Origin: a virus | Virus record (IMG/VR): IMGVR_UViG_3300020171_000021 | Coordinates: 1 to 64,000 of that record | DNA length: 64,000 nt | Reading direction: 5' to 3' (one strand) | Shown here: one piece after another, positions 1 to 64,000 of the stretch | Layout of the letters: each line of letters opens with the position of its first letter | How positions within the stretch are numbered: the first letter of the stretch is position 1 | Program-made: the position numbers and the translations under genes | Notes under the pieces: generated by a model | Told to the model about the DNA's origin: nothing | What the model saw: only the letters and a program-made list of their open reading frames with translations | Database searches by the model: none

Positions 1-2
1 GA

Positions 3-155
3 ATGCCAAAGAACTTTGAAGATTGTGTTCGTACACTTCGTCTTGATAATTGTGAAATGTGTTCATTTAAATCAAAGCGTGGCGCCAATTGGAAAACTTG
101 CATGTTAAGAGTAAGAATGTTTCGCGCAGAAGGCGGAGCATATTCAGGAACATAA
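3..155 (+). CDS. Small Cys-containing hypothetical protein (possibly 5'-truncated)
   Basis: The frame opens with ATG two bases from the window edge and codes for 50 residues, so the true start may lie outside. Three cysteines (residues 8, 18 and 20) and a fourth near residue 34 could bind zinc. No family is recognised. A GGTGA ribosome site for the next gene follows directly. Confidence 0.45.
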   Translation: MPKNFEDCVRTLRLDNCEMCSFKSKRGANWKTCMLRVRMFRAEGGAYSGT

Positions 156-170
156 ATGAGGTGAAAAAAT

Positions 171-344
171 ATGGTAAAATGCGATGTAAAAGGATGCGGT
201 AAGCCAATGGCTGTGATGCATCCAACTAATGAAAGAACAGATGGTGGACTATTTGAGAACGTAACGACTAAGCGTGCATATTATATATGCACAGCATGTA
301 TCGAAACACTCGGTCTGAAAGAAGAAAAAATAAAAAAAACATAA
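171..344 (+). CDS. 58-residue-class zinc-finger microprotein
   Basis: This 57-residue protein has two Cys pairs, C4/C9 and C40/C43 (CTAC), as in a treble-clef or zinc-ribbon fold. The start follows the GGTGA site at 160-164. It is one of several tiny zinc-binding proteins in the window. The role is unknown; binding nucleic acid or modulating a host protein are possibilities. Confidence 0.55.
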   Translation: MVKCDVKGCGKPMAVMHPTNERTDGGLFENVTTKRAYYICTACIETLGLKEEKIKKT

Positions 345-352
345 GGAGTAAT

Positions 353-499
353 ATGTTATTTGATACCTGGCTTCAAAAATCAAAAGGAATAGACGTAAAA
401 ACATTTCAGCTCAGACAGTCAATTGTGCAGCAACAAATGATTGATGAATACAATGAAATGAGTAAAGAATTGGCAAACAAATTGCGCCAATCAAAATAA
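353..499 (+). CDS. 48-residue helical hypothetical protein
   Basis: The start ATG at 353 is chosen because a GGAG site lies at 345-348; a longer frame from 287 would overlap the preceding gene. The product is charged and probably helical, with many Gln and Lys residues. No family is recognised. Confidence 0.5.
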   Translation: MLFDTWLQKSKGIDVKTFQLRQSIVQQQMIDEYNEMSKELANKLRQSK

Positions 500-568
500 C
501 CATGGTAACGATGAATCATGAGATTTAATATCTATGATTACATCTTTTTTTAATAAAAGGAATACAAA

Positions 569-817
569 ATGAATCTCATTATAACACTCGGTTGCAATAA
601 AGTAACTAATGGACATATAGATACAAAAGTAGGAATTTTTGGAGTATTAGATGAACGATTCCGAAAAATATTACTTGGAAAAACAATTCCAGCAAGAGAA
701 AATACCGATTGTGCGCATAGACGGAGCGCACAATGTAATGTTGACTGTCTAAGAGCAAGAACAGGATATCAATCAGATTGGAAAGTATCTTGGCAACAAA
801 AAGGCAGGAGAATGTAA
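569..817 (+). CDS. Doubtful small ORF, possibly frameshifted
   Basis: The frame starts after AAAGGAATACAAA and codes for 82 residues. Only the first 25 or so look like a normal protein; the second half is rich in Arg and Cys. A second frame, ATG 651 to the stop at 752, continues with protein-like sequence past the stop to 831. Either two overlapping microgenes or a decayed gene lies here. Confidence 0.3.
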   Translation: MNLIITLGCNKVTNGHIDTKVGIFGVLDERFRKILLGKTIPARENTDCAHRRSAQCNVDCLRARTGYQSDWKVSWQQKGRRM

Positions 818-1005
818 TGAAACTATTTAAAAAAACAAGAACAATTGAAATTGAAGTAGATACAGGTAAATCTGTAATCATAAAAATAGATGTTCAAAGA
901 GAAGAAGACGGTCGGCTCATAATTTTTACAAAAATTGGAAAAGAACCGTCAATCAGTAGAGCAACCAGTATATACAATCCAAATGTTGTTCAAGATATGA
1001 AATGA
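817..1005 (+). CDS. 62-residue hypothetical protein
   Basis: ATG 817 is preferred over 778 because AGGAG lies at 805-809. The product alternates charged and aliphatic residues, as in a small beta-sheet protein. No family is recognised. It ends just before a TATA-like stretch at about 1012. Confidence 0.6.
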   Translation: MKLFKKTRTIEIEVDTGKSVIIKIDVQREEDGRLIIFTKIGKEPSISRATSIYNPNVVQDMK

Positions 1006-1043
1006 CCATAATCTTTATATTTTAAAAGAAGAATTAGATAACT

Positions 1044-1505
1044 ATGGCAAGAATTATAAAACATATCGAAAACAAAGAAGACCAAAGACGGAATGGTGAA
1101 TTTGTTATCGGTATTTCTGGATTTTCTTCTTCACATAAAATAAAAGATGTTGCAGGTGCTGATATAAAACGAGTTGCCTTCCATCCAGGAGAAGAAGCTG
1201 AAGCACTTCAATTATTTGTAGAAGCAAATGATGACTTGTGGATGCAACGGACATTACTAAATAAAAATGGATTTTATCCACAAAAATTGTATAAATCGTT
1301 TATCATATACCTAAAGACCGGTGTTATGCCAGACGACGTTCCAATAATTGATGGAATAAAGCTTCACCGAACCAGAACAACAAATTTCCAAGGAAAGAAA
1401 ACATTTGACGAATACTTGAGAACCAGAATTGACCCAGAATTGTTAGCAGATGAACAGTCAATTTTTCATAGTGGTACACTTATACGGTCGTTATTATACA
1501 ACTAA
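1044..1505 (+). CDS. Hypothetical protein, 153 residues
   Basis: The product is soluble, mixed alpha/beta, and has no membrane segment or metal motif. A TATA-like CTTTATATTTT near 1012 suggests it heads a transcript. No homologous family is recognised. Confidence 0.7.
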   Translation: MARIIKHIENKEDQRRNGEFVIGISGFSSSHKIKDVAGADIKRVAFHPGEEAEALQLFVEANDDLWMQRTLLNKNGFYPQKLYKSFIIYLKTGVMPDDVPIIDGIKLHRTRTTNFQGKKTFDEYLRTRIDPELLADEQSIFHSGTLIRSLLYN

Positions 1506-1529
1506 TACGGATAATGGCGCAATCTAAAA

Positions 1530-1727
1530 ATGAAACACAATCATCATGTCACATATGAGCCGCCAGTTGTTAAAAAACTAAATGGTGGAGAACATATACA
1601 AAAACATCATGAACAAGCAAGAAATCTTGCAAAAGAAATGGGTTTTAGTTTTAGAGAAGCGCAAAAAAGATTAAAATTGGAACGAAACGGAAGCAATGTA
1701 ACTATAAAAAGAATTTTTGATTTTTAA
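1530..1727 (+). CDS. Small basic helical protein, 65 residues
   Basis: The sequence is His- and Lys-rich, with a central helix (about residues 28-50) resembling a small DNA-binding helix-turn-helix, although no family can be named. It lies between two unknown genes on the same strand. Confidence 0.5.
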   Translation: MKHNHHVTYEPPVVKKLNGGEHIQKHHEQARNLAKEMGFSFREAQKRLKLERNGSNVTIKRIFDF

Positions 1728-1740
1728 TGAGGACAAAAAT

Positions 1741-1860
1741 ATGAGATGTAAAAGATGCGGAAAGGCTGTTGGAAAATCCGACGGAAAAGAAGAACATTTG
1801 TGCAGCACTTGTTATGTGCAGGTAAAAGGAAAGGAAAAACATGGCAGTGAAAATTTATAA
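1741..1860 (+). CDS. Zinc-ribbon microprotein, 39 residues
   Basis: Two CxxC knuckles (CKRC at 3-6 and CSTC at 21-24) are separated by 14 residues, a minimal zinc ribbon. The start follows GAGGACA at 1728-1734, the ribosome site used widely in this genome. The end overlaps the next gene by 20 bases. Confidence 0.55.
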   Translation: MRCKRCGKAVGKSDGKEEHLCSTCYVQVKGKEKHGSENL

Positions 1861-2083
1861 AGGAAAATGTTATGTTGTGGCGTATGACCATTATACTAGA
1901 AAAACTTCTGATATTGATTGCAAGCACAATGGTAATACAAACCTTTGCCAGGGATGTGTAATTACCACAGGTATGCCTTCTAATAGAGGAGCAATAAGAC
2001 CAAATTTGTTTGAAGGCAAACCTCCATTGCCACGAAATAAAGAAGAGGACGATAAAGAGAAGAGGTGGAAACGTGTCAGTTGA
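1841..2083 (+). CDS. Hypothetical Cys-containing protein, 80 residues
   Basis: The start ATG lies inside the preceding zinc-ribbon gene and follows AAAGGAAAGG. Four cysteines in the first 40 residues may bind metal. The C-terminal third is highly charged. The family is unknown. Confidence 0.55.
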   Translation: MAVKIYKGKCYVVAYDHYTRKTSDIDCKHNGNTNLCQGCVITTGMPSNRGAIRPNLFEGKPPLPRNKEEDDKEKRWKRVS

Positions 2084-2116
2084 AACAAGAACATACAAAT
2101 TATTTTGGAGCGTAAT

Positions 2117-2761
2117 ATGAGCGTGGAAACTCGTCGCGGCTGCGGATTCAGAAAAGTAGGCGGATTGTATCTTGTTGGCGGCGGAACAGGAATTCCTTGT
2201 ACTGCTATTCCAATGGTTGTAGAAGCGTGCCCAGTATGTGACTGCGGTATCAAATACTCCAGAGGATGGAAATGGATTGTACCAAAACCAATGTTCGAAA
2301 AACAGTTAGAGATAATTGACTGTTTGTTAAGTTGCCCAACAACAACCAATTGTCCATTTAAATCAGAAAACAGAGAAGGGCTCCTCTGGGTTGGACAGAG
2401 ATTTTATACTCCAGAAAAATTTATTCAGGAAGCAAATTCACTTGGAATCTCTAAAAGAATTGCCACAGTTCCAAACGGATTTGAAGTTGGTAAAACCTGG
2501 GTATTGCTTGCACATAAGGAAGCAGGCAGAGATACATTTGGAAAAAAGAAACCAGCTGTCTTCTACGTTTTCAGACCAACTGCAATTGAAAAAATTGTAA
2601 CACAAACTGACTTCGATAATAATCTGGATGGAATGAATAAACTGCGCAAACGTGGAATTACTCCTATTGCAGTGCCAGACGAAGATGCTGACCACCGCGG
2701 AACGGTATATGACGATGCACCAGCAATTTCGGTGCCAAAACAGACGAGTCTTTTTGATTAA
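2117..2761 (+). CDS. Unknown protein with Cys cluster and C-terminal clamp-like tag
   Basis: ATG 2117 follows TTGGAG at 2105-2110. The 214-residue product has a Gly-rich N-terminus, then a Cys cluster (CPVCDC near residue 37), and further cysteines near 72-79 that may hold zinc. The last residues read KQTSLFD, which fits a clamp-binding peptide (Q-x-x-L-F). The same type of ending occurs on PolB and on the DpdA-like protein, so a role at the replication fork is inferred. I recognise no catalytic family. Confidence 0.75.
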   Translation: MSVETRRGCGFRKVGGLYLVGGGTGIPCTAIPMVVEACPVCDCGIKYSRGWKWIVPKPMFEKQLEIIDCLLSCPTTTNCPFKSENREGLLWVGQRFYTPEKFIQEANSLGISKRIATVPNGFEVGKTWVLLAHKEAGRDTFGKKKPAVFYVFRPTAIEKIVTQTDFDNNLDGMNKLRKRGITPIAVPDEDADHRGTVYDDAPAISVPKQTSLFD

Positions 2762-2779
2762 AGAGGCTCTATACATTTT

Positions 2780-3367
2780 ATGTCTGACAAAAGATGGATT
2801 CCCGAAACGTATAAATGTTCGTTTAAAAATATTGTTGGATTTTGCACTCAACCAGGTTGGCTATATCCGCTCAAATTTATTGAGGCGCCGCCAGGCAAAG
2901 TGTTAGAAGTCGGATGCGGCTCAGGAAAATGGAGCGCATTGTTTGCATTAATTGGGTTTCAGGTAACTTGCACTGATACTGACCCAATGATGTTACAACA
3001 GGTAAGAACAAACTTTCCAAACATTAAAATGCGTTATAAAGTCGCAACATTACCATATATTAGTGACCAGTTTGCTGAACAATTTGATGTGGTTTTCAAC
3101 GAAGGAACTATTGAGCATTTTCTTAATAATACCGCCCGTCTACGTGCAATAGAAGATATGATAAAATGCTTGAGACCAGGCGGAGTTTTCTTTCTTATAG
3201 TTCCATATTATCCACACTCAAATCCGCCAGAAGATGAATTTAAATATACACCTGACATTTTAAAAGCAGAAGTAGCAGTGTTTATAACCTCAAGACCTCC
3301 CGATACATGGGTGCTCAAAGAAGTAGATGGTGATAGACACTTTTTAGGAGTAATAATAAAAAAGTGA
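2780..3367 (+). CDS. Class I SAM-dependent methyltransferase
   Basis: Motif I VLEVGCGSG lies at residues 41-49 and binds S-adenosylmethionine. An acidic loop follows (TDTDP), then the FDVVFNEG post-motif and a LRPGG turn near residue 135. These define a class I (Rossmann) methyltransferase of 195 residues. The substrate cannot be told: DNA, protein and small molecules are all possible. It lies 18 bases after the tagged unknown gene. Confidence 0.85.
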   Translation: MSDKRWIPETYKCSFKNIVGFCTQPGWLYPLKFIEAPPGKVLEVGCGSGKWSALFALIGFQVTCTDTDPMMLQQVRTNFPNIKMRYKVATLPYISDQFAEQFDVVFNEGTIEHFLNNTARLRAIEDMIKCLRPGGVFFLIVPYYPHSNPPEDEFKYTPDILKAEVAVFITSRPPDTWVLKEVDGDRHFLGVIIKK

Positions 3368-3371
3368 TAAA

Positions 3372-3614
3372 ATGGTACTAAGACTTTTATTTTTTATTCT
3401 TGGTATTGTTGGACATGAATTTTATCATGTGTACCAATTGAATAAACTTGGTATTCATAATTTCTGGATTCAATGGTTTCCAATTCCAACGGTACATTTT
3501 TATTATCAAGAAAAACTTAAACCAATTGTAACTTCATGGCAAATGGAAATAATTCCGTCAATCATAACTATAATATGTTGGGCAATAGTCCTTTACATAG
3601 AGATAACAAATTAA
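3372..3614 (+). CDS. Membrane microprotein with HExxH motif
   Basis: This 80-residue protein has a hydrophobic N-terminal helix running into GHEFYHVYQL (HEFYH at about 15-19), and a second hydrophobic helix at the C-terminus. HExxH inside or beside a membrane helix is the zinc motif of site-2-type and other membrane metallopeptidases, but the protein is far shorter than those families. It may be a minimal protease, a decoy, or a chance match. Confidence 0.6.
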   Translation: MVLRLLFFILGIVGHEFYHVYQLNKLGIHNFWIQWFPIPTVHFYYQEKLKPIVTSWQMEIIPSIITIICWAIVLYIEITN

Positions 3615-3676
3615 CCTGTGGCCGCCCAGTTATGGGCAAAAAAGATTGAAGGTCTGGAGGACAGTTTTGCCACAGG
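3615..3676 (+). ncRNA. Candidate structured RNA (three-way junction)
   Basis: CCTGTGGC at 3615-3622 pairs perfectly with GCCACAGG at 3669-3676 and encloses a hairpin (GCCC 3624-3627 with GGGC 3634-3637). A weaker third stem (GTC/GAC) surrounds a GGAG sequence. No long reading frame covers it. It could be a small RNA or a leader element for the exonuclease operon. Confidence 0.4.
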
Positions 3677-3725
3677 TACTACTATGTTGGTTTGGTAGAT
3701 AATAAACATTGTGGAAAAAATAATT

Positions 3726-3836
3726 ATGGCAGATAACATTGAAGATGACTCACTAGTGAAAGAATTGATTGCAATTCATAATAGAATAGATAAACGAGAA
3801 GTTGCAACACCAGTAACTGGTGGGCTGTTTGAATAA
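3726..3836 (+). CDS. 36-residue microprotein with Leu-Phe C-terminal tag
   Basis: The acidic helical product ends TGGLFE, resembling the terminal LF-acid tags on PolB and the DpdA-like protein. Its stop codon overlaps the strong AAGGAGG site of the exonuclease gene, which suggests translational coupling. It might act as a clamp-binding peptide. Confidence 0.45.
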   Translation: MADNIEDDSLVKELIAIHNRIDKREVATPVTGGLFE

Positions 3837-3846
3837 GGAGGATTGT

Positions 3847-4416
3847 ATGGCAAAACTTGATAAAATACTTGTGGTGGATGTTGAAGCCACATGCTGGGAT
3901 AAAAAAGAACAAGAAGGTAAAACCAATGAAATCATTGAAATTGGAATATGCGAATTAGATAAATTACCAACTGGTGAATACTTTATCAATCACCATGAAG
4001 GATTTTTAGTTACTCCACAACATTCAACGGTATCTGATTACTGTCAGAAACTAACTGGAATATCTCAACAAATGCTTGATGAATCGAGTATCACATTTGA
4101 AAATGCTTGTAGAATTCTTCACAACAAATATAATTCGAACCAATATATGTGGGCGTCATACGGCGATTATGATTGCTATATGTTCGCACAACAATGTAAG
4201 AGGGAGCATGTTGATTATCCATTCAGCAGAACACATATGAACGTAAAAAATTTATTTGCGTTACTGCATCAATTTCCACGTGAAGTTGGAATGGTAGAGG
4301 CGCTTCGTTATATGGAAATTCCATTAGAAGGAACACATCATAGAGGCGGAGATGATGCATTTAATATAGCAAAACTATTTGCGCAGTTATTAAACGATGC
4401 GCGAGGAGTAAAATAA
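3847..4416 (+). CDS. DEDDh 3'-5' exonuclease (DnaQ/ERI-1-like)
   Basis: ATG 3847 follows AAGGAGG. The 189-residue protein has exonuclease motif I DVEAT (Asp11, Glu13), a central Asp in the GDYDCY region, and a late HHRGGDDAF segment typical of the DEDDh subgroup close to ERI-1/KapD. It should remove nucleotides from 3' ends of single-stranded RNA or DNA. The four-base overlap with the next gene implies an operon. Confidence 0.88.
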   Translation: MAKLDKILVVDVEATCWDKKEQEGKTNEIIEIGICELDKLPTGEYFINHHEGFLVTPQHSTVSDYCQKLTGISQQMLDESSITFENACRILHNKYNSNQYMWASYGDYDCYMFAQQCKREHVDYPFSRTHMNVKNLFALLHQFPREVGMVEALRYMEIPLEGTHHRGGDDAFNIAKLFAQLLNDARGVK

Positions 4417-4823
4417 TGAGAATAAAAGCAACTATCGGACAAGAAAACGACGCATTTATCTGGGATGAAGATTTTACTGTTTCATCTGACAAAACTGCGA
4501 GAACAGAAATTCAAAAAGTAATTGACAATTTCAACGCATCACTTCGTCCTGGAGAAAGAAAAAGACACATTGTTGGACTTCAAGTGTTTGAAATAAAAAC
4601 GCTCAACGATTATCTCAAAGAGGCGCAGCGATTTGTTTCAAGAGTTACTAGAGAATCAAACAATGGGTATGGTTCACCGTGGGCAAAACAAAACGCTGGC
4701 AAGTGTTATGAAAGAATGAATCGTATTGAAACCAAAGGCGGGCTTACCAGATTTAAGAGAATAGTGCGGGATTCTTGTTTTTCAGAAGAGTTCCAACACT
4801 TACAAGACTGGAAGGGATTTTGA
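4416..4823 (+). CDS. Hypothetical protein, 135 residues
   Basis: The start overlaps the exonuclease stop. The product is soluble and charged, with a predicted long helix in its second half. No family is recognised; co-translation suggests it works with the exonuclease. Confidence 0.65.
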   Translation: MRIKATIGQENDAFIWDEDFTVSSDKTARTEIQKVIDNFNASLRPGERKRHIVGLQVFEIKTLNDYLKEAQRFVSRVTRESNNGYGSPWAKQNAGKCYERMNRIETKGGLTRFKRIVRDSCFSEEFQHLQDWKGF

Positions 4824-4831
4824 GTAAAAAG

Positions 4832-4957
4832 ATGCCAGAGCATCATAGGCTCTTTAAACAACTGAAAGCAGGCCTTTTCAAATGGAAAGACCTGGACGAA
4901 AGACAGAAACAATTAATACAGATACATTATCCGTTTTTATTTATAGAGGAAATATAA
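4832..4957 (+). CDS. 41-residue helical microprotein
   Basis: ATG 4832 begins just after the preceding gene; a TTG at 4820 is an alternative start. The product contains EERQKQ-like charged helices and a hydrophobic end. Its stop overlaps the ATG of the next gene (ATAATG), implying coupling. Confidence 0.45.
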   Translation: MPEHHRLFKQLKAGLFKWKDLDERQKQLIQIHYPFLFIEEI

Positions 4958-5331
4958 TGACAGAATTTGCAGATAGAGACGACCCAAGTGTTAGAATAGG
5001 ACAATATAGTACCGTAATACCAAATTTTATTACCACAAGAATAAATATAACCTCACGACTCAAAGACCATCAAGTGACTCGACGTAGTGTGCATAATTGT
5101 TATATAGAATATTGCAAACTATGTAATGTCAAACCACTAGCAATAAAAGTTTTTGGCAAAGTATTTAGCAACATAATCGAACGTGATTATAAGTTTAGTA
5201 TTCCGCCAAGAGTAAACTTTGAATCGATAGATGATAATGAAGAAGCCATGCGTTGCTGGTACGGCATAAAATTTAAACACGCGCTTGAAACAGAAGAACT
5301 CAACGAGATACACAAAGGATTATTTGCCTAA
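4957..5331 (+). CDS. Stand-alone winged-helix protein like D5 primase-helicase C-terminus
   Basis: Residues of the pattern SVHNCYIEYCKLC..PLAIKVFGKVF match the winged-helix DNA-binding domain that usually ends D5-type primase-helicases (Y-x-x-W/Y-C-x-x-x-x-x-P then FG). The virus's own D5-like helicase carries a related stretch at its C-terminus, including the late aromatic-Gly-Ile pattern. This 124-residue form has no ATPase part. It may bind the origin or compete with the helicase. Confidence 0.6.
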   Translation: MTEFADRDDPSVRIGQYSTVIPNFITTRINITSRLKDHQVTRRSVHNCYIEYCKLCNVKPLAIKVFGKVFSNIIERDYKFSIPPRVNFESIDDNEEAMRCWYGIKFKHALETEELNEIHKGLFA

Positions 5332-5340
5332 TCCTTTAAG

Positions 5341-5350
5341 TTTAAATACT
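5341..5350 (+). promoter_or_regulatory. Archaeal TATA-box promoter for the replication operon
   Basis: TTTAAATACT lies 40 bases before the start codon at 5390, and CGGAGGACA sits just before that start. The same TTAAATACT core recurs before several other operons here. Confidence 0.6.
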
Positions 5351-5389
5351 GTAAAATACATTTAAACATAATAACGGAGGACATTTCAA

Positions 5390-6400
5390 ATGGAAATTCC
5401 ACAAAATAGAAAAGATTTTATAACACAAGTTGCTTCAGTAAATGGTATCCCGTTAGAGGATATGCTGAAGTGGTATCAAAAGAAAATTGACGACACTACG
5501 CTCATTGCGCAATTCGCTACTCCAGATGCATTGCTAGATTATGCTGACCAAATCCTGTCAACATATATTCAAGATTATCATGGTTCTAAATTAACAGACT
5601 GTGAAATTTTTGTTATGGCATCACAATCACCACATTATACAAAAGCTGGAGCAATGGTTAATATGCATACAGGCCTTGCTATAAAAGTCGGTGATACAAA
5701 AACAAAATGGATTACCATAACAAATATGGAAGACGGAGAACAGGTCAAAAAACTAAAGCCGCTCATCACAGGAGTTATGGGAGTCAACATTGCTGAAGAA
5801 ACTGACACAACAATAACTGCATTCTCAAGACCAAACGGCGAATTTATTGAGCAAACAATTCCTTGGATAAAACCTGACATGGAAAGTAAGCGTGTGCTTA
5901 TTCGAAAATTGCTTAAACATATTGAAATTAAGGATGCCCAACAGAACATAACTCCAAAAGATGCAAAAGGATACAATGTTCCTTTCCATATGGTATTAAT
6001 CAGAGCGGTTCTTGCTAGAGTTTCGGTTAATCTACAGGATGACGGACACGGCGGGCAGCGAGAATCTTGCCCAATAAAATTAACTGATAAATCAACCATG
6101 CTTATGCCAGGAGATTTCTTTAAAGATTCTGAAATAATTGACCCAAAAGACCCAACTGGGCAGAAGAAGAAAAAAGTATATGGCGGGTTTGGTGGTTTTG
6201 CTGAAGCAGACGACGTGAGAGACTTGGGCAAGGGCTCTGAAGTTGAAGTTATCTGCCAAATTGACGACGCTCATAATATCAAACCACTTGCAGTATTGCC
6301 AATAACTGTTATTGCTTCTAAAAAAGCAACTGACAGATTACAAAAGTCAACTCCCCCGCAAGCGCCGTTAGTGAATGCCCCAAACGCAGCATCGGTGTAA
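5390..6400 (+). CDS. Putative single-stranded DNA-binding protein
   Basis: This 336-residue protein has its own TATA box and the strong site CGGAGGACA, so high expression is likely. It contains a central beta-rich region with KVGDTKTKWITI and VEVICQIDD segments compatible with OB-folds, a Gly-rich GGFGGF stretch, and a low-complexity C-tail. Its place directly before a RecA-like ATPase and a primase matches single-strand-binding proteins in other viruses. The assignment is by context and composition, not by a recognised motif. Confidence 0.5.
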   Translation: MEIPQNRKDFITQVASVNGIPLEDMLKWYQKKIDDTTLIAQFATPDALLDYADQILSTYIQDYHGSKLTDCEIFVMASQSPHYTKAGAMVNMHTGLAIKVGDTKTKWITITNMEDGEQVKKLKPLITGVMGVNIAEETDTTITAFSRPNGEFIEQTIPWIKPDMESKRVLIRKLLKHIEIKDAQQNITPKDAKGYNVPFHMVLIRAVLARVSVNLQDDGHGGQRESCPIKLTDKSTMLMPGDFFKDSEIIDPKDPTGQKKKKVYGGFGGFAEADDVRDLGKGSEVEVICQIDDAHNIKPLAVLPITVIASKKATDRLQKSTPPQAPLVNAPNAASV

Positions 6401-6403
6401 AAT

Positions 6404-7543
6404 ATGGTAGGAATTTTACCAATCGAGGCACCAAGACCAAGTGAAGACGTGGTTCCAACCACGTTCGACACAAGTCCTGACACTACAAAAGGAAAAACCA
6501 TCACTACCATATATGGCAATAAAGGTGGTGGAAAAACTACCGTTGGTTTTCTTTTAACACAAGGATTTCTTGGATTACCGGGCGGAAAGACAGCGGCTAT
6601 CTCTTTTGATGATAAAACAAAAATAACCAAAGAGCAGCTGTTTCCAAAAGAGGATATCACCGTTTATGATGGGAAGAGGTACTTTAATGAAGACCCTAAA
6701 CAGATAACCAAATCGGGCTATATTTCATACAAATATCTTATAGCAATACTTGATAGTATTGACTATGAGCCAGACTGGATAATGTTTGATGGGCTAACTA
6801 TCCTGTCGTTAATGCTGGAACAAGCGATGAGATTCCAAAATAATCTCCGTCCTACACAGGGTGTTGCAAATTTTAATGTCTGGAAAGACAGAAAGTTTAT
6901 GTTGCAAGCACTTCATAATCTAGCAGTAAGAAAAGCAAAGTACGGCGTTATCTATACAACATATTCAGAAAAGAATAAAATCATCACTGACGGTAATATG
7001 GTTACTGAAGAAGATGTTCCAATATATATTGACATCATCATGCAGGAAACAGACATTGTTATGCATTCCTCAAAATTAAAAGGCAAAAACGGCAATATGT
7101 TTTATTACACAGTGGATTCAACAAAATACAGGAATTATACTGGCTATGATGGGCAGCCGTTACTGCGCGCAAATGAAGTCCTTAAGGAAGGTAGACTCAT
7201 TGATATAACTGGAATGCCGGACACTCCTGAAGTTAAACCAATCTATGCACCTGCACTAATTACAGAAAAACCTGCAATAATCGGAACTGCCACTGACGTA
7301 CAAAACGCAGTTGAAATAGTAGCATCTTCTGCAGTTGAACAAATTGCTGTGGATTTAGCTCCGATTTCACCACAAGAAGAACCAAGATATGGTCACGGTG
7401 TAGAAGAACCTAAAACAATAACTCTAGCATCACCAGTGGTTGAAGTAGTTCCTACTCCGGTAGTACCAGTAACAAAACCTGAGGAAAAGAAAACCGTAAC
7501 TGAAGCCCCAATGTTTGAAGTACCTGACTTATTTAATCTATGA
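6404..7543 (+). CDS. RecA-like/Sak4-type P-loop ATPase
   Basis: Walker A GNKGGGKTT is at residues 38-46, and a Walker B-like DWIMFDG near residue 125. The size of the ATPase core (about 260 residues) fits phage Sak4/RadA-like recombinases that load on single-stranded DNA. The last 110 residues are a Pro/Val-rich linker ending EVPDLFNL, a possible clamp-binding tag. It follows the putative single-strand-binding protein by three bases, which supports a joint role in recombination or annealing. Confidence 0.75.
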   Translation: MVGILPIEAPRPSEDVVPTTFDTSPDTTKGKTITTIYGNKGGGKTTVGFLLTQGFLGLPGGKTAAISFDDKTKITKEQLFPKEDITVYDGKRYFNEDPKQITKSGYISYKYLIAILDSIDYEPDWIMFDGLTILSLMLEQAMRFQNNLRPTQGVANFNVWKDRKFMLQALHNLAVRKAKYGVIYTTYSEKNKIITDGNMVTEEDVPIYIDIIMQETDIVMHSSKLKGKNGNMFYYTVDSTKYRNYTGYDGQPLLRANEVLKEGRLIDITGMPDTPEVKPIYAPALITEKPAIIGTATDVQNAVEIVASSAVEQIAVDLAPISPQEEPRYGHGVEEPKTITLASPVVEVVPTPVVPVTKPEEKKTVTEAPMFEVPDLFNL

Positions 7544-7549
7544 GGAAAC

Positions 7550-7963
7550 ATGGAAGAAAAAAATATTGACGAACAATTATCGTTACTTATGTCTCAGCTG
7601 AGAACGGTCTCAACTGAGATGAATTTTTTAATACGACCATATAATACGATTATAGACGAAAATCTTAAAAAGGTTGAAGAACTTTCAACACCATACGTGC
7701 ATACCGCAGAAGAACTTCGAACACAGATTAAAAAACTTGCACTTATTCGTGCTGAGTCATATAAATGTGTTGCTGGTGCAATAACATATACAAAAGGCAG
7801 CACCCGTCGAAGTTGGGATTTAGACGAGATGGACAAATTATGCAAAATAGATGAGAAACTTAAAAAACAAATCTGGAATCTTAGAACAGAAACGCTAGTA
7901 GACCCTACAGTAAGAATAAAAATTATCGACAAACCTATAGCAGTAGATGCAACAAATGTGTAA
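7550..7963 (+). CDS. Coiled-coil hypothetical protein, 137 residues
   Basis: The product is mostly helical, with heptad-like Leu/Ile spacing in two segments. It lies within the replication operon between the ATPase and the primase and may be an accessory or mediator protein. No family is recognised. Confidence 0.65.
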   Translation: MEEKNIDEQLSLLMSQLRTVSTEMNFLIRPYNTIIDENLKKVEELSTPYVHTAEELRTQIKKLALIRAESYKCVAGAITYTKGSTRRSWDLDEMDKLCKIDEKLKKQIWNLRTETLVDPTVRIKIIDKPIAVDATNV

Positions 7964-7965
7964 AC

Positions 7966-8946
7966 ATGGATGCACGCGAGGTATTATTCAGAAGCTTTCC
8001 CAGAACAGTAGGCAATCCTGGGCAGTATTTAATTTATAATGCTGCCCAATTTAATTGGTTTGCATCTGTCAATTCTGGTAATAACGACCAATGTTATTCA
8101 AGCGTGTGTTCTTTTTATAATGGTGCTCCAGTTACTGAAAATTTATTTTTAGAAAATGATTGCACTGATTTGGACGCTGGATTAATTCCAGTAAGAAAAG
8201 TTATCCTTTGGTACGAAGCACATAAAATTCCATGGATATGTTTATTCAGTGCAAATAGAAGTTATCATCTTCATGGACTATTTGAACCAGAACTTCTTAC
8301 TACAAAAACTATCAGACATTTTGTTGATATGATATTGGAACAAACAGAAACCACTGGGTTGTTTGATACACACGTCATTGGTGATGCAAGACGATTGTGT
8401 AGAATTCCAAATACACAACGTGATAACGGATTGTGGTGCATTCCGCTGTCACGAGAAACTATTTTTAATCACAATGCAGCTTTTATAAAAAAACTTGCAG
8501 TGACCCCACAGTTTCTTTCTTATATGGATGTTAAACGTCCAAAAATATCAGACTTTATTGAGGTCAAAAAAGAGACAATAACAGTTCAACGTGAAATCAC
8601 TATTGCAGGCTGTAAAGAAGTTTTTATGCTAAGGGATGTTTTAAGACCTTGTATCTTTAAAAAGATTTGCGAACCTAATCCCAGAGAAAATATTCGACTC
8701 ACTGCAACAATAGAAGCAATGAATCATGGAATAACTGTTTCACAATTAATCAGTGCTTATGAAAAACTTGGATGGGTAGACTGGGATAGAGATTACACAA
8801 GATATAAAATTGAAATTTTAGAACATAAACGAAATGTTGAAAAAGATTACTTAATACCGTTTACAAAAAAGCAAATTGGTTGCACAAAGAAAACCACTTG
8901 CTTAAAATGTATTTTAAAAGGCGACGAATGGAACGAATTAAAATAG
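7966..8946 (+). CDS. Archaeo-eukaryotic primase (PriS-like catalytic subunit)
   Basis: Three signatures of the AEP fold are visible in order: the acidic pair DLD (68-70), the SANRSYHLHG segment (His101, His103), and GDARRLCRIPN at about 139-149, the usual R-x-x-R-I-P block. The C-terminus has three clustered cysteines. It should make primers for PolB. Its 326 residues are close to PriS length, and it sits inside the replication operon. Confidence 0.82.
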   Translation: MDAREVLFRSFPRTVGNPGQYLIYNAAQFNWFASVNSGNNDQCYSSVCSFYNGAPVTENLFLENDCTDLDAGLIPVRKVILWYEAHKIPWICLFSANRSYHLHGLFEPELLTTKTIRHFVDMILEQTETTGLFDTHVIGDARRLCRIPNTQRDNGLWCIPLSRETIFNHNAAFIKKLAVTPQFLSYMDVKRPKISDFIEVKKETITVQREITIAGCKEVFMLRDVLRPCIFKKICEPNPRENIRLTATIEAMNHGITVSQLISAYEKLGWVDWDRDYTRYKIEILEHKRNVEKDYLIPFTKKQIGCTKKTTCLKCILKGDEWNELK

Positions 8947-8955
8947 AGGACAACT

Positions 8956-9384
8956 ATGTGTGAAAAAGAAATATATTACCCAGATGGAAAAATACCAATT
9001 GTTGGTGAAAGATTGATTCATGTACATAACAGAGAAAATAATGTTTGGGCGTGGATGTGTACAATGTGTGGTAAAATAATGGCACCACATAAAATGAATA
9101 CGCCACATGGTGAAGATGGCTCCTGGCGAGTATTGCAATCCAAAGGTGCAGCATCAAGACATCTTGGAAGTCACGACCTAAGATATGTTAATCATGGACG
9201 ACCTATTGATGAGATAACCAGACAGGGCAAAACTTTATGTAAGAAGTGCGGCAATATAGCAAGTAACAAGAAGGTCGGAGAATTATTTTCATATTCTCTC
9301 GATAAAGAAGAAAAATATTATTGTTTCGATTGTGGTTGGCTTAAAAAGTCAGATACCACAAAAATAATTATAAGAAAACTATAA
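8956..9384 (+). CDS. Zinc-ribbon protein, 142 residues
   Basis: Several CxxC knuckles are present: CTMC near residue 35, CKKC near 96 and CFDC near 122, enough for at least one zinc ribbon. The start follows AGAGGACA. The role is unknown; its place directly after the primase suggests nucleic acid binding. Confidence 0.65.
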   Translation: MCEKEIYYPDGKIPIVGERLIHVHNRENNVWAWMCTMCGKIMAPHKMNTPHGEDGSWRVLQSKGAASRHLGSHDLRYVNHGRPIDEITRQGKTLCKKCGNIASNKKVGELFSYSLDKEEKYYCFDCGWLKKSDTTKIIIRKL

Positions 9385-9395
9385 AGGTGAATCAA

Positions 9396-9656
9396 ATGAG
9401 AAGAATAATGATTTCAGACGATTTGTACAGGGTATTGCAGAGCATTCATCCTGACCCAACAATGGCGGTAGGAATATTGAACCAGTCAGCAACAATGTCT
9501 GGCGCACTCTATGTTGTTAAAACAGGGATTTCTCCTGAACTGATAAAATTCATAGAAACTATTCCAACAGATGCCCAGGACAAATATGTGGAAATTGCCG
9601 GAACAACTATTGCTGAACTCTGCAAGTCAGAGAAAACTGAAATAGTCCACGTATGA
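9396..9656 (+). CDS. Hypothetical protein, 86 residues
   Basis: ATG 9396 is preferred over GTG 9387 because the GTG belongs to the AGGTGA ribosome site. The product is soluble with no recognised motif. It belongs to the same tight operon as the primase. Confidence 0.6.
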   Translation: MRRIMISDDLYRVLQSIHPDPTMAVGILNQSATMSGALYVVKTGISPELIKFIETIPTDAQDKYVEIAGTTIAELCKSEKTEIVHV

Positions 9657-9730
9657 AGAAATTAACAAAATACATCGCAAAACTTTTACATGTGTATATC
9701 ACATGTCATCCAAAAGAAAAAGATGTTTAG
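9653..9730 (+). CDS. Possible 25-residue ORF
   Basis: The frame overlaps the preceding stop (GTATGA) and codes for a basic helix. Its short length and the lack of any recognised pattern make it doubtful. About 40 further bases before the next gene show no other feature. Confidence 0.2.
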   Translation: MKKLTKYIAKLLHVYITCHPKEKDV

Positions 9731-9770
9731 CTTCATCAGTGGCGTCATATGAACAGATACGGATAGTCAT

Positions 9771-10478
9771 ATGAAAATAAGCGTAAGTGATAACGAAGTA
9801 CATCAAAATCCGCAAATAGTTGACGGCTTAAAAATGCTTGGCCACGAAATCGTGGTCGAGCATCGTGAAGTTGGAGATTACCTTTGCGGAAGAACTTTGA
9901 TTGAATATAAACGACTTGGTAATTGGGTTGGTGATGTTGATAATGACCACATATTTCAGCAAGCACAAGACATGCGCTATTCTATGTCATTAGACCCAAA
10001 TCTTAAATGCTATATTTTTGTATCTGGAAACCTTGACGGAATGTTTAATTTAACCAAATTAGAAATAAAAGATGGCATAAAGAAAATAGTACCAATAAAA
10101 GTACGACCAGAAGGGCAAATTGCCGCTGCAGCATCATTATCTTCTGAACATTATGGCATACCAGTACATTTTTTAAGCAATGACTGGTTTGTAATTCGAA
10201 AAATGCACTATCTGTTTCTTAAAGATAATGATGGAAAAATTACCGAAGTAAATCCAGTTAGAACGCCAATCAAATATGAAGACCAAGTGCTAACAAATTA
10301 TGCGTCAATTGATGGTGTGGGCGAAGTAAATGCAAAAAAACTTCGCGCAGCATTTTCAAAACCAAAAGATTTGTATAATGCAACTGAATTACAATTGAAA
10401 CAAATACCTGGATTTGGAGAAAAAACTATAAGTAAACTTTTAAATTTCTTCAATGGCATAGAAGATAAAAAAACTTAA
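9771..10478 (+). CDS. XPF/Hef-type ERCC4 nuclease with tandem helix-hairpin-helix
   Basis: The N-terminal ERCC4 nuclease shows GDY (35-37) followed by EYKRLGN (45-51) where the family has ERKxxxD. Residues 175-232 hold two helix-hairpin-helix motifs (DGVGEVNAKKL and PGFGEKTISKL) that bind branched DNA. Such enzymes cut forks and flaps. The last Asp of the metal motif is replaced by Asn, so activity may be altered or a nearby Asp (GDVDND) may substitute. The family-typical helicase domain is absent. Confidence 0.85.
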   Translation: MKISVSDNEVHQNPQIVDGLKMLGHEIVVEHREVGDYLCGRTLIEYKRLGNWVGDVDNDHIFQQAQDMRYSMSLDPNLKCYIFVSGNLDGMFNLTKLEIKDGIKKIVPIKVRPEGQIAAAASLSSEHYGIPVHFLSNDWFVIRKMHYLFLKDNDGKITEVNPVRTPIKYEDQVLTNYASIDGVGEVNAKKLRAAFSKPKDLYNATELQLKQIPGFGEKTISKLLNFFNGIEDKKT

Positions 10479-10500
10479 ATACTGATAAAACAGTTTATAA
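10475..10500 (+). promoter_or_regulatory. Promoter before the RFC operon
   Basis: TTAAATACTGATAAAACAGT starts inside the last codons of the nuclease gene, and the start codon follows 38 bases later after GAGGACAGA. The ACTGATAAAACA segment recurs before the zinc-finger gene at 37231. Confidence 0.5.
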
Positions 10501-10512
10501 TATGAGGACAGA

Positions 10513-10710
10513 ATGGTAACTTATGAACTTCTCCCTAAATGGGCAATTGACAATATGCTTGAATATATTGAGAATGCAAAAACTGCTATAGCGTTTGGTC
10601 ATGCTAATAATCCTGAGCTATCATTAAGAGCAACTGAAGAACTTGACAAAGCAATTAAAGAAATTAAAATAAATCGAACAGAGTGCAATGTTCGGCCAGT
10701 TGGAGTATAA
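10513..10710 (+). CDS. Hypothetical protein, 65 residues
   Basis: A short helical protein translated from a GAGGACA site and ending just before the RFC small subunit. Its helical repeat of Ala, Glu and Lys suggests a small bundle. No family is recognised. Confidence 0.6.
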   Translation: MVTYELLPKWAIDNMLEYIENAKTAIAFGHANNPELSLRATEELDKAIKEIKINRTECNVRPVGV

Positions 10711-10712
10711 GT

Positions 10713-11699
10713 ATGGATTTATGGGTGGACGAATTTGCACCAACAAAACTTATTGACTTAATTGGTCAAAAAGAACTGGTGTTTTATTTTCAACAGTGCA
10801 TTAAGCTAGGATTAGTTCCAAATTTAACTCTTGCCGGCGCACCAGGAACTGGAAAAACTACTATCATCAAATGCTTTTTGAACGACCTTGGATATTTTGA
10901 TATGCCAGGGCAATATGAAATCTTAAATGCATCTGACGAACGTGGAATAAACATGGTTCGTGAAAAATTAAAGAATGCTGCTAAAAAGCCGACCTTGTTT
11001 GGACTGCCGAGACTCATTGTGCTTGATGAAGGAGATTCAATAACAGGAGATGCTCAAGCAGCTATGAGGGCAGTCATTGAAGATTATTCGTCTACAACCA
11101 GATTCATTATAATCTGCAACTATCCAAATGAGTTACTTGACCCAATTATATCAAGATGCCCAATGAAAACTGCTTATCCATTAAGCAAAACTGATATTGA
11201 AGCAGCTTGCAAAAGATTACAGCAATCAAAGAATTTTTCTATAACCACAGAAGCATTTGATATTCTATATACGAAGTGCCGAGGAGATTTAAGAAAGTTT
11301 ATCGGAATGGTTCAAGATGCTTGTTTAATGTCAAACTTTGCTATCACAAAAGAAACGGTTGCATTACATGATGTTGAACCCGAATTAGCAAAAACTATTT
11401 TGAAAACAGCACTAACAAATTTTGAGCAGGCAAGAGATGTTCTAATTACTACGGTTGCTCAAAATAAAGACATTAAATCATTGCTGGAGCAAATGTTTGA
11501 TGCTGCTGAAAAAATTGATTATGCTGTCAATATTACTCCAGAGGAAAACGAAATAATAGCAAGAAAAATTCAAGACAGAATTGCTGAAATAGATTACAGA
11601 TTAACACAGGGCACGAATGTTTTAATTCAACTGGTTTCAATCTTAGCATATATCCGGTGGATAAGATATATGCCATTGACCTGTCCAAAAGCGAGGTAA
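10713..11699 (+). CDS. rfcS: Replication factor C small subunit (clamp loader)
   Basis: Walker A GAPGTGKTT (42-50), Walker B LIVLDEGDS (101-109), the NASDERG box and the arginine-finger SRC (147-149) are all intact. These identify the RFC small subunit, which with the large subunit at 27276 loads the sliding clamp. The 328 residues match archaeal RfcS length. ATG 10713 is chosen because TTGGAG precedes it. Confidence 0.95.
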   Translation: MDLWVDEFAPTKLIDLIGQKELVFYFQQCIKLGLVPNLTLAGAPGTGKTTIIKCFLNDLGYFDMPGQYEILNASDERGINMVREKLKNAAKKPTLFGLPRLIVLDEGDSITGDAQAAMRAVIEDYSSTTRFIIICNYPNELLDPIISRCPMKTAYPLSKTDIEAACKRLQQSKNFSITTEAFDILYTKCRGDLRKFIGMVQDACLMSNFAITKETVALHDVEPELAKTILKTALTNFEQARDVLITTVAQNKDIKSLLEQMFDAAEKIDYAVNITPEENEIIARKIQDRIAEIDYRLTQGTNVLIQLVSILAYIRWIRYMPLTCPKAR

Positions 11700-11700
11700 A

Positions 11701-11847
11701 ATGTCAAAAGTAAAATGCACATTATGTGGAGATATAATCGAAAGCAAATATCGTCACGATTATGTAGAATGCTCATGTGGATACACATTTGTAGATGGCG
11801 GCAATGATTATATTAGAACCACGCCACATGGAGAAGTGATAGTATGA
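11701..11847 (+). CDS. DUF7695-like zinc microprotein
   Basis: The 48 residues contain CTLC (6-9) and CSC (24-26) with a conserved-looking VDGGNDYIR segment. The layout resembles a short phage zinc-ribbon family (C-x-L-C-G-D-x-I-E-S-K ... VDGG) that I know as DUF7695. The function of that family is unknown. It overlaps the next gene by four bases. Confidence 0.65.
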   Translation: MSKVKCTLCGDIIESKYRHDYVECSCGYTFVDGGNDYIRTTPHGEVIV

Positions 11848-12326
11848 ACTTTTGTCAATTTTATAATCGTAGTATGAAAAAATTACAAGGAACATGGTAC
11901 CCAGCAGATTCTATAAATGTTCTATTAGGAATTTTGATATTAACTGGTGCCATATTAGAATATGTAATCGTTTGGCCAATTTGTTATATAATAAGTAAAT
12001 TGCCCGAACTTCCAAAAATAAAAATACCTTATGCAGAACTTACAGGAGCAATATTTGTTATTACAGCAGCATGGCTAGTTGCGATGATAAGTCTAGACTT
12101 TTTTATACAACCAATGTCAACTTCTTGGGTTGAACTTGTACTAGGAATTTTCTTGTTGAACATGATATATATTGGAGAAGTTTTATGCTTGACCATATGT
12201 CATAAAAATTATGACCTATCTATGAAATTTTTTATTGCCGGATTTACGCCATACATCATAATAGGAAAGTTCTTTAATCAGCTCTATAATAAAACATCAT
12301 CTTCATGTCCACTTAAAAAGGAGTAA
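11844..12326 (+). CDS. Integral membrane protein, about four helices
   Basis: Hydrophobic segments lie near residues 24-44, 60-82, 92-112 and 120-145. No transporter or enzyme motif is seen. It lies between a zinc microprotein and an RNA ligase, with no obvious functional link. Confidence 0.65.
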   Translation: MNFCQFYNRSMKKLQGTWYPADSINVLLGILILTGAILEYVIVWPICYIISKLPELPKIKIPYAELTGAIFVITAAWLVAMISLDFFIQPMSTSWVELVLGIFLLNMIYIGEVLCLTICHKNYDLSMKFFIAGFTPYIIIGKFFNQLYNKTSSSCPLKKE

Positions 12327-12328
12327 TC

Positions 12329-13402
12329 ATGGAAAGAAAATTAGCAACAATTCAAATAATAAGTGAACTGCGTCCAATAGAAGGTGCAGACAAAATAGAG
12401 GTAGCAAAAGTAATGGGCTGGCAGGTAGTCGTTAAAAAAGGCGAATTTACCATCGGAGACCTATGTATTTTCTGCGAAATTGATAGTGTAATGCCCGAAA
12501 AACCCGAATTTGAATTCCTTAGAGAAAAGAAATTTAGAGTGAAATCTATCAGATTGCGTAAACAAATTTCGCAAGGACTGGTACTTCCGATGCATTTACT
12601 TGGATTAAAAGAATCTATCGGGATGACACGTGACCATTATTTTGGTAAATCCAATCTTATCGGGCTCAATGTAACAAAAATGCTTGGCATCATAAAATAT
12701 GAATTGCCTACATCACCAGGTAGTGGAGGAATAGCACTTGGAGACTTTCCTTCTTTTCTCATTCCAAAAACAGATGAGATAAGAGTACAGAGTGCACTGG
12801 GTGTCATTGAGGAAATGCGTGGTAAAGACGTTTATATTGCAGAAAAAGAGGACGGAACGAGTTTCACGGCGTATCATTGGAGATTTAAAAATCCTGACGA
12901 AGAAGAAAAATACCATTATGGGGTCTGTTCAAGAAATCGTGAACTGAAAGACGAAGGGTCTGATGTTTATTGGAAGATTTCACACAAATATAACCTTGAA
13001 AATAAACTCAAAGAATATTATGAGAAATACAAGGTTAATCTTGCAGTCCAGGGAGAAATCTGTGGAGGTATCATTCAGAGCAATCCACTTGGATTAAAAC
13101 AAGACCAACTCTTCTTTTTCAATATTTATAATTTGGACACGCACAACTATATGGATTTTGCTCAATTCTTGTTTACAGCACAAGAACTTGATTTGCCAAT
13201 TGTTCGAATATTAGGTGAATGTAAATTTAACTTTACTCTTGAGGAACTACTTGATATAGCAAAGGGTAAATATCCTGGAACTAATAATAACAGAGAAGGA
13301 ATTGTGATACGCCCAGTGAATGAAACATATTCAGAAACTTTAGCGGGCAGAATGAGCTTTAAAGTAATCAATAACGATTATTTATTAAAGGACGAAAAAT
13401 GA
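12329..13402 (+). CDS. RNA ligase of the Rnl5/DRB0094 type
   Basis: The N-terminal 90 residues resemble the OB-fold module found in the Deinococcus DraRnl (DRB0094) group. The nucleotidyltransferase core has AEKEDGTSF with Lys173 as the predicted AMP-accepting residue, the REGIVIRP motif near 325 and SFKVIN near 345. Such ligases seal nicks with 3'-OH RNA ends. In a virus it could repair tRNAs or RNA cut by host defence. The 357 residues are normal for the group. Confidence 0.85.
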   Translation: MERKLATIQIISELRPIEGADKIEVAKVMGWQVVVKKGEFTIGDLCIFCEIDSVMPEKPEFEFLREKKFRVKSIRLRKQISQGLVLPMHLLGLKESIGMTRDHYFGKSNLIGLNVTKMLGIIKYELPTSPGSGGIALGDFPSFLIPKTDEIRVQSALGVIEEMRGKDVYIAEKEDGTSFTAYHWRFKNPDEEEKYHYGVCSRNRELKDEGSDVYWKISHKYNLENKLKEYYEKYKVNLAVQGEICGGIIQSNPLGLKQDQLFFFNIYNLDTHNYMDFAQFLFTAQELDLPIVRILGECKFNFTLEELLDIAKGKYPGTNNNREGIVIRPVNETYSETLAGRMSFKVINNDYLLKDEK

Positions 13403-13419
13403 TGGAGGAACTATATTAT

Positions 13420-13563
13420 ATGGATAATTCAATTGCACCTAGTGGTGTGAAAACATTTTTTAAACAGCATGAAGCGCAAAAAGCAGCAGTAGATGAACTT
13501 ATTGCAGCTCATAAAAAAGAATTTAAAATTATTCTTGAAAGATGTATGAAAACGGATGAGTGA
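13420..13563 (+). CDS. 47-residue helical microprotein
   Basis: ATG 13420 lies after ATGGAGGAAC (GGAGG at 13404-13408); an earlier ATG at 13399 overlaps the ligase stop and would add seven residues. The product is a charged helix. It is followed immediately by the Cas4-like gene. Confidence 0.45.
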   Translation: MDNSIAPSGVKTFFKQHEAQKAAVDELIAAHKKEFKIILERCMKTDE

Positions 13564-13568
13564 ATTTA

Positions 13569-14354
13569 ATGAAATTTCAAAGTCCAAGTTCAGTTGGATT
13601 GTTTCACGATTGTCCAAACGCTTATCGGTTGCATTATATTGACCGATATGAATCTTTATCAATGGATGATACCGCCTTAAGAATGGGAAGAAGTGTTCAC
13701 TCAATCTGTGAAAACTTTTATAAGGATTTAGACCTTAACAGTCTAGAACCTGAAAGGCATTTTGTTGAACATCTTAAAAATGTAGCTTTTGCATATTGGG
13801 ATAGAAGTATTGATGCTAAAAAGCGTGAAGCAATGGATGTTGCATTGAGAGGTTGGGTGCATGTTGAATTAACAAGATTCATAAAGTATAGAACTATGAA
13901 CATACTTGATAGATTCAAACCAATTGCTGTTGAAGAAGATTTAAGGTCTCCGTTGTTAGGCCTTCACTGCATAGTAGATAAACGTGGTATTGGAGCAGAT
14001 GGCAGTAAATATGCTTGGGATTACAAAACAAATTCTTATTTGCCATCTAAGAAGGCATTTGAAGGCGATATGAAAGCTTTAAAACTGAACTTTAAAGTTC
14101 AGGCAGCCATAAACGCATTAATATTAAAACAAGTTGGAACACCAATCGACAAGTTTTATTTCCAATTTGTAAGATTCCCTGATAAACTACTTGAAATTCC
14201 GTTGACTCCTGCCTTATTTAAAGAGGCACAAGCTGCAATTGATGCGGTACTAACTGCAACTGAATACCCAAAAAATAAAAAACATTGTCACTTGTGTAAT
14301 TATAAGGTGTATTGTGAAGCAGAGTCGCAGTCAATCTATTGCTGCAGCCCGTAG
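13569..14354 (+). CDS. Cas4/RecB-like PD-(D/E)XK exonuclease with Fe-S cysteines
   Basis: SPSSVGLFHDCPNAYRL at 5-21 is the typical RecB/Cas4 opening, with Cys15. GRSVHSICE follows at 40-48, then a DYKT active-site strand near 154, an FKVQAAIN helix and a C-terminal CHLCNYKVYC cluster. One early and three late cysteines would hold a 4Fe-4S cluster, as in Cas4 and AddB. No cas genes or CRISPR array lie nearby, so a role in DNA end processing and recombination is inferred. Confidence 0.85.
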   Translation: MKFQSPSSVGLFHDCPNAYRLHYIDRYESLSMDDTALRMGRSVHSICENFYKDLDLNSLEPERHFVEHLKNVAFAYWDRSIDAKKREAMDVALRGWVHVELTRFIKYRTMNILDRFKPIAVEEDLRSPLLGLHCIVDKRGIGADGSKYAWDYKTNSYLPSKKAFEGDMKALKLNFKVQAAINALILKQVGTPIDKFYFQFVRFPDKLLEIPLTPALFKEAQAAIDAVLTATEYPKNKKHCHLCNYKVYCEAESQSIYCCSP

Positions 14355-14356
14355 AC

Positions 14357-14372
14357 TTTATAAATATAAAAG
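14357..14372 (+). promoter_or_regulatory. TATA-box promoter before the clamp operon
   Basis: TTTATAAATATAAAAG begins two bases after the nuclease stop, and AGAGGACA precedes the start codon at 14396, 39 bases downstream. Confidence 0.6.
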
Positions 14373-14395
14373 CAGTTAAGTAACTAGAGGACAAA

Positions 14396-14716
14396 ATGAA
14401 AATAAACGGATTAATTATAGAATCATTTGTTGACTATCCAAATAGTTTTCTTGCAGATTTTGCCACAGATATAGAAATCCGAAGAGAATTAAATGAATTG
14501 GATACACCATCACTTAAAAGATTAAGTGGATTGTTTGCACTTGATAGTCATGCGTTACGTTTTGCAAAAGTTGTTGGAATACATCCAGTAACCGGGCTTC
14601 CGTGGGATTTAACACCTAACGGAATAGACTGTGAACGCTATGACCAGTTAAAGGAACGAAATACAACCATTATATTAAAAATAAAAGAAATTCTTGAACA
14701 GAGGACAGAAACATGA
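14396..14716 (+). CDS. Hypothetical protein, 106 residues
   Basis: The protein is soluble and largely helical. It is the first gene after a TATA-box promoter and overlaps the clamp candidate by four bases, so the two are translated together. No family is recognised. Confidence 0.65.
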   Translation: MKINGLIIESFVDYPNSFLADFATDIEIRRELNELDTPSLKRLSGLFALDSHALRFAKVVGIHPVTGLPWDLTPNGIDCERYDQLKERNTTIILKIKEILEQRTET

Positions 14717-15591
14717 AATCAATAACTACAATACTCACCCTTAGTGAGATGTTAAGAAAAATCGCCTGCGGCGGGCTGGTAAACAGTGCCGTCATCACAA
14801 TTAGTGACGGAAAAATGCATGCGGAGGGATTAGGAATAGAGACTAGCGAAAGTAAAGGCGCAGACGGAACATTAATCTGGGCAGTAACCTATCCACTAGT
14901 ATCTGTTGAAGAGCCAGGAGAAATTACTGTCGCGGACATAAAAGACCTACTTTCAAAGTTGGGAGCGTTTGAAAAAGATGACCAGGTAGCCATGTTCACA
15001 GATGGCATAACCAAACTGATAATAAACAGAGAATCTCCAAAGCGGGTTTTAACTTATGATATGGTTGACAAGAAGTATATCAAAACCCAGCATGTTGGGA
15101 CAAAGGTACAGCTCGGCAATCCAATCCTATTAACAAGAGCTGATGGCACGCAGAAGAAGATTGAATTCCAGGGGCATGTAAAGCTAAATTCAGTTACACT
15201 CAAAGAATTGAGTAAAGCAGTGGGCATAATAAACCCAACAGATATACCCTTGCAGATAACAGCAGATAAATTCTATTCGCTATTGAAGGGACAGAATGCA
15301 TCATTGATGCCTGAACTAAAATACGACGAGATATCCGGCGCAGCAGTTTCGAAATACACAGAAGAGATAACAAATATCTTCAATCTAGGATTTGGAAATG
15401 CTACAGTAGATATTGGTAACAATGCACCAGTACATATCAGATATGATGCACCAGGCCAGATAGCAGAATACATGCTGTTAAACGCGGGTGCAATGAAAAA
15501 GAAAACTCCAGCAGCGGCAACTCCAACAACGACACCAACAACGGCTCCGGCTGCAACTACGACAACGGCTCCAACTGCACCTATAGTGTAA
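14713..15591 (+). CDS. Probable sliding clamp (divergent PCNA-like)
   Basis: The size (292 residues including a 25-residue Pro/Thr/Ala tail), the beta-alpha alternation and the late sequence APVHIRYDAPGQIAEYMLL resemble PCNA, whose last strands carry a similar Y-x-APG/LAP pattern. The genome encodes both clamp-loader subunits and several proteins with clamp-binding-like tails, so a clamp is expected. No other candidate is visible. The P/T-rich tail is not typical of PCNA. It is followed by a clear terminator. Confidence 0.6.
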   Translation: MKSITTILTLSEMLRKIACGGLVNSAVITISDGKMHAEGLGIETSESKGADGTLIWAVTYPLVSVEEPGEITVADIKDLLSKLGAFEKDDQVAMFTDGITKLIINRESPKRVLTYDMVDKKYIKTQHVGTKVQLGNPILLTRADGTQKKIEFQGHVKLNSVTLKELSKAVGIINPTDIPLQITADKFYSLLKGQNASLMPELKYDEISGAAVSKYTEEITNIFNLGFGNATVDIGNNAPVHIRYDAPGQIAEYMLLNAGAMKKKTPAAATPTTTPTTAPAATTTTAPTAPIV

Positions 15592-15594
15592 AGT

Positions 15595-15620
15595 AAGAGG
15601 ATAATCCTCTTATCTTTCTA
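15595..15620 (+). terminator. Hairpin-plus-T terminator after the clamp gene
   Basis: AAGAGGA (15595-15601) pairs perfectly with TCCTCTT (15605-15611) over a three-base loop, and a T-rich run follows. Confidence 0.6.
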
Positions 15621-15625
15621 TTTTT

Positions 15626-16033
15626 ATGACTAAATATCATTTTATACGTGCAGAACAAAAAATAGAAGGAAACATTCCTTTTCTATATCTTATCGGAAGA
15701 GAACTTGATTCATTAAAGAAGCGCACGTTTAAAGTACATGGATTTAGAACATATTTTTATGCTCTGGAAGAAGAGAATCTTCCAAAAAGTTCTGGAATCA
15801 TAGACATTATTCCGGGGTTCATATCAATCTTCGGCGATAAATGCAAGAAAGTTATTGTTGCTTCCACAAATGACATTAATCAAATTAATAAGTTTCTGTC
15901 AAAACATTTTGAAGCAGATGTTGGTAGAAACTATGTACGACGCTTTTTAATAGACACTGGAATAAAGAGTTATTTTACAGTTCCGGAACAAACAGACAAT
16001 GATATATATTATACACAAATAACAGGAGAATGA
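15626..16033 (+). CDS. Hypothetical protein related to replication-module context, 135 residues
   Basis: The N-terminal YHFIRAEQKIEGNIPFLYL region looks like the first strands of a polymerase or RNase H-like fold, but no catalytic acids in the right order are seen. The start follows the terminator closely without a clear Shine-Dalgarno site, so it may be leaderless. Function unknown. Confidence 0.6.
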   Translation: MTKYHFIRAEQKIEGNIPFLYLIGRELDSLKKRTFKVHGFRTYFYALEEENLPKSSGIIDIIPGFISIFGDKCKKVIVASTNDINQINKFLSKHFEADVGRNYVRRFLIDTGIKSYFTVPEQTDNDIYYTQITGE

Positions 16034-16034
16034 T

Positions 16035-16325
16035 ATGCTATTTTCAACAAATTATATTGAAATTTTATTCATTTTAGCAAATGCCGCGTTCCTTGGAGGA
16101 ACATTAATGTTGGCCAGGAGAGTTTTTAAAAATCGTGGCTCTATAAAAGATTATGACCCAACTGGTTCATTAATAAACTTTATAGGAATGACCATATCTG
16201 GGATTGCTTTTTATTTATCTGGGTTAGGCACAACTGTTCTATTAATTTTACCCACATGGGCATTTTGGGGTATGGCGTTTGTGTTTTCATACAAACACCA
16301 CAGATACAACCTATGGAAACCATAG
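16035..16325 (+). CDS. Small membrane protein, three helices
   Basis: Hydrophobic segments lie near residues 8-28, 45-65 and 67-86. There is no recognisable motif. It precedes the promoter of the deazaguanine module. Confidence 0.6.
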   Translation: MLFSTNYIEILFILANAAFLGGTLMLARRVFKNRGSIKDYDPTGSLINFIGMTISGIAFYLSGLGTTVLLILPTWAFWGMAFVFSYKHHRYNLWKP

Positions 16326-16327
16326 TA

Positions 16328-16340
16328 TTAAATACTTTTA
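16328..16340 (+). promoter_or_regulatory. TATA-box promoter of the deazaguanine operon
   Basis: TTAAATACTTTTA starts 50 bases before the QueD start codon, which is preceded by CTGGAGG. Confidence 0.6.
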
Positions 16341-16377
16341 GAACAAATACTGACTTAATATATCTGGAGGATGTAAA

Positions 16378-16737
16378 ATGAAAATTTCAAAAGATTTTGA
16401 ATTTGCGGCAGCACATAAATTAAATTTACCATACGATAGCCCTTGCGAAAGATTACACGGACACAACTATAAACTCAGTGTAACATTAGTGGGCGAACTT
16501 AACAAAGACGGAATGATTATGGACTTTAAAGAATTAAAGTCTATTGTTACTCAAGAAGTTATCTCCATGCTTGACCATCAGGATTTAACAGGGTTTTTCA
16601 TTATAAACCACCAACCGGTTAATGCAACAGCAGAAATCATGAGTAAATGGATTTATGAACGTCTTATTTACAGACTACCAGAACTTCATAAAGTTCGGCT
16701 CTGGGAAACCACAGATAGTTCGGCGGAATATCCATGA
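16378..16737 (+). CDS. queD: 6-carboxytetrahydropterin synthase (QueD)
   Basis: Zinc histidines His13, His27 and His29 (HGHNY) and catalytic Cys23 in SPCERLHGHNY are in the expected places. The MIMDF and DHQDL segments are also typical, with a late Glu in LWETTD. The enzyme converts dihydroneopterin triphosphate to 6-carboxytetrahydropterin, the second step towards preQ0. Its 119 residues match the family. FolE and QueE are in the same operon. Confidence 0.95.
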   Translation: MKISKDFEFAAAHKLNLPYDSPCERLHGHNYKLSVTLVGELNKDGMIMDFKELKSIVTQEVISMLDHQDLTGFFIINHQPVNATAEIMSKWIYERLIYRLPELHKVRLWETTDSSAEYP

Positions 16738-16925
16738 GAAGTATATTTGCACTTGTGGTGGTATTTATTATGGTATTTATTGCATTATTACCACCAGTTG
16801 GCATAGTAAGACTTGACTACTTTATAGAATCAATCTTATTTGCAGAAGCTGCTTGGTTTGCTGTCATATTTGTATTCAATAATATTTATGGGGGGCAGGA
16901 GGAACTATGTCAAACTACCATATAA
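16734..16925 (+). CDS. Membrane microprotein, 63 residues
   Basis: It overlaps the QueD stop by four bases and has two hydrophobic helices (about 3-23 and 33-50). Position within the deazaguanine operon does not reveal a function. Confidence 0.55.
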   Translation: MRSIFALVVVFIMVFIALLPPVGIVRLDYFIESILFAEAAWFAVIFVFNNIYGGQEELCQTTI

Positions 16926-17125
16926 CAATGAAATTAATAATCCTTGGACTGTTTGTATTAGGCAGCCCGTTATTAATACTGTTTCAAGCAGCATTAATAT
17001 TTGCACCAATTGGCTTTTGGCAATTAATAACCTTTACTATGATTGCACTAATGGTGTATATACCATTAGTGATAATCTTCTGGTGTATCTTCTGGCTGAT
17101 TATAGAAGTCTTAGGGATAAAGTGA
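16907..17125 (+). CDS. Membrane microprotein, 72 residues
   Basis: ATG 16907 follows CAGGAGGA. Two or three hydrophobic helices fill the protein (about 8-30, 36-52 and 54-70). It overlaps the previous membrane microprotein by 19 bases, so the two may form a pair. Confidence 0.6.
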   Translation: MSNYHITMKLIILGLFVLGSPLLILFQAALIFAPIGFWQLITFTMIALMVYIPLVIIFWCIFWLIIEVLGIK

Positions 17126-17129
17126 AATT

Positions 17130-17795
17130 ATGGGAATAATGGAAATTTTTGAGTCTATACAAGGTGAAGGAAAGTATATTGGTGTTCCTTCAATCTTTAT
17201 CAGATTTGCAGGATGTAATCTGCGATGCCCATGGTGTGATACAAAATATTCATGGAAAGAAAAAGGTGAATATACCACAACATCTGCTATTGAATTTATC
17301 AAATCAAAACCAAAATTTAAACATATCGTTTTCACTGGTGGAGAACCATTATTATATCAATATGATATTCTCGAAATAATTCGAGAAATAATGGCTAGAG
17401 ACTTGGTAATAACAATAGAAACCAATGGAACAATTATTCCTAGATTAGACCTATACGGTTTTATGAAATATATTGGACTATGGAGCGTTTCGCCAAAACT
17501 CTTTATGGGTGCTGATATGAACTATGCTGCTATCAGATGGTTTAACCAACAGCAGGGCGTTCAGTGGAAATTTGTGGTTGATGGATTACTGGATATTGAC
17601 CAGATACTTGATATGAAGGAACAGGCAATAATAACACCTGTAGAACATATTATAGTTCAACCAAACGGTATGGTTCCAGATTATCAAAAAGCCTGTCAAA
17701 ACTTAGCGGAATATGTAATTGACCACGGATTAACAGAACTTCGTGTATTGCCCCAATTCCACAAGATTTGTTGGAGTAATAAAAGAGGTGTGTAA
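17130..17795 (+). CDS. queE: 7-carboxy-7-deazaguanine synthase (QueE)
   Basis: The substrate-binding ESIQGEG start and the radical-SAM cysteines C29, C33 and C36 (CNLRCPWC) identify QueE. TGGEPLL at 69-75 is the SAM-binding GGE motif. The enzyme turns 6-carboxytetrahydropterin into 7-carboxy-7-deazaguanine. The 221 residues match the family. It shares its final bases with the FolE start (TAATGG), implying coupling. Confidence 0.95.
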   Translation: MGIMEIFESIQGEGKYIGVPSIFIRFAGCNLRCPWCDTKYSWKEKGEYTTTSAIEFIKSKPKFKHIVFTGGEPLLYQYDILEIIREIMARDLVITIETNGTIIPRLDLYGFMKYIGLWSVSPKLFMGADMNYAAIRWFNQQQGVQWKFVVDGLLDIDQILDMKEQAIITPVEHIIVQPNGMVPDYQKACQNLAEYVIDHGLTELRVLPQFHKICWSNKRGV

Positions 17796-18361
17796 TGGAA
17801 AAAAGTTATAATGACGCAGTAGCAGAACATTGTGTGAGAAAACTCTTACGTTATATCGGCGAAAATCCAGAAAGAGAAGGATTAATTGAAACACCAGAAC
17901 GTGTTGTAAGAATGTATAAGGAAATATTTGCCGGATATATAACACCGTGCCCAAATATGAAAGCGTTTACATCAAAAAGTAAAAGCATGGTGGTAAAATC
18001 TGGGATACTATCATTTTCACACTGTGAGCACCATGTTGTGCCAATAAAAATGTATGTTGATTTTGCTTACATTCCAAACGGTAAGGTAGTAGGTATTTCA
18101 AAAATTATCAGGCTCATAAGATGGTGCAGTGCGCGCCTAACTTTACAGGAAGAACTTGTTGAAAATATCGCAGATGAATTTATGGAACAGGTTAATCCAG
18201 CAGGATGTATGGTTGTAATAAGAGGGCATCATTTTTGTGAGGAGATGCGAGGTGTCAGAACAGAAAACTGCACCACGACATCAGCGATTCGTGGAGTTTT
18301 CGAGGAAGACCGTAACGTACAGAAAGAGGCGCTCAGCCTCATGAAAGAAGGTTGCAATTGA
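17795..18361 (+). CDS. folE: GTP cyclohydrolase I (FolE)
   Basis: The zinc ligands Cys77, His80 (HCEHH) and Cys148 (HFCEEMRGV) have the spacing of the type I enzyme. ENPEREGLIETP near 23-34 is the family's N-terminal signature. It makes dihydroneopterin triphosphate from GTP, the first step of preQ0 synthesis, and feeds QueD. The segment SARLTLQEEL corresponds to SRLQVQERL in the family. Its 188 residues are standard. Confidence 0.95.
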   Translation: MEKSYNDAVAEHCVRKLLRYIGENPEREGLIETPERVVRMYKEIFAGYITPCPNMKAFTSKSKSMVVKSGILSFSHCEHHVVPIKMYVDFAYIPNGKVVGISKIIRLIRWCSARLTLQEELVENIADEFMEQVNPAGCMVVIRGHHFCEEMRGVRTENCTTTSAIRGVFEEDRNVQKEALSLMKEGCN

Positions 18362-18373
18362 GGAGGTGAGAAG

Positions 18374-18601
18374 ATGCGAAGAGAATACACAGTATCCAAT
18401 AAAACAGTAATCGAACAAGTTCTTGCCGGAAAGACAGACGGTATGAAATTGGACGATGCAGTAACCGCAGTAAAAGCAGTAAAAACACTCGACAGAAAGG
18501 ATGTAGACGCGGGATGGAAGGCAGGTTTCAGAACTTATGCCACAGTCTACGACCAAGAAGGAATATTGATGGTAAAGCCCAAGACAGGAGTCCAGACTTA
18601 A
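18374..18601 (+). CDS. Hypothetical protein, 75 residues
   Basis: A GAGGAGGTGA site, close to the full archaeal Shine-Dalgarno sequence, precedes the start, so expression should be strong. The product is a small basic mixed alpha/beta protein with no recognised family. It closes the deazaguanine operon and is followed by a poly-T stretch. Confidence 0.65.
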   Translation: MRREYTVSNKTVIEQVLAGKTDGMKLDDAVTAVKAVKTLDRKDVDAGWKAGFRTYATVYDQEGILMVKPKTGVQT

Positions 18602-18604
18602 ATC

Positions 18605-18621
18605 ATCTTTTTTTTCTTTTT
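18605..18621 (+). terminator. Poly-T terminator
   Basis: A run of 14 pyrimidines that are nearly all T follows the stop codon by three bases. Archaeal RNA polymerase stops at such U-tracts without a hairpin. It separates the operon from the tRNA-like RNA. Confidence 0.5.
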
Positions 18622-18629
18622 AACAGCTT

Positions 18630-18695
18630 GGCGTGCTATGGTTAAATAACGTTGAAAGCTTGGCACCATCGTGGTTCAATTCCGCGAGCACGCCC
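18630..18695 (+). tRNA. tRNA-like RNA with atypical D and anticodon region
   Basis: A seven-base acceptor (GGCGTGC with GCACGCC) and a T-arm (CGTGG, loop TTCAATT, CCGCG) are clear, and GGTTCAATTCC is a standard T-loop box. The remaining 33 bases do not form separate D and anticodon arms. Instead ATGGT (18638-18642) pairs with ACCAT (18665-18669) around a 22-base loop. It may be a tRNA mimic, a decayed tRNA, or one containing a small intron. No anticodon can be assigned. Confidence 0.45.
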
Positions 18696-18717
18696 TTAAA
18701 ATTTTATTAGCCATAGA

Positions 18718-18728
18718 TTTATAAACTT
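18718..18728 (+). promoter_or_regulatory. TATA-box promoter
   Basis: TTTATAAACTT lies 41 bases before the start codon at 18759, which has an AAGG site. Confidence 0.5.
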
Positions 18729-18758
18729 AAAAACTAATTACTTCTTGAAGGTTTAATT

Positions 18759-19118
18759 ATGGACAGACACATATACATTCAAACTCAATTTATCGGTTAT
18801 CACCGATGGGATGATGCACCAGAATGTGTTGCATTTTTACGCAATACGCACCGGCATGTTTTTCACGTAAAAGTAACCGTTCCTGTACGGCATAATGATA
18901 GAGCAATCGAATTCTTTATGATGAAACGTATGATTGATAATTTTATTTCACGTGAAATTATTTTTCAAACTCCACCAGATGGAAATATGGGTAGCTGCGA
19001 AATGATGGCAGAAAAAATTGCAACATATATTCATCAATATTATAAATTCAAATGGAACGAAATTGTTACTGTAGAAGTAAATGAAGATAATGAAAACGGG
19101 GCAATTATTAGAACTTAA
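18759..19118 (+). CDS. QueD/PTPS-like paralogue
   Basis: The product is 119 residues, the same length as QueD, and has a HRHVFHV segment (His31, His33) where QueD has HGHNY. It also has an EFFMMKR helix in the MDFKELK position and SCEMMAEKI like the family's TSENIA helix. The catalytic Cys position is not obvious. It may be a PTPS-fold enzyme with another substrate in the deazaguanine route, or a non-catalytic partner. Confidence 0.6.
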   Translation: MDRHIYIQTQFIGYHRWDDAPECVAFLRNTHRHVFHVKVTVPVRHNDRAIEFFMMKRMIDNFISREIIFQTPPDGNMGSCEMMAEKIATYIHQYYKFKWNEIVTVEVNEDNENGAIIRT

Positions 19119-19161
19119 TAATGACAGGTAGAAAAGGACAATGTAATTGTGAGGACAGAAA

Positions 19162-19620
19162 ATGGAACAATCATCAAAACATAATCCAAGAATTTGGGTA
19201 GGAACAGAAGTCGAAGGCAGATTAAAAGGACTCAAAACTCTTTTTATCGCCTGCAGCATAGATAAAGAATTCTTTGGGCATCCGGTTGGAATAAACGCAA
19301 TTTGTCAAAAGCACCACATACATCATCTTTATTTCAATGCTGGAAAAACAAATTTTAATGAATATACTCACATTGAATACTTTTTAAATCGTGGATATTT
19401 TGTAACCATAGAGACTACAGACCCACAAGACATTCCAACTGCATTAAGATTTAATATTCGTTTGCATATCATCTGGAGGATAAGTGAAAATCATCTAGAT
19501 TTAATAAAACATACAGATACAATAAAAATTGAAGGACGACATGGAATTTATTGCACTACACCAGAACAAATGGTCAAAACAAAATGGACAGATTATAACG
19601 ATGACCAAGTAATTTGTTAA
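19162..19620 (+). CDS. Hypothetical protein, 152 residues
   Basis: The protein begins after GAGGACAGAAA. It has alternating strands and helices and a histidine cluster (HHIHH near residue 51). The C-terminal YCTTPEQMVKTKW stretch is distinctive, but I cannot name a family. Its place between the PTPS-like gene and the transglycosylase suggests a link to base modification. Confidence 0.65.
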   Translation: MEQSSKHNPRIWVGTEVEGRLKGLKTLFIACSIDKEFFGHPVGINAICQKHHIHHLYFNAGKTNFNEYTHIEYFLNRGYFVTIETTDPQDIPTALRFNIRLHIIWRISENHLDLIKHTDTIKIEGRHGIYCTTPEQMVKTKWTDYNDDQVIC

Positions 19621-19621
19621 T

Positions 19622-20194
19622 ATGCCAGTTCCACCACAATATTGTTATCTTTATCCTTCTATTCCTATACTTTGTAATTGTGGATGCGGCACAATTATTT
19701 GGCATAAAGGGTCGCAATTTGCACCTGGGCATTACAACAAAGGAAAACAAATTCATACAACAGAACAAAAACAAAAATGGGCGAAAATACGTAAAGGTCG
19801 TCCGAGTCCAACTAAAGGAAAAATTGGACATGTAGCCTGGAACAAAGGATTATTAGGATATCATGCAGCTGAGCATCATTATAATTGGCAAGGAGGAATA
19901 TCTTTTCTTCCTTACTGTGAAAAATTTAATCGAAAACTGAAAGAAGCAATCAAAGAACGAGATAATCATACTTGCCAGTTATGCGGTATAAAACAAAACA
20001 AAAGATTACAGGTTCATCATATTCATTATAAAAAAGAAGATTGTGAGCCTGATTTGATAGCACTTTGCGTAAGATGCAATCCTAAAGTAAATTTTAACAA
20101 AAACTATTATGAAAATTTATTCATGAACAAGTTGAATGATAGAGAATTATTGTTCTGGACAAAAAGATATATAACTAATAAAAATAAACTATAA
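19622..20194 (+). CDS. HNH homing-type endonuclease with NUMOD3-like motif
   Basis: The N-terminus has a CNCGCG...GH Cys/His module (about residues 18-40) and then NUMOD3-like Lys/Gly-rich segments. The HNH nuclease has CQLCG (near 120), VHHIHY (near 137) and CVRC (near 155). It is a free-standing endonuclease, close in layout to the one at 58090. Such genes spread by cutting alleles without them. It starts two bases after the previous gene, typical of neat insertion between genes. Confidence 0.9.
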   Translation: MPVPPQYCYLYPSIPILCNCGCGTIIWHKGSQFAPGHYNKGKQIHTTEQKQKWAKIRKGRPSPTKGKIGHVAWNKGLLGYHAAEHHYNWQGGISFLPYCEKFNRKLKEAIKERDNHTCQLCGIKQNKRLQVHHIHYKKEDCEPDLIALCVRCNPKVNFNKNYYENLFMNKLNDRELLFWTKRYITNKNKL

Positions 20195-20205
20195 TAGAGG
20201 ACAAA

Positions 20206-21303
20206 ATGACATTAATTTATTTGCCAATCGAAAAATATTCGGAAAGATATACAACTCAATTGCACTCGTGGATAATTGCAGAATTACAAAAACATAATGT
20301 TGATTATATAACGGTAGAAGGCGAACAATTAACTGACCGCATTGATGACGGACAAGTATTGGACGGATGCGGTAGGCCACATTATGCGCTAACACAAATG
20401 GCGCAGATTATGAGAATGATGCGACGCGACGAAATAAAATCTGGCGATAAGATTTTTAGCATGGATGTGTGGACGCACGGACTTGAAGCAATTCCTTATG
20501 CTGCAACGGTGCAAAAGAAAAATATTGATATGTACCACTTTAATTGTGCTGGGTCGTTTGAAAAGAATGATTTTATAAATCTGACCGGGATGACACCGTG
20601 GGCGCATTATCAAGAAAAAGCTTGGTTTGCAGCTTGCAAGAAAGTCTTCTTTGCAGCTGATACATTAAGGCAAATGGCATTCCAAGAAGATATGTTTGAT
20701 GACCGTAATGACAAAGCAGTGCTGACAGGGTTAGCATTTAATTCAACGGATGTCTATAATACCATTCCTAAAGAAGACCATCGTGATTTGGACGAAAAAG
20801 AAAACATCTGTGTTTTTCCTCATAGATGGGACAATGAAAAAAGACCGGAAAGATTTTTAGAAGTAGCTAAAGAAGTTAAAAAAGAATATCCAGACGCGCG
20901 ATTTGTAATAACTACTGGTAGAAAAGAATTTACAGGAACGGCACCGATTGAAGAAGCATTACAACTTCAAAAGAAAGGTATTGTTGAAATCATGACAAAT
21001 TTACCCAAAGTTGAATATTACAAATTACTGGCCAAATCTAAGGTAATTTTTAGTTCTGCTTTGCAGGACACCGTTGGAAATTGTCTCCTTGAAGCGATAA
21101 CGCATGGTTGCACTCCAGTTGCTACGGATGAAGTATCATATCATGAATATTTACCAGATAATTTTTTATATCAAGATAAAAACTTAAACCAAGCAGCAGA
21201 TATGGTTACAGAATATCTTGACCATCCAGTGGACTGTTTTGAATTTATTCAGAAATATGACCATAGTATCGAAAACATGCTTAAAGAAATGGAGTTGATT
21301 TAA
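20206..21303 (+). CDS. GT-B glycosyltransferase (GT4-like)
   Basis: The second half shows the nucleotide-sugar domain: a FPHRWDNEKRPERFLEVAK segment, then the acidic KVIFSSALQDTVGNCLLEAITHG block with the E-x7-E-like pattern near 300. The first half has a VWTHGLE segment. The acceptor is unknown: modified DNA, virion protein and host surface sugars are possible. It lies between an HNH gene and the HD/DpdA pair, so glycosylation of a modified base is a testable idea. Confidence 0.8.
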   Translation: MTLIYLPIEKYSERYTTQLHSWIIAELQKHNVDYITVEGEQLTDRIDDGQVLDGCGRPHYALTQMAQIMRMMRRDEIKSGDKIFSMDVWTHGLEAIPYAATVQKKNIDMYHFNCAGSFEKNDFINLTGMTPWAHYQEKAWFAACKKVFFAADTLRQMAFQEDMFDDRNDKAVLTGLAFNSTDVYNTIPKEDHRDLDEKENICVFPHRWDNEKRPERFLEVAKEVKKEYPDARFVITTGRKEFTGTAPIEEALQLQKKGIVEIMTNLPKVEYYKLLAKSKVIFSSALQDTVGNCLLEAITHGCTPVATDEVSYHEYLPDNFLYQDKNLNQAADMVTEYLDHPVDCFEFIQKYDHSIENMLKEMELI

Positions 21304-21818
21304 TGCGAATTAAAACAGCAAATCTTATCCTGGAACTGTATGAATCAGAACTTAAAGATGCACCTTGTTCAAAAGTGCATCATTTAAATGTTCGTGGCGG
21401 ACTAATGCGACACTTACTTCATGTTGGAATAGAGGCAATAGAACTCGACCCAATGAATGAAACTTTAACTGCATTAGCATTTATACATGATATTGGAAAG
21501 GCCAGGACATATAAGATTTCAAAGCATGTGGTTGCAGGGGTTATCGAAGATAAAATCGAATATGTTGAACCCGCAGTTGACCACTTAATAAATACCATCG
21601 CAATGATAGAAGAAGTCCATGAATATACTGAACATCATTTAACTCAGGAAGAACTTCACGCGCTTCAATATCATCATGGAGGCTTTAGTCCATTTGCAAT
21701 TGCAAATAAATCTCCGCACGGTACAGTTTTAACTGAACTTGCTATAAAATTGCATTACTGTGATATCCTTGCGTCGTTAAGAGAAACCAACGGTTATTAC
21801 GAACCTAAACATATATAA
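21303..21818 (+). CDS. HD-domain phosphohydrolase
   Basis: Metal-binding residues are visible as GLMRHLLHV (first His near 38), FIHDIGK (His-Asp near 59-60) and later HHG residues near 118. The 171-residue size suits nucleotide phosphohydrolases. Next to a base-transglycosylase, it may act on nucleotides or remove host nucleotides. It overlaps the glycosyltransferase stop by one base. Confidence 0.8.
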   Translation: MRIKTANLILELYESELKDAPCSKVHHLNVRGGLMRHLLHVGIEAIELDPMNETLTALAFIHDIGKARTYKISKHVVAGVIEDKIEYVEPAVDHLINTIAMIEEVHEYTEHHLTQEELHALQYHHGGFSPFAIANKSPHGTVLTELAIKLHYCDILASLRETNGYYEPKHI

Positions 21819-21822
21819 ACCC
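21811..21822 (+). promoter_or_regulatory. TATA-box promoter before the DpdA-like gene
   Basis: ATATATAAACCC overlaps the end of the HD gene and lies about 40 bases before ATG 21855, which has CAGAGGACAGTAACA in front. Confidence 0.5.
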
Positions 21823-21854
21823 TAAAATCAATTAAGATTCAGAGGACAGTAACA

Positions 21855-23234
21855 ATGAATCAAGAAGAAAAAGGTGATGCAAAATTTTTGCCCGCATCCA
21901 CTACAACTTGTGCAGGAACATTCGGAAGTCATCCTGATATGCAATATATACCCGCCATGCTTGGGGCGGTCGAAAATGAGATTTTAAAAAGTAAGTATGT
22001 TCCTTCTCAGCTTGGTCAAAAGAATGGAATCTATGAACAAACACGCTTTATACCTGCTACATATATTAGGTGGGCAAGTGACACTTATGCCAATTCAAAA
22101 TTCATTCCTGCGGATGTTTTGACCTCAAGAACAAACCAGGTTGAAGACAAAGGCTTCTCGGTAACCTGGTGGCAAAAAGATTCAATGTTCCATTACGACA
22201 GCATGCTTGTAAGTGCATTTTATGGAATAAAAATTCCCAATTACAGAGAAAAATATAATATTCCGAGAAAAGGATTTACATTAATCGGTGACTCTGGAGG
22301 ATTTCAAGTAGCTAATGTTGAAGGAGCAACAATGAATCCTGCAAATTTGGCTAGATGGTATAACGAAAACGTAGACAAGGGATTTATATTGGATACACCA
22401 ATTGTCAAATACGACCCACATCATAAAAAGTCTATGCCATTTGATTTTGAAACGGCGCTAAATAGAACTTATAGTGATACTGAAACTATGATGAAAATTA
22501 CAGACGTTCCTCTTTATGGCATAATGCATGGACATAATAAGGAGCAACTAAATGCCTGGTGGAAGAAGATGAGTGACTTTCATTTCGACGCCTGGTGTGG
22601 CGGTGCTAAACCTGCATCAGACCCAATGCTTCAAGCACTTATGTGCATGCAACTAAAAGAGTTTGACATCAAGAGAGTTCACATACTGGGAGTTTCTGGA
22701 TTTAGTGTGGTTCCAGTTCTCGCATACGCATCGAAATATTTTGATTTTCTAAGTTACGACTCTGGTTCATATGGCGAAGGAGCCATGTACCGCGCCTACC
22801 GGTTTCCGCAAAATCCACAAGCAAAAATATATTTTGGACGTGACAATAAAAATCATCTTAAAACATTACCATGTGACTGCGAAGTATGCAGATGGGCAGA
22901 ACCAGAAATGCTTTACAAAGAAGATTCATTAGCTGGAGCATTGTTATCATTACATAACCTGATAATTTATATCCGATATAATCAGTTTATGAAAAGTATT
23001 GCAAAGGATGAAGAATACTTCAGACAATACCTCCAAGGAAATTTTGAGCCAAGTGATTGTGGAGAAAAAGAAGGACGCAAAGGTATGAAGCCAAAAGTTC
23101 TTGAAGCAATTGACTTCATCGAGTACACGGCCACAAATGGATTAGATGCAGGATATCAAAAGTACAAAAAATATTTTGAAACTGAAACTGTAGCTCCAGT
23201 GTTTGCAGAAGAACGTGGTTCATTGTTTGATTAA
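21855..23234 (+). CDS. dpdA: DpdA/TGT-like DNA-guanine transglycosylase
   Basis: GDSGGFQ at 145-151 holds the TGT-family Asp146; a second candidate Asp lies in SYDSGSY near 302. The zinc site is Cys340, Cys342, Cys345 (CDCEVC) and His367. TGT enzymes swap guanine for a deazaguanine; DpdA forms do so in DNA. The linked FolE, QueD and QueE genes support this. Unusually, residues 10-86 carry five copies of a [KRQ][FY][ILV]P[AS] motif. The protein ends RGSLFD, a possible clamp-binding tag. Confidence 0.85.
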   Translation: MNQEEKGDAKFLPASTTTCAGTFGSHPDMQYIPAMLGAVENEILKSKYVPSQLGQKNGIYEQTRFIPATYIRWASDTYANSKFIPADVLTSRTNQVEDKGFSVTWWQKDSMFHYDSMLVSAFYGIKIPNYREKYNIPRKGFTLIGDSGGFQVANVEGATMNPANLARWYNENVDKGFILDTPIVKYDPHHKKSMPFDFETALNRTYSDTETMMKITDVPLYGIMHGHNKEQLNAWWKKMSDFHFDAWCGGAKPASDPMLQALMCMQLKEFDIKRVHILGVSGFSVVPVLAYASKYFDFLSYDSGSYGEGAMYRAYRFPQNPQAKIYFGRDNKNHLKTLPCDCEVCRWAEPEMLYKEDSLAGALLSLHNLIIYIRYNQFMKSIAKDEEYFRQYLQGNFEPSDCGEKEGRKGMKPKVLEAIDFIEYTATNGLDAGYQKYKKYFETETVAPVFAEERGSLFD

Positions 23235-23246
23235 CTCGGTAGTAAT

Positions 23247-23378
23247 ATGAAAGCAAAATCACAAGCTGAAATAGACATTGTGGATAAAATAAATGCAATT
23301 ACCGATACAATAACAGGATTGGAAAACGGTATTAAAGTATTGCAACAAGAATTAATAATAGTGAGAAATACACAATGA
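23247..23378 (+). CDS. 43-residue coiled-coil microprotein
   Basis: The product is a single amphipathic helix with Ile/Leu at heptad positions. It overlaps the PolB start (ATGA), so it is translationally coupled to the polymerase and could be a partner. It has no known family. Confidence 0.55.
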   Translation: MKAKSQAEIDIVDKINAITDTITGLENGIKVLQQELIIVRNTQ

Positions 23379-25408
23379 AAGAATTGCGCTTAGGATTTAT
23401 AGACATAGAGGTAGAGAGTCCTTTAGAATTTCCTAAGCCAGAATTTGCTAAATTTCCAATAACTGGCATTACTCATTATGACAGTTTTTTGGATAAGTAT
23501 TTCACTTTAACATATCAAGCAGGGCAAAAAGTTGAATTTATTCAGCGTGCGCCAAACTGGGATGTCTACCATTTTGACGACCCGTTGCAACTTGGAATAA
23601 GATATGTGAAATTAATGCGATTTTTAGACCCTGATGTAATTATTGGATTCTACAGTAGAAAGTTCGACTTACCTTATCTATTCAAGTGGTTTGAAAATAA
23701 TAAACTTCCAGTTGGGTCGTTCTCAAATCTGGGCAATGCCTATTACAGCAGAGAAAAACCTGTTATTGAAGGTCGCCATACATTTGACTTACATGATGCT
23801 GATAGAACTTTTAAGAAAAGAACGTCTTACAAATTAAAAGATATTGCCATCGAAGAAAATCTTCCTGTGAAAAAAATGGAGATTGATTGCAACCCGGGCA
23901 GAGTTCTTGAGCTGCGTGGCATGGCAATAATGGAAGAATACAATAAGGTAGACGTTGAAACCACTGTTGAAATGGATAAAAAACTTCAGCACTTAAAACG
24001 ATTTGTTGCCAGGTGGAGACTTGCAGGTCTTAATGACATAGATAAAGCAATGTCTAATTCTGTGGTTATTGATAATGTAATGCTGCGAGATGCAAAAAAC
24101 AATAATATAGTTCTTCCATCAAAACCTGATAAAGTTTCAGATAATGATGAAGACGACGATATAACTGGCGGGCTTGTTCTTCAACCAATAATCGGAATAC
24201 ATGACTGGGTAGACGTATTTGATATGACAAGATTCTATCCTATGCTAATTCTTCTACTTTGCATGAGTCCTGAAAATATCAGTGAATTTGGAACTTTTGT
24301 TTCGTCAAACGGAACTCGATTTATAAATAATCCAAATGCTTTCTTGCCACGTATTGTTGCAAAACTCTTTTTAGAACGAGATAAAGTTCAAGCAGAGAAA
24401 AAGAAATTATCTCCTGATGACCCATTATATTGGAAGTTATCAGAAGAAGATGAGAATATTAAATTCCTAGTAAATTCTATTTTTGGCGTTACTGGATTGA
24501 AAACATTCAGATTATATGACCCAAGAATAACAGATAGTATAACCACATCTGGTCAAACTATGATTCGAGAGGTTAAAACATATAACGAATCAAAAAACCT
24601 TGTTGTAACTTACGGTGACACAGATAGTAATCATACAAAAATGAATGTGTCAAACATTGATGACGCATTAAAAACCGGAGAAATTTTAGCAACTGAACTT
24701 AATACCATGTTTCCGATTTGGGCAAAAAAACATTTTAATGTTGACAATGGAGAGACATTAAAAATTGTATTTGAAAAAATATATCGCAGAATAGTTTATA
24801 TTCCAAAAAAGGATGGCGATGGTGCAAAGAAACGATATTTTGCTAGATTGGTTTATGAGAAAGGTAAAATAACAGACCAAATATATGTTAGAGGTCTGGA
24901 TTATAGACGGTCTGACGCATCAAAAGTAACCAAGGATATGCAATGGGAAATAATGAAAATAATTTTATATACCGAGAATATGCAAGAAATGAAAAATAAA
25001 ATAATTGCATATCTGAGACCAATTATAGATAATTTTGAAAATTTACCATTATCTGATATCGGAATGCCTCAATCTTTTACAAAACCATTAACATCATATG
25101 GTAGAGAAGGAAAAGGCGGCCAGAAAATCGGTCTTGACCCAGAAATCAGAGCTGGATTATATTGTAATAATTATTTGAACACAAATTATGGTGAGGGGTC
25201 AACGGTAAAATTATTGCACATAACAAAAATAGAAGGATATCCGCAGACGGACGTTATTGTATTTGATGACGAGAAAACACTTCCAAAAATTGAAGTAAAT
25301 TATTCTAAAATGATTGATTCCACAATAAAAAAGAAAATTGAAAGAATTATTTCAGTTGCTGGGGTTTCATGGAATGAAGTTATAGGGACGCCGACACTAT
25401 TTGACTAA
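23375..25408 (+). CDS. polB: Family B DNA polymerase
   Basis: The proofreading domain has FIDIE (Asp10, Glu12), DVIIGFYSRKFDLPYL and the YNKVDVETT motif. The polymerase domain has motif A DMTRFYP (283-289), motif B KFLVNSIFG near 367, motif C YGDTDS (413-418) and KKRYFA near 485. At 677 residues it is a compact form without extra insertions. It ends GTPTLFD, a clamp-binding-like tag where other PolB enzymes carry their PIP box. Confidence 0.95.
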   Translation: MKELRLGFIDIEVESPLEFPKPEFAKFPITGITHYDSFLDKYFTLTYQAGQKVEFIQRAPNWDVYHFDDPLQLGIRYVKLMRFLDPDVIIGFYSRKFDLPYLFKWFENNKLPVGSFSNLGNAYYSREKPVIEGRHTFDLHDADRTFKKRTSYKLKDIAIEENLPVKKMEIDCNPGRVLELRGMAIMEEYNKVDVETTVEMDKKLQHLKRFVARWRLAGLNDIDKAMSNSVVIDNVMLRDAKNNNIVLPSKPDKVSDNDEDDDITGGLVLQPIIGIHDWVDVFDMTRFYPMLILLLCMSPENISEFGTFVSSNGTRFINNPNAFLPRIVAKLFLERDKVQAEKKKLSPDDPLYWKLSEEDENIKFLVNSIFGVTGLKTFRLYDPRITDSITTSGQTMIREVKTYNESKNLVVTYGDTDSNHTKMNVSNIDDALKTGEILATELNTMFPIWAKKHFNVDNGETLKIVFEKIYRRIVYIPKKDGDGAKKRYFARLVYEKGKITDQIYVRGLDYRRSDASKVTKDMQWEIMKIILYTENMQEMKNKIIAYLRPIIDNFENLPLSDIGMPQSFTKPLTSYGREGKGGQKIGLDPEIRAGLYCNNYLNTNYGEGSTVKLLHITKIEGYPQTDVIVFDDEKTLPKIEVNYSKMIDSTIKKKIERIISVAGVSWNEVIGTPTLFD

Positions 25409-25431
25409 AAGTTTATATAAAGAGAAAACAG
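25409..25431 (+). promoter_or_regulatory. Promoter copy 1 of a 23-bp duplicated TATA element
   Basis: The 23 bases contain TTTATATAAAG and are identical to 26978-27000. They start two bases after the PolB stop and precede the GAGGACA site of the nucleotide-pool operon. Confidence 0.65.
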
Positions 25432-25453
25432 TTTAAGTATGAGGACAGTAACA

Positions 25454-25933
25454 ATGAACATAGCTATAGACCTTGATGGTACACTTACAAAAGAAGATGT
25501 CGGTAGTCTACCGCTCAATATGTTTGATGACCGAGATTATATTGATTTATTCTTAGAAAATTGTACTCCAGCAAACGGAATAGAAGTATTGAACGAGTAC
25601 GGAATAATTCCATTAATCATTACTGGAAGAGATGAGAAGCGTCGTGAATTAACCACTGCATGGTTGAATAAACATAATATTCGTTTCAAATCGCTTATTA
25701 TGGCGCCACATAATTATTATCTTGAAAACGGCCAAGTAAATTTTACCTGGGAGAAATATTCTCAATTAAAACTTAACCAACATAGACAACATGATATAAG
25801 TATGGCATTTGATGACAAATTATGTTCGGTTGAAATATTGAACCAGCATGGTATCTTATCATTCTTAGTTCAAAATAATCTGCGTGAAATTATTGAAAAT
25901 GCTATGAATAATTACGGAGGACAATATGTTTGA
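25454..25933 (+). CDS. HAD-superfamily phosphatase
   Basis: ATG 25454 is chosen because the upstream ATG 25439 precedes the GAGGACA ribosome site. IDLDGTLT at residues 5-12 holds the nucleophile, and ITGRDE near 60 is motif II. Motif III/IV lies at AFDDK near 117. The 159-residue size suits nucleotidases and polynucleotide phosphatases. Neighbouring dTMP kinase and MazG-like genes suggest nucleotide metabolism. Confidence 0.82.
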   Translation: MNIAIDLDGTLTKEDVGSLPLNMFDDRDYIDLFLENCTPANGIEVLNEYGIIPLIITGRDEKRRELTTAWLNKHNIRFKSLIMAPHNYYLENGQVNFTWEKYSQLKLNQHRQHDISMAFDDKLCSVEILNQHGILSFLVQNNLREIIENAMNNYGGQYV

Positions 25934-26504
25934 ACATTTTAAAAATAAAATCGTGACGATTGAAGGAGCAGATGGAACTGGGAAGGATACCATCTGTAAT
26001 CTTCTGCAAGAAAAACTTCCAAATAGTGTTATAGTAAGGTTTCCAAATAGAGCCAACCCATCAGGACAAGTTATAGATGCTATTTTGAAAAAACAAAAAC
26101 CTATGGAGCCGTTGTCATTTCAGGCACTGCAAGTCATAAATAAAATCGAAACTTTAAAACATATCGAGCGCAGTTCTGTAATTTGTAATCCTGATTATTT
26201 TATCTTCTGCAGATATTATCAGTCGGCATATGTGTACGGAATGAATGATGGAATCCCGTTAGAATATTCGCAGGACATTAATTCAGTTCTTCCAGAGAGT
26301 TGGCTAACCATCATTCTGCACGGTAAAAATTACGGAAAGCACGAAGAGTATTATGAACAGGATGATGTCCAGAATAAGATTTCTCAAAGTTATCTGGATT
26401 TAGCAAAAAAGTTTGGGTGGACAAAAATAATAAATCATCATACACCAGACGAAATTGTTTCAATGATACTTGATGCAATAAGTAGGAGACAAGAGGAATC
26501 ATGA
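25926..26504 (+). CDS. tmk: Thymidylate kinase-like dNMP kinase
   Basis: The P-loop EGADGTGKD at 13-21 is the thymidylate-kinase form. VIVRFPNRANPSGQ at 35-48 matches the dTMP-binding RFP segment, and FCRYYQSAYVYG matches the DRYxxS-AY motif, although Asp is Cys here. It should phosphorylate dTMP or a related nucleotide. The change in the DR motif might alter substrate choice. It overlaps the genes on both sides. Confidence 0.88.
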   Translation: MFEHFKNKIVTIEGADGTGKDTICNLLQEKLPNSVIVRFPNRANPSGQVIDAILKKQKPMEPLSFQALQVINKIETLKHIERSSVICNPDYFIFCRYYQSAYVYGMNDGIPLEYSQDINSVLPESWLTIILHGKNYGKHEEYYEQDDVQNKISQSYLDLAKKFGWTKIINHHTPDEIVSMILDAISRRQEES

Positions 26505-26839
26505 TTGACATTAAACGATTGATAACAGATTGCGCAGAAAATGCCAACAAACATGGTTGGTTTATTTTATGGGATATCAAAAAAATAATTCGCCAAGATG
26601 AAAAAATAAAAGTATTATCTATCGGCGATGCTCTTTGCTTATGTCATTCAGAATTAAGTGAAGCTTTAGAAGCACATAGAGATGATGATATTGAGCAGTT
26701 TTCAGAAGAAATTGCAGATGAGTTTATTCGACTTTTTCACTTATGTGGTGACTTAAACATAGATATTGAAAAATATATTGTTTTAAAAATGTCAAAAAAC
26801 AAATTAAGACCGATTAATCACGGTAGAATAAATTATTAA
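26501..26839 (+). CDS. MazG-like nucleotide pyrophosphohydrolase
   Basis: SELSEALEAHR near 49 and EEIADEFIRLFHL near 70 give the E-x-x-E ... E-x-x-D metal motif of the MazG/all-alpha NTP pyrophosphatase group. The 112-residue size is normal. It could clear unwanted nucleotides, for example the guanine form that competes with modification, or lower alarmones. Confidence 0.8.
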   Translation: MIDIKRLITDCAENANKHGWFILWDIKKIIRQDEKIKVLSIGDALCLCHSELSEALEAHRDDDIEQFSEEIADEFIRLFHLCGDLNIDIEKYIVLKMSKNKLRPINHGRINY

Positions 26840-26859
26840 AGGTATAGTTATCATTTGTG

Positions 26860-26870
26860 TTTAAATACCT
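26860..26870 (+). promoter_or_regulatory. TATA-box promoter for a small RNA
   Basis: TTTAAATACCT lies in a gene-free gap, about 25-40 bases before two hairpins and not before a protein start. Confidence 0.45.
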
Positions 26871-26884
26871 TACCTTTACCTTTT

Positions 26885-26975
26885 TGTATTAATTTTAAGT
26901 GGATAAGCCCCTTGTCCATCAAATTTATAGGAGAGCTGCACCCTATTAAATGATAGAGGGATTGTTGTCTGGACA
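26885..26975 (+). ncRNA. Candidate small RNA with two hairpins
   Basis: GTGGATAAG (26899-26907) pairs with CTTGTCCAT (26911-26919) over a three-base loop. CCCTAT (26941-26946) pairs with ATAG...GG (26953-26960). No reading frame of note covers it. Promoters lie on both sides (26860 and 26978), so a separate short transcript is plausible. Confidence 0.35.
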
Positions 26976-26977
26976 TT

Positions 26978-27000
26978 AAGTTTATATAAAGAGAAAACAG
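26978..27000 (+). promoter_or_regulatory. Promoter copy 2 of the 23-bp duplicated TATA element
   Basis: The 23 bases are identical to 25409-25431 and are again followed by GAGGACA (27011-27017). They drive the 27023-28410 block. Confidence 0.65.
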
Positions 27001-27022
27001 ATAAAGATAAGAGGACAGAAGA

Positions 27023-27058
27023 ATGAATCATATTGTATCTTCTACTAATTACGCATAA
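27023..27058 (+). CDS. 11-codon leader ORF
   Basis: A GAGGACAGAAGA site and the duplicated promoter precede this tiny frame, the only start in the expected place. It could be a leader peptide or the remnant of a gene. Thirteen bases later the next gene begins. Confidence 0.25.
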   Translation: MNHIVSSTNYA

Positions 27059-27070
27059 CAAAAAGAAAAC

Positions 27071-27256
27071 ATGATAGATTATACAAAAAGAAATACTCGT
27101 AACGCATGGAGTAATTTAAGAAAATGGACACGTGCATTAAAATTAAGGTTAGAAATACCTAAAAGCAGAAGAACATATAAAATGAGATGGCAAATAAGAG
27201 AATGTGCTTTAAATATTGGTTATGCTAACAAAATATTAACATGGAGCCGAAAATAA
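27071..27256 (+). CDS. Basic 61-residue protein
   Basis: About one quarter of the residues are Arg or Lys, with several Trp, which suggests a nucleic acid or membrane contact. No family is recognised. It precedes the RFC large subunit. Confidence 0.45.
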   Translation: MIDYTKRNTRNAWSNLRKWTRALKLRLEIPKSRRTYKMRWQIRECALNIGYANKILTWSRK

Positions 27257-27275
27257 AGAAGAATTGTGGCGGAAG

Positions 27276-28223
27276 ATGAAACAACTACTGGTGGACGAAT
27301 TACGACCAACGACGATTGATGACATAGTCGTTGACGAACAAGTTTTAGACCCAATCATAACGTGGGCGAACCTCTGGGCAAACATGCTGCCAAATCCAGA
27401 GAAACCAGGCATACTTTTTATAGGACATCCTGGAACTGGGAAGACCACTATGGCCAAAGCTTTAGCAGCTGATATGGGATGGAATTTAATTGAAACAAAT
27501 GCCTCAGACGTACGAAGTAGCTCAAAAATAAACAATATATCAATTGGGCAAAAAGATTTATTTGACCGTATAAATTGTTTATTATTTGATGAAGTAGATT
27601 CGATGCATGGTAAAGATGATAAAGGTGGAGGTGCAACAATAGCTGAAATGATTACAGAAGCTAGAATACCTATCATTTTAACCGCAAACAATAAACATAA
27701 AGTTTCAAAAAAGATAATGAACAAATGTGAAGTGGTGCAATTTAGACGCCCGTCAGTAAGTGCATTAAAAACATATTTGTTTACACTTGTTAGAAATCGC
27801 AATATGGTTGTTTCATCTGACGTAATGACTGCAGCTGCAGCAACTCAAGATTACAGACTTGGGCTAGCTATGATTGAAGCAAATACCATTTATTGTATGA
27901 TGCCCAGAGAAGGATGGATTGAAGCAGAATCTAAGAAAGCACTAAATGGTGAGCCGTGGAATCTTGATGATGTAACTTCGTTGCTTTATAATCTTGAAGA
28001 GAATGCGTTTCGTAATATGGGATATGCAGATACGGTTAAAGCATATGATATTTTTTCACTTTCGGACAGATATAAAAGAAGGAGACAGTCTCATTTTAGT
28101 AAACAGGTAATAAAGAGGTTGCCGAAATTGATTTTAGAGGAGCCTCTTGAATTTGTGAGGCCAATTTTTTTCCAGAAGAAAAAAGATAAAGAAAAGAAAG
28201 AAGATAAAGATGACGGAAATTAA
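27276..28223 (+). CDS. rfcL: Replication factor C large subunit
   Basis: ATG 27276 follows GCGGAAG. The N-terminus (VDELRPTTIDDIV) matches RfcL. Walker A GHPGTGKTT (50-58), the NASD box and Walker B LLFDEVDSM (102-110) are intact. Arg after the ATPase core (KCEVVQFRRPS) is typical for the large subunit, which lacks the SRC finger. A Lys/Glu tail ends it. With 315 residues it is shorter than cellular forms because the C-terminal PIP extension is missing. Confidence 0.92.
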   Translation: MKQLLVDELRPTTIDDIVVDEQVLDPIITWANLWANMLPNPEKPGILFIGHPGTGKTTMAKALAADMGWNLIETNASDVRSSSKINNISIGQKDLFDRINCLLFDEVDSMHGKDDKGGGATIAEMITEARIPIILTANNKHKVSKKIMNKCEVVQFRRPSVSALKTYLFTLVRNRNMVVSSDVMTAAAATQDYRLGLAMIEANTIYCMMPREGWIEAESKKALNGEPWNLDDVTSLLYNLEENAFRNMGYADTVKAYDIFSLSDRYKRRRQSHFSKQVIKRLPKLILEEPLEFVRPIFFQKKKDKEKKEDKDDGN

Positions 28224-28410
28224 ATGTGTTCTTTTTGGACGTAAAATTAAGACTGGAACGATTTGTCCAAGTGCATTTAATGAAGACAGATTACGATGCT
28301 ATAAAGAATGTGGATTCAATAAAACTAAATGGAATCCGGAAAAAGGTGCATCTTTAAGAATTCAAAGAAATAAAAACGATGGGCGGAAACAATCTTGTTT
28401 TAAAAATTAG
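28210..28410 (+). CDS. Cys-containing hypothetical protein, 66 residues
   Basis: Five cysteines are spread through a basic protein (positions near 6, 19, 30, 34 and 63), possibly forming a zinc knuckle. It overlaps the RfcL end by 14 bases. Confidence 0.5.
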   Translation: MTEIKCVLFGRKIKTGTICPSAFNEDRLRCYKECGFNKTKWNPEKGASLRIQRNKNDGRKQSCFKN

Positions 28411-28490
28411 TGTTTCGATATAGAATTTTTAAAAATTCGTTATCGGCAATTTTTTATTTTTTCTATACGGATTTAAAGAATTGTCTAAAC
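28411..28490 (+). other. Short AT-rich gap with TTCTATA-type motifs
   Basis: This gene-free stretch holds GATATAGAA (28417) and TTCTATACGG (28461), which resemble the motif in the palindrome after the helicase gene. It could be part of the same origin or control region. Confidence 0.35.
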
Positions 28491-28500
28491 ATTTATATAA
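28490..28500 (+). promoter_or_regulatory. TATA box that fixes the helicase start
   Basis: CATTTATATAA ends one base before an ATG at 28501. An archaeal transcript would begin about 25 bases after the box, so the helicase must start at the later ATG, 28534. Confidence 0.55.
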
Positions 28501-28533
28501 ATGAATTACTGTAAAGATATTAATAAGGTAAAT

Positions 28534-30129
28534 ATGACACAAAGTAAAGAAGATTTGGTACAGGAATGGCGTTCACGTGCAATTGATTTGGTGGATAAAT
28601 ATCATGTTAAAACTCTTCCGGCAAGAAAGGAAGGCGAGATGTGGATATGGAACGGAAAGTATTATAACAGATATGGACAGCAACAACTTTGTTCTGAACT
28701 TTTAAACGGACAGGATGGCAGATATTTGACCCCAAGTGATGCTGATAAAGTTTTAAAATATATTGCCTCAATTTCATTAGTTGAAAAGTGTGACCCTAAA
28801 CCACGCTGTATAAATTTTGATAACGGCGTGCTTGAATATGATGTCATCGGACAAGTTCTTTTTAGAAAGCGCGAAGACCTTGCAGAACCGTGGAATTATA
28901 ATTTCACTAATATCGTGCCTATTACATATGACACAACCGCAAATTGTCCAATTATTGACACTGTGCTTCAGCAAATCTTGATTGATAAAACCATTACTGA
29001 AGAAACAAAAATTAAAGAAGATTATGATGAATGGCAGTTAGCTTGGCAAGATGAATTAGAAAGAGAAGCTAAACAAGACGAATACATGATAGGATTGGCG
29101 CAAAAACATGAAGCAAGTCTGCTGCCTACTCCAGGAGAAGCCGACTGGAGCATAGTACAGAAGCCAAGGATACCCGCACAGATAGAAAGTATTAATGAAA
29201 AGATGCGTAAGATATACATCTTCGAAGAATATCTTGGATTATGTTTAATGTCTGACTACGAAATCAAGAAAGCGTTACTATTTGTCGGACGTAATGACAC
29301 AGGTAAAACCACTATCATCAATATTGTGGAACAATTTTTATCAGAATCAAATGTTGCTCATTTAACCTTGCAGCGATTAGATGTCACCCAAAGTCCATTT
29401 AGTCCTGAAAAATTAAGAGATAAAATGGCAAATATAGCAGATGAAATGCCAATCATTCCCGTAAAAACCCTTGACACCTTCAAAAATGTAATTGGTGGAG
29501 GCAAAATCAGTGCATCAGTAAAATATAGTGACGATGTAATATTCATCAATACCGCAAAGATGCTTTTCACTGCAAATGAATTACCGTCTTTAAGTGCAGC
29601 TGCTAAAAACAGTGTATTGAATCGTTTTGTAATTGTAGAATTCTTAAACGAATTTATTGCTAGTGAAAATGGAACCAACCGAAAAATAAAAGATAAACGA
29701 TATGACCCAAAAGAATTATCTGGTTTATTAAATCATGCGATTAATGGATTACAAAGACTTCTTAATCATGGACGTTTCACTTATGATGATGAAGAAACGC
29801 CAACATTATGGGAAAAATGGCAAACTATGTCAAATCCATTAGAAGAATTCTTTGTGGTTAGAGTAGAAATTACTCGACGAAAAGAGGATATGGTGCCAAA
29901 AAGTTTGCTTTATGATTGGTATAAATCATATTGTGCTGAAAATAAACTTCCTTCATCTATGACTTTAAATAAATTTAGTCGAGCAGTTGCACAGATGGAT
30001 GGTGTTAAATCAGACAAGAAGTATGATGCTGATAAAACCAAAGGTGCAGGTGCAAGTCGTATGACAAATTATTGGGTTGGCATTAGAAGAAGGGCAGGAA
30101 TGGAAGCTCCTACATTATTCACAGAGTAA
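28534..30129 (+). CDS. D5-like superfamily 3 helicase (primase-helicase type)
   Basis: ATG 28534 has AAGGT in front and lies downstream of the TATA box. Walker A GRNDTGKTT is at 252-260, Walker B-like MANIADEMP near 300, motif C KMLFTANELP near 340, followed by the conserved LNRF arginine. The C-terminal winged-helix (YDWYKSYCAEN) is the D5 type. It unwinds the replication fork. The expected N-terminal primase active site is not evident, fitting the separate primase gene. It ends EAPTLFTE, a possible clamp tag. Confidence 0.9.
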   Translation: MTQSKEDLVQEWRSRAIDLVDKYHVKTLPARKEGEMWIWNGKYYNRYGQQQLCSELLNGQDGRYLTPSDADKVLKYIASISLVEKCDPKPRCINFDNGVLEYDVIGQVLFRKREDLAEPWNYNFTNIVPITYDTTANCPIIDTVLQQILIDKTITEETKIKEDYDEWQLAWQDELEREAKQDEYMIGLAQKHEASLLPTPGEADWSIVQKPRIPAQIESINEKMRKIYIFEEYLGLCLMSDYEIKKALLFVGRNDTGKTTIINIVEQFLSESNVAHLTLQRLDVTQSPFSPEKLRDKMANIADEMPIIPVKTLDTFKNVIGGGKISASVKYSDDVIFINTAKMLFTANELPSLSAAAKNSVLNRFVIVEFLNEFIASENGTNRKIKDKRYDPKELSGLLNHAINGLQRLLNHGRFTYDDEETPTLWEKWQTMSNPLEEFFVVRVEITRRKEDMVPKSLLYDWYKSYCAENKLPSSMTLNKFSRAVAQMDGVKSDKKYDADKTKGAGASRMTNYWVGIRRRAGMEAPTLFTE

Positions 30130-30435
30130 TTTTTAATTTCTATCTCTTCTATACTGATATTTTGCAATGTGATGCTAAATCCATCAAATTGTTTTTATGT
30201 CAGAGCAAAAAATCAGTATAGAAACAGTAGAAGAACCACAATACGTCATTGTTCTATATCTATTGGTCGATTTTATATCTTTATATGTATGCGTATGTAT
30301 ATAGTAGATAGTTAGTAAATCAAGATAGATAACATAGAGTATGGTATGCCATCAAAATTTATTTGTCGATATAGAAGAAAAAATAATCACAATCCGTAAG
30401 GTTTAAATCACATAAAAAGAATATATAATTAAATT
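30130..30435 (+). other. Gene-free region, replication-origin candidate
   Basis: About 305 AT-rich bases hold no credible gene. They contain a 19-bp inverted repeat, further TTCTATA/TATAGAA copies (about 30254 and 30369), and a purine/pyrimidine-alternating TATATGTATGCGTATGTATA stretch. The helicase gene precedes it and a new promoter (TTTAAATCAC, about 30403) ends it. These are usual features of origins, but a regulatory role is also possible. Confidence 0.45.
30147..30223. repeat. 19-bp imperfect inverted repeat
   Basis: TTCTATACTGATATTTTGC (30147-30165) is mirrored by 30205-30223 with one mismatch; the outer 12 bases pair perfectly. The 39-base centre would form a loop. Confidence 0.75.
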
Positions 30436-30690
30436 ATGCCAGCAAACGTAACTCAAAAAATTATCACTATGTCAGATGCTTCTAGAAAAAATTTAGGAGA
30501 TTTAGTGACAATGGCAAAACTTGAAGAAATAAAAATTACAGATTCAAGCATGATTGCATGGGCAATTAAAACCTTAAGAGATTCAATCATAGAGATGAAA
30601 AATAGTGGACTTAATTTAAAGCCAGTGTTTTTAGATGGACAATCATTTAGAAATCGTAAACAAAAAAAGAATAAATTTATGGAGGATTAA
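30436..30690 (+). CDS. Hypothetical protein, 84 residues
   Basis: A charged helical protein that follows a TATA-rich leader (TTTAAATCAC and AATATATAAT). The N-terminal half might be a helix-turn-helix or ribbon-helix-helix unit, but no family is evident. It heads the 30.4-32.8 kb block. Confidence 0.6.
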   Translation: MPANVTQKIITMSDASRKNLGDLVTMAKLEEIKITDSSMIAWAIKTLRDSIIEMKNSGLNLKPVFLDGQSFRNRKQKKNKFMED

Positions 30691-30693
30691 CTC

Positions 30694-32061
30694 ATGGGAC
30701 TAAGAGATTGGTTAGCAAATAAAATAAAAGGAGATAAAGACTTCGGAGGAAGTCTGATGTTTGAGCCGGGTACGGATGATTCCGACCCAAGATTAAAAGG
30801 TTTCAGTCCTGTGACTATTGATGGATTGATAAAAAGATTCAATATGAGAAAGGATAGCCGCATAACTACTTTCTCAGAAATGCTGGATTGGCTTGAAGAA
30901 CATGACCAAACTTGGGTGCTTCTTAAAAATGATAAGATGATTGCACGGTATGATACTTTCCCAGATTTTGATGCTATAATGGATGACCATTATGATAAAT
31001 ATGGTGGAGGTACTTATGTCATTAAGTGTCTAGTACCAAAACCAGTAAGAGTAGGTTCATACAAGGTAGAGGGAGAAGACAAGATGGAAGAGGCTATGGA
31101 AAAAGAAGCTAATAAAGGCAAAAAGAAAGAAGCTAAGTCTCTTAAAGACCGTGAAGATGAAATATTCCTCACAGCTCTTGAGTCAAATTCAGAATTTAAA
31201 GAAGCATATCTTAAAAATCTGCTTAAATCAAAAGGAATCTCCTCAGATGGAAAATCAGAAAAAAAACAGACCATTGAGGAAATTGTTGCTGATGAAATGA
31301 CAAGAGACCCAGCTGTACGTGACCAGTTGGTAAAAGCAGAAATTCAGAAACGGCTTGGAAAAGCAGGTAATGCAAAGCCAAAGACTCCCCTTGAGGAAGC
31401 AAAAGAGCTTCACGAATACTGGGAGACTATGCGTGGAATGTTTGGTGATAAACAGCAAGGAACCGACTGGGGTAAAGTGCTTGAAACATTTATCAAGCAA
31501 GGCGGTATAGGAGAACTTGCAGAAACACTTGGTACGGTTATGGCACCAGATGCAGCAGCTCAAGCAGCTGCCCAAGTAAATCAACCAGCACAATTAATGG
31601 CACCTATAACTCAAAAACTTGCGGTTCCGTCTTCACAACCAATAACAAAAGAAGATAATTTAAGCAAGTCATTAATTGAATATATGCCAACCATGGCAAA
31701 ATTAGTTCAAACCGTAGAACCAACTGCAGCGTTTGAATTGATAAATGCCATGAAGCCAGAATACTGTGACATGCTGTATGAGTTATCAGAGGAAATGGTG
31801 TATGCCTTACTTGAGCCCGCAGCACAAATACCTGAACTGAAAGGTAAAATTGATATATTCTTCTCAGATAAAGGACATAAATGGGTAAAAGAGTTCTTGA
31901 GTGTGAATAAGAGTATGATTGATGCAGAAATGGCTATGCAAAATATTCAAGGAACAAAAGCGTCTGTCACTCAATCAGAAGAGGAGCCAATATATAATTT
32001 ACCAGAATCAAGAATGTCTAGTGATGAAATAAAAGTTCATATGCCGTCTGCAGGAAAGTGA
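30694..32061 (+). CDS. Large hypothetical protein with coiled coil, 455 residues
   Basis: Residues 1-120 form a compact mixed domain, 125-210 are a Lys/Glu-rich coiled coil, and 240-380 contain an Ala/Gln-rich helical stretch. No catalytic motif is found. Its size and coiled coil would suit a scaffold or virion-associated protein. The next small genes are linked closely, which suggests a shared complex. Confidence 0.75.
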   Translation: MGLRDWLANKIKGDKDFGGSLMFEPGTDDSDPRLKGFSPVTIDGLIKRFNMRKDSRITTFSEMLDWLEEHDQTWVLLKNDKMIARYDTFPDFDAIMDDHYDKYGGGTYVIKCLVPKPVRVGSYKVEGEDKMEEAMEKEANKGKKKEAKSLKDREDEIFLTALESNSEFKEAYLKNLLKSKGISSDGKSEKKQTIEEIVADEMTRDPAVRDQLVKAEIQKRLGKAGNAKPKTPLEEAKELHEYWETMRGMFGDKQQGTDWGKVLETFIKQGGIGELAETLGTVMAPDAAAQAAAQVNQPAQLMAPITQKLAVPSSQPITKEDNLSKSLIEYMPTMAKLVQTVEPTAAFELINAMKPEYCDMLYELSEEMVYALLEPAAQIPELKGKIDIFFSDKGHKWVKEFLSVNKSMIDAEMAMQNIQGTKASVTQSEEEPIYNLPESRMSSDEIKVHMPSAGK

Positions 32062-32066
32062 TTTAA

Positions 32067-32471
32067 ATGGGAAGTGAACAAACAACAAGACAACTTAACG
32101 ATGAAGAACGTGATTTGGTTAGGCGATTAAAAGAGATTCAAAAAGTAAAAAAAGCAGAACATATAGACGATGCTCCGATTGAAGCCCAATACCGTGTAAT
32201 TGACCCAGATACTCATCAGGAAACATCTGTTCTTGACGACTTAGGGCAAATGGGATTTAGAGACGTTCTTATGGAGCCAACAAATCCTATCAGAACAGTT
32301 AATTTCCTTAAAAATCTAAAGGGGCGGCCTGATATTATAGAAAAAGTTAAACGGCAATTAACAACAGAAGAGTTTCTTGAAAAAGCAGCACTAGTAACTG
32401 GTGGAGCAATTCTCGGATATTGGTTGAAGGGTAAAAGAGATGATTGGAACCGCCCAAAATATACCCCATAA
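32067..32471 (+). CDS. Hypothetical protein with C-terminal hydrophobic helix, 134 residues
   Basis: A highly charged N-terminal helix is followed by an isolated hydrophobic segment near residues 105-122 (VTGGAILGYWL) and a basic tail. This looks like a tail-anchored protein. Family unknown. Confidence 0.65.
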   Translation: MGSEQTTRQLNDEERDLVRRLKEIQKVKKAEHIDDAPIEAQYRVIDPDTHQETSVLDDLGQMGFRDVLMEPTNPIRTVNFLKNLKGRPDIIEKVKRQLTTEEFLEKAALVTGGAILGYWLKGKRDDWNRPKYTP

Positions 32472-32477
32472 AATAAT

Positions 32478-32606
32478 ATGATAACAGAACGGCGTGCTTG
32501 GGATGCTTTTATCGGCAGTGGTATAGCTGGTAATATTTTTTTGTATCAGATTATTTTGTTGCCGATTTATCAAAAATTAAAACATATATTAAAGAGACAA
32601 CAATGA
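32478..32606 (+). CDS. 42-residue membrane microprotein
   Basis: One hydrophobic helix (about 11-32) with charged ends. The stop overlaps the next ATG (CAATGA), indicating coupled translation. Confidence 0.5.
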   Translation: MITERRAWDAFIGSGIAGNIFLYQIILLPIYQKLKHILKRQQ

Positions 32607-32821
32607 ATAGTCGTATTTTACAAAATTTACAACATGTAGTTGGTGGAATTTATTCTATTTTGTTAATGTTGACTGCAACATTTGCAGGAATGGCGGTAAG
32701 CAAAACTTTAGATATAAGTGTTCCAATTATTGTAGGAACAATAACTTTCTTTATAAGTAGAATTTCAAGTGAACTTACTTATCAAATCAACAAGGCATTA
32801 CTAAAAGAGCATAACGCCTAA
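32603..32821 (+). CDS. Membrane microprotein with two helices, 72 residues
   Basis: Hydrophobic helices lie at about 12-32 and 38-56. It is coupled to the preceding microprotein. No motif is recognised; holin-like or virion membrane roles are possible. Confidence 0.55.
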   Translation: MNSRILQNLQHVVGGIYSILLMLTATFAGMAVSKTLDISVPIIVGTITFFISRISSELTYQINKALLKEHNA

Positions 32822-32841
32822 GATATAATTTTAACAACAAG

Positions 32842-32852
32842 GTTTTTAAACT
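32842..32852 (+). promoter_or_regulatory. TATA-like promoter
   Basis: GTTTTTAAACT lies 30 bases before the transglutaminase-like gene, which has no strong ribosome site and may be leaderless. Confidence 0.4.
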
Positions 32853-32871
32853 CGAAGAACATTTTAGTATT

Positions 32872-33435
32872 ATGGAGAAAAGAAGTTATCTGCTTGCTTC
32901 AGTCCCAACAAAAACGATTGAATTACCAAAGGACGAAGGAGCTAAAAATCGGAAAGTAGCTGAAATACTCAAACAGATGGCTTTAAATTCAAGAAAGTCA
33001 AGATTAGTTCGACAATTCACTATTCAAATCATAAAAAAGCGCGGTGTACCGCCAAAAGATTATATGGGTGAAATACGCGCAGTTTATGAATATGTTCGTG
33101 ATGAAGTAGATTATCGTAGGGATGCAACTTTCTTAGACACCTTTGTAACACCAGATAGAATGGTACGCGATATATTGTTTGCACAAGGTGCAGCAGATTG
33201 TGACGATAAAGCACTTCTACTCGCCTCTATGCTCTTGCATATAGGGCAAATACCACGATTTGTACTGACAAATAATACGCCTGGTGGAAGTTATTCACAT
33301 ATTTATGTTCAGGTCAAACATCCAAAGACTGGTGAATGGATTGGATTAGAAACTACGGAACCAGTGGAAATGGGTTGGGAGTGCCCTACATTTAAACGTG
33401 GGATAATCAATATAATAGAAAAAGAAGAGAGGTGA
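32872..33435 (+). CDS. Transglutaminase-like cysteine protease
   Basis: The triad is visible as Cys110 in GAADCDDKA, His143 in SHIYVQ and an acidic residue near 160 (LETTEP). Members of this superfamily cut or crosslink proteins and are frequent near virion genes. The 187-residue size is normal. It may process virion or host proteins. The following genes form one operon. Confidence 0.82.
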   Translation: MEKRSYLLASVPTKTIELPKDEGAKNRKVAEILKQMALNSRKSRLVRQFTIQIIKKRGVPPKDYMGEIRAVYEYVRDEVDYRRDATFLDTFVTPDRMVRDILFAQGAADCDDKALLLASMLLHIGQIPRFVLTNNTPGGSYSHIYVQVKHPKTGEWIGLETTEPVEMGWECPTFKRGIINIIEKEER

Positions 33436-33439
33436 AAAT

Positions 33440-33568
33440 ATGAGTCTGGAGATGGAATTGCCAATAACGGTAAAATGCCCGCACTGCGGAAAAGAAGCAG
33501 TAAGAGTAGTCATACCATTGCCGATAGATAAAGCAATGGAATTGATAAAAGCCTGGAAAGGAAAATAA
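33440..33568 (+). CDS. Zinc-knuckle microprotein, 42 residues
   Basis: CPHC at 13-16 is the only Cys pair, so a partner may complete the metal site. GAGGTGAAA precedes the start and overlaps the protease stop. Confidence 0.5.
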   Translation: MSLEMELPITVKCPHCGKEAVRVVIPLPIDKAMELIKAWKGK

Positions 33569-33577
33569 GAGGAAACA

Positions 33578-33982
33578 ATGGTACTTTTAGCATCACAAGT
33601 AGAAACAACAACGCGGTATCTTGCAAAAATACAATTTTTACAAATAAAAATAAAAGATATCGTTTATCCATCTGTTATATTAACACCAACTATAGAAGCA
33701 CAAATCGCAAAAAAAGATTCAGAAATTGGTGAAGCTAGGCGATTATCAGGACTAGAAAGTTGGAATCATGATAAGTATGTTTCTATTGTTGCTCCTTTAA
33801 AATTGCAGCTATATACATTGCAAAAGCAAAATAGGATTATCATTGCAGCAAATCAGTTTTTATTATCACGAGCAGAATCTGATTACCAAAAAGCATGCGT
33901 TCCTAAAAGAATAGCATTACAAGAGACAGAAGAAGAATTTGCTGCATATTTGCGTTCTATACAGACAAATATTGTAGGATAA
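33578..33982 (+). CDS. Coiled-coil hypothetical protein, 134 residues
   Basis: Long helical stretches with heptad Leu/Ile patterns fill the sequence. The start has an AAGAGGA site. No family is recognised; it lies between the protease and the zincin. Confidence 0.6.
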   Translation: MVLLASQVETTTRYLAKIQFLQIKIKDIVYPSVILTPTIEAQIAKKDSEIGEARRLSGLESWNHDKYVSIVAPLKLQLYTLQKQNRIIIAANQFLLSRAESDYQKACVPKRIALQETEEEFAAYLRSIQTNIVG

Positions 33983-33986
33983 TAAC

Positions 33987-34352
33987 ATGGTAAAAAGAGG
34001 ACAGGCCACAGTTGAAGATATAATTCCAATTGTGAAACGTCTTCTCCCTATTCTTAAAAAAGCAGTAAAGATAAAATTTCACGTTAAGATTTGTGCTGGG
34101 CTAGTATGCGAATTATGGCGTCGTGACCCAAAAACAAAACCAAATACTATGATGATTGGTGTTGACGCAATAAATTTCTTTTGGGTTGAATATGGTAAAT
34201 CACTTGAAAAAACCATCCAAAATATATTAGTTCATGAAGCAATTCATATTCGTGGTTTAGAACATAATACCGAAGGATATAAACTTGGATTTTATTCTGA
34301 CCCAAATCGTGATACTTGGACACCGCAAATTGAAAAACTAATATTTAAGTGA
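33987..34352 (+). CDS. Zincin metallopeptidase (SprT/WLM-like)
   Basis: The helix ILVHEAIH at 80-87 has the HExxH zinc motif, followed by LEHN (His93) as a likely third ligand. The 121-residue size and helix position resemble minimal SprT/WLM-type peptidases. These act on DNA-linked proteins or in lysis in other systems. Here the substrate is unknown. Confidence 0.7.
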   Translation: MVKRGQATVEDIIPIVKRLLPILKKAVKIKFHVKICAGLVCELWRRDPKTKPNTMMIGVDAINFFWVEYGKSLEKTIQNILVHEAIHIRGLEHNTEGYKLGFYSDPNRDTWTPQIEKLIFK

Positions 34353-34364
34353 ATTCAGCATAGT

Positions 34365-34380
34365 ATTATAAATACTTTTA
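34365..34380 (+). promoter_or_regulatory. TATA-box promoter
   Basis: TATTATAAATACTTTT is followed by AAGAAGGA and the start codon at 34411. Confidence 0.55.
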
Positions 34381-34410
34381 AAAAAATATAACATAAAGAA
34401 GGATTAAATT

Positions 34411-34731
34411 ATGGATAATGAACCAGAAAAGTCAGTTGAAGCAAAACCAGCAAAATATTGTATTATACCAATTAGGTTTTCGCCAACACAAGAAGTTGGT
34501 GTAGATGAGATTGTCGGTAGTGTTAATAAAATATCTGGCAAATCATATCTAAATTTCATTGATGTCTCCGGAAGAATGTGGAAAGGCGCAGAAGAAGAAT
34601 TTATTGTAATTCGAAACTTTCCAACTGAAGAAGATTTATCAGATTTCGCAAGATTAATGCGAGAGACTGAAAAGCTTGAACAAATCATCAAAAATAAAAA
34701 ACTTGAGGAACTCGACCGTGCTTTCAGCTAA
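34411..34731 (+). CDS. Hypothetical protein, 106 residues
   Basis: A small beta-rich domain (residues 12-75) is followed by a charged helix. It overlaps the next gene by 14 bases. Family unknown. Confidence 0.6.
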   Translation: MDNEPEKSVEAKPAKYCIIPIRFSPTQEVGVDEIVGSVNKISGKSYLNFIDVSGRMWKGAEEEFIVIRNFPTEEDLSDFARLMRETEKLEQIIKNKKLEELDRAFS

Positions 34732-35239
34732 GTTAAAATTTTTTAAATGGGAAATAATTATTCGCGATGAAAATTTGGGCAAACTTCATATAACAGACTT
34801 TCAGCATAATGATGTAGAGGATGACCAAAATCCACCAATAAATGGAATGTTGGGTTTTAAGTATTATGATATTGACCCATTAAATACTTCAAAACGCGTT
34901 TGTGCATTAGCAGGCGACCACGGAATGATTGATTATATTTTCCGTGGATTAGGACAAGCGCTGTTAATGTATCATGATGATGCAATAACACTTCTTAATG
35001 GTGTAATGAAATCATTAACACAAATGAGAAGCGACCTTTGGGTGCATAATGCAACAACCAGAGAACTTGATGTGTTTGACAATAAAGTTTATAAAAATTT
35101 TTGTCTAATGTTAGGTGAAATAAAATCTAAAGCATTTGACCCAAATAATGAAATTAAAGAGTTGGATAAACAGTTATATGATATTGTGAAACAATACGAT
35201 ATTCTAAACTATCAAATCGGTAATAAATACTACAAATAA
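34718..35239 (+). CDS. Hypothetical protein, 173 residues (GTG start)
   Basis: GTG 34718 is chosen since GAGG lies ten bases before it; the open frame extends to 34676 but without a ribosome site. The product is soluble, with a long C-terminal helical part. No family is recognised. Confidence 0.6.
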   Translation: MLSAKLKFFKWEIIIRDENLGKLHITDFQHNDVEDDQNPPINGMLGFKYYDIDPLNTSKRVCALAGDHGMIDYIFRGLGQALLMYHDDAITLLNGVMKSLTQMRSDLWVHNATTRELDVFDNKVYKNFCLMLGEIKSKAFDPNNEIKELDKQLYDIVKQYDILNYQIGNKYYK

Positions 35240-35255
35240 TTTTTGATGTGACATA

Positions 35256-36080
35256 ATGAAAGCAATAGAAAAAACAATAACACTTGACGACAAGAAGAAG
35301 CCATTGATATTAATACCATTTGGTGATGTCCACTTAGGAAACGCAAATTGCGATAAAAAATATTTTAAGAAAACTCTTAATTGGATACTTGATAAACCAA
35401 ATGCTTATGCAATCGGAATGGGAGACTATTGCGATGCAATTATTCCCACTGATAAACGATTTGATTTTAAAGAAGTTGATAAACAATTTGTAGGTGACAT
35501 GGATAATCTTCCAATGGCTCAAGTTGAATATATGTCAGAACTATTAACGCCTTTAAGTGAAGATAATAAATTGTTGACTTTAATTCCCGGTAATCACGAA
35601 GATATGTTCCGTTTAAGAAATGGAGTTAATGTTATGAAGTCAATTTGTAAGCCTCTAAATATTCCGGAAGGTGATATGATGACCTTCTTGAGGATAAAAT
35701 TTGACAAAAAACAGTTTCACACATCGTCGTTGATTATTTGGATGCATCATGGATGGTACTCAGGTCGTAAACTTGGAGGAAAGGTTAATCAGTTGACCGA
35801 TATCGCAAATGGGTATGACGCCTCAATTTATTTAGCTGGACACTCTCATGAATTATCAGCACATCAAATTGTAAAAATTAGTATGGCGCAAACAGGAATT
35901 GAAACTGTAGCTAATAAAAAAACATTTGGCAATACCGGAACATTTATGAAGACATTATCTAAAGATGGTGGTAATGGTTATGCTGAAAGAAAAGCATATA
36001 CACCAGCAAAAATAGGAGTTTTACGGTTTGACATCTATCCAAGAAAGATGGGAATACCTGACGTTCATGTAAGAGTTTAA
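35256..36080 (+). CDS. Calcineurin-like metallophosphoesterase
   Basis: The metal motifs appear in order: GDVHLG (Asp24, His26), GDYCD (Asp57), GNHED (Asn113, His114), the WMHHG His near 170 and AGHSHE near 196. The protein should hydrolyse phosphate esters using two metals. DNA exonuclease, RNA phosphatase and cyclic nucleotide roles are all known in the family. The 274 residues are normal. Confidence 0.9.
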   Translation: MKAIEKTITLDDKKKPLILIPFGDVHLGNANCDKKYFKKTLNWILDKPNAYAIGMGDYCDAIIPTDKRFDFKEVDKQFVGDMDNLPMAQVEYMSELLTPLSEDNKLLTLIPGNHEDMFRLRNGVNVMKSICKPLNIPEGDMMTFLRIKFDKKQFHTSSLIIWMHHGWYSGRKLGGKVNQLTDIANGYDASIYLAGHSHELSAHQIVKISMAQTGIETVANKKTFGNTGTFMKTLSKDGGNGYAERKAYTPAKIGVLRFDIYPRKMGIPDVHVRV

Positions 36081-36081
36081 T

Positions 36082-36225
36082 ATGAAAATTGAATATAAAC
36101 GAAGAAGATATAGTGATTGTTTATATACCTTCTTTTCTTTTACAATATCTGAAATTAGTATAAATTTATGCTTGTTTGGATGTAGCATGTGGATATTTTG
36201 GAATAGAAAATATTATTATGACTGA
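36082..36225 (+). CDS. Possible 47-residue hydrophobic ORF
   Basis: A basic start is followed by a Phe/Ser/Leu-rich hydrophobic stretch. It begins directly after the phosphoesterase stop and overlaps the next ATG. The overlap fits coupled translation, but composition alone is weak evidence. Confidence 0.3.
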   Translation: MKIEYKRRRYSDCLYTFFSFTISEISINLCLFGCSMWIFWNRKYYYD

Positions 36226-36421
36226 AGACGTGCCTTATTATTTTCAAACAAAATTTCGTATTTGGGATAGAGCAATCATTGAACAAATGATTGTCAAATA
36301 CGAACAACAGTTTGAAATGAAGGCACCTGAATATCATGAATTATTTTTAGAAGGTAAGATTAAAGGAGAAGACGGCCAAAGATTTATGTTCCTTTATGAA
36401 TTTTATGTATCATCATACTGA
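36218..36421 (+). CDS. Hypothetical protein, 67 residues, possibly truncated
   Basis: ATG 36218 overlaps the preceding stop. The sequence is well-formed until its last ten residues, where the frame runs into the start of the endonuclease gene in another frame. It may be the surviving N-terminal part of a gene interrupted by the endonuclease. Confidence 0.45.
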   Translation: MTEDVPYYFQTKFRIWDRAIIEQMIVKYEQQFEMKAPEYHELFLEGKIKGEDGQRFMFLYEFYVSSY

Positions 36422-36998
36422 AGCAACAAAATTAAAAATGTCAGTTGCACATAAGGGAAGAAAGTTTACTGAAGAGCATAAGCAAAATATTTCTATTGCT
36501 AATAAAGGTGTATTACGGTCTAACGAAACAAAATGTAAAATATCAGCCGCAAATAAAGGAAAAATATTTACCAAAGAACATAAACAAAAAATATCTATAG
36601 CAAGAAAAGGCAAATATTGCGGAAAAGAAAATTTTAATTTTGGAAATGTGCCTCCGGCGTGTTGCGGTTACGGAGTGCATTCTCATTACCTCTCGCCACT
36701 TCAAGGTGAAGTCTGTTTCCGTTCATCTTATGAGTTAGCATACGCCAAATATCTTGATTCAATCTCCGAATTATGGATGTACGAAATGGAAACATTTGAT
36801 TTAGGAGATACTACCTACACTCCTGATTTCTTCCTACCTAGATTAGAAAAATTCGTCGAGATTAAAGGCTATATGCTTCCAAAAGCACAAGATAAAATAA
36901 ATCAATTCAGAGAACAATATCCTTGGGATTTGGAAGTATTGAGATTGAAAGAACTGAAGGAATTAGGAGTATTTGAGCAAAAGATTAATGTTATTTGA
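36396..36998 (+). CDS. PD-(D/E)XK homing-type endonuclease with NUMOD3 repeats
   Basis: Residues 8-75 hold three NUMOD3-like repeats (HKGRKFTEEHKQNIS pattern), which contact DNA. The C-terminal nuclease has RSSYELAYAKYLD, TYTPDFFLP and FVEIKGYM, giving the E...PD...ExK active site. The same nuclease domain occurs almost unchanged at 62844. It is a free-standing mobile endonuclease. Confidence 0.88.
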   Translation: MNFMYHHTEATKLKMSVAHKGRKFTEEHKQNISIANKGVLRSNETKCKISAANKGKIFTKEHKQKISIARKGKYCGKENFNFGNVPPACCGYGVHSHYLSPLQGEVCFRSSYELAYAKYLDSISELWMYEMETFDLGDTTYTPDFFLPRLEKFVEIKGYMLPKAQDKINQFREQYPWDLEVLRLKELKELGVFEQKINVI

Positions 36999-37047
36999 TA
37001 AACATCTTAGTATAATTACAAATGACTCAGAAGGACTTAAAAATACC

Positions 37048-37119
37048 GGGGTCGTATATCAGCGGTAGATAGCCTGCTTTGCAAGCAGGAAGCCAGGGGT
37101 TCAAATCCCCTCGACTCCA
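37048..37119 (+). tRNA. tRNA-Ala (anticodon TGC)
   Basis: Acceptor GGGGTCG pairs with CGACTCC. The anticodon stem CCTGC/GCAGG holds loop TTTGCAA with TGC. The T-arm AGGGG/CCCCT has a standard loop (TTCAAAT). No 3' CCA is encoded. Confidence 0.93.
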
Positions 37120-37121
37120 TC

Positions 37122-37196
37122 GGGAATATGAGGTAGCCTGGTTATCCCTGGACGTTTGGAACGTTCAGACCTCGGTTCAAATCCGAGTATTCCCAT
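37122..37196 (+). tRNA. tRNA-Pro (anticodon TGG)
   Basis: Acceptor GGGAATA pairs with TATTCCC. The anticodon arm GGACG-TTTGGAA-CGTTC shows TGG. The T-arm CTCGG-TTCAAAT-CCGAG is perfect. It lies two bases after tRNA-Ala, so both are likely cotranscribed. Confidence 0.92.
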
Positions 37197-37230
37197 ATTT
37201 TAATATACTGATAAAACAATTTGATATTAT

Positions 37231-37398
37231 ATGGTAAAAGAAAAATGTGAGTTTTGTAATACTGAAACAACATGCAATTTTGGAATGATGGGAAAAGACA
37301 TTAGACTTTTCTTTTGTTCTGTGGATTGTATGGTCGGATATGCACAAGTACATGGTTATCATCCATATAATGGATTGATAAATGTAATAGAAAAATAA
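37231..37398 (+). CDS. FCS/MYM-type zinc-finger microprotein
   Basis: The 55 residues contain CEFC (6-9) and FFCSVDC (C29, C33), as in treble-clef FCS-type fingers. A TATA-like AATATACTGATAAAACA resembles the promoter at 10475. The stop codon ends exactly before the tRNA-Gln gene. Confidence 0.6.
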   Translation: MVKEKCEFCNTETTCNFGMMGKDIRLFFCSVDCMVGYAQVHGYHPYNGLINVIEK

Positions 37399-37532
37399 AG
37401 CCCTGTAGGGTAGCGGTCAATCCTTCTGGCCTTTGGATACCGCAATCTAACAGCAGAATTGTCTCAAGGTATGCTTAGGAGTAGTGCGGGAGAAGACATC
37501 CAGAGACAACGGTTCGAATCCGTTCAGGGCTA
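37399..37532 (+). tRNA. tRNA-Gln (anticodon TTG) with intron
   Basis: Acceptor AGCCCTG pairs with CAGGGCT and the T-arm AACGG-TTCGAAT-CCGTT is perfect. CTGG and CCAG form the anticodon stem around CTTTGGA with anticodon TTG. About 60 bases are inserted after it. CCGCA and TGCGG pair inside the insert, giving the bulge-helix-bulge shape cut by archaeal tRNA splicing endonuclease. Exact intron ends are uncertain. Confidence 0.82.
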
Positions 37533-37579
37533 TTAATATAATCCAATATCTTTATCTTTTAAATTTACATTTTAAGTAT

Positions 37580-37696
37580 ATGGAACAGCAAAAGAAAAAG
37601 CCGTGTAATTGTCTGAAAGGGAAAGAAGCAGATGCACGTATTGCTCATTGGCGACAGATATTGTCTGAAGTCTCTAAAGATATTGATGATATTTAA
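37580..37696 (+). CDS. 38-residue Cys-containing microprotein
   Basis: ATG 37580 is preferred because the longer frame would overlap the tRNA-Gln. CNC near residues 9-11 is the only possible metal motif, and the rest is a charged helix. Family unknown. Confidence 0.4.
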   Translation: MEQQKKKPCNCLKGKEADARIAHWRQILSEVSKDIDDI

Positions 37697-37713
37697 TTTA
37701 ATGTGTAGAAATT

Positions 37714-38289
37714 ATGTGGATAGAAGAAGCAGCTAAGTGGGTATCACAAGAACAATTAAAATACGTTCAATGTAAGTGCGGGTGTGGAAACAAAATAATA
37801 ATTAAGTTACAGCATTATTATACAAAAATTCCAGATTTTATTACTGGACATTTTAGCAAAACTGAAGATTTTAAAAAGAGTGCGTCTGAAAGAGGAAAAC
37901 AGCAAATACATCCACCTTGTTCTGATAATACACGAAAAAAATTATCTCAAAAATTTAAAGGACGTATATCTGGAAGAAAAGGCAAAACAGCGTGGAATAA
38001 AGGAAAAAAATTTCCTGAATACTGTGGTATAAATAATCCTAAATATAGTGGTGGAAAACGCATGTCAATTGCCAGAAGCAATCATAAACGAAGACTTAAA
38101 GGATTTATTCCATTAACACTTAATAATCCATATTCTGAAGAAATAATATATCATCATATTAATCCCAATTTACCTTATGTTGTACCTTGTCCAAAAAGAA
38201 TTCACGAAATATTTAGAGAAGGAAAAGAAAACCAAAGACACTGTGAATATGTAAATTTATTTCTTGGTATAATAAAAATAGATTTTTAA
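37714..38289 (+). CDS. HNH-like homing endonuclease with NUMOD-like repeats
   Basis: The N-terminal CKCGCGNKIIIKL...GH module resembles that of the other mobile nucleases here. Lys/Gly-rich NUMOD3-like segments follow (residues 60-110), and a late YHHINPNLPYVVPCPK segment suggests a divergent HNH/beta-beta-metal site. It lies between the tRNA cluster and the minus-strand genes, with converging stops. Confidence 0.75.
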   Translation: MWIEEAAKWVSQEQLKYVQCKCGCGNKIIIKLQHYYTKIPDFITGHFSKTEDFKKSASERGKQQIHPPCSDNTRKKLSQKFKGRISGRKGKTAWNKGKKFPEYCGINNPKYSGGKRMSIARSNHKRRLKGFIPLTLNNPYSEEIIYHHINPNLPYVVPCPKRIHEIFREGKENQRHCEYVNLFLGIIKIDF

Positions 38290-39044
38290 CCTTTATTACG
38301 GCTTATAGATGTCGTCCATCCACGCGCTAAGCCTGTTTTAATGACACCACGAAAATCTTGATGAACAACATAGGTATAGAATTTTCGTTGTGATTTATTT
38401 AACGAATCAAAAAATGGCCTAACTTTTTCTTCTATTAGTTTACCGATAAAGTCTCGGTCTAAAGACATTTGAAACAACGCAGGCTCTTTAAAAAATAGGG
38501 CTCTCGTTTGCGAAATTATTTGTTTATTTAAACTTGATGAATCTTGAACATTAATTAAAAAGCAAATATCTAAATGCCTGGCTATAAACGATAACTTTTT
38601 CATAGTTTCGTTTTGGTCAGTGTACATTTTATTTGACTCCAAAATATTAGCTGCATCGTCAATTATGATGGTGCAGCCTTTATCTGCTGGTGCAGTATTT
38701 CCATTTGGAAATATAAAATAGCAGTCATAATTTGTATCACTTTCTTCAATATGTAGTTTTGATACAGGAATTATCCAGTTTGGAACTTTTAGCATATTTA
38801 TTGCATAAACTGGTCTGCCTAAAAATTCAGCCAGCCTCATACACAATGCTGTCTTACCCCCTCCCGACTTTCCAACAACAAGATTTATACCCCAGGGCTC
38901 TTTTTTAAAAATAGATAAAAATTCTTGTTTTGACACTCCAGCACCCCCAAAATTATTTATTGATGACTGTCCACTTGTTTGACCTGGCGACCGCATTCCT
39001 TTTCCAATTGCTATATCAAATAGTATAGCGAGCGGATTATCCAT
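38286..39044 (-). CDS. P-loop ATPase, putative DNA-packaging motor (FtsK-HerA/A32-like)
   Basis: Walker A VGKSGGGKT lies at 57-65, Walker B CTIIIDDA at 124-131 and a polar FLINVQDS sensor strand near 168. The compact 252-residue form with a short N-terminal extension resembles the packaging ATPases of tailless archaeal and eukaryotic viruses more than AAA+ enzymes. A Zot-like or other P-loop role is possible. It is one of only two minus-strand genes. Confidence 0.65.
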   Translation of the reverse strand: MDNPLAILFDIAIGKGMRSPGQTSGQSSINNFGGAGVSKQEFLSIFKKEPWGINLVVGKSGGGKTALCMRLAEFLGRPVYAINMLKVPNWIIPVSKLHIEESDTNYDCYFIFPNGNTAPADKGCTIIIDDAANILESNKMYTDQNETMKKLSFIARHLDICFLINVQDSSSLNKQIISQTRALFFKEPALFQMSLDRDFIGKLIEEKVRPFFDSLNKSQRKFYTYVVHQDFRGVIKTGLARGWTTSISRNKG

Positions 39045-39268
39045 TAAAATTGTTCCTGTTTCACTTTTAAAAATTTAGCTTTAATTTCTTTACGTGCAAT
39101 CCCATATTTTTCCATTAAAACTTTCATCATCACTTGCCCGCTACTCTTCATATCTATGTAATGAATCAATAATAAACAAACGGCGTCTGGCAATTTTAAA
39201 TCTCGAGGAACTGCTTTTTTAAAGTTCATCCAGACATCATCGTCAATATCAATAAGAATTTTTGTCAT
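39044..39268 (-). CDS. Small putative regulator (ribbon-helix-helix-like), 74 residues
   Basis: An N-terminal beta strand (TKILIDIDDD) followed by two helices is the ribbon-helix-helix order, but the match is weak. It shares one base with the ATPase gene and is the first gene after the divergent promoter, so it may control the switch to virion gene expression. Confidence 0.45.
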   Translation of the reverse strand: MTKILIDIDDDVWMNFKKAVPRDLKLPDAVCLLLIHYIDMKSSGQVMMKVLMEKYGIARKEIKAKFLKVKQEQF

Positions 39269-39377
39269 CCAATTAAAGTATAATTCTTTTATTAGTATTT
39301 AAATTTAACTTAATTTGTTTATTTTTTACCAAATGTTTATTAACCAACGGTAACAAATTAACAGTGAAGATGAAAAT
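39269..39377. promoter_or_regulatory. Divergent promoter region
   Basis: This gap separates the minus-strand pair from the plus-strand virion genes. Read on the minus strand, it has a TTTAAATAC box (about 39293-39305). The plus-strand side holds AATGTTTATTAACC and a GAAGATGAAA leader. Confidence 0.5.
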
Positions 39378-41390
39378 ATGCTAAATATTGATGCTGAATT
39401 TAATGAATTATTGCTTGTCTTTAGACCAAACCCACGTGGACTGGGTGCAATAGGCGAATTTGGCGAATTTGGGTCAGCATTGGGAGAACTCTCTGCCGTT
39501 GAACAAGAAATACATGCACAGTGGAGAGGGATAGTTAAATCTGGATTGGGAGAATTGTCAGATATTACAGCGGATATTGCAGCAGCAAAAGCAGCAATTT
39601 CAAAAGCAACAGATATTGGTGGGCAAATAAATTCATTAAAAAGTAGAATTTCACGATTACAAAATAAAATTGCTAAAGTTAAAAATCCAGCAGCAAAAGC
39701 AAAAATTCAAAGTAGATTAACAGCAGCATTGCCACAATTAGCTATTGCAGAGGGCGCATATAATGCAATGAAATCAGTAGTAGGAGCCGCTACAGATTTT
39801 CTTAAAAATGCAGGTATAGCGGTTGAAGAAGCAAAAAAAGCAGTTGTTGAAACTGCTGGCAAAGCAAGAGAAAAAGCAATGGAAGTTGTTGGGAAGGCAA
39901 AAGAAATGGCTGTAGCTGCTGGAGAAAAAGTAAAAGCAGCAGCAGGTGCAGCAGCAGCAGCAGCAAAGGCAGCAGCGGTAAGAGTAAAAGCAGCAGCAGG
40001 TGCAGCAGCAGCAGCAGCAAAGGCAAAAGTTGCTCAAGTTGGTGTAAAAGCAAAAGCAGTTGCAGCGGCGGCGGCGGCAAGAGCGGCACAGATGGCGGCG
40101 GCAGCAAAGGCTGCAGCGGCTCAAAAGGTAGCCCAAGCAAGAGCAATGGCTGCCGCAGCAGCACAAAGAGTTCAACAAGCGGCAGCAGCAGCACGTGCGA
40201 GAGCAGCACAGATAGCAGCTCAAGCGGCGGCGACAGCAAGAGCTCGGGCACAAGCAGCAGCACAAAGAGTTCAACAAGCGGCAGCAGCAGCAGGTGCAGC
40301 AGCTGCGGCGGCGGCAGCAAGAGCAGCACAAGTAGCTGCGTCCGCACGTGCAGCAGCCGCAAGTGCAGCGTCAAAAGTTAAATCGTGGTTTGGATTTAAG
40401 GGACTTGAAGAATATAACGGACTTGGAGTAGTATTTACAGCTGGTGCAGCAACTCTTGCAATTACTGCAGCAATGGCAGCATTACAAATAGCCAATATGT
40501 ATATTGGGCAAGGAGAAGCGGTTCCAGAAGATAGCACAGCAATTCCAGAAACTATCCCTATGGTAGAAATGGAAAAATATAAAGATGCGGCTGCTGATTG
40601 TTATAATTCTGCAGTAGCTCAAGGATATAAGGTTGATACTGCTGAAAAATCTGCATTGCTTGAAAAAACTTGCAGAGAAAGAGCAGCAGTACAATTTGCT
40701 GTACCATCTGATATGATTCCATATACAGGTACAGATTTAATAGATGAATTTGAAGTTCCTCCAGGATATACTCCAGGAGTAGATTATCCAATTCAATTAC
40801 CAGAAGGCGGCGGATGTTTTAGTTTATCTACAGGAATGCCGGAACCTTGCAGAGATGTGGAACCATATGTTCCTCCAGGAGGATATACACCAGGATATGA
40901 TATTCCAACTGGAGATTATTATCCAGAGCAACCATTACCAGATGGAAGAAGAATTATTTATCCTACGCCAAGTGAACCAGGAATTTATGATGAATTTGAA
41001 ACTTTAGTTCCGGGTATGGAACCAGTTCCAGGATATCCGCCAGGTATGCCAACAACCGTTCCAAGTTATCCTCCAGGTGTGACTCCATCATATCCAGGTT
41101 ATGAACCAGGTATAACTCCATCTTATGAACCAGGAGCACCACCAACTTATGCACCAGGTGTAGAAATGCCATCAGGTGTAGAATGTCCAGATTATCCAGA
41201 TATGACTGATGCTGAATATTGTTCATATTTTCCACAATGTTGTGAAGACATTCCAGAGGGATGCCCAGATATTCCAGATATGACCGATGACGAATATTGC
41301 GCAAACTTCCCACAATGTTGTGAAGAAGCAGGTGAAGCAGAAACTGGTAAATCACCTTGGGAATTTGACACAGGCATATTTGGGTTTTGA
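39378..41390 (+). CDS. Ala-rich coiled-coil membrane protein with Cys-repeat tail
   Basis: Residues 1-60 hold NPRGLG and GEFGEFG motifs. Residues 65-335 are a very Ala-rich helical region, with a DNA-level repeat at 39926 and 39986. A membrane helix follows (about 352-375), then a Pro-rich YxPG-type region (450-600). The tail has two copies of a C-x-D-x-P-x-M-T-D-x-E-Y-C...CCE motif. The layout matches the protein at 42085, so the two are paralogues. A structural role in a membrane-bearing virion is inferred. Confidence 0.75.
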   Translation: MLNIDAEFNELLLVFRPNPRGLGAIGEFGEFGSALGELSAVEQEIHAQWRGIVKSGLGELSDITADIAAAKAAISKATDIGGQINSLKSRISRLQNKIAKVKNPAAKAKIQSRLTAALPQLAIAEGAYNAMKSVVGAATDFLKNAGIAVEEAKKAVVETAGKAREKAMEVVGKAKEMAVAAGEKVKAAAGAAAAAAKAAAVRVKAAAGAAAAAAKAKVAQVGVKAKAVAAAAAARAAQMAAAAKAAAAQKVAQARAMAAAAAQRVQQAAAAARARAAQIAAQAAATARARAQAAAQRVQQAAAAAGAAAAAAAARAAQVAASARAAAASAASKVKSWFGFKGLEEYNGLGVVFTAGAATLAITAAMAALQIANMYIGQGEAVPEDSTAIPETIPMVEMEKYKDAAADCYNSAVAQGYKVDTAEKSALLEKTCRERAAVQFAVPSDMIPYTGTDLIDEFEVPPGYTPGVDYPIQLPEGGGCFSLSTGMPEPCRDVEPYVPPGGYTPGYDIPTGDYYPEQPLPDGRRIIYPTPSEPGIYDEFETLVPGMEPVPGYPPGMPTTVPSYPPGVTPSYPGYEPGITPSYEPGAPPTYAPGVEMPSGVECPDYPDMTDAEYCSYFPQCCEDIPEGCPDIPDMTDDEYCANFPQCCEEAGEAETGKSPWEFDTGIFGF

Positions 41391-41396
41391 GGAATT

Positions 41397-41846
41397 ATGA
41401 CAAAAATACTATACAATAGAGCAGCAAAAACTTTTATGGATGCTATTAGCGCAGGATTTGACGAAGATGGTGCTTATGAAAAAGTAAAGAAGAAGCACGG
41501 AAAAGTATTAGCAGATGCGGTTTATGCTGAGGCATTAACTGAAATGAAGGCGATGAAGAAAAATCCACGCGAAAGACTCGACGTTGTTAAGAATCAAAAA
41601 GGTGTAATAAGAATAAATCCAGCCCAATTAAGTATTCTTGTTGACGCACATCGGTCAAAATCAGGATTTTGGTATGCAAAATCTGAAACCCAGTCAATGA
41701 ACGCAGCAAAATTAGCATCGAAAGATATGCTTAAACGGGTTCCAAACCAAAATCGCGAAGGATATAAATTAACTGATAAAGGTAAATCACTATTAGAAAG
41801 ATTTTTAAAATCAGTTCATCAATCAGGAAAAATAAGAAGAGATTAA
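41397..41846 (+). CDS. Winged-helix-like protein with NPR motif, 149 residues
   Basis: The first half is a helical repeat-like region ending KKNPRERLD. The second half (about 77-145) resembles a winged-helix domain, ending GYKLTDKGKSLLERFL, the wing and last helix of MarR-like folds. Similar domains end the proteins at 43166 and 44992. Binding to virion DNA or regulation is possible. Confidence 0.65.
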   Translation: MTKILYNRAAKTFMDAISAGFDEDGAYEKVKKKHGKVLADAVYAEALTEMKAMKKNPRERLDVVKNQKGVIRINPAQLSILVDAHRSKSGFWYAKSETQSMNAAKLASKDMLKRVPNQNREGYKLTDKGKSLLERFLKSVHQSGKIRRD

Positions 41847-41847
41847 C

Positions 41848-42072
41848 ATGGCAGCACAGAAAAACTACAGCAAATACATAGAGTCCGCAATTCGTGAATC
41901 TGAAGAACGTGATATACCCACAATACTAAGTAAAACTGGAGTTATAAACAGAAAAGAACTTATAAAATTTTTAAATCACGAAGTTAATCTTGCAAAAAAA
42001 CCTGCAAAAAAAGGAGACGCTTATTCAGCAGGATATATGGATGCAATGAAGTCAGTTAGAGAATTTATTTAA
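41848..42072 (+). CDS. Hypothetical protein, 74 residues
   Basis: A charged helical protein one base after its neighbour, starting ATTAACATGGCAGC like the next gene. The C-terminal GDAYSAGYMDAM helix is distinctive, but no family is known. Confidence 0.55.
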   Translation: MAAQKNYSKYIESAIRESEERDIPTILSKTGVINRKELIKFLNHEVNLAKKPAKKGDAYSAGYMDAMKSVREFI

Positions 42073-42084
42073 AGAATGATTAAC

Positions 42085-43164
42085 ATGGCAGCAAAAAGAA
42101 GAGATTATTTTAAATTAAAAGGTAGTGAAGCCTTTCAAGTAGACAGGACTGGGGCTCCATTAGGCGAGCTTGGAATATCAATACCAAGTCTAACAGATTT
42201 AACAAATTTTTTGTCAAATGCAAAGAAAGTTTTGTCAGACACCACAAAATTGGGTGCAAGATTACAAAATATAAGAAACGCAATCGGTAAAATAAAAACC
42301 ACCAGTGTTCGAAATAATATTGCGCAGAGATTTGCATCTGCGTCTGCAAAATTTACCACAATTTCAAAGCAACTTGATATTATACGAAAAGCTTATTCTG
42401 CTGCCGTTAATATAATCAATTCTATAAAAGGTGCGGTTGGACTTAGAGGATTACGTGGAAACGGACTTGGACTGTCTCCACAAGCACTTGCATTAATTCC
42501 TACAGTTATAAAAGGAATATCAGTTCTTGCCATTGCAGTTGGAGCAATATACACCATAAATAATTATCTTAGTATGGTTGAAAAGGATATTGCAAAACAG
42601 ATTCAAATAGAACAAATTACAGCGGCTAGAGAGAAAGAAGCAACACAGGCAGATATTTATAGACACCAGCAAGAGGCAATTTATGAATATCAGGTACAGC
42701 AGCCCGCCGTATCAGAATGTCCGGATTTGCCGCAAATGAGCGATGCTGAATATTGTGCAAGATATCCAAACTGCTGTGAAGCTGCGCCAGAGTGTCCAGA
42801 TTTACCGCAGATGAGTGACGAAGAGTATTGTGCTAGATATCCAGATTGCTGTGAAGCTGCAGAAGGCGGGGGATTTTGGGGTCTTAGTGGAAGAGACCAG
42901 AGATGGGATAATGTTCCGCATGTAAGACGCATCGGTGTAAAGATGGCAGGACTTTCAGCAAGGAATAGGATGTATGATAATAAACCCGAACATCAAGTCG
43001 CAAGAATTCAAGGACTTGGGTCATCGTCAGACCAGAACAGAATGAATCGCAGAAAGATGGGACTTGAGAAAGCAAGAGACCAGAGATGGGATGTCTTAAG
43101 ACAAGCACGGCTCAGCGGAATATTCCAGCAACTAAAGAAAGCAATGACAGAGGCAGGTATTTAA
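42085..43164 (+). CDS. Membrane protein with double Cys-repeat module (paralogue of 39378)
   Basis: ATG 42085 is preferred over 42076 by likeness to its neighbours' starts. GELG and GLGL motifs flank a helical region (30-120), then a membrane helix (about 138-160). Two copies of CPDLPQMSDxEYCARYPxCCE lie at 212-258. The tail has R-x-Q-R-W-D repeats. The order is the same as in the 39378 protein, without its Ala-rich part. Disulfides in the repeats would suit an external virion position. Confidence 0.75.
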   Translation: MAAKRRDYFKLKGSEAFQVDRTGAPLGELGISIPSLTDLTNFLSNAKKVLSDTTKLGARLQNIRNAIGKIKTTSVRNNIAQRFASASAKFTTISKQLDIIRKAYSAAVNIINSIKGAVGLRGLRGNGLGLSPQALALIPTVIKGISVLAIAVGAIYTINNYLSMVEKDIAKQIQIEQITAAREKEATQADIYRHQQEAIYEYQVQQPAVSECPDLPQMSDAEYCARYPNCCEAAPECPDLPQMSDEEYCARYPDCCEAAEGGGFWGLSGRDQRWDNVPHVRRIGVKMAGLSARNRMYDNKPEHQVARIQGLGSSSDQNRMNRRKMGLEKARDQRWDVLRQARLSGIFQQLKKAMTEAGI

Positions 43165-43165
43165 C

Positions 43166-43363
43166 ATGACAACAAAAATAATAAAAATCACGCATAAACA
43201 ATTTGATGCGTTGCATGAGGCTATGTTTTCTGATAGATATTTAATACAGAGTCAATCAGACCGTAGAACCGCGAAAACTTTGGAAACAAAAGGACTTTTG
43301 AAAGAAAGTAAACAAAGAGATGATGTATATCATCTAACTGTTAAAGGAAAAACACTTTTTTAA
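43166..43363 (+). CDS. Small winged-helix-like protein, 65 residues
   Basis: The sequence ends DDVYHLTVKGKTLF, the same strand-wing pattern as in the 41397 and 44992 proteins. It may be a free-standing copy of that domain. It is the shortest of the three. Confidence 0.55.
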   Translation: MTTKIIKITHKQFDALHEAMFSDRYLIQSQSDRRTAKTLETKGLLKESKQRDDVYHLTVKGKTLF

Positions 43364-43420
43364 AAAGTATTTTCCAAAAAGTATTCCGAGGAATAAATAA
43401 TTATAGAACCAGGATTTAAT

Positions 43421-43780
43421 ATGGCAAGAATTTTAGCACAGAATCCAATTGAAGCAGCACTTTATGAAATGGAACATCTTGGGCTTGGTGATATTGGTGT
43501 GCTTGTTAGAAAAACAACTGCACCAACATCAAGACGAAAAACTGCAGCAGTAACAAGAATTCTTCCAGCAGGCGGAGTAGGTGCAAAACCAAGAACAGCA
43601 GCAGAGATTCAGCTGGAATCAGAACGCATCAAAGCAGAGACGGTGTCAAAAACTCAACCATCGCTTATTGAGTCTACAATGCAACCTTTTATTCAACTTG
43701 GCATGATAGGCATTGGCGCCATTCTTGCAGTGAACTTGCTTCCCCCGATTCTTGAAGCAATAAGTAAAAAGAGGAATTAA
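43421..43780 (+). CDS. Single-span membrane protein, 119 residues
   Basis: An N-terminal QNPIEAALYEMEHLGLGDIG segment resembles the motifs of the larger virion proteins. A basic middle region and a C-terminal hydrophobic helix (about 90-110) follow. It is probably a virion membrane protein. Confidence 0.6.
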   Translation: MARILAQNPIEAALYEMEHLGLGDIGVLVRKTTAPTSRRKTAAVTRILPAGGVGAKPRTAAEIQLESERIKAETVSKTQPSLIESTMQPFIQLGMIGIGAILAVNLLPPILEAISKKRN

Positions 43781-43781
43781 A

Positions 43782-44084
43782 ATGAAACTTTTAAACATGC
43801 TAATTTCAGCATTTAATGAAATAGATGGAACAGCTCCAGAATATAGAGCTGCAGTGTATGGTAATGGCAGATTGGGAGCAATAAGTCCAGCTGATATGTA
43901 TAAACAATACCAAACAAGAACACAATTTAAAATGCCTTCTATTTGGGGAACAGCAAAAAAAGTAATCAGTGCACCATTTAAAAAATTCCAGGAAAGACAA
44001 TCTGCAAAAAAGAAAACAAGAGGAACATATCCGTCCTTACCAGTAACCATTTTGCCGAGAAGCAGAAGCAGAAATAGAAGGTAA
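43782..44084 (+). CDS. Basic hypothetical protein, 100 residues
   Basis: The N-terminus contains GNGRLGAIS, a variant of the GLG motif seen in neighbours. The C-terminus is very Arg/Lys-rich and may bind DNA. No family is recognised. Confidence 0.6.
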   Translation: MKLLNMLISAFNEIDGTAPEYRAAVYGNGRLGAISPADMYKQYQTRTQFKMPSIWGTAKKVISAPFKKFQERQSAKKKTRGTYPSLPVTILPRSRSRNRR

Positions 44085-44087
44085 AAC

Positions 44088-44366
44088 ATGAGTAAATTTT
44101 TAAAAAATTTTATAAAATCTGTTGAAAATTTTAATATAATGTTATCAAAAGATGACGGTGGTAAATTATTAAAAAAAAATATCAGAAATGTTATTGCACA
44201 ACGGTCTGAAGAAGAAGAAGATGGTGCCAAACAATATGATAAATATGCACAAGAATTAAAAGATTATGGTGCACCAACAGAAATAGTAAACGCGTTTCGT
44301 TTGATGGCATTAGATGAATTTCAACATCATTTTATTTTAAATAGATTACTTTATGGATTAAAATAA
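44088..44366 (+). CDS. Ferritin-like half-bundle protein, 92 residues
   Basis: Two helices carry EEEEDGAKQYDKY (about 41-53) and ALDEFQHHFIL (about 73-83). These resemble the E...Y and D-E-x-x-H metal residues of rubrerythrin-like proteins, in a half-sized form that would need to dimerise. Iron binding is not certain. Confidence 0.5.
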   Translation: MSKFLKNFIKSVENFNIMLSKDDGGKLLKKNIRNVIAQRSEEEEDGAKQYDKYAQELKDYGAPTEIVNAFRLMALDEFQHHFILNRLLYGLK

Positions 44367-44621
44367 ATGCCAGAAAATCTCTATAAGCGGTTTCATCATA
44401 AAAATCCAGACCGAGTTCAAAAACTTGAATTTGAAGTTCCAAAAGAACTTACTCGGCTTGGTGTTATTACTGCCATAGAGTATAAAGCCACTCCTCCATC
44501 AAAATTTACTGAAGGAACATATCGTCATGAATTTAAGAAGCCAAAATTACTTGCAGCAGATAAGAATGGCGTTCTATATGTTATAAAAGTAAAAATAACC
44601 AAACGGGGGATTGAAGGTTAA
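44367..44621 (+). CDS. Hypothetical protein, 84 residues
   Basis: The protein begins right after the ferritin-like gene and has a beta-rich middle section. It contains KNPDRV, close to the NPR motif of its neighbours. Family unknown. Confidence 0.6.
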   Translation: MPENLYKRFHHKNPDRVQKLEFEVPKELTRLGVITAIEYKATPPSKFTEGTYRHEFKKPKLLAADKNGVLYVIKVKITKRGIEG

Positions 44622-44995
44622 TGTTTAAATTTTTCAAAAAAACAAAACCAAAACCTGAGCCTGTTCGACTTGAAGACCTAATCATAAAAACAAGACAAGT
44701 TCGTCCTGGTGTATGGCGTGATAATCCCAGAAAAACTGGCTATACTGAACAGCCATCAGAAAAAGATTGGAAAGAATTTGATGCATATGAAAAAAGAATA
44801 GAAGCACGTCACGCTCAAATAAAACAAAATCCCAGATTAAAAGGTCATCATAAAATTTATATTATTCGAACAATGGCCGGTATTCCACTTGGGGCATACG
44901 GCGGTCTTGAACTTACAAAAAAATATGCTCAGAAATGGGCAGATAGAACAAATGAACAAATAGCAATTGACGTTATGACGGTGCCAAAGAAATGA
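44621..44995 (+). CDS. Hypothetical NPR-motif protein, 124 residues
   Basis: Two NPR motifs occur (DNPRKT near 35 and QNPRLK near 67). The second half (residues 73-120) appears as a compact mixed domain. The gene overlaps its neighbours on both sides. Confidence 0.6.
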   Translation: MFKFFKKTKPKPEPVRLEDLIIKTRQVRPGVWRDNPRKTGYTEQPSEKDWKEFDAYEKRIEARHAQIKQNPRLKGHHKIYIIRTMAGIPLGAYGGLELTKKYAQKWADRTNEQIAIDVMTVPKK

Positions 44996-45498
44996 CAATA
45001 CAAGAAGACAGCACAAAACATTATCCTGGATTTAAAGGCGGCGCAAAACGTCCAACGTATGAATTCAGATACATAAAAGTTCCTGGTGGGCATAATCACA
45101 TAAAAGATGAACCTGGATTGTCCACTTTTGTTAAAACAAAATATACGATTACATTCACGTATTACGGCAAAAAGAAAAAGCAGGTAGTTTGGGCAAAGGA
45201 TGAAAAAGAAGCATTTGAAATGATAAATGACCTTTATCCAGGAATCAAGGGGTCATTGAAGAAAAATCCACGTGGCGCCGGTATTCCGATTAATTCAATG
45301 CAACTTGACTTAATGGTAAATGCACATAAACAAAAAGCAGTTTATACAGATAATAACAAAGAAAGAATTGCAATGATACGACTGGTTATTAGTGGACTTA
45401 TGTGCCCAACCGATAAAGAAGGAGACATATATAAACTTACTTCACATGGAAAAAAATTATTAATTGAATATCTTAAAGAACAGGAGAAATACACATGA
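44992..45498 (+). CDS. NPR-motif protein with winged-helix-like C-terminus, 168 residues
   Basis: Residues 1-85 form a beta-rich domain and end KKNPRGAG. Residues 92-165 match the winged-helix pattern in the 41397 protein, ending YKLTSHGKKLLIEYLK. The NPR motif thus lies at a domain border in both proteins. Confidence 0.65.
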   Translation: MTIQEDSTKHYPGFKGGAKRPTYEFRYIKVPGGHNHIKDEPGLSTFVKTKYTITFTYYGKKKKQVVWAKDEKEAFEMINDLYPGIKGSLKKNPRGAGIPINSMQLDLMVNAHKQKAVYTDNNKERIAMIRLVISGLMCPTDKEGDIYKLTSHGKKLLIEYLKEQEKYT

Positions 45499-46265
45499 TT
45501 CATCAGGGAATAACAATTCTTGACCAAAATTTAAAACCATGTGATTCTATAGGAATTGGCGGAGATTGGAAAGTAAAAATTTTAGACAAGATTGTCAATT
45601 GGGCTAAAAATCAGGATACAAAAATTGTGTCAGTGGTAAGACTTGTTCATCCAGGAGAAGCGGCAGCATTTGGTGTTGATGATACTATTAGTATTGGAAC
45701 TCAAGGGACAGGAACTGTAAAATTTGGAATTTGGAAAGTATATGGCGATGTGTCAACAATTCCAAAAGGTAATCCTAGACTTACTCAGGAGGAATTACAT
45801 AAAAAATATTTAAATGTTGCAAAAGATTATTATATTAAGGCTTCTGATGTGAAAAGATGGGAGAAAATAAAAAAACAATCATATCGTCCATTTACTCCAA
45901 ATACTCATTATATTCCATTTACTAAATCAAATCCCAGAAAGAAAGAAATGAACATGGGTGCACCTGATAAAAAAGCTTCACTGTCAAAAATATTAGATGA
46001 AATTGACGAAACGCCAAATGAATATAGATTCAGAATGATGCCACCAAGTAAATTCCACGAAGATAGTCTCAAATACGGCAGCAAATCAATTACCACAGGC
46101 GTCCGTGCAATTTATGGATGTTTAAAAGATGCATGGGCACCACGATTACAAAAATGTAAAAAAGGCATGGTTATGCAGTCATTACGATTAAGCAAAGATG
46201 TATTTCATTCAGCAACTGAAGCAGCAGGATGGATTGCAAAACATACAAAACCCAGGAGAGAATAA
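45495..46265 (+). CDS. NPR-motif protein, 256 residues
   Basis: NPR occurs twice (GNPRLT near 94 and SNPRKK near 148), dividing the sequence into three parts. Part one (1-90) is beta-rich; the last part (residues 155-256) is helical. Possible maturation sites. No family is recognised. Confidence 0.65.
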   Translation: MIHQGITILDQNLKPCDSIGIGGDWKVKILDKIVNWAKNQDTKIVSVVRLVHPGEAAAFGVDDTISIGTQGTGTVKFGIWKVYGDVSTIPKGNPRLTQEELHKKYLNVAKDYYIKASDVKRWEKIKKQSYRPFTPNTHYIPFTKSNPRKKEMNMGAPDKKASLSKILDEIDETPNEYRFRMMPPSKFHEDSLKYGSKSITTGVRAIYGCLKDAWAPRLQKCKKGMVMQSLRLSKDVFHSATEAAGWIAKHTKPRRE

Positions 46266-46267
46266 TT

Positions 46268-46504
46268 ATGTCAAAATTTAATCAAGCAATATTTGTCGGT
46301 GGAGCGTTAGGCGCACTTGTTGTTATCTTAGGATATGCAGCAATAAAAGACTATAAAAATTATCGCAATCAGCCTCCATTAACAACAGTATCGAGATTTG
46401 GAAATAAATCCAGATTTGCATTAGATGGATTGGGAGTAGGAAAAAGTTATACCTTCCCAAGAAATTCAATGCCGGTAGACCCAACATTTGTGAAAGAGGT
46501 TTAA
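46268..46504 (+). CDS. N-anchored membrane microprotein, 78 residues
   Basis: ATG 46268 follows GGAGAGAA. A hydrophobic helix spans about 7-25. The C-terminal part has a GLGVG motif, shared in type with the other virion proteins. Confidence 0.6.
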   Translation: MSKFNQAIFVGGALGALVVILGYAAIKDYKNYRNQPPLTTVSRFGNKSRFALDGLGVGKSYTFPRNSMPVDPTFVKEV

Positions 46505-46526
46505 ATTCTTTAGTTTTTACCAAAAG

Positions 46527-46537
46527 GTTATAAACCA
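46527..46537 (+). promoter_or_regulatory. TATA-like promoter
   Basis: GTTATAAACCA lies about 40 bases before the start codon at 46573, which has CAGAGGA. Confidence 0.45.
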
Positions 46538-46572
46538 CAAAAAGAAAATAGTATCATATAAACAGAGGAAAA

Positions 46573-46803
46573 ATGTCAGAATTACCATTAAAGCATTATA
46601 TTATCTTAGCCGGATTGTTGTTTACAGTAGGTATAGCTACTAATTTAATTGGTGCATATGCTTGGAATACGTATTTGAATAAACAAAAAGAAAAAACAAT
46701 CATAGCAAAATTAACAGCTATTCGTGCAGCGCAAATAAGAAAAGGGAATAGTTATACCGCAGCACATTCAGCAAGAATTATAGAAGGAGATAGGCGATAT
46801 TAA
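46573..46803 (+). CDS. Membrane microprotein, 76 residues
   Basis: One hydrophobic helix (about 8-30) precedes a basic Ala-rich helix. The stop overlaps the next start. Confidence 0.55.
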   Translation: MSELPLKHYIILAGLLFTVGIATNLIGAYAWNTYLNKQKEKTIIAKLTAIRAAQIRKGNSYTAAHSARIIEGDRRY

Positions 46804-46955
46804 TGACTGACACTAAATCTTTTCTCTGGGTATTTATACTTGGACTTGGAAGTGCTTTTTTAGCAAATCATGTTTATCAGACGTATGTAATTGACAAACC
46901 AGTAACCAAAAAACAAATTGCAGATACTATGGATAGAAAACTTAAGGTGGTTTAA
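46803..46955 (+). CDS. Membrane microprotein, 50 residues
   Basis: An N-terminal hydrophobic helix (about 6-22) with a GLG motif, and a charged tail. Translationally coupled to both neighbours. Confidence 0.55.
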   Translation: MTDTKSFLWVFILGLGSAFLANHVYQTYVIDKPVTKKQIADTMDRKLKVV

Positions 46956-47207
46956 ATGTCAAAAATTCTTAATGAACTAAGACACGTAACTAATACAGAC
47001 CTAAAGAAAATAGAACACATAATGAAAAAAGATATTGACGTTCTTGAAGAGATGAGCGAACGAGACCACGCGTGGAGCAAAAATTTAGAAAAAGTTGGCT
47101 ACAAAGATTTAGCTAAATTTTACAAAGGGTTAGCAGAAAAAGCCACAGAATTATCAGAAGAGTACATATCACTTCAAGTTGAAATTGATGAAAGAAAGGA
47201 AATGTAG
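46956..47207 (+). CDS. Helical hypothetical protein, 83 residues
   Basis: The product is highly charged and helical, with a likely coiled coil across its length. It begins directly after the upstream stop. No family known. Confidence 0.6.
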   Translation: MSKILNELRHVTNTDLKKIEHIMKKDIDVLEEMSERDHAWSKNLEKVGYKDLAKFYKGLAEKATELSEEYISLQVEIDERKEM

Positions 47208-47216
47208 GTGACTACC

Positions 47217-47339
47217 ATGGGTAAGAAAATCGGCGAAGAGAAAATCAAAAAGAAAGATGGATATATCTATTATGTAGGTAAAGATGGATACGTCCACGAA
47301 GCAAAGATGAATAGAAAAGGAAGAAAGAAGGGAACTTAA
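47217..47339 (+). CDS. Lys-rich microprotein, 40 residues
   Basis: The pattern DGYIYYVGKDGYVHEAKM between Lys-rich ends suggests a tiny beta-sheet protein that could bind nucleic acid. It starts after a GGTGA site at 47207-47211. Confidence 0.5.
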   Translation: MGKKIGEEKIKKKDGYIYYVGKDGYVHEAKMNRKGRKKGT

Positions 47340-47498
47340 ATGAAACTAGATTTAATAAACATGGCCGCTCTCGGTATCATATCATATCTTGGATATAAAG
47401 CATTCTCAGAAGGTATTCCGTCAGACCAGATGGCACAAAGTGTTACTGCAGCACCCGCAATGGTTCGTAAAGTTGTAAGACGACGGGTCAGCGCATAA
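47340..47498 (+). CDS. 52-residue membrane-associated microprotein
   Basis: An amphipathic to hydrophobic N-terminal helix (about 4-22) is followed by an Ala-rich stretch and a very basic end (VRRRV). It is directly adjacent to the previous stop. Confidence 0.5.
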   Translation: MKLDLINMAALGIISYLGYKAFSEGIPSDQMAQSVTAAPAMVRKVVRRRVSA

Positions 47499-47529
47499 AT
47501 TAAATTTTGAAAACGGAGAAAGACCCCGT

Positions 47530-47844
47530 ATGGACTCAGCAAAAATATTAGAAAAACTTTCAAATGATATGTCAACAGTAACCGCTGGAATGACAGACAT
47601 GAGAGCGGAGTTAGGGGTCGTGTCAACAAAAGTTGACCATTCGATTGAAATTCACGAAACCATTTGTAAATATCATGAGTCACAATTTAAAACTCATGAC
47701 GAACAAATAGAACAATTGCAAAAAGACCAAAAAGACATAAATCAATCTATGTCGGCTTCCGCGGGGGCATTAAAATTAAGTTCTTGGCTCGTTGCAACGG
47801 TGATTACCCTAGTTGGTATTTATATTGCATTTGTTCCTAAATGA
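47530..47844 (+). CDS. Coiled coil with C-terminal membrane anchor, 104 residues
   Basis: Residues 1-75 form a coiled coil, and a hydrophobic helix fills about 84-101. This layout resembles phage haemolysin/XhlA-type or virion membrane proteins, but the likeness is only general. Confidence 0.6.
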   Translation: MDSAKILEKLSNDMSTVTAGMTDMRAELGVVSTKVDHSIEIHETICKYHESQFKTHDEQIEQLQKDQKDINQSMSASAGALKLSSWLVATVITLVGIYIAFVPK

Positions 47845-47856
47845 TTAAATACTTGG
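47844..47856 (+). promoter_or_regulatory. TATA-box promoter of the adhesin operon
   Basis: ATTAAATACTTGG lies 38 bases before the start codon at 47882, preceded by AGAGATAAGAAGAA. Confidence 0.55.
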
Positions 47857-47881
47857 CATACATATAAAGAGATAAGAAGAA

Positions 47882-48124
47882 ATGGCAGCATACGACGAAG
47901 AAATTGCAAGAAATCTTTACGGTTTACAAGAAATGATTCAATGTCAATCAAAGCCAGCTTCTGCACCTGTTTCGGTTATGAGAACAATGCCAAGACAAGG
48001 GCAGAGTGTCGGAATTTCTGATGGAACTGTTGTAAAGTTTGCAATGATTGTTGGAATAATGGTCGTTGCATATATGATGATAAAAGGTTCATCAAATTAT
48101 TCTCATCAAGGTAGAAGAAATTAA
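47882..48124 (+). CDS. C-terminally anchored small protein, 80 residues
   Basis: A hydrophobic helix lies at about 53-68 (VGIMVVAYMMI). The first half is polar. It heads the adhesin/fibre operon and might anchor that structure. Confidence 0.55.
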   Translation: MAAYDEEIARNLYGLQEMIQCQSKPASAPVSVMRTMPRQGQSVGISDGTVVKFAMIVGIMVVAYMMIKGSSNYSHQGRRN

Positions 48125-48132
48125 AATAAAAG

Positions 48133-48690
48133 GTGATTATTATTGTAGCATCGGTCAGGGTCAAAGAAATTAACGGAGCAGCTCCAGGAACATTTGCAAC
48201 AATTACAACTGCAAGATTTGCAACAATGGATTCAAACAATCCAGGAATATCAAATCCTATTCCTATTCCTACAACAGGAGTTAGACGCGCATATAAAAAA
48301 GCATTTGCTCTTGCATTTGCAGGAACTTTCACACAAATAAATAATGTGACTATTTATACAGATGGCACTGACTTCGGGACAGGAATTCTTACATTGATAG
48401 GTTCAAATGTAGGGGCAGGATGTCATGTACTTGGTTCATATAGAGCCGCATTAGGACAGTTAGGAGTTGACGGGTCACTTTTAACGTATGCAAGACAGGC
48501 AGGTAGTGTAATTACAGGAACGGGTTCATTCTTTACATATACATCTGGGGCTAAAAAACTTGTTGGTTCACAGATATTTGCAGCTGCAGGAACCACAAGG
48601 TTTGTTGCATTGCAATTAAAAGTAGGGTCAAATGCAGTGCAAGGTGTTCTTTCAAGTGAGACAATAACTTTTACGTATGACGAAATTTGA
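48133..48690 (+). CDS. Beta-rich virion or adhesin protein, 185 residues
   Basis: The sequence is rich in Gly, Thr and Ala, with repeated short strands, like a beta-sandwich surface protein. The start is unclear: GTG 48133 lies inside the AGGTGA site itself, so an ATT at 48142 is a possible non-standard start. Family unknown. Confidence 0.6.
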   Translation: MIIIVASVRVKEINGAAPGTFATITTARFATMDSNNPGISNPIPIPTTGVRRAYKKAFALAFAGTFTQINNVTIYTDGTDFGTGILTLIGSNVGAGCHVLGSYRAALGQLGVDGSLLTYARQAGSVITGTGSFFTYTSGAKKLVGSQIFAAAGTTRFVALQLKVGSNAVQGVLSSETITFTYDEI

Positions 48691-48698
48691 GGTGAATC

Positions 48699-49028
48699 AT
48701 GAAAGGGTTTGATTCACTTGCATATATTTGGTTAGCAGAATATCGCGATGGTGCAATATTAAAACAATTTGAAATTGATGGAAAAGAACATCTTTTTTCT
48801 GAAGTTGACCAATTAAAATTAAAAAGATTTGGATGGATTCCAGTTGACTCTAGTTTAAAGCCAATCAGTATTTCTCTTAATGAAGGAGATAAATTAATTT
48901 GTTATAGAAAGAATTTTCTTTCTTTTATGACTGGTGCTCAAAGTGTAGTATTCGTTCTTGGAAAAATAGGACATCCATTAATTTGGATATTTGCAGATGA
49001 AATTGTAATTACAGAGGAAAATATATGA
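48699..49028 (+). CDS. Hypothetical protein, 109 residues
   Basis: A beta-rich small protein beginning after GAGGTGAATC. It overlaps the following adhesin gene by four bases, so both probably join one structure. Confidence 0.6.
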   Translation: MKGFDSLAYIWLAEYRDGAILKQFEIDGKEHLFSEVDQLKLKRFGWIPVDSSLKPISISLNEGDKLICYRKNFLSFMTGAQSVVFVLGKIGHPLIWIFADEIVITEENI

Positions 49029-50200
49029 CTGATTTGGTAACAAATTTTGGAAAAGCAACAGTTTCACTTGGATATCTTTCTACTGATTTAACAATAGTTC
49101 TCACAGCTGGTCACGGAGCAAAATTTCCATCAGCCGCGACTGCTAACAGTGCAACACATTTTAATGTTGTTTATTATAATTCAACAGATTATCCAGACCC
49201 AGCAGATGACCCTAACGTTGAAATTGTTCGAATTACAAATCGTTCTACTGATACATTAACTGTTGTTCGTGCACAAGAAGGAACAACTGCAACCGATAAA
49301 AATATTGCAGGAAAAACATATAAAATGATTCTTGCGCCAACAAGAAAAACAATTTTAGATTTACAAATAAAAGAACCTTCTGAATATGTTACAACAGTGT
49401 TACATGGAAACACTCCTCATAGAGATGCAGGTGTAGCATTTACCATTGGCTCTTTTATGAAATATGGAAACATAAAAAAACTTACAATTCGCGGAAGTTA
49501 TACATGTGGAACTTTATATTCTTGGGCGGCGTATGCAAGTAATTTAACAGGAATAACTCCAGCGCTTGGAAGTATTGCATTTTATGGAAAAACTGGAACG
49601 GTAATCATTGATGATTATGTTGGTTTGGATAATGAAATTATGCGAATCTCTGGAACCGCTGGAGCATATCTTACTGTAACTAGAGGCGTGAAAGGTACAA
49701 ACCCCACTTATCACGAACACGCTGCAGTTATAACAAAAATGATAAACGGTGTTCGTGTTGCTTTATATCCAAATAGTTTTAAGAAAGAGGCAACAAAAGT
49801 TTTAGAGTTGAATAATGCCTTTATTTATTCTGGACTTACTTTTGGTTCAATTAATGTAAGTGGTACTGTAATAAGAATGACTGCGGTACCAAGAAATCTT
49901 AATAGTAACGATTATATTTTAGTTCAAGATACAATACCAGAAACTGCAATTGTCCAGAAAACATTTGGAAGCGCAAGAGGTGCTTCAGATAATACTATAT
50001 TTGTAAAAGGAACGCTTGCGCTTCATGTATCTGCAAAAAATGTTCAGAAAGTTATAACATATGACATACCAACTCCATATAAAGGGTCTTCTAATACTTT
50101 ATACGGGCATCTTTATATTGATGAAAGACTTCCTGCTGGAACAATTGGTATAACACTTGGAATTACCTGTGATAAATTTGGAAGTATAGCACTAGGTTGA
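49025..50200 (+). CDS. Phage-tail/adhesin-like structural protein, 391 residues
   Basis: Residues 40-105 follow a pattern common in viral structural proteins: a YNSTDYPDPADDP segment, then EIVRIT and TVVRAQEGT. A similar unit recurs near 190-240 (VTRGVKGTNP and YHEHAA). The rest is beta-rich. It is probably part of a spike or fibre. Confidence 0.7.
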   Translation: MTDLVTNFGKATVSLGYLSTDLTIVLTAGHGAKFPSAATANSATHFNVVYYNSTDYPDPADDPNVEIVRITNRSTDTLTVVRAQEGTTATDKNIAGKTYKMILAPTRKTILDLQIKEPSEYVTTVLHGNTPHRDAGVAFTIGSFMKYGNIKKLTIRGSYTCGTLYSWAAYASNLTGITPALGSIAFYGKTGTVIIDDYVGLDNEIMRISGTAGAYLTVTRGVKGTNPTYHEHAAVITKMINGVRVALYPNSFKKEATKVLELNNAFIYSGLTFGSINVSGTVIRMTAVPRNLNSNDYILVQDTIPETAIVQKTFGSARGASDNTIFVKGTLALHVSAKNVQKVITYDIPTPYKGSSNTLYGHLYIDERLPAGTIGITLGITCDKFGSIALG

Positions 50201-50204
50201 TATT

Positions 50205-51041
50205 ATGCCAACCGTTGATAATAGAATTTTAGAAGCTCTGAAAAGACAGCAAGTAGTGACAGAATATATTGTTTATCCTCAACAAAATTCAAATATAGAA
50301 AATTATCAAATTTTACTTTCTAATGTTCCTTCTACGTCAAAAGAAGACGTTCTAGTTGTGCATAAAAATAAAATTATTCCGCATTGGGTGGAATCAAAAG
50401 GAAAAGTGTGGACAAAAATTCCAAACTTATTGACAAAAACACCATTAAAAATATATACATTAACTGGTAATCCTTCTGCCGCATCCGCAAGCAACGGGAC
50501 GAATACGTTTGTGGCATGGCATGGTGTAGCAACATCAAATTTTCATGATAGTAATATTATTCCATCCGGCTCAATTATATATGAGGCAAAAGGAAGGTCT
50601 ACAATTGTTTCCGGTAATGAAGTATTGATGTGGGGGATAGGTGTAGATGGAAATCTTGAAATTAATTCTGGAACGGATGGTGTTGCATTAAAGTCATATG
50701 AATGGAGTAGTGTCCCTGGTAGATATTTTTTAACAACGAATGGAGCAGCATATACACAGGTTCAAGGTACTGGTGGAAAATATGGATATAATGTATGGAA
50801 ACAACTTAAAATAGTTATTGATTCTACACCGAGCGCACATGGTTATGTTGACGGGGTTGAACAGGCAACTGGAATTACTACTAACTTACCGAACGAAAAT
50901 TTAGGATTAGCGATGTATACCTCGGCGGGAACAATGGCTCAAGAATATTCATTTGTCCGCAAATACGCCTCGCCTGAGCCGATTGTTAAAAAAATTAGAA
51001 CTTTAAATAAATCATTATTACTCAAAGAATTGATGAGGTAA
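50205..51041 (+). CDS. DUF2341/LamG-like adhesin, 278 residues
   Basis: The N-terminus (KIPNLL.KTPLKIYTLTGNPSAASASNG region, residues 65-100) matches the DUF2341 pattern. The C-terminal part has the GRYFLTTNG and VDGVEQATG strands of a concanavalin/LamG-like sandwich. Such domains bind sugars in surface proteins. It lies in the fibre operon. Confidence 0.7.
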   Translation: MPTVDNRILEALKRQQVVTEYIVYPQQNSNIENYQILLSNVPSTSKEDVLVVHKNKIIPHWVESKGKVWTKIPNLLTKTPLKIYTLTGNPSAASASNGTNTFVAWHGVATSNFHDSNIIPSGSIIYEAKGRSTIVSGNEVLMWGIGVDGNLEINSGTDGVALKSYEWSSVPGRYFLTTNGAAYTQVQGTGGKYGYNVWKQLKIVIDSTPSAHGYVDGVEQATGITTNLPNENLGLAMYTSAGTMAQEYSFVRKYASPEPIVKKIRTLNKSLLLKELMR

Positions 51042-51044
51042 TTT

Positions 51045-51824
51045 ATGTCGTACGGCTCTTTTGAGTACGGTGGAGCTGCATATGGTGGGGCAGTTGTAGC
51101 ACCAACAAAAACTATAACTTATACACTTGATGCACGTATTTTAAAACAAGCTACACTTTCATTTACAATAGATGCACGTGTTTTAAAAACGCAATCAAAT
51201 ACATTTACATTAAATGCAATATTATTAAAAACGCAATCAAATACATTTACATTAAATGCAATATTATTAAAAACGCAATCAAACACATTTACACTAAATG
51301 CAGCATTATTAAAAATTGATATAAAAACCTTTACTTTTGATTCAGCATTATTTAAGTCAAATATAGTAAAAACTTTTACCATCAGTTCAACATTATTAAA
51401 AGCAGATAATTTAAAGACATTTACTTTTGATTCTGTATTATTAAAACCTATAACAAAAACTGTTGTGTTTGATTCAGCATTATTAAAAACTATATCGGCG
51501 TCATTTACTCTTAATGCAAATCTTTTAAAAACAAATGTAGCTCAGTTTACAATAGATTCAATTTTGGTTTTTAATCGCACAAAAACTTTTACAATAGATT
51601 CAAAATTAGTATTTTTTACCACATATACAAAAACATTTGGTCTTGATGCAAAACTTGTTTTTGCAAAGTCTACAGTGCTTACAATAGATGCGTGGACATC
51701 ATATAAGGAGCAAATATATCAGATGCAAGCAGATATTGCAGACCTTAAGGCAAATGGCGTGGGTGGTGGAGGAGACGTGACGGTTGGAACATTATATGGG
51801 TCTGACGGAATAAAGAATTGGTGA
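51045..51824 (+). CDS. Fibre-like protein with about 13 short beta repeats
   Basis: From residue 24 to 210, a unit of about 14 residues repeats 13 times, with a consensus K-T-F-T-[LIF]-[DN]-[AS]-x-L-L-K. Regular two-strand units of this kind can form a beta-solenoid or extended fibre. The C-terminus has a coiled coil (MQADIADLKANG), typical for trimerisation. A host-binding fibre is inferred. Confidence 0.72.
   Translation: MSYGSFEYGGAAYGGAVVAPTKTITYTLDARILKQATLSFTIDARVLKTQSNTFTLNAILLKTQSNTFTLNAILLKTQSNTFTLNAALLKIDIKTFTFDSALFKSNIVKTFTISSTLLKADNLKTFTFDSVLLKPITKTVVFDSALLKTISASFTLNANLLKTNVAQFTIDSILVFNRTKTFTIDSKLVFFTTYTKTFGLDAKLVFAKSTVLTIDAWTSYKEQIYQMQADIADLKANGVGGGGDVTVGTLYGSDGIKNW
51186..51311 (+). 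repeat. Three tandem 42-bp direct repeats
   Basis: Copies begin at 51186, 51228 and 51270. The first two are identical, and the third differs at a few bases. They code for three of the 14-residue fibre units and show recent unit duplication. Confidence 0.85.
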
Positions 51825-51829
51825 TTAAA

Positions 51830-52282
51830 ATGATTCATGAATTAAGAAAAAAAGGATTAATTTACATACGAAAAAGCAAAACAATTACTGCTGGAGAAAT
51901 GGGAGTGTTGTTAGCAAATTGGATTTCTCCTAAATATGATGAAACTGAAGATGGTTATGAGATACAAACAAAAGCAGAAATAACACATTTAGGAAATGCC
52001 ATAGCAACTAATTTATTTTATGAGATACAATACGGTGAAAAATGGCGGTTTGACTATCAAATTGCTCCTCCTAATCGTCCATTAGAATTTCCAGTTTCGT
52101 TGCCGGTTGAAACCGAGGATATAAATATTATAGTAGATAATAAAAGTACAGCAGATGCGGTTGCAGAAATTTGCTTGATTGGAATTTATGAAAGAGAAAG
52201 ATTTTCAGTTATTGAAAAGAGACGGCCTACTGCAATTCATTCATCAAGATTGGCTTCGGTTGACGGAAGACGGGTAATATGA
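51830..52282 (+). CDS. Hypothetical structural protein, 150 residues
   Basis: ATG 51830 is preferred over TTG 51818. The protein is beta-rich with a short helix at the start. It follows the fibre gene and ends where an HNH gene begins, with a four-base overlap. Confidence 0.6.
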   Translation: MIHELRKKGLIYIRKSKTITAGEMGVLLANWISPKYDETEDGYEIQTKAEITHLGNAIATNLFYEIQYGEKWRFDYQIAPPNRPLEFPVSLPVETEDINIIVDNKSTADAVAEICLIGIYERERFSVIEKRRPTAIHSSRLASVDGRRVI

Positions 52283-52908
52283 ATAAAGGAAAAAGAACAG
52301 AGGAGCAGAATAGAAAAAATTCAGAACGACAAAAAGGTAAACGAACTGGTGCAGATAATCATTTCTTTGGTAAACATCATACACTTGAAGCAAAAAAAGC
52401 AAACTCAGATTGGCATAAAGGAAAAACACAATCTGAAGAATCAAATAAAAAACGGTCTATTGCACATAAAGGCATACCTTGTTCAGAAAAAGCTAAGAAA
52501 AAAATATCGATTGCAAATATTGGTAGACGTCGCACAGAAGAACAAAAGAAGAAAATGTCAATAGCACATAAAGGAATACCTACAGGAAGAACTGGTGAAA
52601 AAAGTCCAAATTGGAAAGGCGGAATATCTTTTGAACCGTATTGTTCAAAATTCAATAAACCTTTAAAAGAAAAAATTCGTGATAAATTCGAACGGAAATG
52701 TTTTCTCTGTAATAAACCCGAGTCTACTGAAAAAACTTGTTTATCAGTTCACCACATTGATTATGATAAAGACCAAGGATGTAATGGAAAAACTTTTGAA
52801 TTAGTTCCTTTATGCAGAAGTTGTCATTCAAAAACAAATGGTGAACGAGAAGAACAACAAATTATGATTATAAATAAATTGAGGGATATGAATGACACTT
52901 GTAACTAA
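52279..52908 (+). CDS. HNH endonuclease with NUMOD3 repeats
   Basis: Residues 1-110 hold several NUMOD3-type repeats (HKGIPCSEKAKKKIS pattern). The HNH domain shows CFLCN near 134, VHHIDYD near 153 and CRSC near 175. It is a free-standing homing-type nuclease placed between the fibre operon and the main virion genes. It overlaps genes on both sides, a typical neat insertion. Confidence 0.9.
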   Translation: MNKGKRTEEQNRKNSERQKGKRTGADNHFFGKHHTLEAKKANSDWHKGKTQSEESNKKRSIAHKGIPCSEKAKKKISIANIGRRRTEEQKKKMSIAHKGIPTGRTGEKSPNWKGGISFEPYCSKFNKPLKEKIRDKFERKCFLCNKPESTEKTCLSVHHIDYDKDQGCNGKTFELVPLCRSCHSKTNGEREEQQIMIINKLRDMNDTCN

Positions 52909-53170
52909 AACAAATATGGTAACAAAACCTAGCGGTGATTATTTTTATACTTATATTCCTTCTGAAATTGCACAAAAGTTAGGATTAAGAAAAGGACAAG
53001 AACATCTTATATGGGGGTTGTATGGAAGTAAAGCAGAGATTACAACATTACCACTTGATGTTGCAAGAAAAATTCTTTCTGATATTCAACCACAAATTAC
53101 TACTGCTACTAAAAAATCGCCAAGAATTTTTATTAAAAATGGTAGAGCTACCGATGACGATTTGATTTAA
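52892..53170 (+). CDS. AbrB/SpoVT-like swapped-hairpin protein
   Basis: The YTYIPSEIAQKLGLRKGQ segment near 20-37 is the AbrB/SpoVT DNA-binding pattern (I-P-x-x-I-x-x-x-L-G-L-x-x-G-x). The protein has 92 residues. It lies just before the strong virion operon and could regulate it through the direct repeats at 53178. Confidence 0.7.
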   Translation: MTLVTKTNMVTKPSGDYFYTYIPSEIAQKLGLRKGQEHLIWGLYGSKAEITTLPLDVARKILSDIQPQITTATKKSPRIFIKNGRATDDDLI

Positions 53171-53177
53171 GCTAAAA

Positions 53178-53281
53178 ACCGTACATTGACCGTACTTTCT
53201 TTTTTGAACCGTGGCTTTACTATTAATAAAAAACATAGTATCGGTAACAATAAAAAGTTCTGTGTAGACGTTCTGTCTACA
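53178..53281 (+). promoter_or_regulatory. Leader with direct repeats and hairpin before the main virion operon
   Basis: ACCGTAC occurs at 53178-53184 and again 11 bases later at 53189-53195, with ACCGTGG at 53208. The first spacing is one DNA turn. TGTAGAC (53263-53269) pairs with GTCTACA (53275-53281). An AAGAGG site leads into 53316. Operator sites and a structured leader are both plausible. Confidence 0.45.
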
Positions 53282-53315
53282 AATCAATCAATAAATAAAT
53301 AAAAGAGGTAAAAAT

Positions 53316-53774
53316 ATGTATGGCGAGTCACTCATGTTAGTGAACCCAAGAAAGACATCTAAGCGTTCAATGCTTGGAAAACTTGGAATGGGCGGAAAAT
53401 TGACCAGAGGCGTCACAATCTACGACGCAGCGACAGGCGCAGCGGGCGCAGTTGTAGTATTGGTACTTCCAAAAATGGCACCCAGCGGGTGGGGCTATGG
53501 CATCAAAGGTGTCATGACTTCAGCACTAGTAACGGTAGCCGCAGGGGCAGTAACCTATATGGCAACAAAGAACAACAGATACGCATACGCAGTAGTTCTC
53601 GGCGGAGCAATCATCACGGGCCTTAGGGCATTGAAGGTTATCACCAAGACAGCAGGCGTAAGACCGATTGGTCTCGAAGGTGCAGAAATGGCCGGACTTG
53701 GGCAAATCCCAGAGGAAGAGCTTCTTACCGGTATCGACGCATATCGTAGCGATGATTCAGTAAAGGTGTTATAA
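53316..53774 (+). CDS. Membrane-type structural protein, 152 residues, high-GC codons
   Basis: The N-terminus has LMLVNPRKTSKR, the NPR motif shared with other virion genes. Three hydrophobic segments follow (about 47-62, 72-86 and 90-106). The C-terminus has MAGLGQIPEEE with a GLG motif. The base composition is clearly richer in G and C than its neighbours, as in highly expressed genes. A major membrane protein of the virion is the best guess. Confidence 0.65.
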   Translation: MYGESLMLVNPRKTSKRSMLGKLGMGGKLTRGVTIYDAATGAAGAVVVLVLPKMAPSGWGYGIKGVMTSALVTVAAGAVTYMATKNNRYAYAVVLGGAIITGLRALKVITKTAGVRPIGLEGAEMAGLGQIPEEELLTGIDAYRSDDSVKVL

Positions 53775-53775
53775 A

Positions 53776-54333
53776 ATGACAGCACTCGATTTAATAGTCG
53801 GCGAAACAAAATTCCTCGTCGGCGAAAGAATGAAAATAATGAACGAAGCCTTTAGGGCAGCAGTTCAGAAAGCAGAAGAGGCATGGGGTCTCAAATACGG
53901 CGGCATGTATCCACAAGCCGGCGAATTCGGTGTAACAACCATCAGACCACGGCACATGCAGCACGGCACAACTTCAAACGTTCCAGAGAGCTGGGAGTTT
54001 GCATTAAGCACTGTTGGATGGGCAACCCTCGTCAATAACAATGTAATCCAAGATGTCTATCTCGGTATTGTCGGTTTTGCATTCCCTAATGTAAAGAAAG
54101 CAATCAACCTGATGCAGATAGATGCAGGTGGACAGACATTGCCAGTTATCGACATTGAAGAGACTCACGCATACGAAGAGCCAATGGTGCTTTTCAAACA
54201 GCCACTGGTCATTCAAGAAAATCAGCCTGTAAAAATCCAGGTCAGCAATGACACACCAGTAAGGCAGAAAGTCATCCCACTCGGATTTGCACTCGTCAAG
54301 ACCGCGAAACTGATAAGTCAGACTCCAACTTAA
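53776..54333 (+). CDS. Major virion protein candidate, 185 residues, high-GC codons
   Basis: The first third is helical, and the remainder is beta-rich with QENQPVKIQVSND near 150, as in jelly-roll or sandwich folds. Codon choice is as G+C-rich as in the preceding gene, suggesting very high expression. The place between a membrane protein and three paralogous virion genes fits a capsid subunit. No known capsid fold can be asserted from the sequence. Confidence 0.55.
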   Translation: MTALDLIVGETKFLVGERMKIMNEAFRAAVQKAEEAWGLKYGGMYPQAGEFGVTTIRPRHMQHGTTSNVPESWEFALSTVGWATLVNNNVIQDVYLGIVGFAFPNVKKAINLMQIDAGGQTLPVIDIEETHAYEEPMVLFKQPLVIQENQPVKIQVSNDTPVRQKVIPLGFALVKTAKLISQTPT

Positions 54334-54357
54334 GCGTCTAAACCATAGGTGAATAAA

Positions 54358-54741
54358 ATGGCAAAGACGTTTTATATCTTAGGAGAAATAACCCCGAAGC
54401 GCCCCGGCGAGTCGAAGATAGTTATCGGCAGGGCAATTTTAGCTCCGGGTAAAGAAGCAGTACATGCTGAAGATGTAAGACTCCGTCGGATGATTTCATT
54501 CGACGCAAATAGTTTTGTTCCAGGAACACTTGGGATAGTAAATGCAGCTGGTACAGGTCTTGTTTTTACAACAAGATTAAGTCCCAGAATAGCAGCAGCA
54601 GTAGCATACGCAAGTATCTCTCCTGCCCCAAGGAACTTTGCATCCATTGTTGTGATACGCGGTTCACTTAACGGAACAAATCTTATGAGCACAACCAGGA
54701 ATGGTAGCGTTGCATTCAACTTTATGGCAATAGGTGAATAA
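54358..54741 (+). CDS. Tandem virion protein paralogue 1, 127 residues
   Basis: The protein opens KTFYILGEITPKRPGE and ends SVAFNFMAIGE. It is a small beta-rich domain with a conserved AVHAEDVRLRR stretch. Its final codons (ATA GGT GAA TAA) also form the GGTGA ribosome site of the next paralogue. Confidence 0.7.
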   Translation: MAKTFYILGEITPKRPGESKIVIGRAILAPGKEAVHAEDVRLRRMISFDANSFVPGTLGIVNAAGTGLVFTTRLSPRIAAAVAYASISPAPRNFASIVVIRGSLNGTNLMSTTRNGSVAFNFMAIGE

Positions 54742-54742
54742 G

Positions 54743-55114
54743 ATGGTAAAAACATTTTACATATTTGGAGAAATAAATCCAAAGCACCCACATGAACCAA
54801 AAATAGTTGTAGGACGTGCTGTGCTCGGGCAAGCTTCAGAAGCAGTACATGCTGAAGATGTAAGACTCAGACGCCTTATCCACTTTGAAGCCTCTGGATT
54901 TTTAGCAGGAACATTAACAAACATGGTTGGTACATGCATTCAAGTAAGATTGCATCCCAGACTTGCAGCAGTTCCTAAATACGGAAGCATCACGCCAACG
55001 CCAAGAAATGCAGCATCACTTGTTGTAGTTTCAAGAGCGCTTAACGGAACAAATCTCGGCGGTGCAACTAGAAATGGTAGCATTGCATTTGATTTTGTGG
55101 CGATAGGTGAATAA
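54743..55114 (+). CDS. Tandem virion protein paralogue 2, 123 residues
   Basis: The sequence aligns with paralogue 1 along its length: the GEI.PK, AVHAEDVRLRR, LHPRLAAV and NGSIAFDFVAIGE segments are all present. It is the most diverged at its start. ATG 54743 is chosen by alignment. Confidence 0.7.
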   Translation: MVKTFYIFGEINPKHPHEPKIVVGRAVLGQASEAVHAEDVRLRRLIHFEASGFLAGTLTNMVGTCIQVRLHPRLAAVPKYGSITPTPRNAASLVVVSRALNGTNLGGATRNGSIAFDFVAIGE

Positions 55115-55115
55115 A

Positions 55116-55445
55116 ATGGCAAAGACGTTTTATATCTTAGGAGAAATAACCCCGAAGCGCCCCGGCGACCTTAAAATGGTTATCGGGCGTGGTGTACTTG
55201 CACCAGCAAAGGAAGCAGTGCATGCAGAAAATATCGGATTAAGAACTTTGGTAAATTTCAAAGTCACAGGTTCTAATGCAATAGCAGGAAGAGCCATTGG
55301 CGCAAAAATGACACCAAGACTTGCAGCAGTTCAAAAATACGGAAGCATTAATCCCGATGTAAGAAACGCAGCATCGCTTATACATACAGCAGGCGCAATA
55401 GTAGCGGGTTCAATCAGTTTTGATTTCGTAGCATATGGTGAATAA
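55116..55445 (+). CDS. Tandem virion protein paralogue 3, 109 residues
   Basis: The first 17 codons are identical to those of paralogue 1, but later residues differ and 14-18 residues are missing in the middle. It ends SFDFVAYGE. The final GGTGAA here becomes the first arm of a terminator hairpin instead of a ribosome site. Confidence 0.7.
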   Translation: MAKTFYILGEITPKRPGDLKMVIGRGVLAPAKEAVHAENIGLRTLVNFKVTGSNAIAGRAIGAKMTPRLAAVQKYGSINPDVRNAASLIHTAGAIVAGSISFDFVAYGE

Positions 55446-55467
55446 TCTTCACCAACCCTTTTATTTT
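55437..55467 (+). terminator. Hairpin-plus-T terminator after paralogue 3
   Basis: GGTGAA (55437-55442) pairs with TTCACC (55448-55453), followed by a long T-run. The first arm lies inside the coding end. Confidence 0.65.
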
Positions 55468-55521
55468 TTTGCTGGGTAAATCATAATAAACTCTAACTCA
55501 AAAAATTAGGAGTAAATACTA

Positions 55522-56088
55522 ATGACCAAATGGATAGAAGAGGGACACTTTGTCTCTTTCGATAATAGGTTCTTCTGGGTTGTTGGTTCTGAAAAAAGCC
55601 GGTATGTTTATAATTGGACAGTAGTATTAGCCGGACAAACAGAGGCAGCAGCAGAAGATATAGAGAATCTTAAGCCCCTTTCACTGGATAGATTATTCCA
55701 GATAGCAATGGGCGTCCCTGATGGTGTTCTTGCATACGTCAAGATACCAACAGATAAAGCAAGATTCGGTACAGATAAGGTTCCAGAACAGTCAAGTTCA
55801 AACAGATTTGTAGGATGGGTAGATGCAAATATGTCTCCATTCACAAGACCGTCATTGACTGATACAGAATTCTTCACGCAGAAAGTGGGTAACTATGAAT
55901 TCCCAAGAGTAGTTTTGTATAATCAGACCAAGAGAAGGATGAAACCATCTTTAAGATTTGATGTAAACAGAATGATTCTGCAAGAAGTCACAAATCCGGA
56001 AACCGTAGATAAGCTGGTAAAGAAATTTATACCAAGTAGACCATTGACATTGACAGGCTTACCATCCGTAAGAAGCGGAAGAGGATAA
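55522..56088 (+). CDS. Hypothetical virion-operon protein, 188 residues
   Basis: TTAGGAG precedes the start. The protein is mixed alpha/beta with no motif I know. It lies between the paralogue block and a beta-rich protein and is in the same strong operon region, so a virion role is likely. Confidence 0.65.
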   Translation: MTKWIEEGHFVSFDNRFFWVVGSEKSRYVYNWTVVLAGQTEAAAEDIENLKPLSLDRLFQIAMGVPDGVLAYVKIPTDKARFGTDKVPEQSSSNRFVGWVDANMSPFTRPSLTDTEFFTQKVGNYEFPRVVLYNQTKRRMKPSLRFDVNRMILQEVTNPETVDKLVKKFIPSRPLTLTGLPSVRSGRG

Positions 56089-56091
56089 ATC

Positions 56092-56550
56092 ATGGCAGAA
56101 GAAGGCGCAAACGCACCCAAAATCATTATAGTAAGGAAGGAAATTTATAATCCTTCCCTTGAAAGATACGTGTCAGAAGAACTTCCAACCGTTACGGTAA
56201 ACAGGCAGAGAATACGACCATCATGCACAGCCAATGCGGCATTTGCATCCCATTACATTGGGTCAGGCACCGCAGCAACTGGAGCAGGAACTGTAGGATA
56301 CGGTTCAGTTGGTAGACTTGTTTATTTGAATATATTCACCACACAGCCACAGACATTCTATATGAAGGACAGAAAAGGCACCCTTGGGTTCCATAACTTC
56401 ATAGCAGCTGGTGAGAAGACAATTCAAGGTGAAGCAGGAAAACCCATACGTGTTGTAGAAGGAACATTCATCATTGCGGGTCTCGGCTCGTTACCTGGTG
56501 GAACTTATACAATAGACTTCGAACTTGTTAAAAGGAGTCAGAAGTGGTAA
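56092..56550 (+). CDS. Beta-rich virion protein, 152 residues
   Basis: The middle (55-150) has regular strands with a late GLGSLPGGTYTIDFEL segment, like a jelly-roll or sandwich domain. The terminator overlaps its last codons. No known capsid family is recognised. Confidence 0.65.
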   Translation: MAEEGANAPKIIIVRKEIYNPSLERYVSEELPTVTVNRQRIRPSCTANAAFASHYIGSGTAATGAGTVGYGSVGRLVYLNIFTTQPQTFYMKDRKGTLGFHNFIAAGEKTIQGEAGKPIRVVEGTFIIAGLGSLPGGTYTIDFELVKRSQKW

Positions 56551-56566
56551 TCCACTTCTCCTTTTA
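56530..56566 (+). terminator. Strong terminator overlapping the coding end
   Basis: AGAAGTGG (56540-56547) pairs with CCACTTCT (56552-56559) around the stop codon. An outer AAAAGG/CCTTTT stem and a T-run follow. Confidence 0.7.
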
Positions 56567-56587
56567 ATTTAAAATAAGGAGGCTATT

Positions 56588-56875
56588 ATGCAAGGAGTTC
56601 TCAGAACACAAAAAGTAAAAAACACTGCAAGAAATAAAAGCCATACAATGGGTATTCAGCAAGGAAGTGTTGCAACAAAATTTGGGACAACATTATATTA
56701 TAAGTCGTTTCCAACCGCATTTGCAGCAGCCCCAGACGGATTACAATTAACTCCACGAACAGGAACTGTTGTAACAATGGTGTATAAAAATCTTAATCCA
56801 GGAAGTTTCAATGTTGTTGGAACACCAGTGAATAAATATGTGTGGTATAGTGCATACGGAAGCTTAACAGTATAA
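56588..56875 (+). CDS. Small beta-rich virion protein, 95 residues
   Basis: AAGGAGG precedes the start, one of the best ribosome sites here. The sequence is polar, Thr/Gly-rich and beta-rich, typical for a minor structural protein. Family unknown. Confidence 0.6.
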   Translation: MQGVLRTQKVKNTARNKSHTMGIQQGSVATKFGTTLYYKSFPTAFAAAPDGLQLTPRTGTVVTMVYKNLNPGSFNVVGTPVNKYVWYSAYGSLTV

Positions 56876-56883
56876 GAGGAAAT

Positions 56884-57066
56884 ATGACAATAACTGATGC
56901 AATAACAGATACAGTAGAAGTCTTAACAGACAATTTTATAGCAATTGGTATTGTTGGCGTGTCATTATATTTGGCCGTAACAACCAATACACCAGAATGG
57001 TTAATAGCCTTATCTGGTCTAATTGTGAAAGACTATCTGCCATCAATGAAGCAGAAAACAGAATAA
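56884..57066 (+). CDS. Membrane microprotein, 60 residues
   Basis: Two hydrophobic segments (about 16-34 and 36-50) with acidic ends resemble small holin-like or virion membrane proteins. A terminator follows. Confidence 0.55.
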   Translation: MTITDAITDTVEVLTDNFIAIGIVGVSLYLAVTTNTPEWLIALSGLIVKDYLPSMKQKTE

Positions 57067-57079
57067 ACATAAATCTGTC

Positions 57080-57110
57080 GGAGAGGACATCCTCTCCAAA
57101 TTTTATTATT
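57080..57110 (+). terminator. Hairpin-plus-T terminator
   Basis: GGAGAGG (57080-57086) pairs with CCTCTCC (57091-57097) over ACAT, and AAATTTTATTATT follows. Confidence 0.65.
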
Positions 57111-57121
57111 ATCAGGTTATC

Positions 57122-58003
57122 ATGGAACAGCGCAAAAAAGGTTTCAATCAATCAATGGACGACACATCAAAAGACGTAGACGCCTTTGCGGTAGATATTG
57201 CAAGAGCAATTAAAAAGCATCTTGGAGGAAAGAATGCTACGGGAGTCGGCGAAGAAATGGCAAATAGATTCACTGACCCAACAAAAGACCCAATGTCAAT
57301 AAAAGATGACAAGGGGCATTTTACAGTAATGTATCCACCATCAAGTGGACAGAGCACAGGGTCAAAAACAGTAGACGCAAATACAATACGAATTGACTTC
57401 TGGGACGGTTCTGTATGGGTAGGAGAAGCGGTTCAATCAAACGGTTTGACTAAATCATTACAGATGACAGGCCAAGAATCGATGCAGTCACTCTTTATAA
57501 GAGTTTCAAAAGCATGCAGACTTGTGATTGATGGACAGGGAGAAAGAATCATTGCAGGGGACTTCATTATAAGAGGTATCCCAATAAAAGCAATTGAACT
57601 TACTTCAACTGACTTGGGTTCATTCACGTTTAATCTGCTTGCATCATCAAATACAGATGCAGTTTTTAATGACGAATCAGAATCATTTCCAATCGAAAAG
57701 GCCACAGTAAGACAAATACAAATTGCTGCAGCTACGCACTTTTTAAATGCAGATATTGAACCAACAAATGCACCAACATATTTGAAAACAGCAGTGGCGT
57801 TATCACAATCTGGAGTTTTGAGTGCAGTTTACAATTATAATGGAGGAAGCGCGACCGTACAATTAAATGGCGGGAGCGCACTGACCCCAAATGTTTTATA
57901 TCAATTTGATATTCCAGCAAATGTTGGAGATAAGGTAAATTATCAGACGTCAGTTGCAGGAACGATTCAGGTCTTAAGAGTACACGAAACACCAGAAGTT
58001 TAA
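57122..58003 (+). CDS. Virion-associated protein, 293 residues
   Basis: The first 60 residues are charged and helical. Residues 80-200 form a beta-rich domain with the IRVSKACRLVIDG pattern. The C-terminal 70 residues look like another sandwich domain. It is the last gene of the virion operon and is followed by a terminator. A spike or receptor-binding role is possible. Confidence 0.65.
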   Translation: MEQRKKGFNQSMDDTSKDVDAFAVDIARAIKKHLGGKNATGVGEEMANRFTDPTKDPMSIKDDKGHFTVMYPPSSGQSTGSKTVDANTIRIDFWDGSVWVGEAVQSNGLTKSLQMTGQESMQSLFIRVSKACRLVIDGQGERIIAGDFIIRGIPIKAIELTSTDLGSFTFNLLASSNTDAVFNDESESFPIEKATVRQIQIAAATHFLNADIEPTNAPTYLKTAVALSQSGVLSAVYNYNGGSATVQLNGGSALTPNVLYQFDIPANVGDKVNYQTSVAGTIQVLRVHETPEV

Positions 58004-58021
58004 TAGTGACAAGGTGCTACG

Positions 58022-58055
58022 CAGGGAGGTCTAATCAGCCTCCTGTCTTTCAATA
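58022..58055 (+). terminator. Hairpin-plus-T terminator
   Basis: CAGGGAGG (58022-58029) pairs with CCTCCTG (58039-58045) with one bulged G, then TCTTTC follows. It closes the virion module. Confidence 0.55.
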
Positions 58056-58056
58056 A

Positions 58057-58069
58057 ATTTATATACTTT
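58057..58069 (+). promoter_or_regulatory. TATA-box promoter of the glycosyltransferase block
   Basis: ATTTATATACTTT lies about 32 bases before ATG 58090. No strong ribosome site is seen, so the first message may be leaderless. Confidence 0.5.
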
Positions 58070-58089
58070 TCTGTCAATTAAGTTATAAC

Positions 58090-58740
58090 ATGAAGGACAG
58101 TTATCCGGTTATTCCTACATTATGTCAGTGTGGTTGTAACGAAGTTATTTGGCACAGAGGACAGAAATATTTACATGGACACAATGGTAGATTTCGTGTG
58201 TCTTGGAGTAAAGGATTAAATAAATATAATCATCCTTCTATATTAAAAATGTCATTAACTTTAAAGAAAAACGGAATAGTACCACCATCAAGAAAAGGAA
58301 AACCATCGCCAAGAAAAGGAAAATATTTAACTGAGGAACATAAAAAAATTATGAAAGAAGTAAATATTGGTAATAAAAATGCTCTTGGCCATACTCCAGC
58401 AAGAAATTTCAAAGAGAAAAATGGGAACTGGCAAGGTGGGTTGTCATTTCTTCCATATTGTGAAAAATGGACGAAGGAATTAAGAGAAGCAGTAAGAGAA
58501 CGAGACGGATATATTTGTCAACTATGTGGTAAAAAACAAAAAGAATTAACTGGACGATTTAAGAAATTATCAGTTCACCATGTGCACTATGATAAAGAAA
58601 ACTGTTATCCAGACTTGATTATATTGTGTAATTTTGATAATAGCAACGTCAATTTCAATCGCAAACATTATGAGGAATTATTTATGAATAAGTTGAATGA
58701 TAGAGGATTGTTATTCTGGACTAAGGAGAAACTATTATGA
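58090..58740 (+). CDS. HNH homing-type endonuclease (paralogue of 19622)
   Basis: The opening CQCGCNEVIWHRGQKYLHGH module is the clearest copy of the shared Cys/His unit. NUMOD3-like repeats follow, then an HNH domain with CQLCG near 144, VHHVHYD near 163 and a final KLNDRGLLFWTK that is almost identical to the 19622 protein. A four-base overlap couples it to the glycosyltransferase. Confidence 0.9.
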   Translation: MKDSYPVIPTLCQCGCNEVIWHRGQKYLHGHNGRFRVSWSKGLNKYNHPSILKMSLTLKKNGIVPPSRKGKPSPRKGKYLTEEHKKIMKEVNIGNKNALGHTPARNFKEKNGNWQGGLSFLPYCEKWTKELREAVRERDGYICQLCGKKQKELTGRFKKLSVHHVHYDKENCYPDLIILCNFDNSNVNFNRKHYEELFMNKLNDRGLLFWTKEKLL

Positions 58741-59915
58741 AAATATTATGGTATGGGAACAGCGTCTGGACGAATTCGGGCTATGGTAGATGTGCTAAAT
58801 ATATTACTTATGGATTAGCGCGAGCGGGACATCAAGTCGGAATTCAAAGTAATTTTGGGCTACTTGGAGGAATCGTTAATGATGGATTAGTTACCCATTA
58901 TCCTCAAGGGGGCGGTTTTTCTGAAGGCGAACTGTTTTCAAATTATGTTGCTGATAAGTTTGACATGATTTGTGTGCAATATGACCTGTGGGCTTTGGAT
59001 TCAGTTCCAGACCGCATACGGCAAACCAATGCAGTATTCTGTCCATACACTCCACTTGACCATGAATTTATTACACCAAGATTAAAACCAAAGTTGGATG
59101 CATCGTTTGAAATAATTGCAATGTGCGATTACGGCGAAAAATTACTCCGGGCAGATGGATACAAAAATGTTCGAACAATTTACCATGGAGTAGATACTGA
59201 ATTTTATAAGCCATCTGAAAAACCAAAAGAGCAGTGTAAGCAATTGATTGGCTTCAGCGGAAAAGACTTTGTAATCGGCATGGTAGCAATGAATCGCACA
59301 GGAAGAAAAGATATTCCAAGACAGCTTGAAGCAATCGCCACATTCAAAAATAATCATCCAGAACTTTCAACCAAAGTTTATCTCCATACAAATCTGTTTC
59401 AGCCGGATGGTGACAGATTAAAAGAAATCATTGATTACCTCGGATTAGGAGATTGTGTTCGAACACCAGCAGACCGCGAATATTCATTAGGATATACTGA
59501 CGTAGAAATGTCCACCGTCTATAACGGTTGTGATGTAATGTTGCAGGCATCTCAATCAGAAGGATTTGGAATGCCAATTGTAGAAGCGATGGCATGTGGT
59601 ACTCCGGTTATTACTTCTGATACCACAGCAATGACTGAAATGATTAAACCAGTAACACCAGAATTCTTAGTTCAACCACTGGATACAACATGGATTGGTT
59701 CAATACCGGCTAAAGTTGCTATCATGGATAGAAAAAGCATGGTAGAAAAACTTGAACTTGCCGCATCCACAGATTTATTAAGTATGAGTGACAAATTATC
59801 TTTATACGCCCATAAAAAATATGACTGGAATAAAATAATCCCGCAGTGGATTAAATTAGTTGAAGATGTTGGAAAGAGAATTGAGGACGAATGTATTAAA
59901 GTTCCTGATGTTTAA
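58737..59915 (+). CDS. GT-B glycosyltransferase, GT4 family-like
   Basis: The N-terminal NSGYGRCAKYI segment and the C-terminal ASQSEGFGMPIVEAMACGTPV block (the E-x7-E motif, about 273-295) identify a GT4-type retaining enzyme. The length of 392 residues is normal. The sugar and acceptor are unknown; virion protein or DNA glycosylation are possible. Confidence 0.9.
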   Translation: MKILWYGNSVWTNSGYGRCAKYITYGLARAGHQVGIQSNFGLLGGIVNDGLVTHYPQGGGFSEGELFSNYVADKFDMICVQYDLWALDSVPDRIRQTNAVFCPYTPLDHEFITPRLKPKLDASFEIIAMCDYGEKLLRADGYKNVRTIYHGVDTEFYKPSEKPKEQCKQLIGFSGKDFVIGMVAMNRTGRKDIPRQLEAIATFKNNHPELSTKVYLHTNLFQPDGDRLKEIIDYLGLGDCVRTPADREYSLGYTDVEMSTVYNGCDVMLQASQSEGFGMPIVEAMACGTPVITSDTTAMTEMIKPVTPEFLVQPLDTTWIGSIPAKVAIMDRKSMVEKLELAASTDLLSMSDKLSLYAHKKYDWNKIIPQWIKLVEDVGKRIEDECIKVPDV

Positions 59916-59938
59916 AATAATAGGTTTGGAGGAAAATA

Positions 59939-60184
59939 ATGTCAAAAGAAGATAACGCAAGAGCACATCAAATCGTGGCTCGTTGGATTCGATTACTTGA
60001 TGAAGAAAGAGAACGTCTAAAAAATATTTTTGATGAAGAAAAACCCAGAATAGACGAACTTATTGGGCTAGTTGGAGAAGTTCGTGCAATTGATATATGC
60101 CGTCAGGCAGCACTTGATAATGGATTCGACACATATAAACATAAAGTAGATTGGTTTTATGTTGATGCTCCGGCGTGGAAATAA
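59939..60184 (+). CDS. Hypothetical protein, 81 residues
   Basis: TTGGAGGAA precedes the start. The protein is charged and mostly helical. It lies between two glycosyltransferase regions. No family is recognised. Confidence 0.6.
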   Translation: MSKEDNARAHQIVARWIRLLDEERERLKNIFDEEKPRIDELIGLVGEVRAIDICRQAALDNGFDTYKHKVDWFYVDAPAWK

Positions 60185-60186
60185 AT

Positions 60187-60228
60187 ATGAAAATATTATT
60201 TTTACAAAACTATAATTTTGAGCTATAA
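60187..60228 (+). pseudogene. Remnant of a glycosyltransferase start (13 codons)
   Basis: The 13 codons give MKILFLQNYNFEL, close to the start of the 60878 glycosyltransferase (MLNILWLQDYNFLL). The DNA TTACAAAACTATAATTTT differs from the intact gene by one base in 18. The endonuclease gene begins two bases later, so the remnant marks the edge of an insertion or duplication. Confidence 0.6.
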
Positions 60229-60230
60229 TT

Positions 60231-60884
60231 ATGCCAAAAGGAAGCCCTGGTGTTAAAAAAACAATTACTCATAATCAGATAAATTCTGCATCTCAGTTGC
60301 TGAGAAATAGATTTATAGAACAACATGGAGTTTTTCCTCCAATATTTGATTTATGTCATTGTCTTGAGATTAATTGTAATGAAATAGTATGGGGCGGTAA
60401 ACAATATTTGCATGGACATAATCAAAGACATAAATATAGTTGGAATAAAGGATTAACAAAAGAAACAGATAAACGCATTAAAGAAATATCTATACGTGCA
60501 AAAGGTCATGGAATGAAGTATGTGCGTAATGGTATAAATAAACAAGAAGAAAAGATATTGCAATTTCTTGAACAGATTGATGCAAATTGGAAATATGTTG
60601 GTGACGGAAAATTTTGGGTTGTACGAAAAAATCCAGACTTTATAAATCGAAAAACAAACCAAATAGTAGAATATTTTGGAGACTATTGGCACTATAATAA
60701 AGGACATGACGAAAGATGGCAAGAAGAAATATTGCGTCAAGCACACTTTGCAAAGTATGGATATAGGTGTATTATTGTCAATTCTCAAATATTTAAGTTA
60801 AATGACCCAATAGATTATCTGTCTGAAAAGTTATTAAAAGAACAAGAACAATTTTGTATTGAAATATTGGAGGACTTATGTTGA
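60231..60884 (+). CDS. Vsr/EDxHD-like homing endonuclease
   Basis: The N-terminus has the shared Cys/His module (about residues 43-65: CHC...GGKQYLHGHNQR). The C-terminal nuclease carries NPDFI, IVEYFGDYWH and AKYGYRCIIV, the pattern of Vsr-like EDxHD nucleases that act as homing endonucleases. It sits between a remnant and the intact copy of the same glycosyltransferase start. Confidence 0.85.
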   Translation: MPKGSPGVKKTITHNQINSASQLLRNRFIEQHGVFPPIFDLCHCLEINCNEIVWGGKQYLHGHNQRHKYSWNKGLTKETDKRIKEISIRAKGHGMKYVRNGINKQEEKILQFLEQIDANWKYVGDGKFWVVRKNPDFINRKTNQIVEYFGDYWHYNKGHDERWQEEILRQAHFAKYGYRCIIVNSQIFKLNDPIDYLSEKLLKEQEQFCIEILEDLC

Positions 60885-61783
60885 ATATTTTATGGTTACA
60901 AGACTATAATTTTTTGTTAGAATCTGGTGGTGGAGCTGAAATAAGTGACAGCATAATTTTTGCGTATGGTTTAACACAATTGGGGCATCATATCGAATTA
61001 ATGACACCAAAGAATATACAGACAGAAAATATCGAATCATATGACATTGTTGTTGTTAGTAATGTCACACAATTTAATAAAAATATATTATTTAATATCA
61101 TGTCACGTGCAAAACAAGTAGTATTTTATGCGCATGATTATTTTGACCACTGTAAGTGGAGACTTTATAAAAACAATCGTGAGACCTGTAGAACTACCTG
61201 CCCGAGATTAAGAGATTTTGGTAGAGAATTTTGGAGTTATGTTGATAAAGCAGTATGGCTGTCATCAAAACATAGAGAATCATATCTATTTTCTATGCCA
61301 GAGTTAGTAGAAATTCCGTATATTTTGATGCCATCACCGATTGATATATGGGAAATTGATGAAATTAAAGAAGAAATTAAACGAATCCCTAATACTGTGA
61401 TTGGTGGAAATGTTTTGCCATTTAAAGGTGCAAAAGAAATTCTTAAATACTGTCGTTCTCATCAGGAATATACTTTCAATTTCATTGGAGCAGAGCCAGA
61501 AAACATTAGTGAATTTCCTTCAAATGTAAATTTTATTGGAAGAGTAAATCATAAAGATGTTTATAGATTAATGAAGTCACACGAATTTGCAATCGAATTA
61601 CCAGCGACTATTCAGCCTTACGAAAGGTTTGTTAGTGAAAGCGTATTGTGTGGATGTAAAATAATAGGAAATGATAATATTGGCGCAATGTCATATTCAT
61701 GGTTTGATGATTACAATGAACACAAAAAACAGGTTTCAACATCACCGAAACTTTTTTGGAAATTCATCGAGAGTTTATTATGA
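60878..61783 (+). CDS. Glycosyltransferase (GT-B, GT4-like), 301 residues
   Basis: GGGAEISD near 20-27 fits the donor-loop region of GT-B enzymes, and FYAHDYFD near 85 and the NFIGRVNHKDVYRLM segment near 222 fit the rest of the fold. The C-terminal acidic motif is modified (ERFVSESVLCG). The enzyme is short but appears complete. It overlaps genes on both sides. Confidence 0.82.
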   Translation: MLNILWLQDYNFLLESGGGAEISDSIIFAYGLTQLGHHIELMTPKNIQTENIESYDIVVVSNVTQFNKNILFNIMSRAKQVVFYAHDYFDHCKWRLYKNNRETCRTTCPRLRDFGREFWSYVDKAVWLSSKHRESYLFSMPELVEIPYILMPSPIDIWEIDEIKEEIKRIPNTVIGGNVLPFKGAKEILKYCRSHQEYTFNFIGAEPENISEFPSNVNFIGRVNHKDVYRLMKSHEFAIELPATIQPYERFVSESVLCGCKIIGNDNIGAMSYSWFDDYNEHKKQVSTSPKLFWKFIESLL

Positions 61784-62835
61784 GAATAGCAATAACCGGA
61801 CACAGTCTGGTGCATCCCCGCCAATATAAGTTGGCAGATACACTCGGAAAAACAGAGGATGTAATAAATATTTGCCCCAGTCAGTGGGGAAACGAATTTG
61901 CTCCTAAAAATGCAATTGGCATTCCGCCACAATTTTTAGACCCACGGCACCCAAATATGATGCAATATTTCCTTGGACAAAATATGTTTACGGAGGCTTT
62001 TAAATTTACTTTGCCTGAACTTATTTATTGCCAGGAAGAAACTTTTTCTCTTTATGCCAAACAATGCGCAGTTATGGCAGAAGCGATAAACTGCAAGCTG
62101 GTATATTTCAATTGGGAGAATAAGGTTACTGATTTACCAGCCCAAATGCAAGAAATAGAAAAAGAAAATCTAGAAGCAGCAGACTTGGTAATATGTGGAA
62201 ACCCAGAAGCTGAACTTAGAATACGTGGCTTAAATCCAGAGGTAAAAACGAAAGTGATTCCGCAAACAGGAGTCGACACAGAGTTATTTGCGCCGATGCC
62301 AGAAATAGAGAAACCATATCATATTGGGTATATCGGAAGATATGTTCCTGAGAAGGTAAATATTTTTCATAAATTTGTACAAGAGCACATGCATTTAAAA
62401 GCATTATCAGTAGGCGGGAGAGGCGATGGGCTGCCAATTTCAGTCAATCTTACAATACAACCGTGGATTGAATACGAACATTTGCCCGAATGGTATAACA
62501 TGATACGAGTTTTCATGCATCTGCCGCACTCACAAATTAATGGCTTCAAAGAACAATTTGTTTATACCATTGGAGAAGCACTTGCATGCGGACTGCCAGT
62601 GATTTGTTCTGATAATGGTTCATTGTTATCAATTTATGGTACAGCACCAAATGTTTTCTTTGTTGAAGAAGGAGAACAAGGACTAATACAAGCTGATTAT
62701 TATGTGAACAACATAATTGACTATACATATGGTAATTTAAAATCCTATCCAAAAGAAGGCAGATGCTGGGTCGAAAATAACATATCATTACAGTCAATTG
62801 CAAATAAACTTATAACAACATTTAACGAATTATAG
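61780..62835 (+). CDS. Glycosyltransferase (GT-B, GT4-like), 351 residues
   Basis: ATG 61780 overlaps the preceding stop. The C-terminal half has QTGVDTELF, HIGYIGRYVPEK and FVYTIGEALACGLPVICSD (the E-x7-E region). These are standard GT4 features. Three transferases in a row suggest a sugar chain built stepwise on one acceptor. Confidence 0.88.
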   Translation: MRIAITGHSLVHPRQYKLADTLGKTEDVINICPSQWGNEFAPKNAIGIPPQFLDPRHPNMMQYFLGQNMFTEAFKFTLPELIYCQEETFSLYAKQCAVMAEAINCKLVYFNWENKVTDLPAQMQEIEKENLEAADLVICGNPEAELRIRGLNPEVKTKVIPQTGVDTELFAPMPEIEKPYHIGYIGRYVPEKVNIFHKFVQEHMHLKALSVGGRGDGLPISVNLTIQPWIEYEHLPEWYNMIRVFMHLPHSQINGFKEQFVYTIGEALACGLPVICSDNGSLLSIYGTAPNVFFVEEGEQGLIQADYYVNNIIDYTYGNLKSYPKEGRCWVENNISLQSIANKLITTFNEL

Positions 62836-62843
62836 GAAATAAT

Positions 62844-63578
62844 ATGACGTTATGCGCATGTGGTTGTGGTGAGCAAATTATTCAAAAAGTATATCACTGC
62901 AATCGTCCTGTAAAATATCTCCGTGGACATCACATGCGAGTGAAACATCATCGTAAAGGAAAGAAAAAATCTATAGAAACCATAGAAAAATTTAAACAGA
63001 CACGACGATTAAATATAAAAGTGGCACCACTTTGGTTATGCGAATGCGGATGTAATGAAATTACGTTTGGTGGCAAAAGATTTATTTGTGGGCATGATAG
63101 AAGGAATATTCCACAATCAAATGCAGCAAAGAGAAAACTTTCAATTGCAAATACAGGACAACACATTCATTCTGAAAAACAAAAAAAAATATGGTCTAAG
63201 CAACGAAAAGGAACACGGTGTGGTAAAAATAATCCAAGATATGGAAAAATTGCTGCAAATGGTGCAGGTCGCGGAAAACGTTCCTATTATATTTCACCGC
63301 TTCAAGGACAAGTCTGTTTTCGTTCTTCATATGAACTCGCATACGCCAAATATCTTGATTCAATCCATGAGTTATGGATGTACGAGATGGAAACATTTGA
63401 TTTAGGAAACACAACATATACTCCCGATTTCTTCTTACCACGAAGAGAGCTGTTTATCGAAATCAAAGGATACATGAGCGAAAAATCTCAACAAAAGATT
63501 AATAAGTTTAATGAACAATATACATTTAATCTGGAAATTATCGGATTAAAAGAATTAAAATTATTAGGAGTAAAATGA
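62844..63578 (+). CDS. PD-(D/E)XK homing-type endonuclease with two Cys/His modules
   Basis: Two Cys/His modules occur at about 3-32 (CACGCG...GH) and 70-95 (CECGCN...GH). NUMOD3-like repeats follow near 100-130. The nuclease (155-235) is nearly identical to that of the 36396 protein: FRSSYELAYAKYLDSI, TYTPDFFLP and FIEIKGYM. This is a second copy of one nuclease with a different DNA-binding half. Confidence 0.9.
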   Translation: MTLCACGCGEQIIQKVYHCNRPVKYLRGHHMRVKHHRKGKKKSIETIEKFKQTRRLNIKVAPLWLCECGCNEITFGGKRFICGHDRRNIPQSNAAKRKLSIANTGQHIHSEKQKKIWSKQRKGTRCGKNNPRYGKIAANGAGRGKRSYYISPLQGQVCFRSSYELAYAKYLDSIHELWMYEMETFDLGNTTYTPDFFLPRRELFIEIKGYMSEKSQQKINKFNEQYTFNLEIIGLKELKLLGVK

Positions 63579-63742
63579 ATAATATTATCAAAGGTGCATT
63601 ATTCTTATGCGGCATTGATATTCTATTCAATGAAGGCCGTGTAACAAGAGAGGTTATTACCTTCTTTAAAATAAGAGCTAAAAAATTAAAAATAGAAACA
63701 CCATCAGAAGAAGAACTCGTAGATTTATGTTTCGGGTGTTAA
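63575..63742 (+). CDS. 55-residue hypothetical protein
   Basis: The ATG overlaps the endonuclease stop, and TTAGGAG is the ribosome site. The sequence has a hydrophobic N-terminal helix and three cysteines. Family unknown. Confidence 0.5.
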   Translation: MNNIIKGALFLCGIDILFNEGRVTREVITFFKIRAKKLKIETPSEEELVDLCFGC

Positions 63743-63744
63743 AA

Positions 63745-63978
63745 ATGGAATCAATACGAAAAGCGTTTTGTGCATTACTAAAGAAAAGATATCCAATAAA
63801 TGTATTGCCATGTTACATTGGAGATATTCGGTGCCATATGAAACAGTGTAAAGTAAGAATGGCAAACAGTGTAGAAATAGGACAAATGGAACTTTTGCGT
63901 TCGCAAGATTTGGAAACAGAATTAAAACAGATTGAACTTGAAGTAGCAGCGGAGCAAGCAAAGAAAGTAACAGTATGA
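63745..63978 (+). CDS. Hypothetical protein, 77 residues
   Basis: ATG 63745 begins two bases after the previous stop. Cysteines near 8, 23, 30 and 35 may bind metal, and a long charged helix ends the protein. The stop overlaps the next start. Confidence 0.5.
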   Translation: MESIRKAFCALLKKRYPINVLPCYIGDIRCHMKQCKVRMANSVEIGQMELLRSQDLETELKQIELEVAAEQAKKVTV

Positions 63979-64000
63979 ATCTAAATATCGGTTGCGGTAA
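63975..64000 (+). CDS. Start of a probable methyltransferase (cut by window end)
   Basis: Only MNLNIGCG is visible before the edge. This matches motif I of SAM-dependent methyltransferases that begin directly with the L-N-x-G-C-G strand. The rest is outside the window. Confidence 0.4.

Follow-up and report, generated by a model that had tools for sequence, protein, structure and literature searches.

We identified a tandem four-cysteine module, undescribed in the libraries searched, in two paralogous proteins (A and B) encoded in the window, that is, the whole 64,000-nucleotide stretch of viral DNA analysed. Each unit is 21 residues long and follows the consensus CPDxPxM[ST]DxEYCx2[FY]PxCCE, with a cysteine spacing of C-x11-C-x5-C-C that is identical in A and B. 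The best supported reading is that A and B are anchored in a membrane, face outward and hold disulfides, and we give it about an even chance of being correct. Judging from its sequence, the unit itself probably forms a small knob on the surface, held together by disulfides.

The four-cysteine unit and its two carrier proteins

The features on which the analysis is based are as follows.

39378..41390, + strand: protein A, 670 aa, beginning with an N-terminal helical domain and carrying two Cys units near its end
40428..40484, + strand: hydrophobic segment of A, probable transmembrane (residues 351-369; hydropathy scan)
41184..41246, + strand: Cys unit A1, A residues 603-623, CPDYPDMTDAEYCSYFPQCCE, exact consensus match
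41262..41324, + strand: Cys unit A2, A residues 629-649, CPDIPDMTDDEYCANFPQCCE, exact consensus match
42076..43164, + strand: protein B, 362 aa, with an A-related N-terminal helical domain, a hydrophobic segment, two Cys units and a 102-residue net-basic tail
42484..42540, + strand: hydrophobic segment of B, probable transmembrane (residues 137-155; hydropathy scan)
42718..42780, + strand: Cys unit B1, B residues 215-235, CPDLPQMSDAEYCARYPNCCE, exact consensus match
42793..42855, + strand: Cys unit B2, B residues 240-260, CPDLPQMSDEEYCARYPDCCE, exact consensus match

The initial annotation had described two tandem consensus copies in each protein, and this was borne out by four exact copies, two in A and two in B. 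A degenerate 60-base DNA pattern of the unit matched the window at those four sites only and had no match in 100 dinucleotide shuffles, giving a chance expectation of 0. Tandem Repeats Finder reported the arrays as 78-bp and 75-bp repeats. The description of both proteins as ending or nearly ending with the units applies to A only, where 21 residues separate the array from the C-terminus, since the array of B is followed by the 102-residue tail. The start previously given for B, 42085, is the second in-frame ATG, and the ORF list places it at the ATG at 42076. By eye, residues 263-362 of B (42862-43161) contain a degenerate repeat around GLSxRDQRWDN that is absent from A.

Comparison of the six pairs of units gave pS values of 0.38-0.93 against pN values of 0.05-0.26, each pair offering only some 10 synonymous sites. 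A core of CPD.P.M.D.EYC...P.CCE is invariant across all four units. The unit is thus conserved as protein despite divergence at synonymous sites, which shows that the Cys module is under selection. Units within one protein are identical at 17/21 and 19/21 positions, and units of A and B share 13-14 of 21.

The relationship between A and B extends beyond the module. BLASTP aligned the two proteins across it with an E-value of 6e-24, and their N-terminal helical domains (A 59-162, B 38-146) aligned with a local score of 86, which was reached by none of 1000 residue shuffles (35±6) and none of 1000 7-mer block shuffles (42±8). None of the remaining proteins of the window scored above 54 against A or B. 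A and B are therefore paralogous, as had been proposed, and the relationship runs from the N-terminal domain through to the Cys array. In A, the N-terminal helical domain is followed by an Ala/Lys-rich helix (residues ~170-335), the hydrophobic segment, an acidic Pro-rich linker and the two Cys units; the Ala/Lys-rich stretch of ~165 residues and the long Pro-rich linker have no counterpart in B.

Searches for relatives and structural models

Profiles from Pfam-A, PHROGs and NCBIfam gave weak matches to A and B below the cut-offs, none of them over the Cys array, and a phmmer search of PDB chains revealed no sequence relative with a solved structure (best E 0.27). AlphaFold2 modelling of the tandem module from a two-row alignment resulted in a pLDDT of 63 overall and ~74 in the best blocks, and predicted, with modest confidence, short helices in both units from the [ST]-D-x-E-Y-C stretch on. 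Foldseek found no match to this low-confidence model in PDB or BFVD. The earlier remark that the unit resembles no known domain thus holds in the Pfam, PHROG, NCBIfam, PDB and BFVD libraries.

No close relative of A, B or the unit was seen in IMG/VR, INPHARED, PLSDB or GTDB, but records very near the window were possibly excluded, so that this absence is no proof of an orphan. Within IMG/VR, the strict unit pattern had no match, and no relative was confirmed with patterns from peptides of A, B, the ATPase described below, the candidate capsid protein 53776 and PolB. Searches by tblastn with A and B against 50,697 phage records, and with the Cys module against plasmids, found no match. A loose scan of GTDB returned 16 matches, of which the unit-like ones lay in short or Cys-rich out-of-place frames and none was tandem; we judged these to be due to chance. 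B had two weak matches in 96 genomes from the phylum of one of these chance matches, and the one inspected lay among housekeeping genes.

Loose unit patterns in IMG/VR recovered one short frame and a single family, that of a long protein rich in Cys which bears MopE and VWA-like motifs and is encoded on the marine-phage contigs L003, L004, L005, L007 and L008. This MopE/VWA protein, which looks exported, has the same C-x11-C-x5-CC spacing and shares a YC-x2-[FY]-P-x-CC core with the Cys unit. However, it lacks M-[ST]-D and carries one non-tandem unit inside a larger Cys-rich protein. The unit profile matched the MopE/VWA proteins with E-values of 0.06-0.55, not significant in this small search of 2936 frames, and we therefore do not claim homology. 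Like the small disulfide-rich repeats found in surface proteins of viruses and cells, the Cys unit is short, tandem, four-cysteine and placed beyond a membrane anchor, but it differs in that no library family matches it in sequence or fold.

Membrane topology and genome context

A Kyte-Doolittle window scan found one segment above threshold in each protein. All cysteines lie beyond it (0 before and 12 after in A; 0 and 8 in B), including the four of A outside the units (408, 432, 480 and 491). A single membrane segment in each protein, with the cysteines past it, is supported, in line with the membrane anchoring suggested in the initial annotation. Elsewhere in the 39-58 kb cluster cysteines are scarce: leaving out the HNH-like protein 52279, the proteins encoded there contain 15 cysteines in 4490 residues (0.33%). 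Cysteine counts are even in A, in B and in each unit, and pairing needs even numbers.

The more basic flank of a membrane segment usually lies on the inside (the positive-inside rule). A has 48 Lys/Arg and 23 Asp/Glu residues before the hydrophobic segment and 11 and 53, respectively, after it, and this asymmetry would place the cysteines outside, a pattern to be expected if the N-terminus lies inside and the C-terminal part is an oxidised ectodomain outside. The tail of B, with 20 Lys/Arg and 10 Asp/Glu residues past the module, is the main misfit to this simple topology. Some archaea also use disulfides in the cytosol (PMC3177088), and the cysteines alone are thus no proof of an outside location.

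The whole record is 66,971 bp long and possibly a fragment. It contains archaeal-type replication genes, as expected of an archaeal-type dsDNA virus: a clamp-loader-like protein resembling the RFC small subunit (E 2.7e-64, below the equivalog cut-off of that model) and a family B polymerase whose top matches are mostly from haloarchaeal viruses at ~25% identity. These genes indicate that the virus probably infects archaea. Also encoded are a D5-type helicase, an ERCC4 nuclease, an RNA ligase, a transglutaminase-like protein, a QueE-like radical-SAM protein and, by a weak match, a TGT/DpdA-like protein. Genes like QueD, QueE, FolE and a divergent TGT/DpdA lie at 16378-18361, 18759-19118 and 21855-23234 (QueD and FolE by reading only), a set that suggests 7-deazaguanine modification of the viral DNA.

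A search of the whole record for one terminase family, Terminase_6N, found no match, while the identical search detected it in two other viral records, and none of the ORFs of at least 400 aa matched a terminase. A tailed virus (Caudoviricetes) was set aside because these searches found no large terminase subunit, and the virion is probably tailless. A P-loop ATPase is encoded at 38286-39044, with a score under the AAA cut-offs; its assignment to FtsK/HerA was unsupported by Pfam, in which FtsK_SpoIIIE did not find it. No capsid protein of either the jelly-roll or the spindle-virus type was recognised in the record, and single-sequence AlphaFold2 of the candidate capsid protein 53776 gave a pLDDT of 36. 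The lack of a recognised capsid protein of these types, and of any tblastn match to A or B in the phage records, sets the virus apart from membrane-containing tailless archaeal viruses such as HCIV-1 (PMC4958249) and from tailless and spindle-shaped ANME-1 viruses (PMC9894754). It resembles them in combining archaeal virus genes with membrane proteins, and no terminase was found in it.

Downstream of A and B, and in the same orientation, lie a gene at 49025 with matches to PHROG tail-fibre families (best E 6.6e-10) and one at 50205 with a DUF2341 match, which is lectin-like. B is flanked by three genes for winged-helix-like proteins (41397-41846, 43166-43363 and 44992-45498) that share the domain end YxLTxxGKxL and align with scores of 92, 56 and 52, where shuffles averaged 26-31. 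With these genes in the cluster, a structural role for A and B does not follow from their position. With no capsid protein recognised and no relative found in the searches, their placement in the virion is a guess by neighbourhood.

Proposed arrangement and alternatives

In the arrangement we favour, A and B would both derive by duplication from a single-pass membrane protein of an archaeal virus, probably a tailless one. Their basic, helical N-terminal parts would lie on the cytoplasmic or virion-interior side, and the hydrophobic segment would span the virion or host membrane, leaving the C-terminal part outside. Each 21-residue unit would be closed by two intra-unit disulfides (1-3/2-4 or 1-4/2-3) wrapping a short helix that begins at [ST]-D-x-E-Y-C. 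In A the paired knobs would be carried by an acidic Pro-rich stalk, and in B they would lie near the membrane; their most likely role is that of rigid tips on surface spikes, for attachment or protein docking. More tentatively, and with some doubt, the unit could be a new disulfide-held minidomain that forms the exposed ends of two spike types, one long-stalked (A) and one membrane-proximal (B), in a family of tailless archaeal viruses not described so far.

Since the neighbourhood is the sole basis for a virion location, and winged-helix-like genes are interspersed in the cluster, A and B could instead act outside the virion, in the infected-cell envelope, where they might take part in processes such as virus exit, cell adhesion or superinfection exclusion. 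We regard this as rather unlikely, as A and B share orientation and a general cluster with the fibre-like genes, and two copies, one with an Ala/Lys-rich basic rod, suit a structural role.

The remaining alternatives concern the cysteines. Binding of a metal (Zn or Fe-S) in a reducing compartment, for example in docking to another viral protein, is unlikely: each unit does offer four cysteines plus conserved Asp/Glu, and a small Rubrerythrin-like (ferritin-fold) protein encoded nearby in the presumed structural cluster (44088-44366; Pfam E 7.7e-5) hints at an anaerobic host, but the spacing with its vicinal pair is not, to our knowledge, among those usual for zinc or Fe-S, no metal-binding Pfam family matched, and no cysteine is found on the other side of the membrane segment. 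A network in which the cysteines bridge A and B chains to one another would fit two paralogues with two units per chain and identical spacing. Against it, the compact 21-residue unit, with its vicinal CC, invariant Pro and Tyr and even number of cysteines, has the look of a folded minidomain, and we consider such a network quite unlikely.

If the membrane-anchored, disulfide-holding reading is right, the module would be a very short, tandem and easily expressed disulfide module, and a handle for recognising the surface proteins of an archaeal virus that otherwise resists classification. As small modules rich in Cys are in themselves common in ectodomains, what is gained is a new sequence family and not a new principle; the unit is small and new but of a familiar type.

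Two further observations concern the same region. At 54349-55445 lie three paralogous genes in tandem, whose products (112-130 aa) are 49-62% identical; the first has no family match, and the three are possible capsid or decoration proteins. The tripeptide NPR occurs eight times in the proteins of the 39-58 kb cluster (mean 0.56 and maximum 4 in 500 shuffles), in ORFs 39378, 41397, 44621, 44992, 45495 and 53316 (39378-53774), twice in two of them, and may be a motif that these proteins share for processing or interaction.
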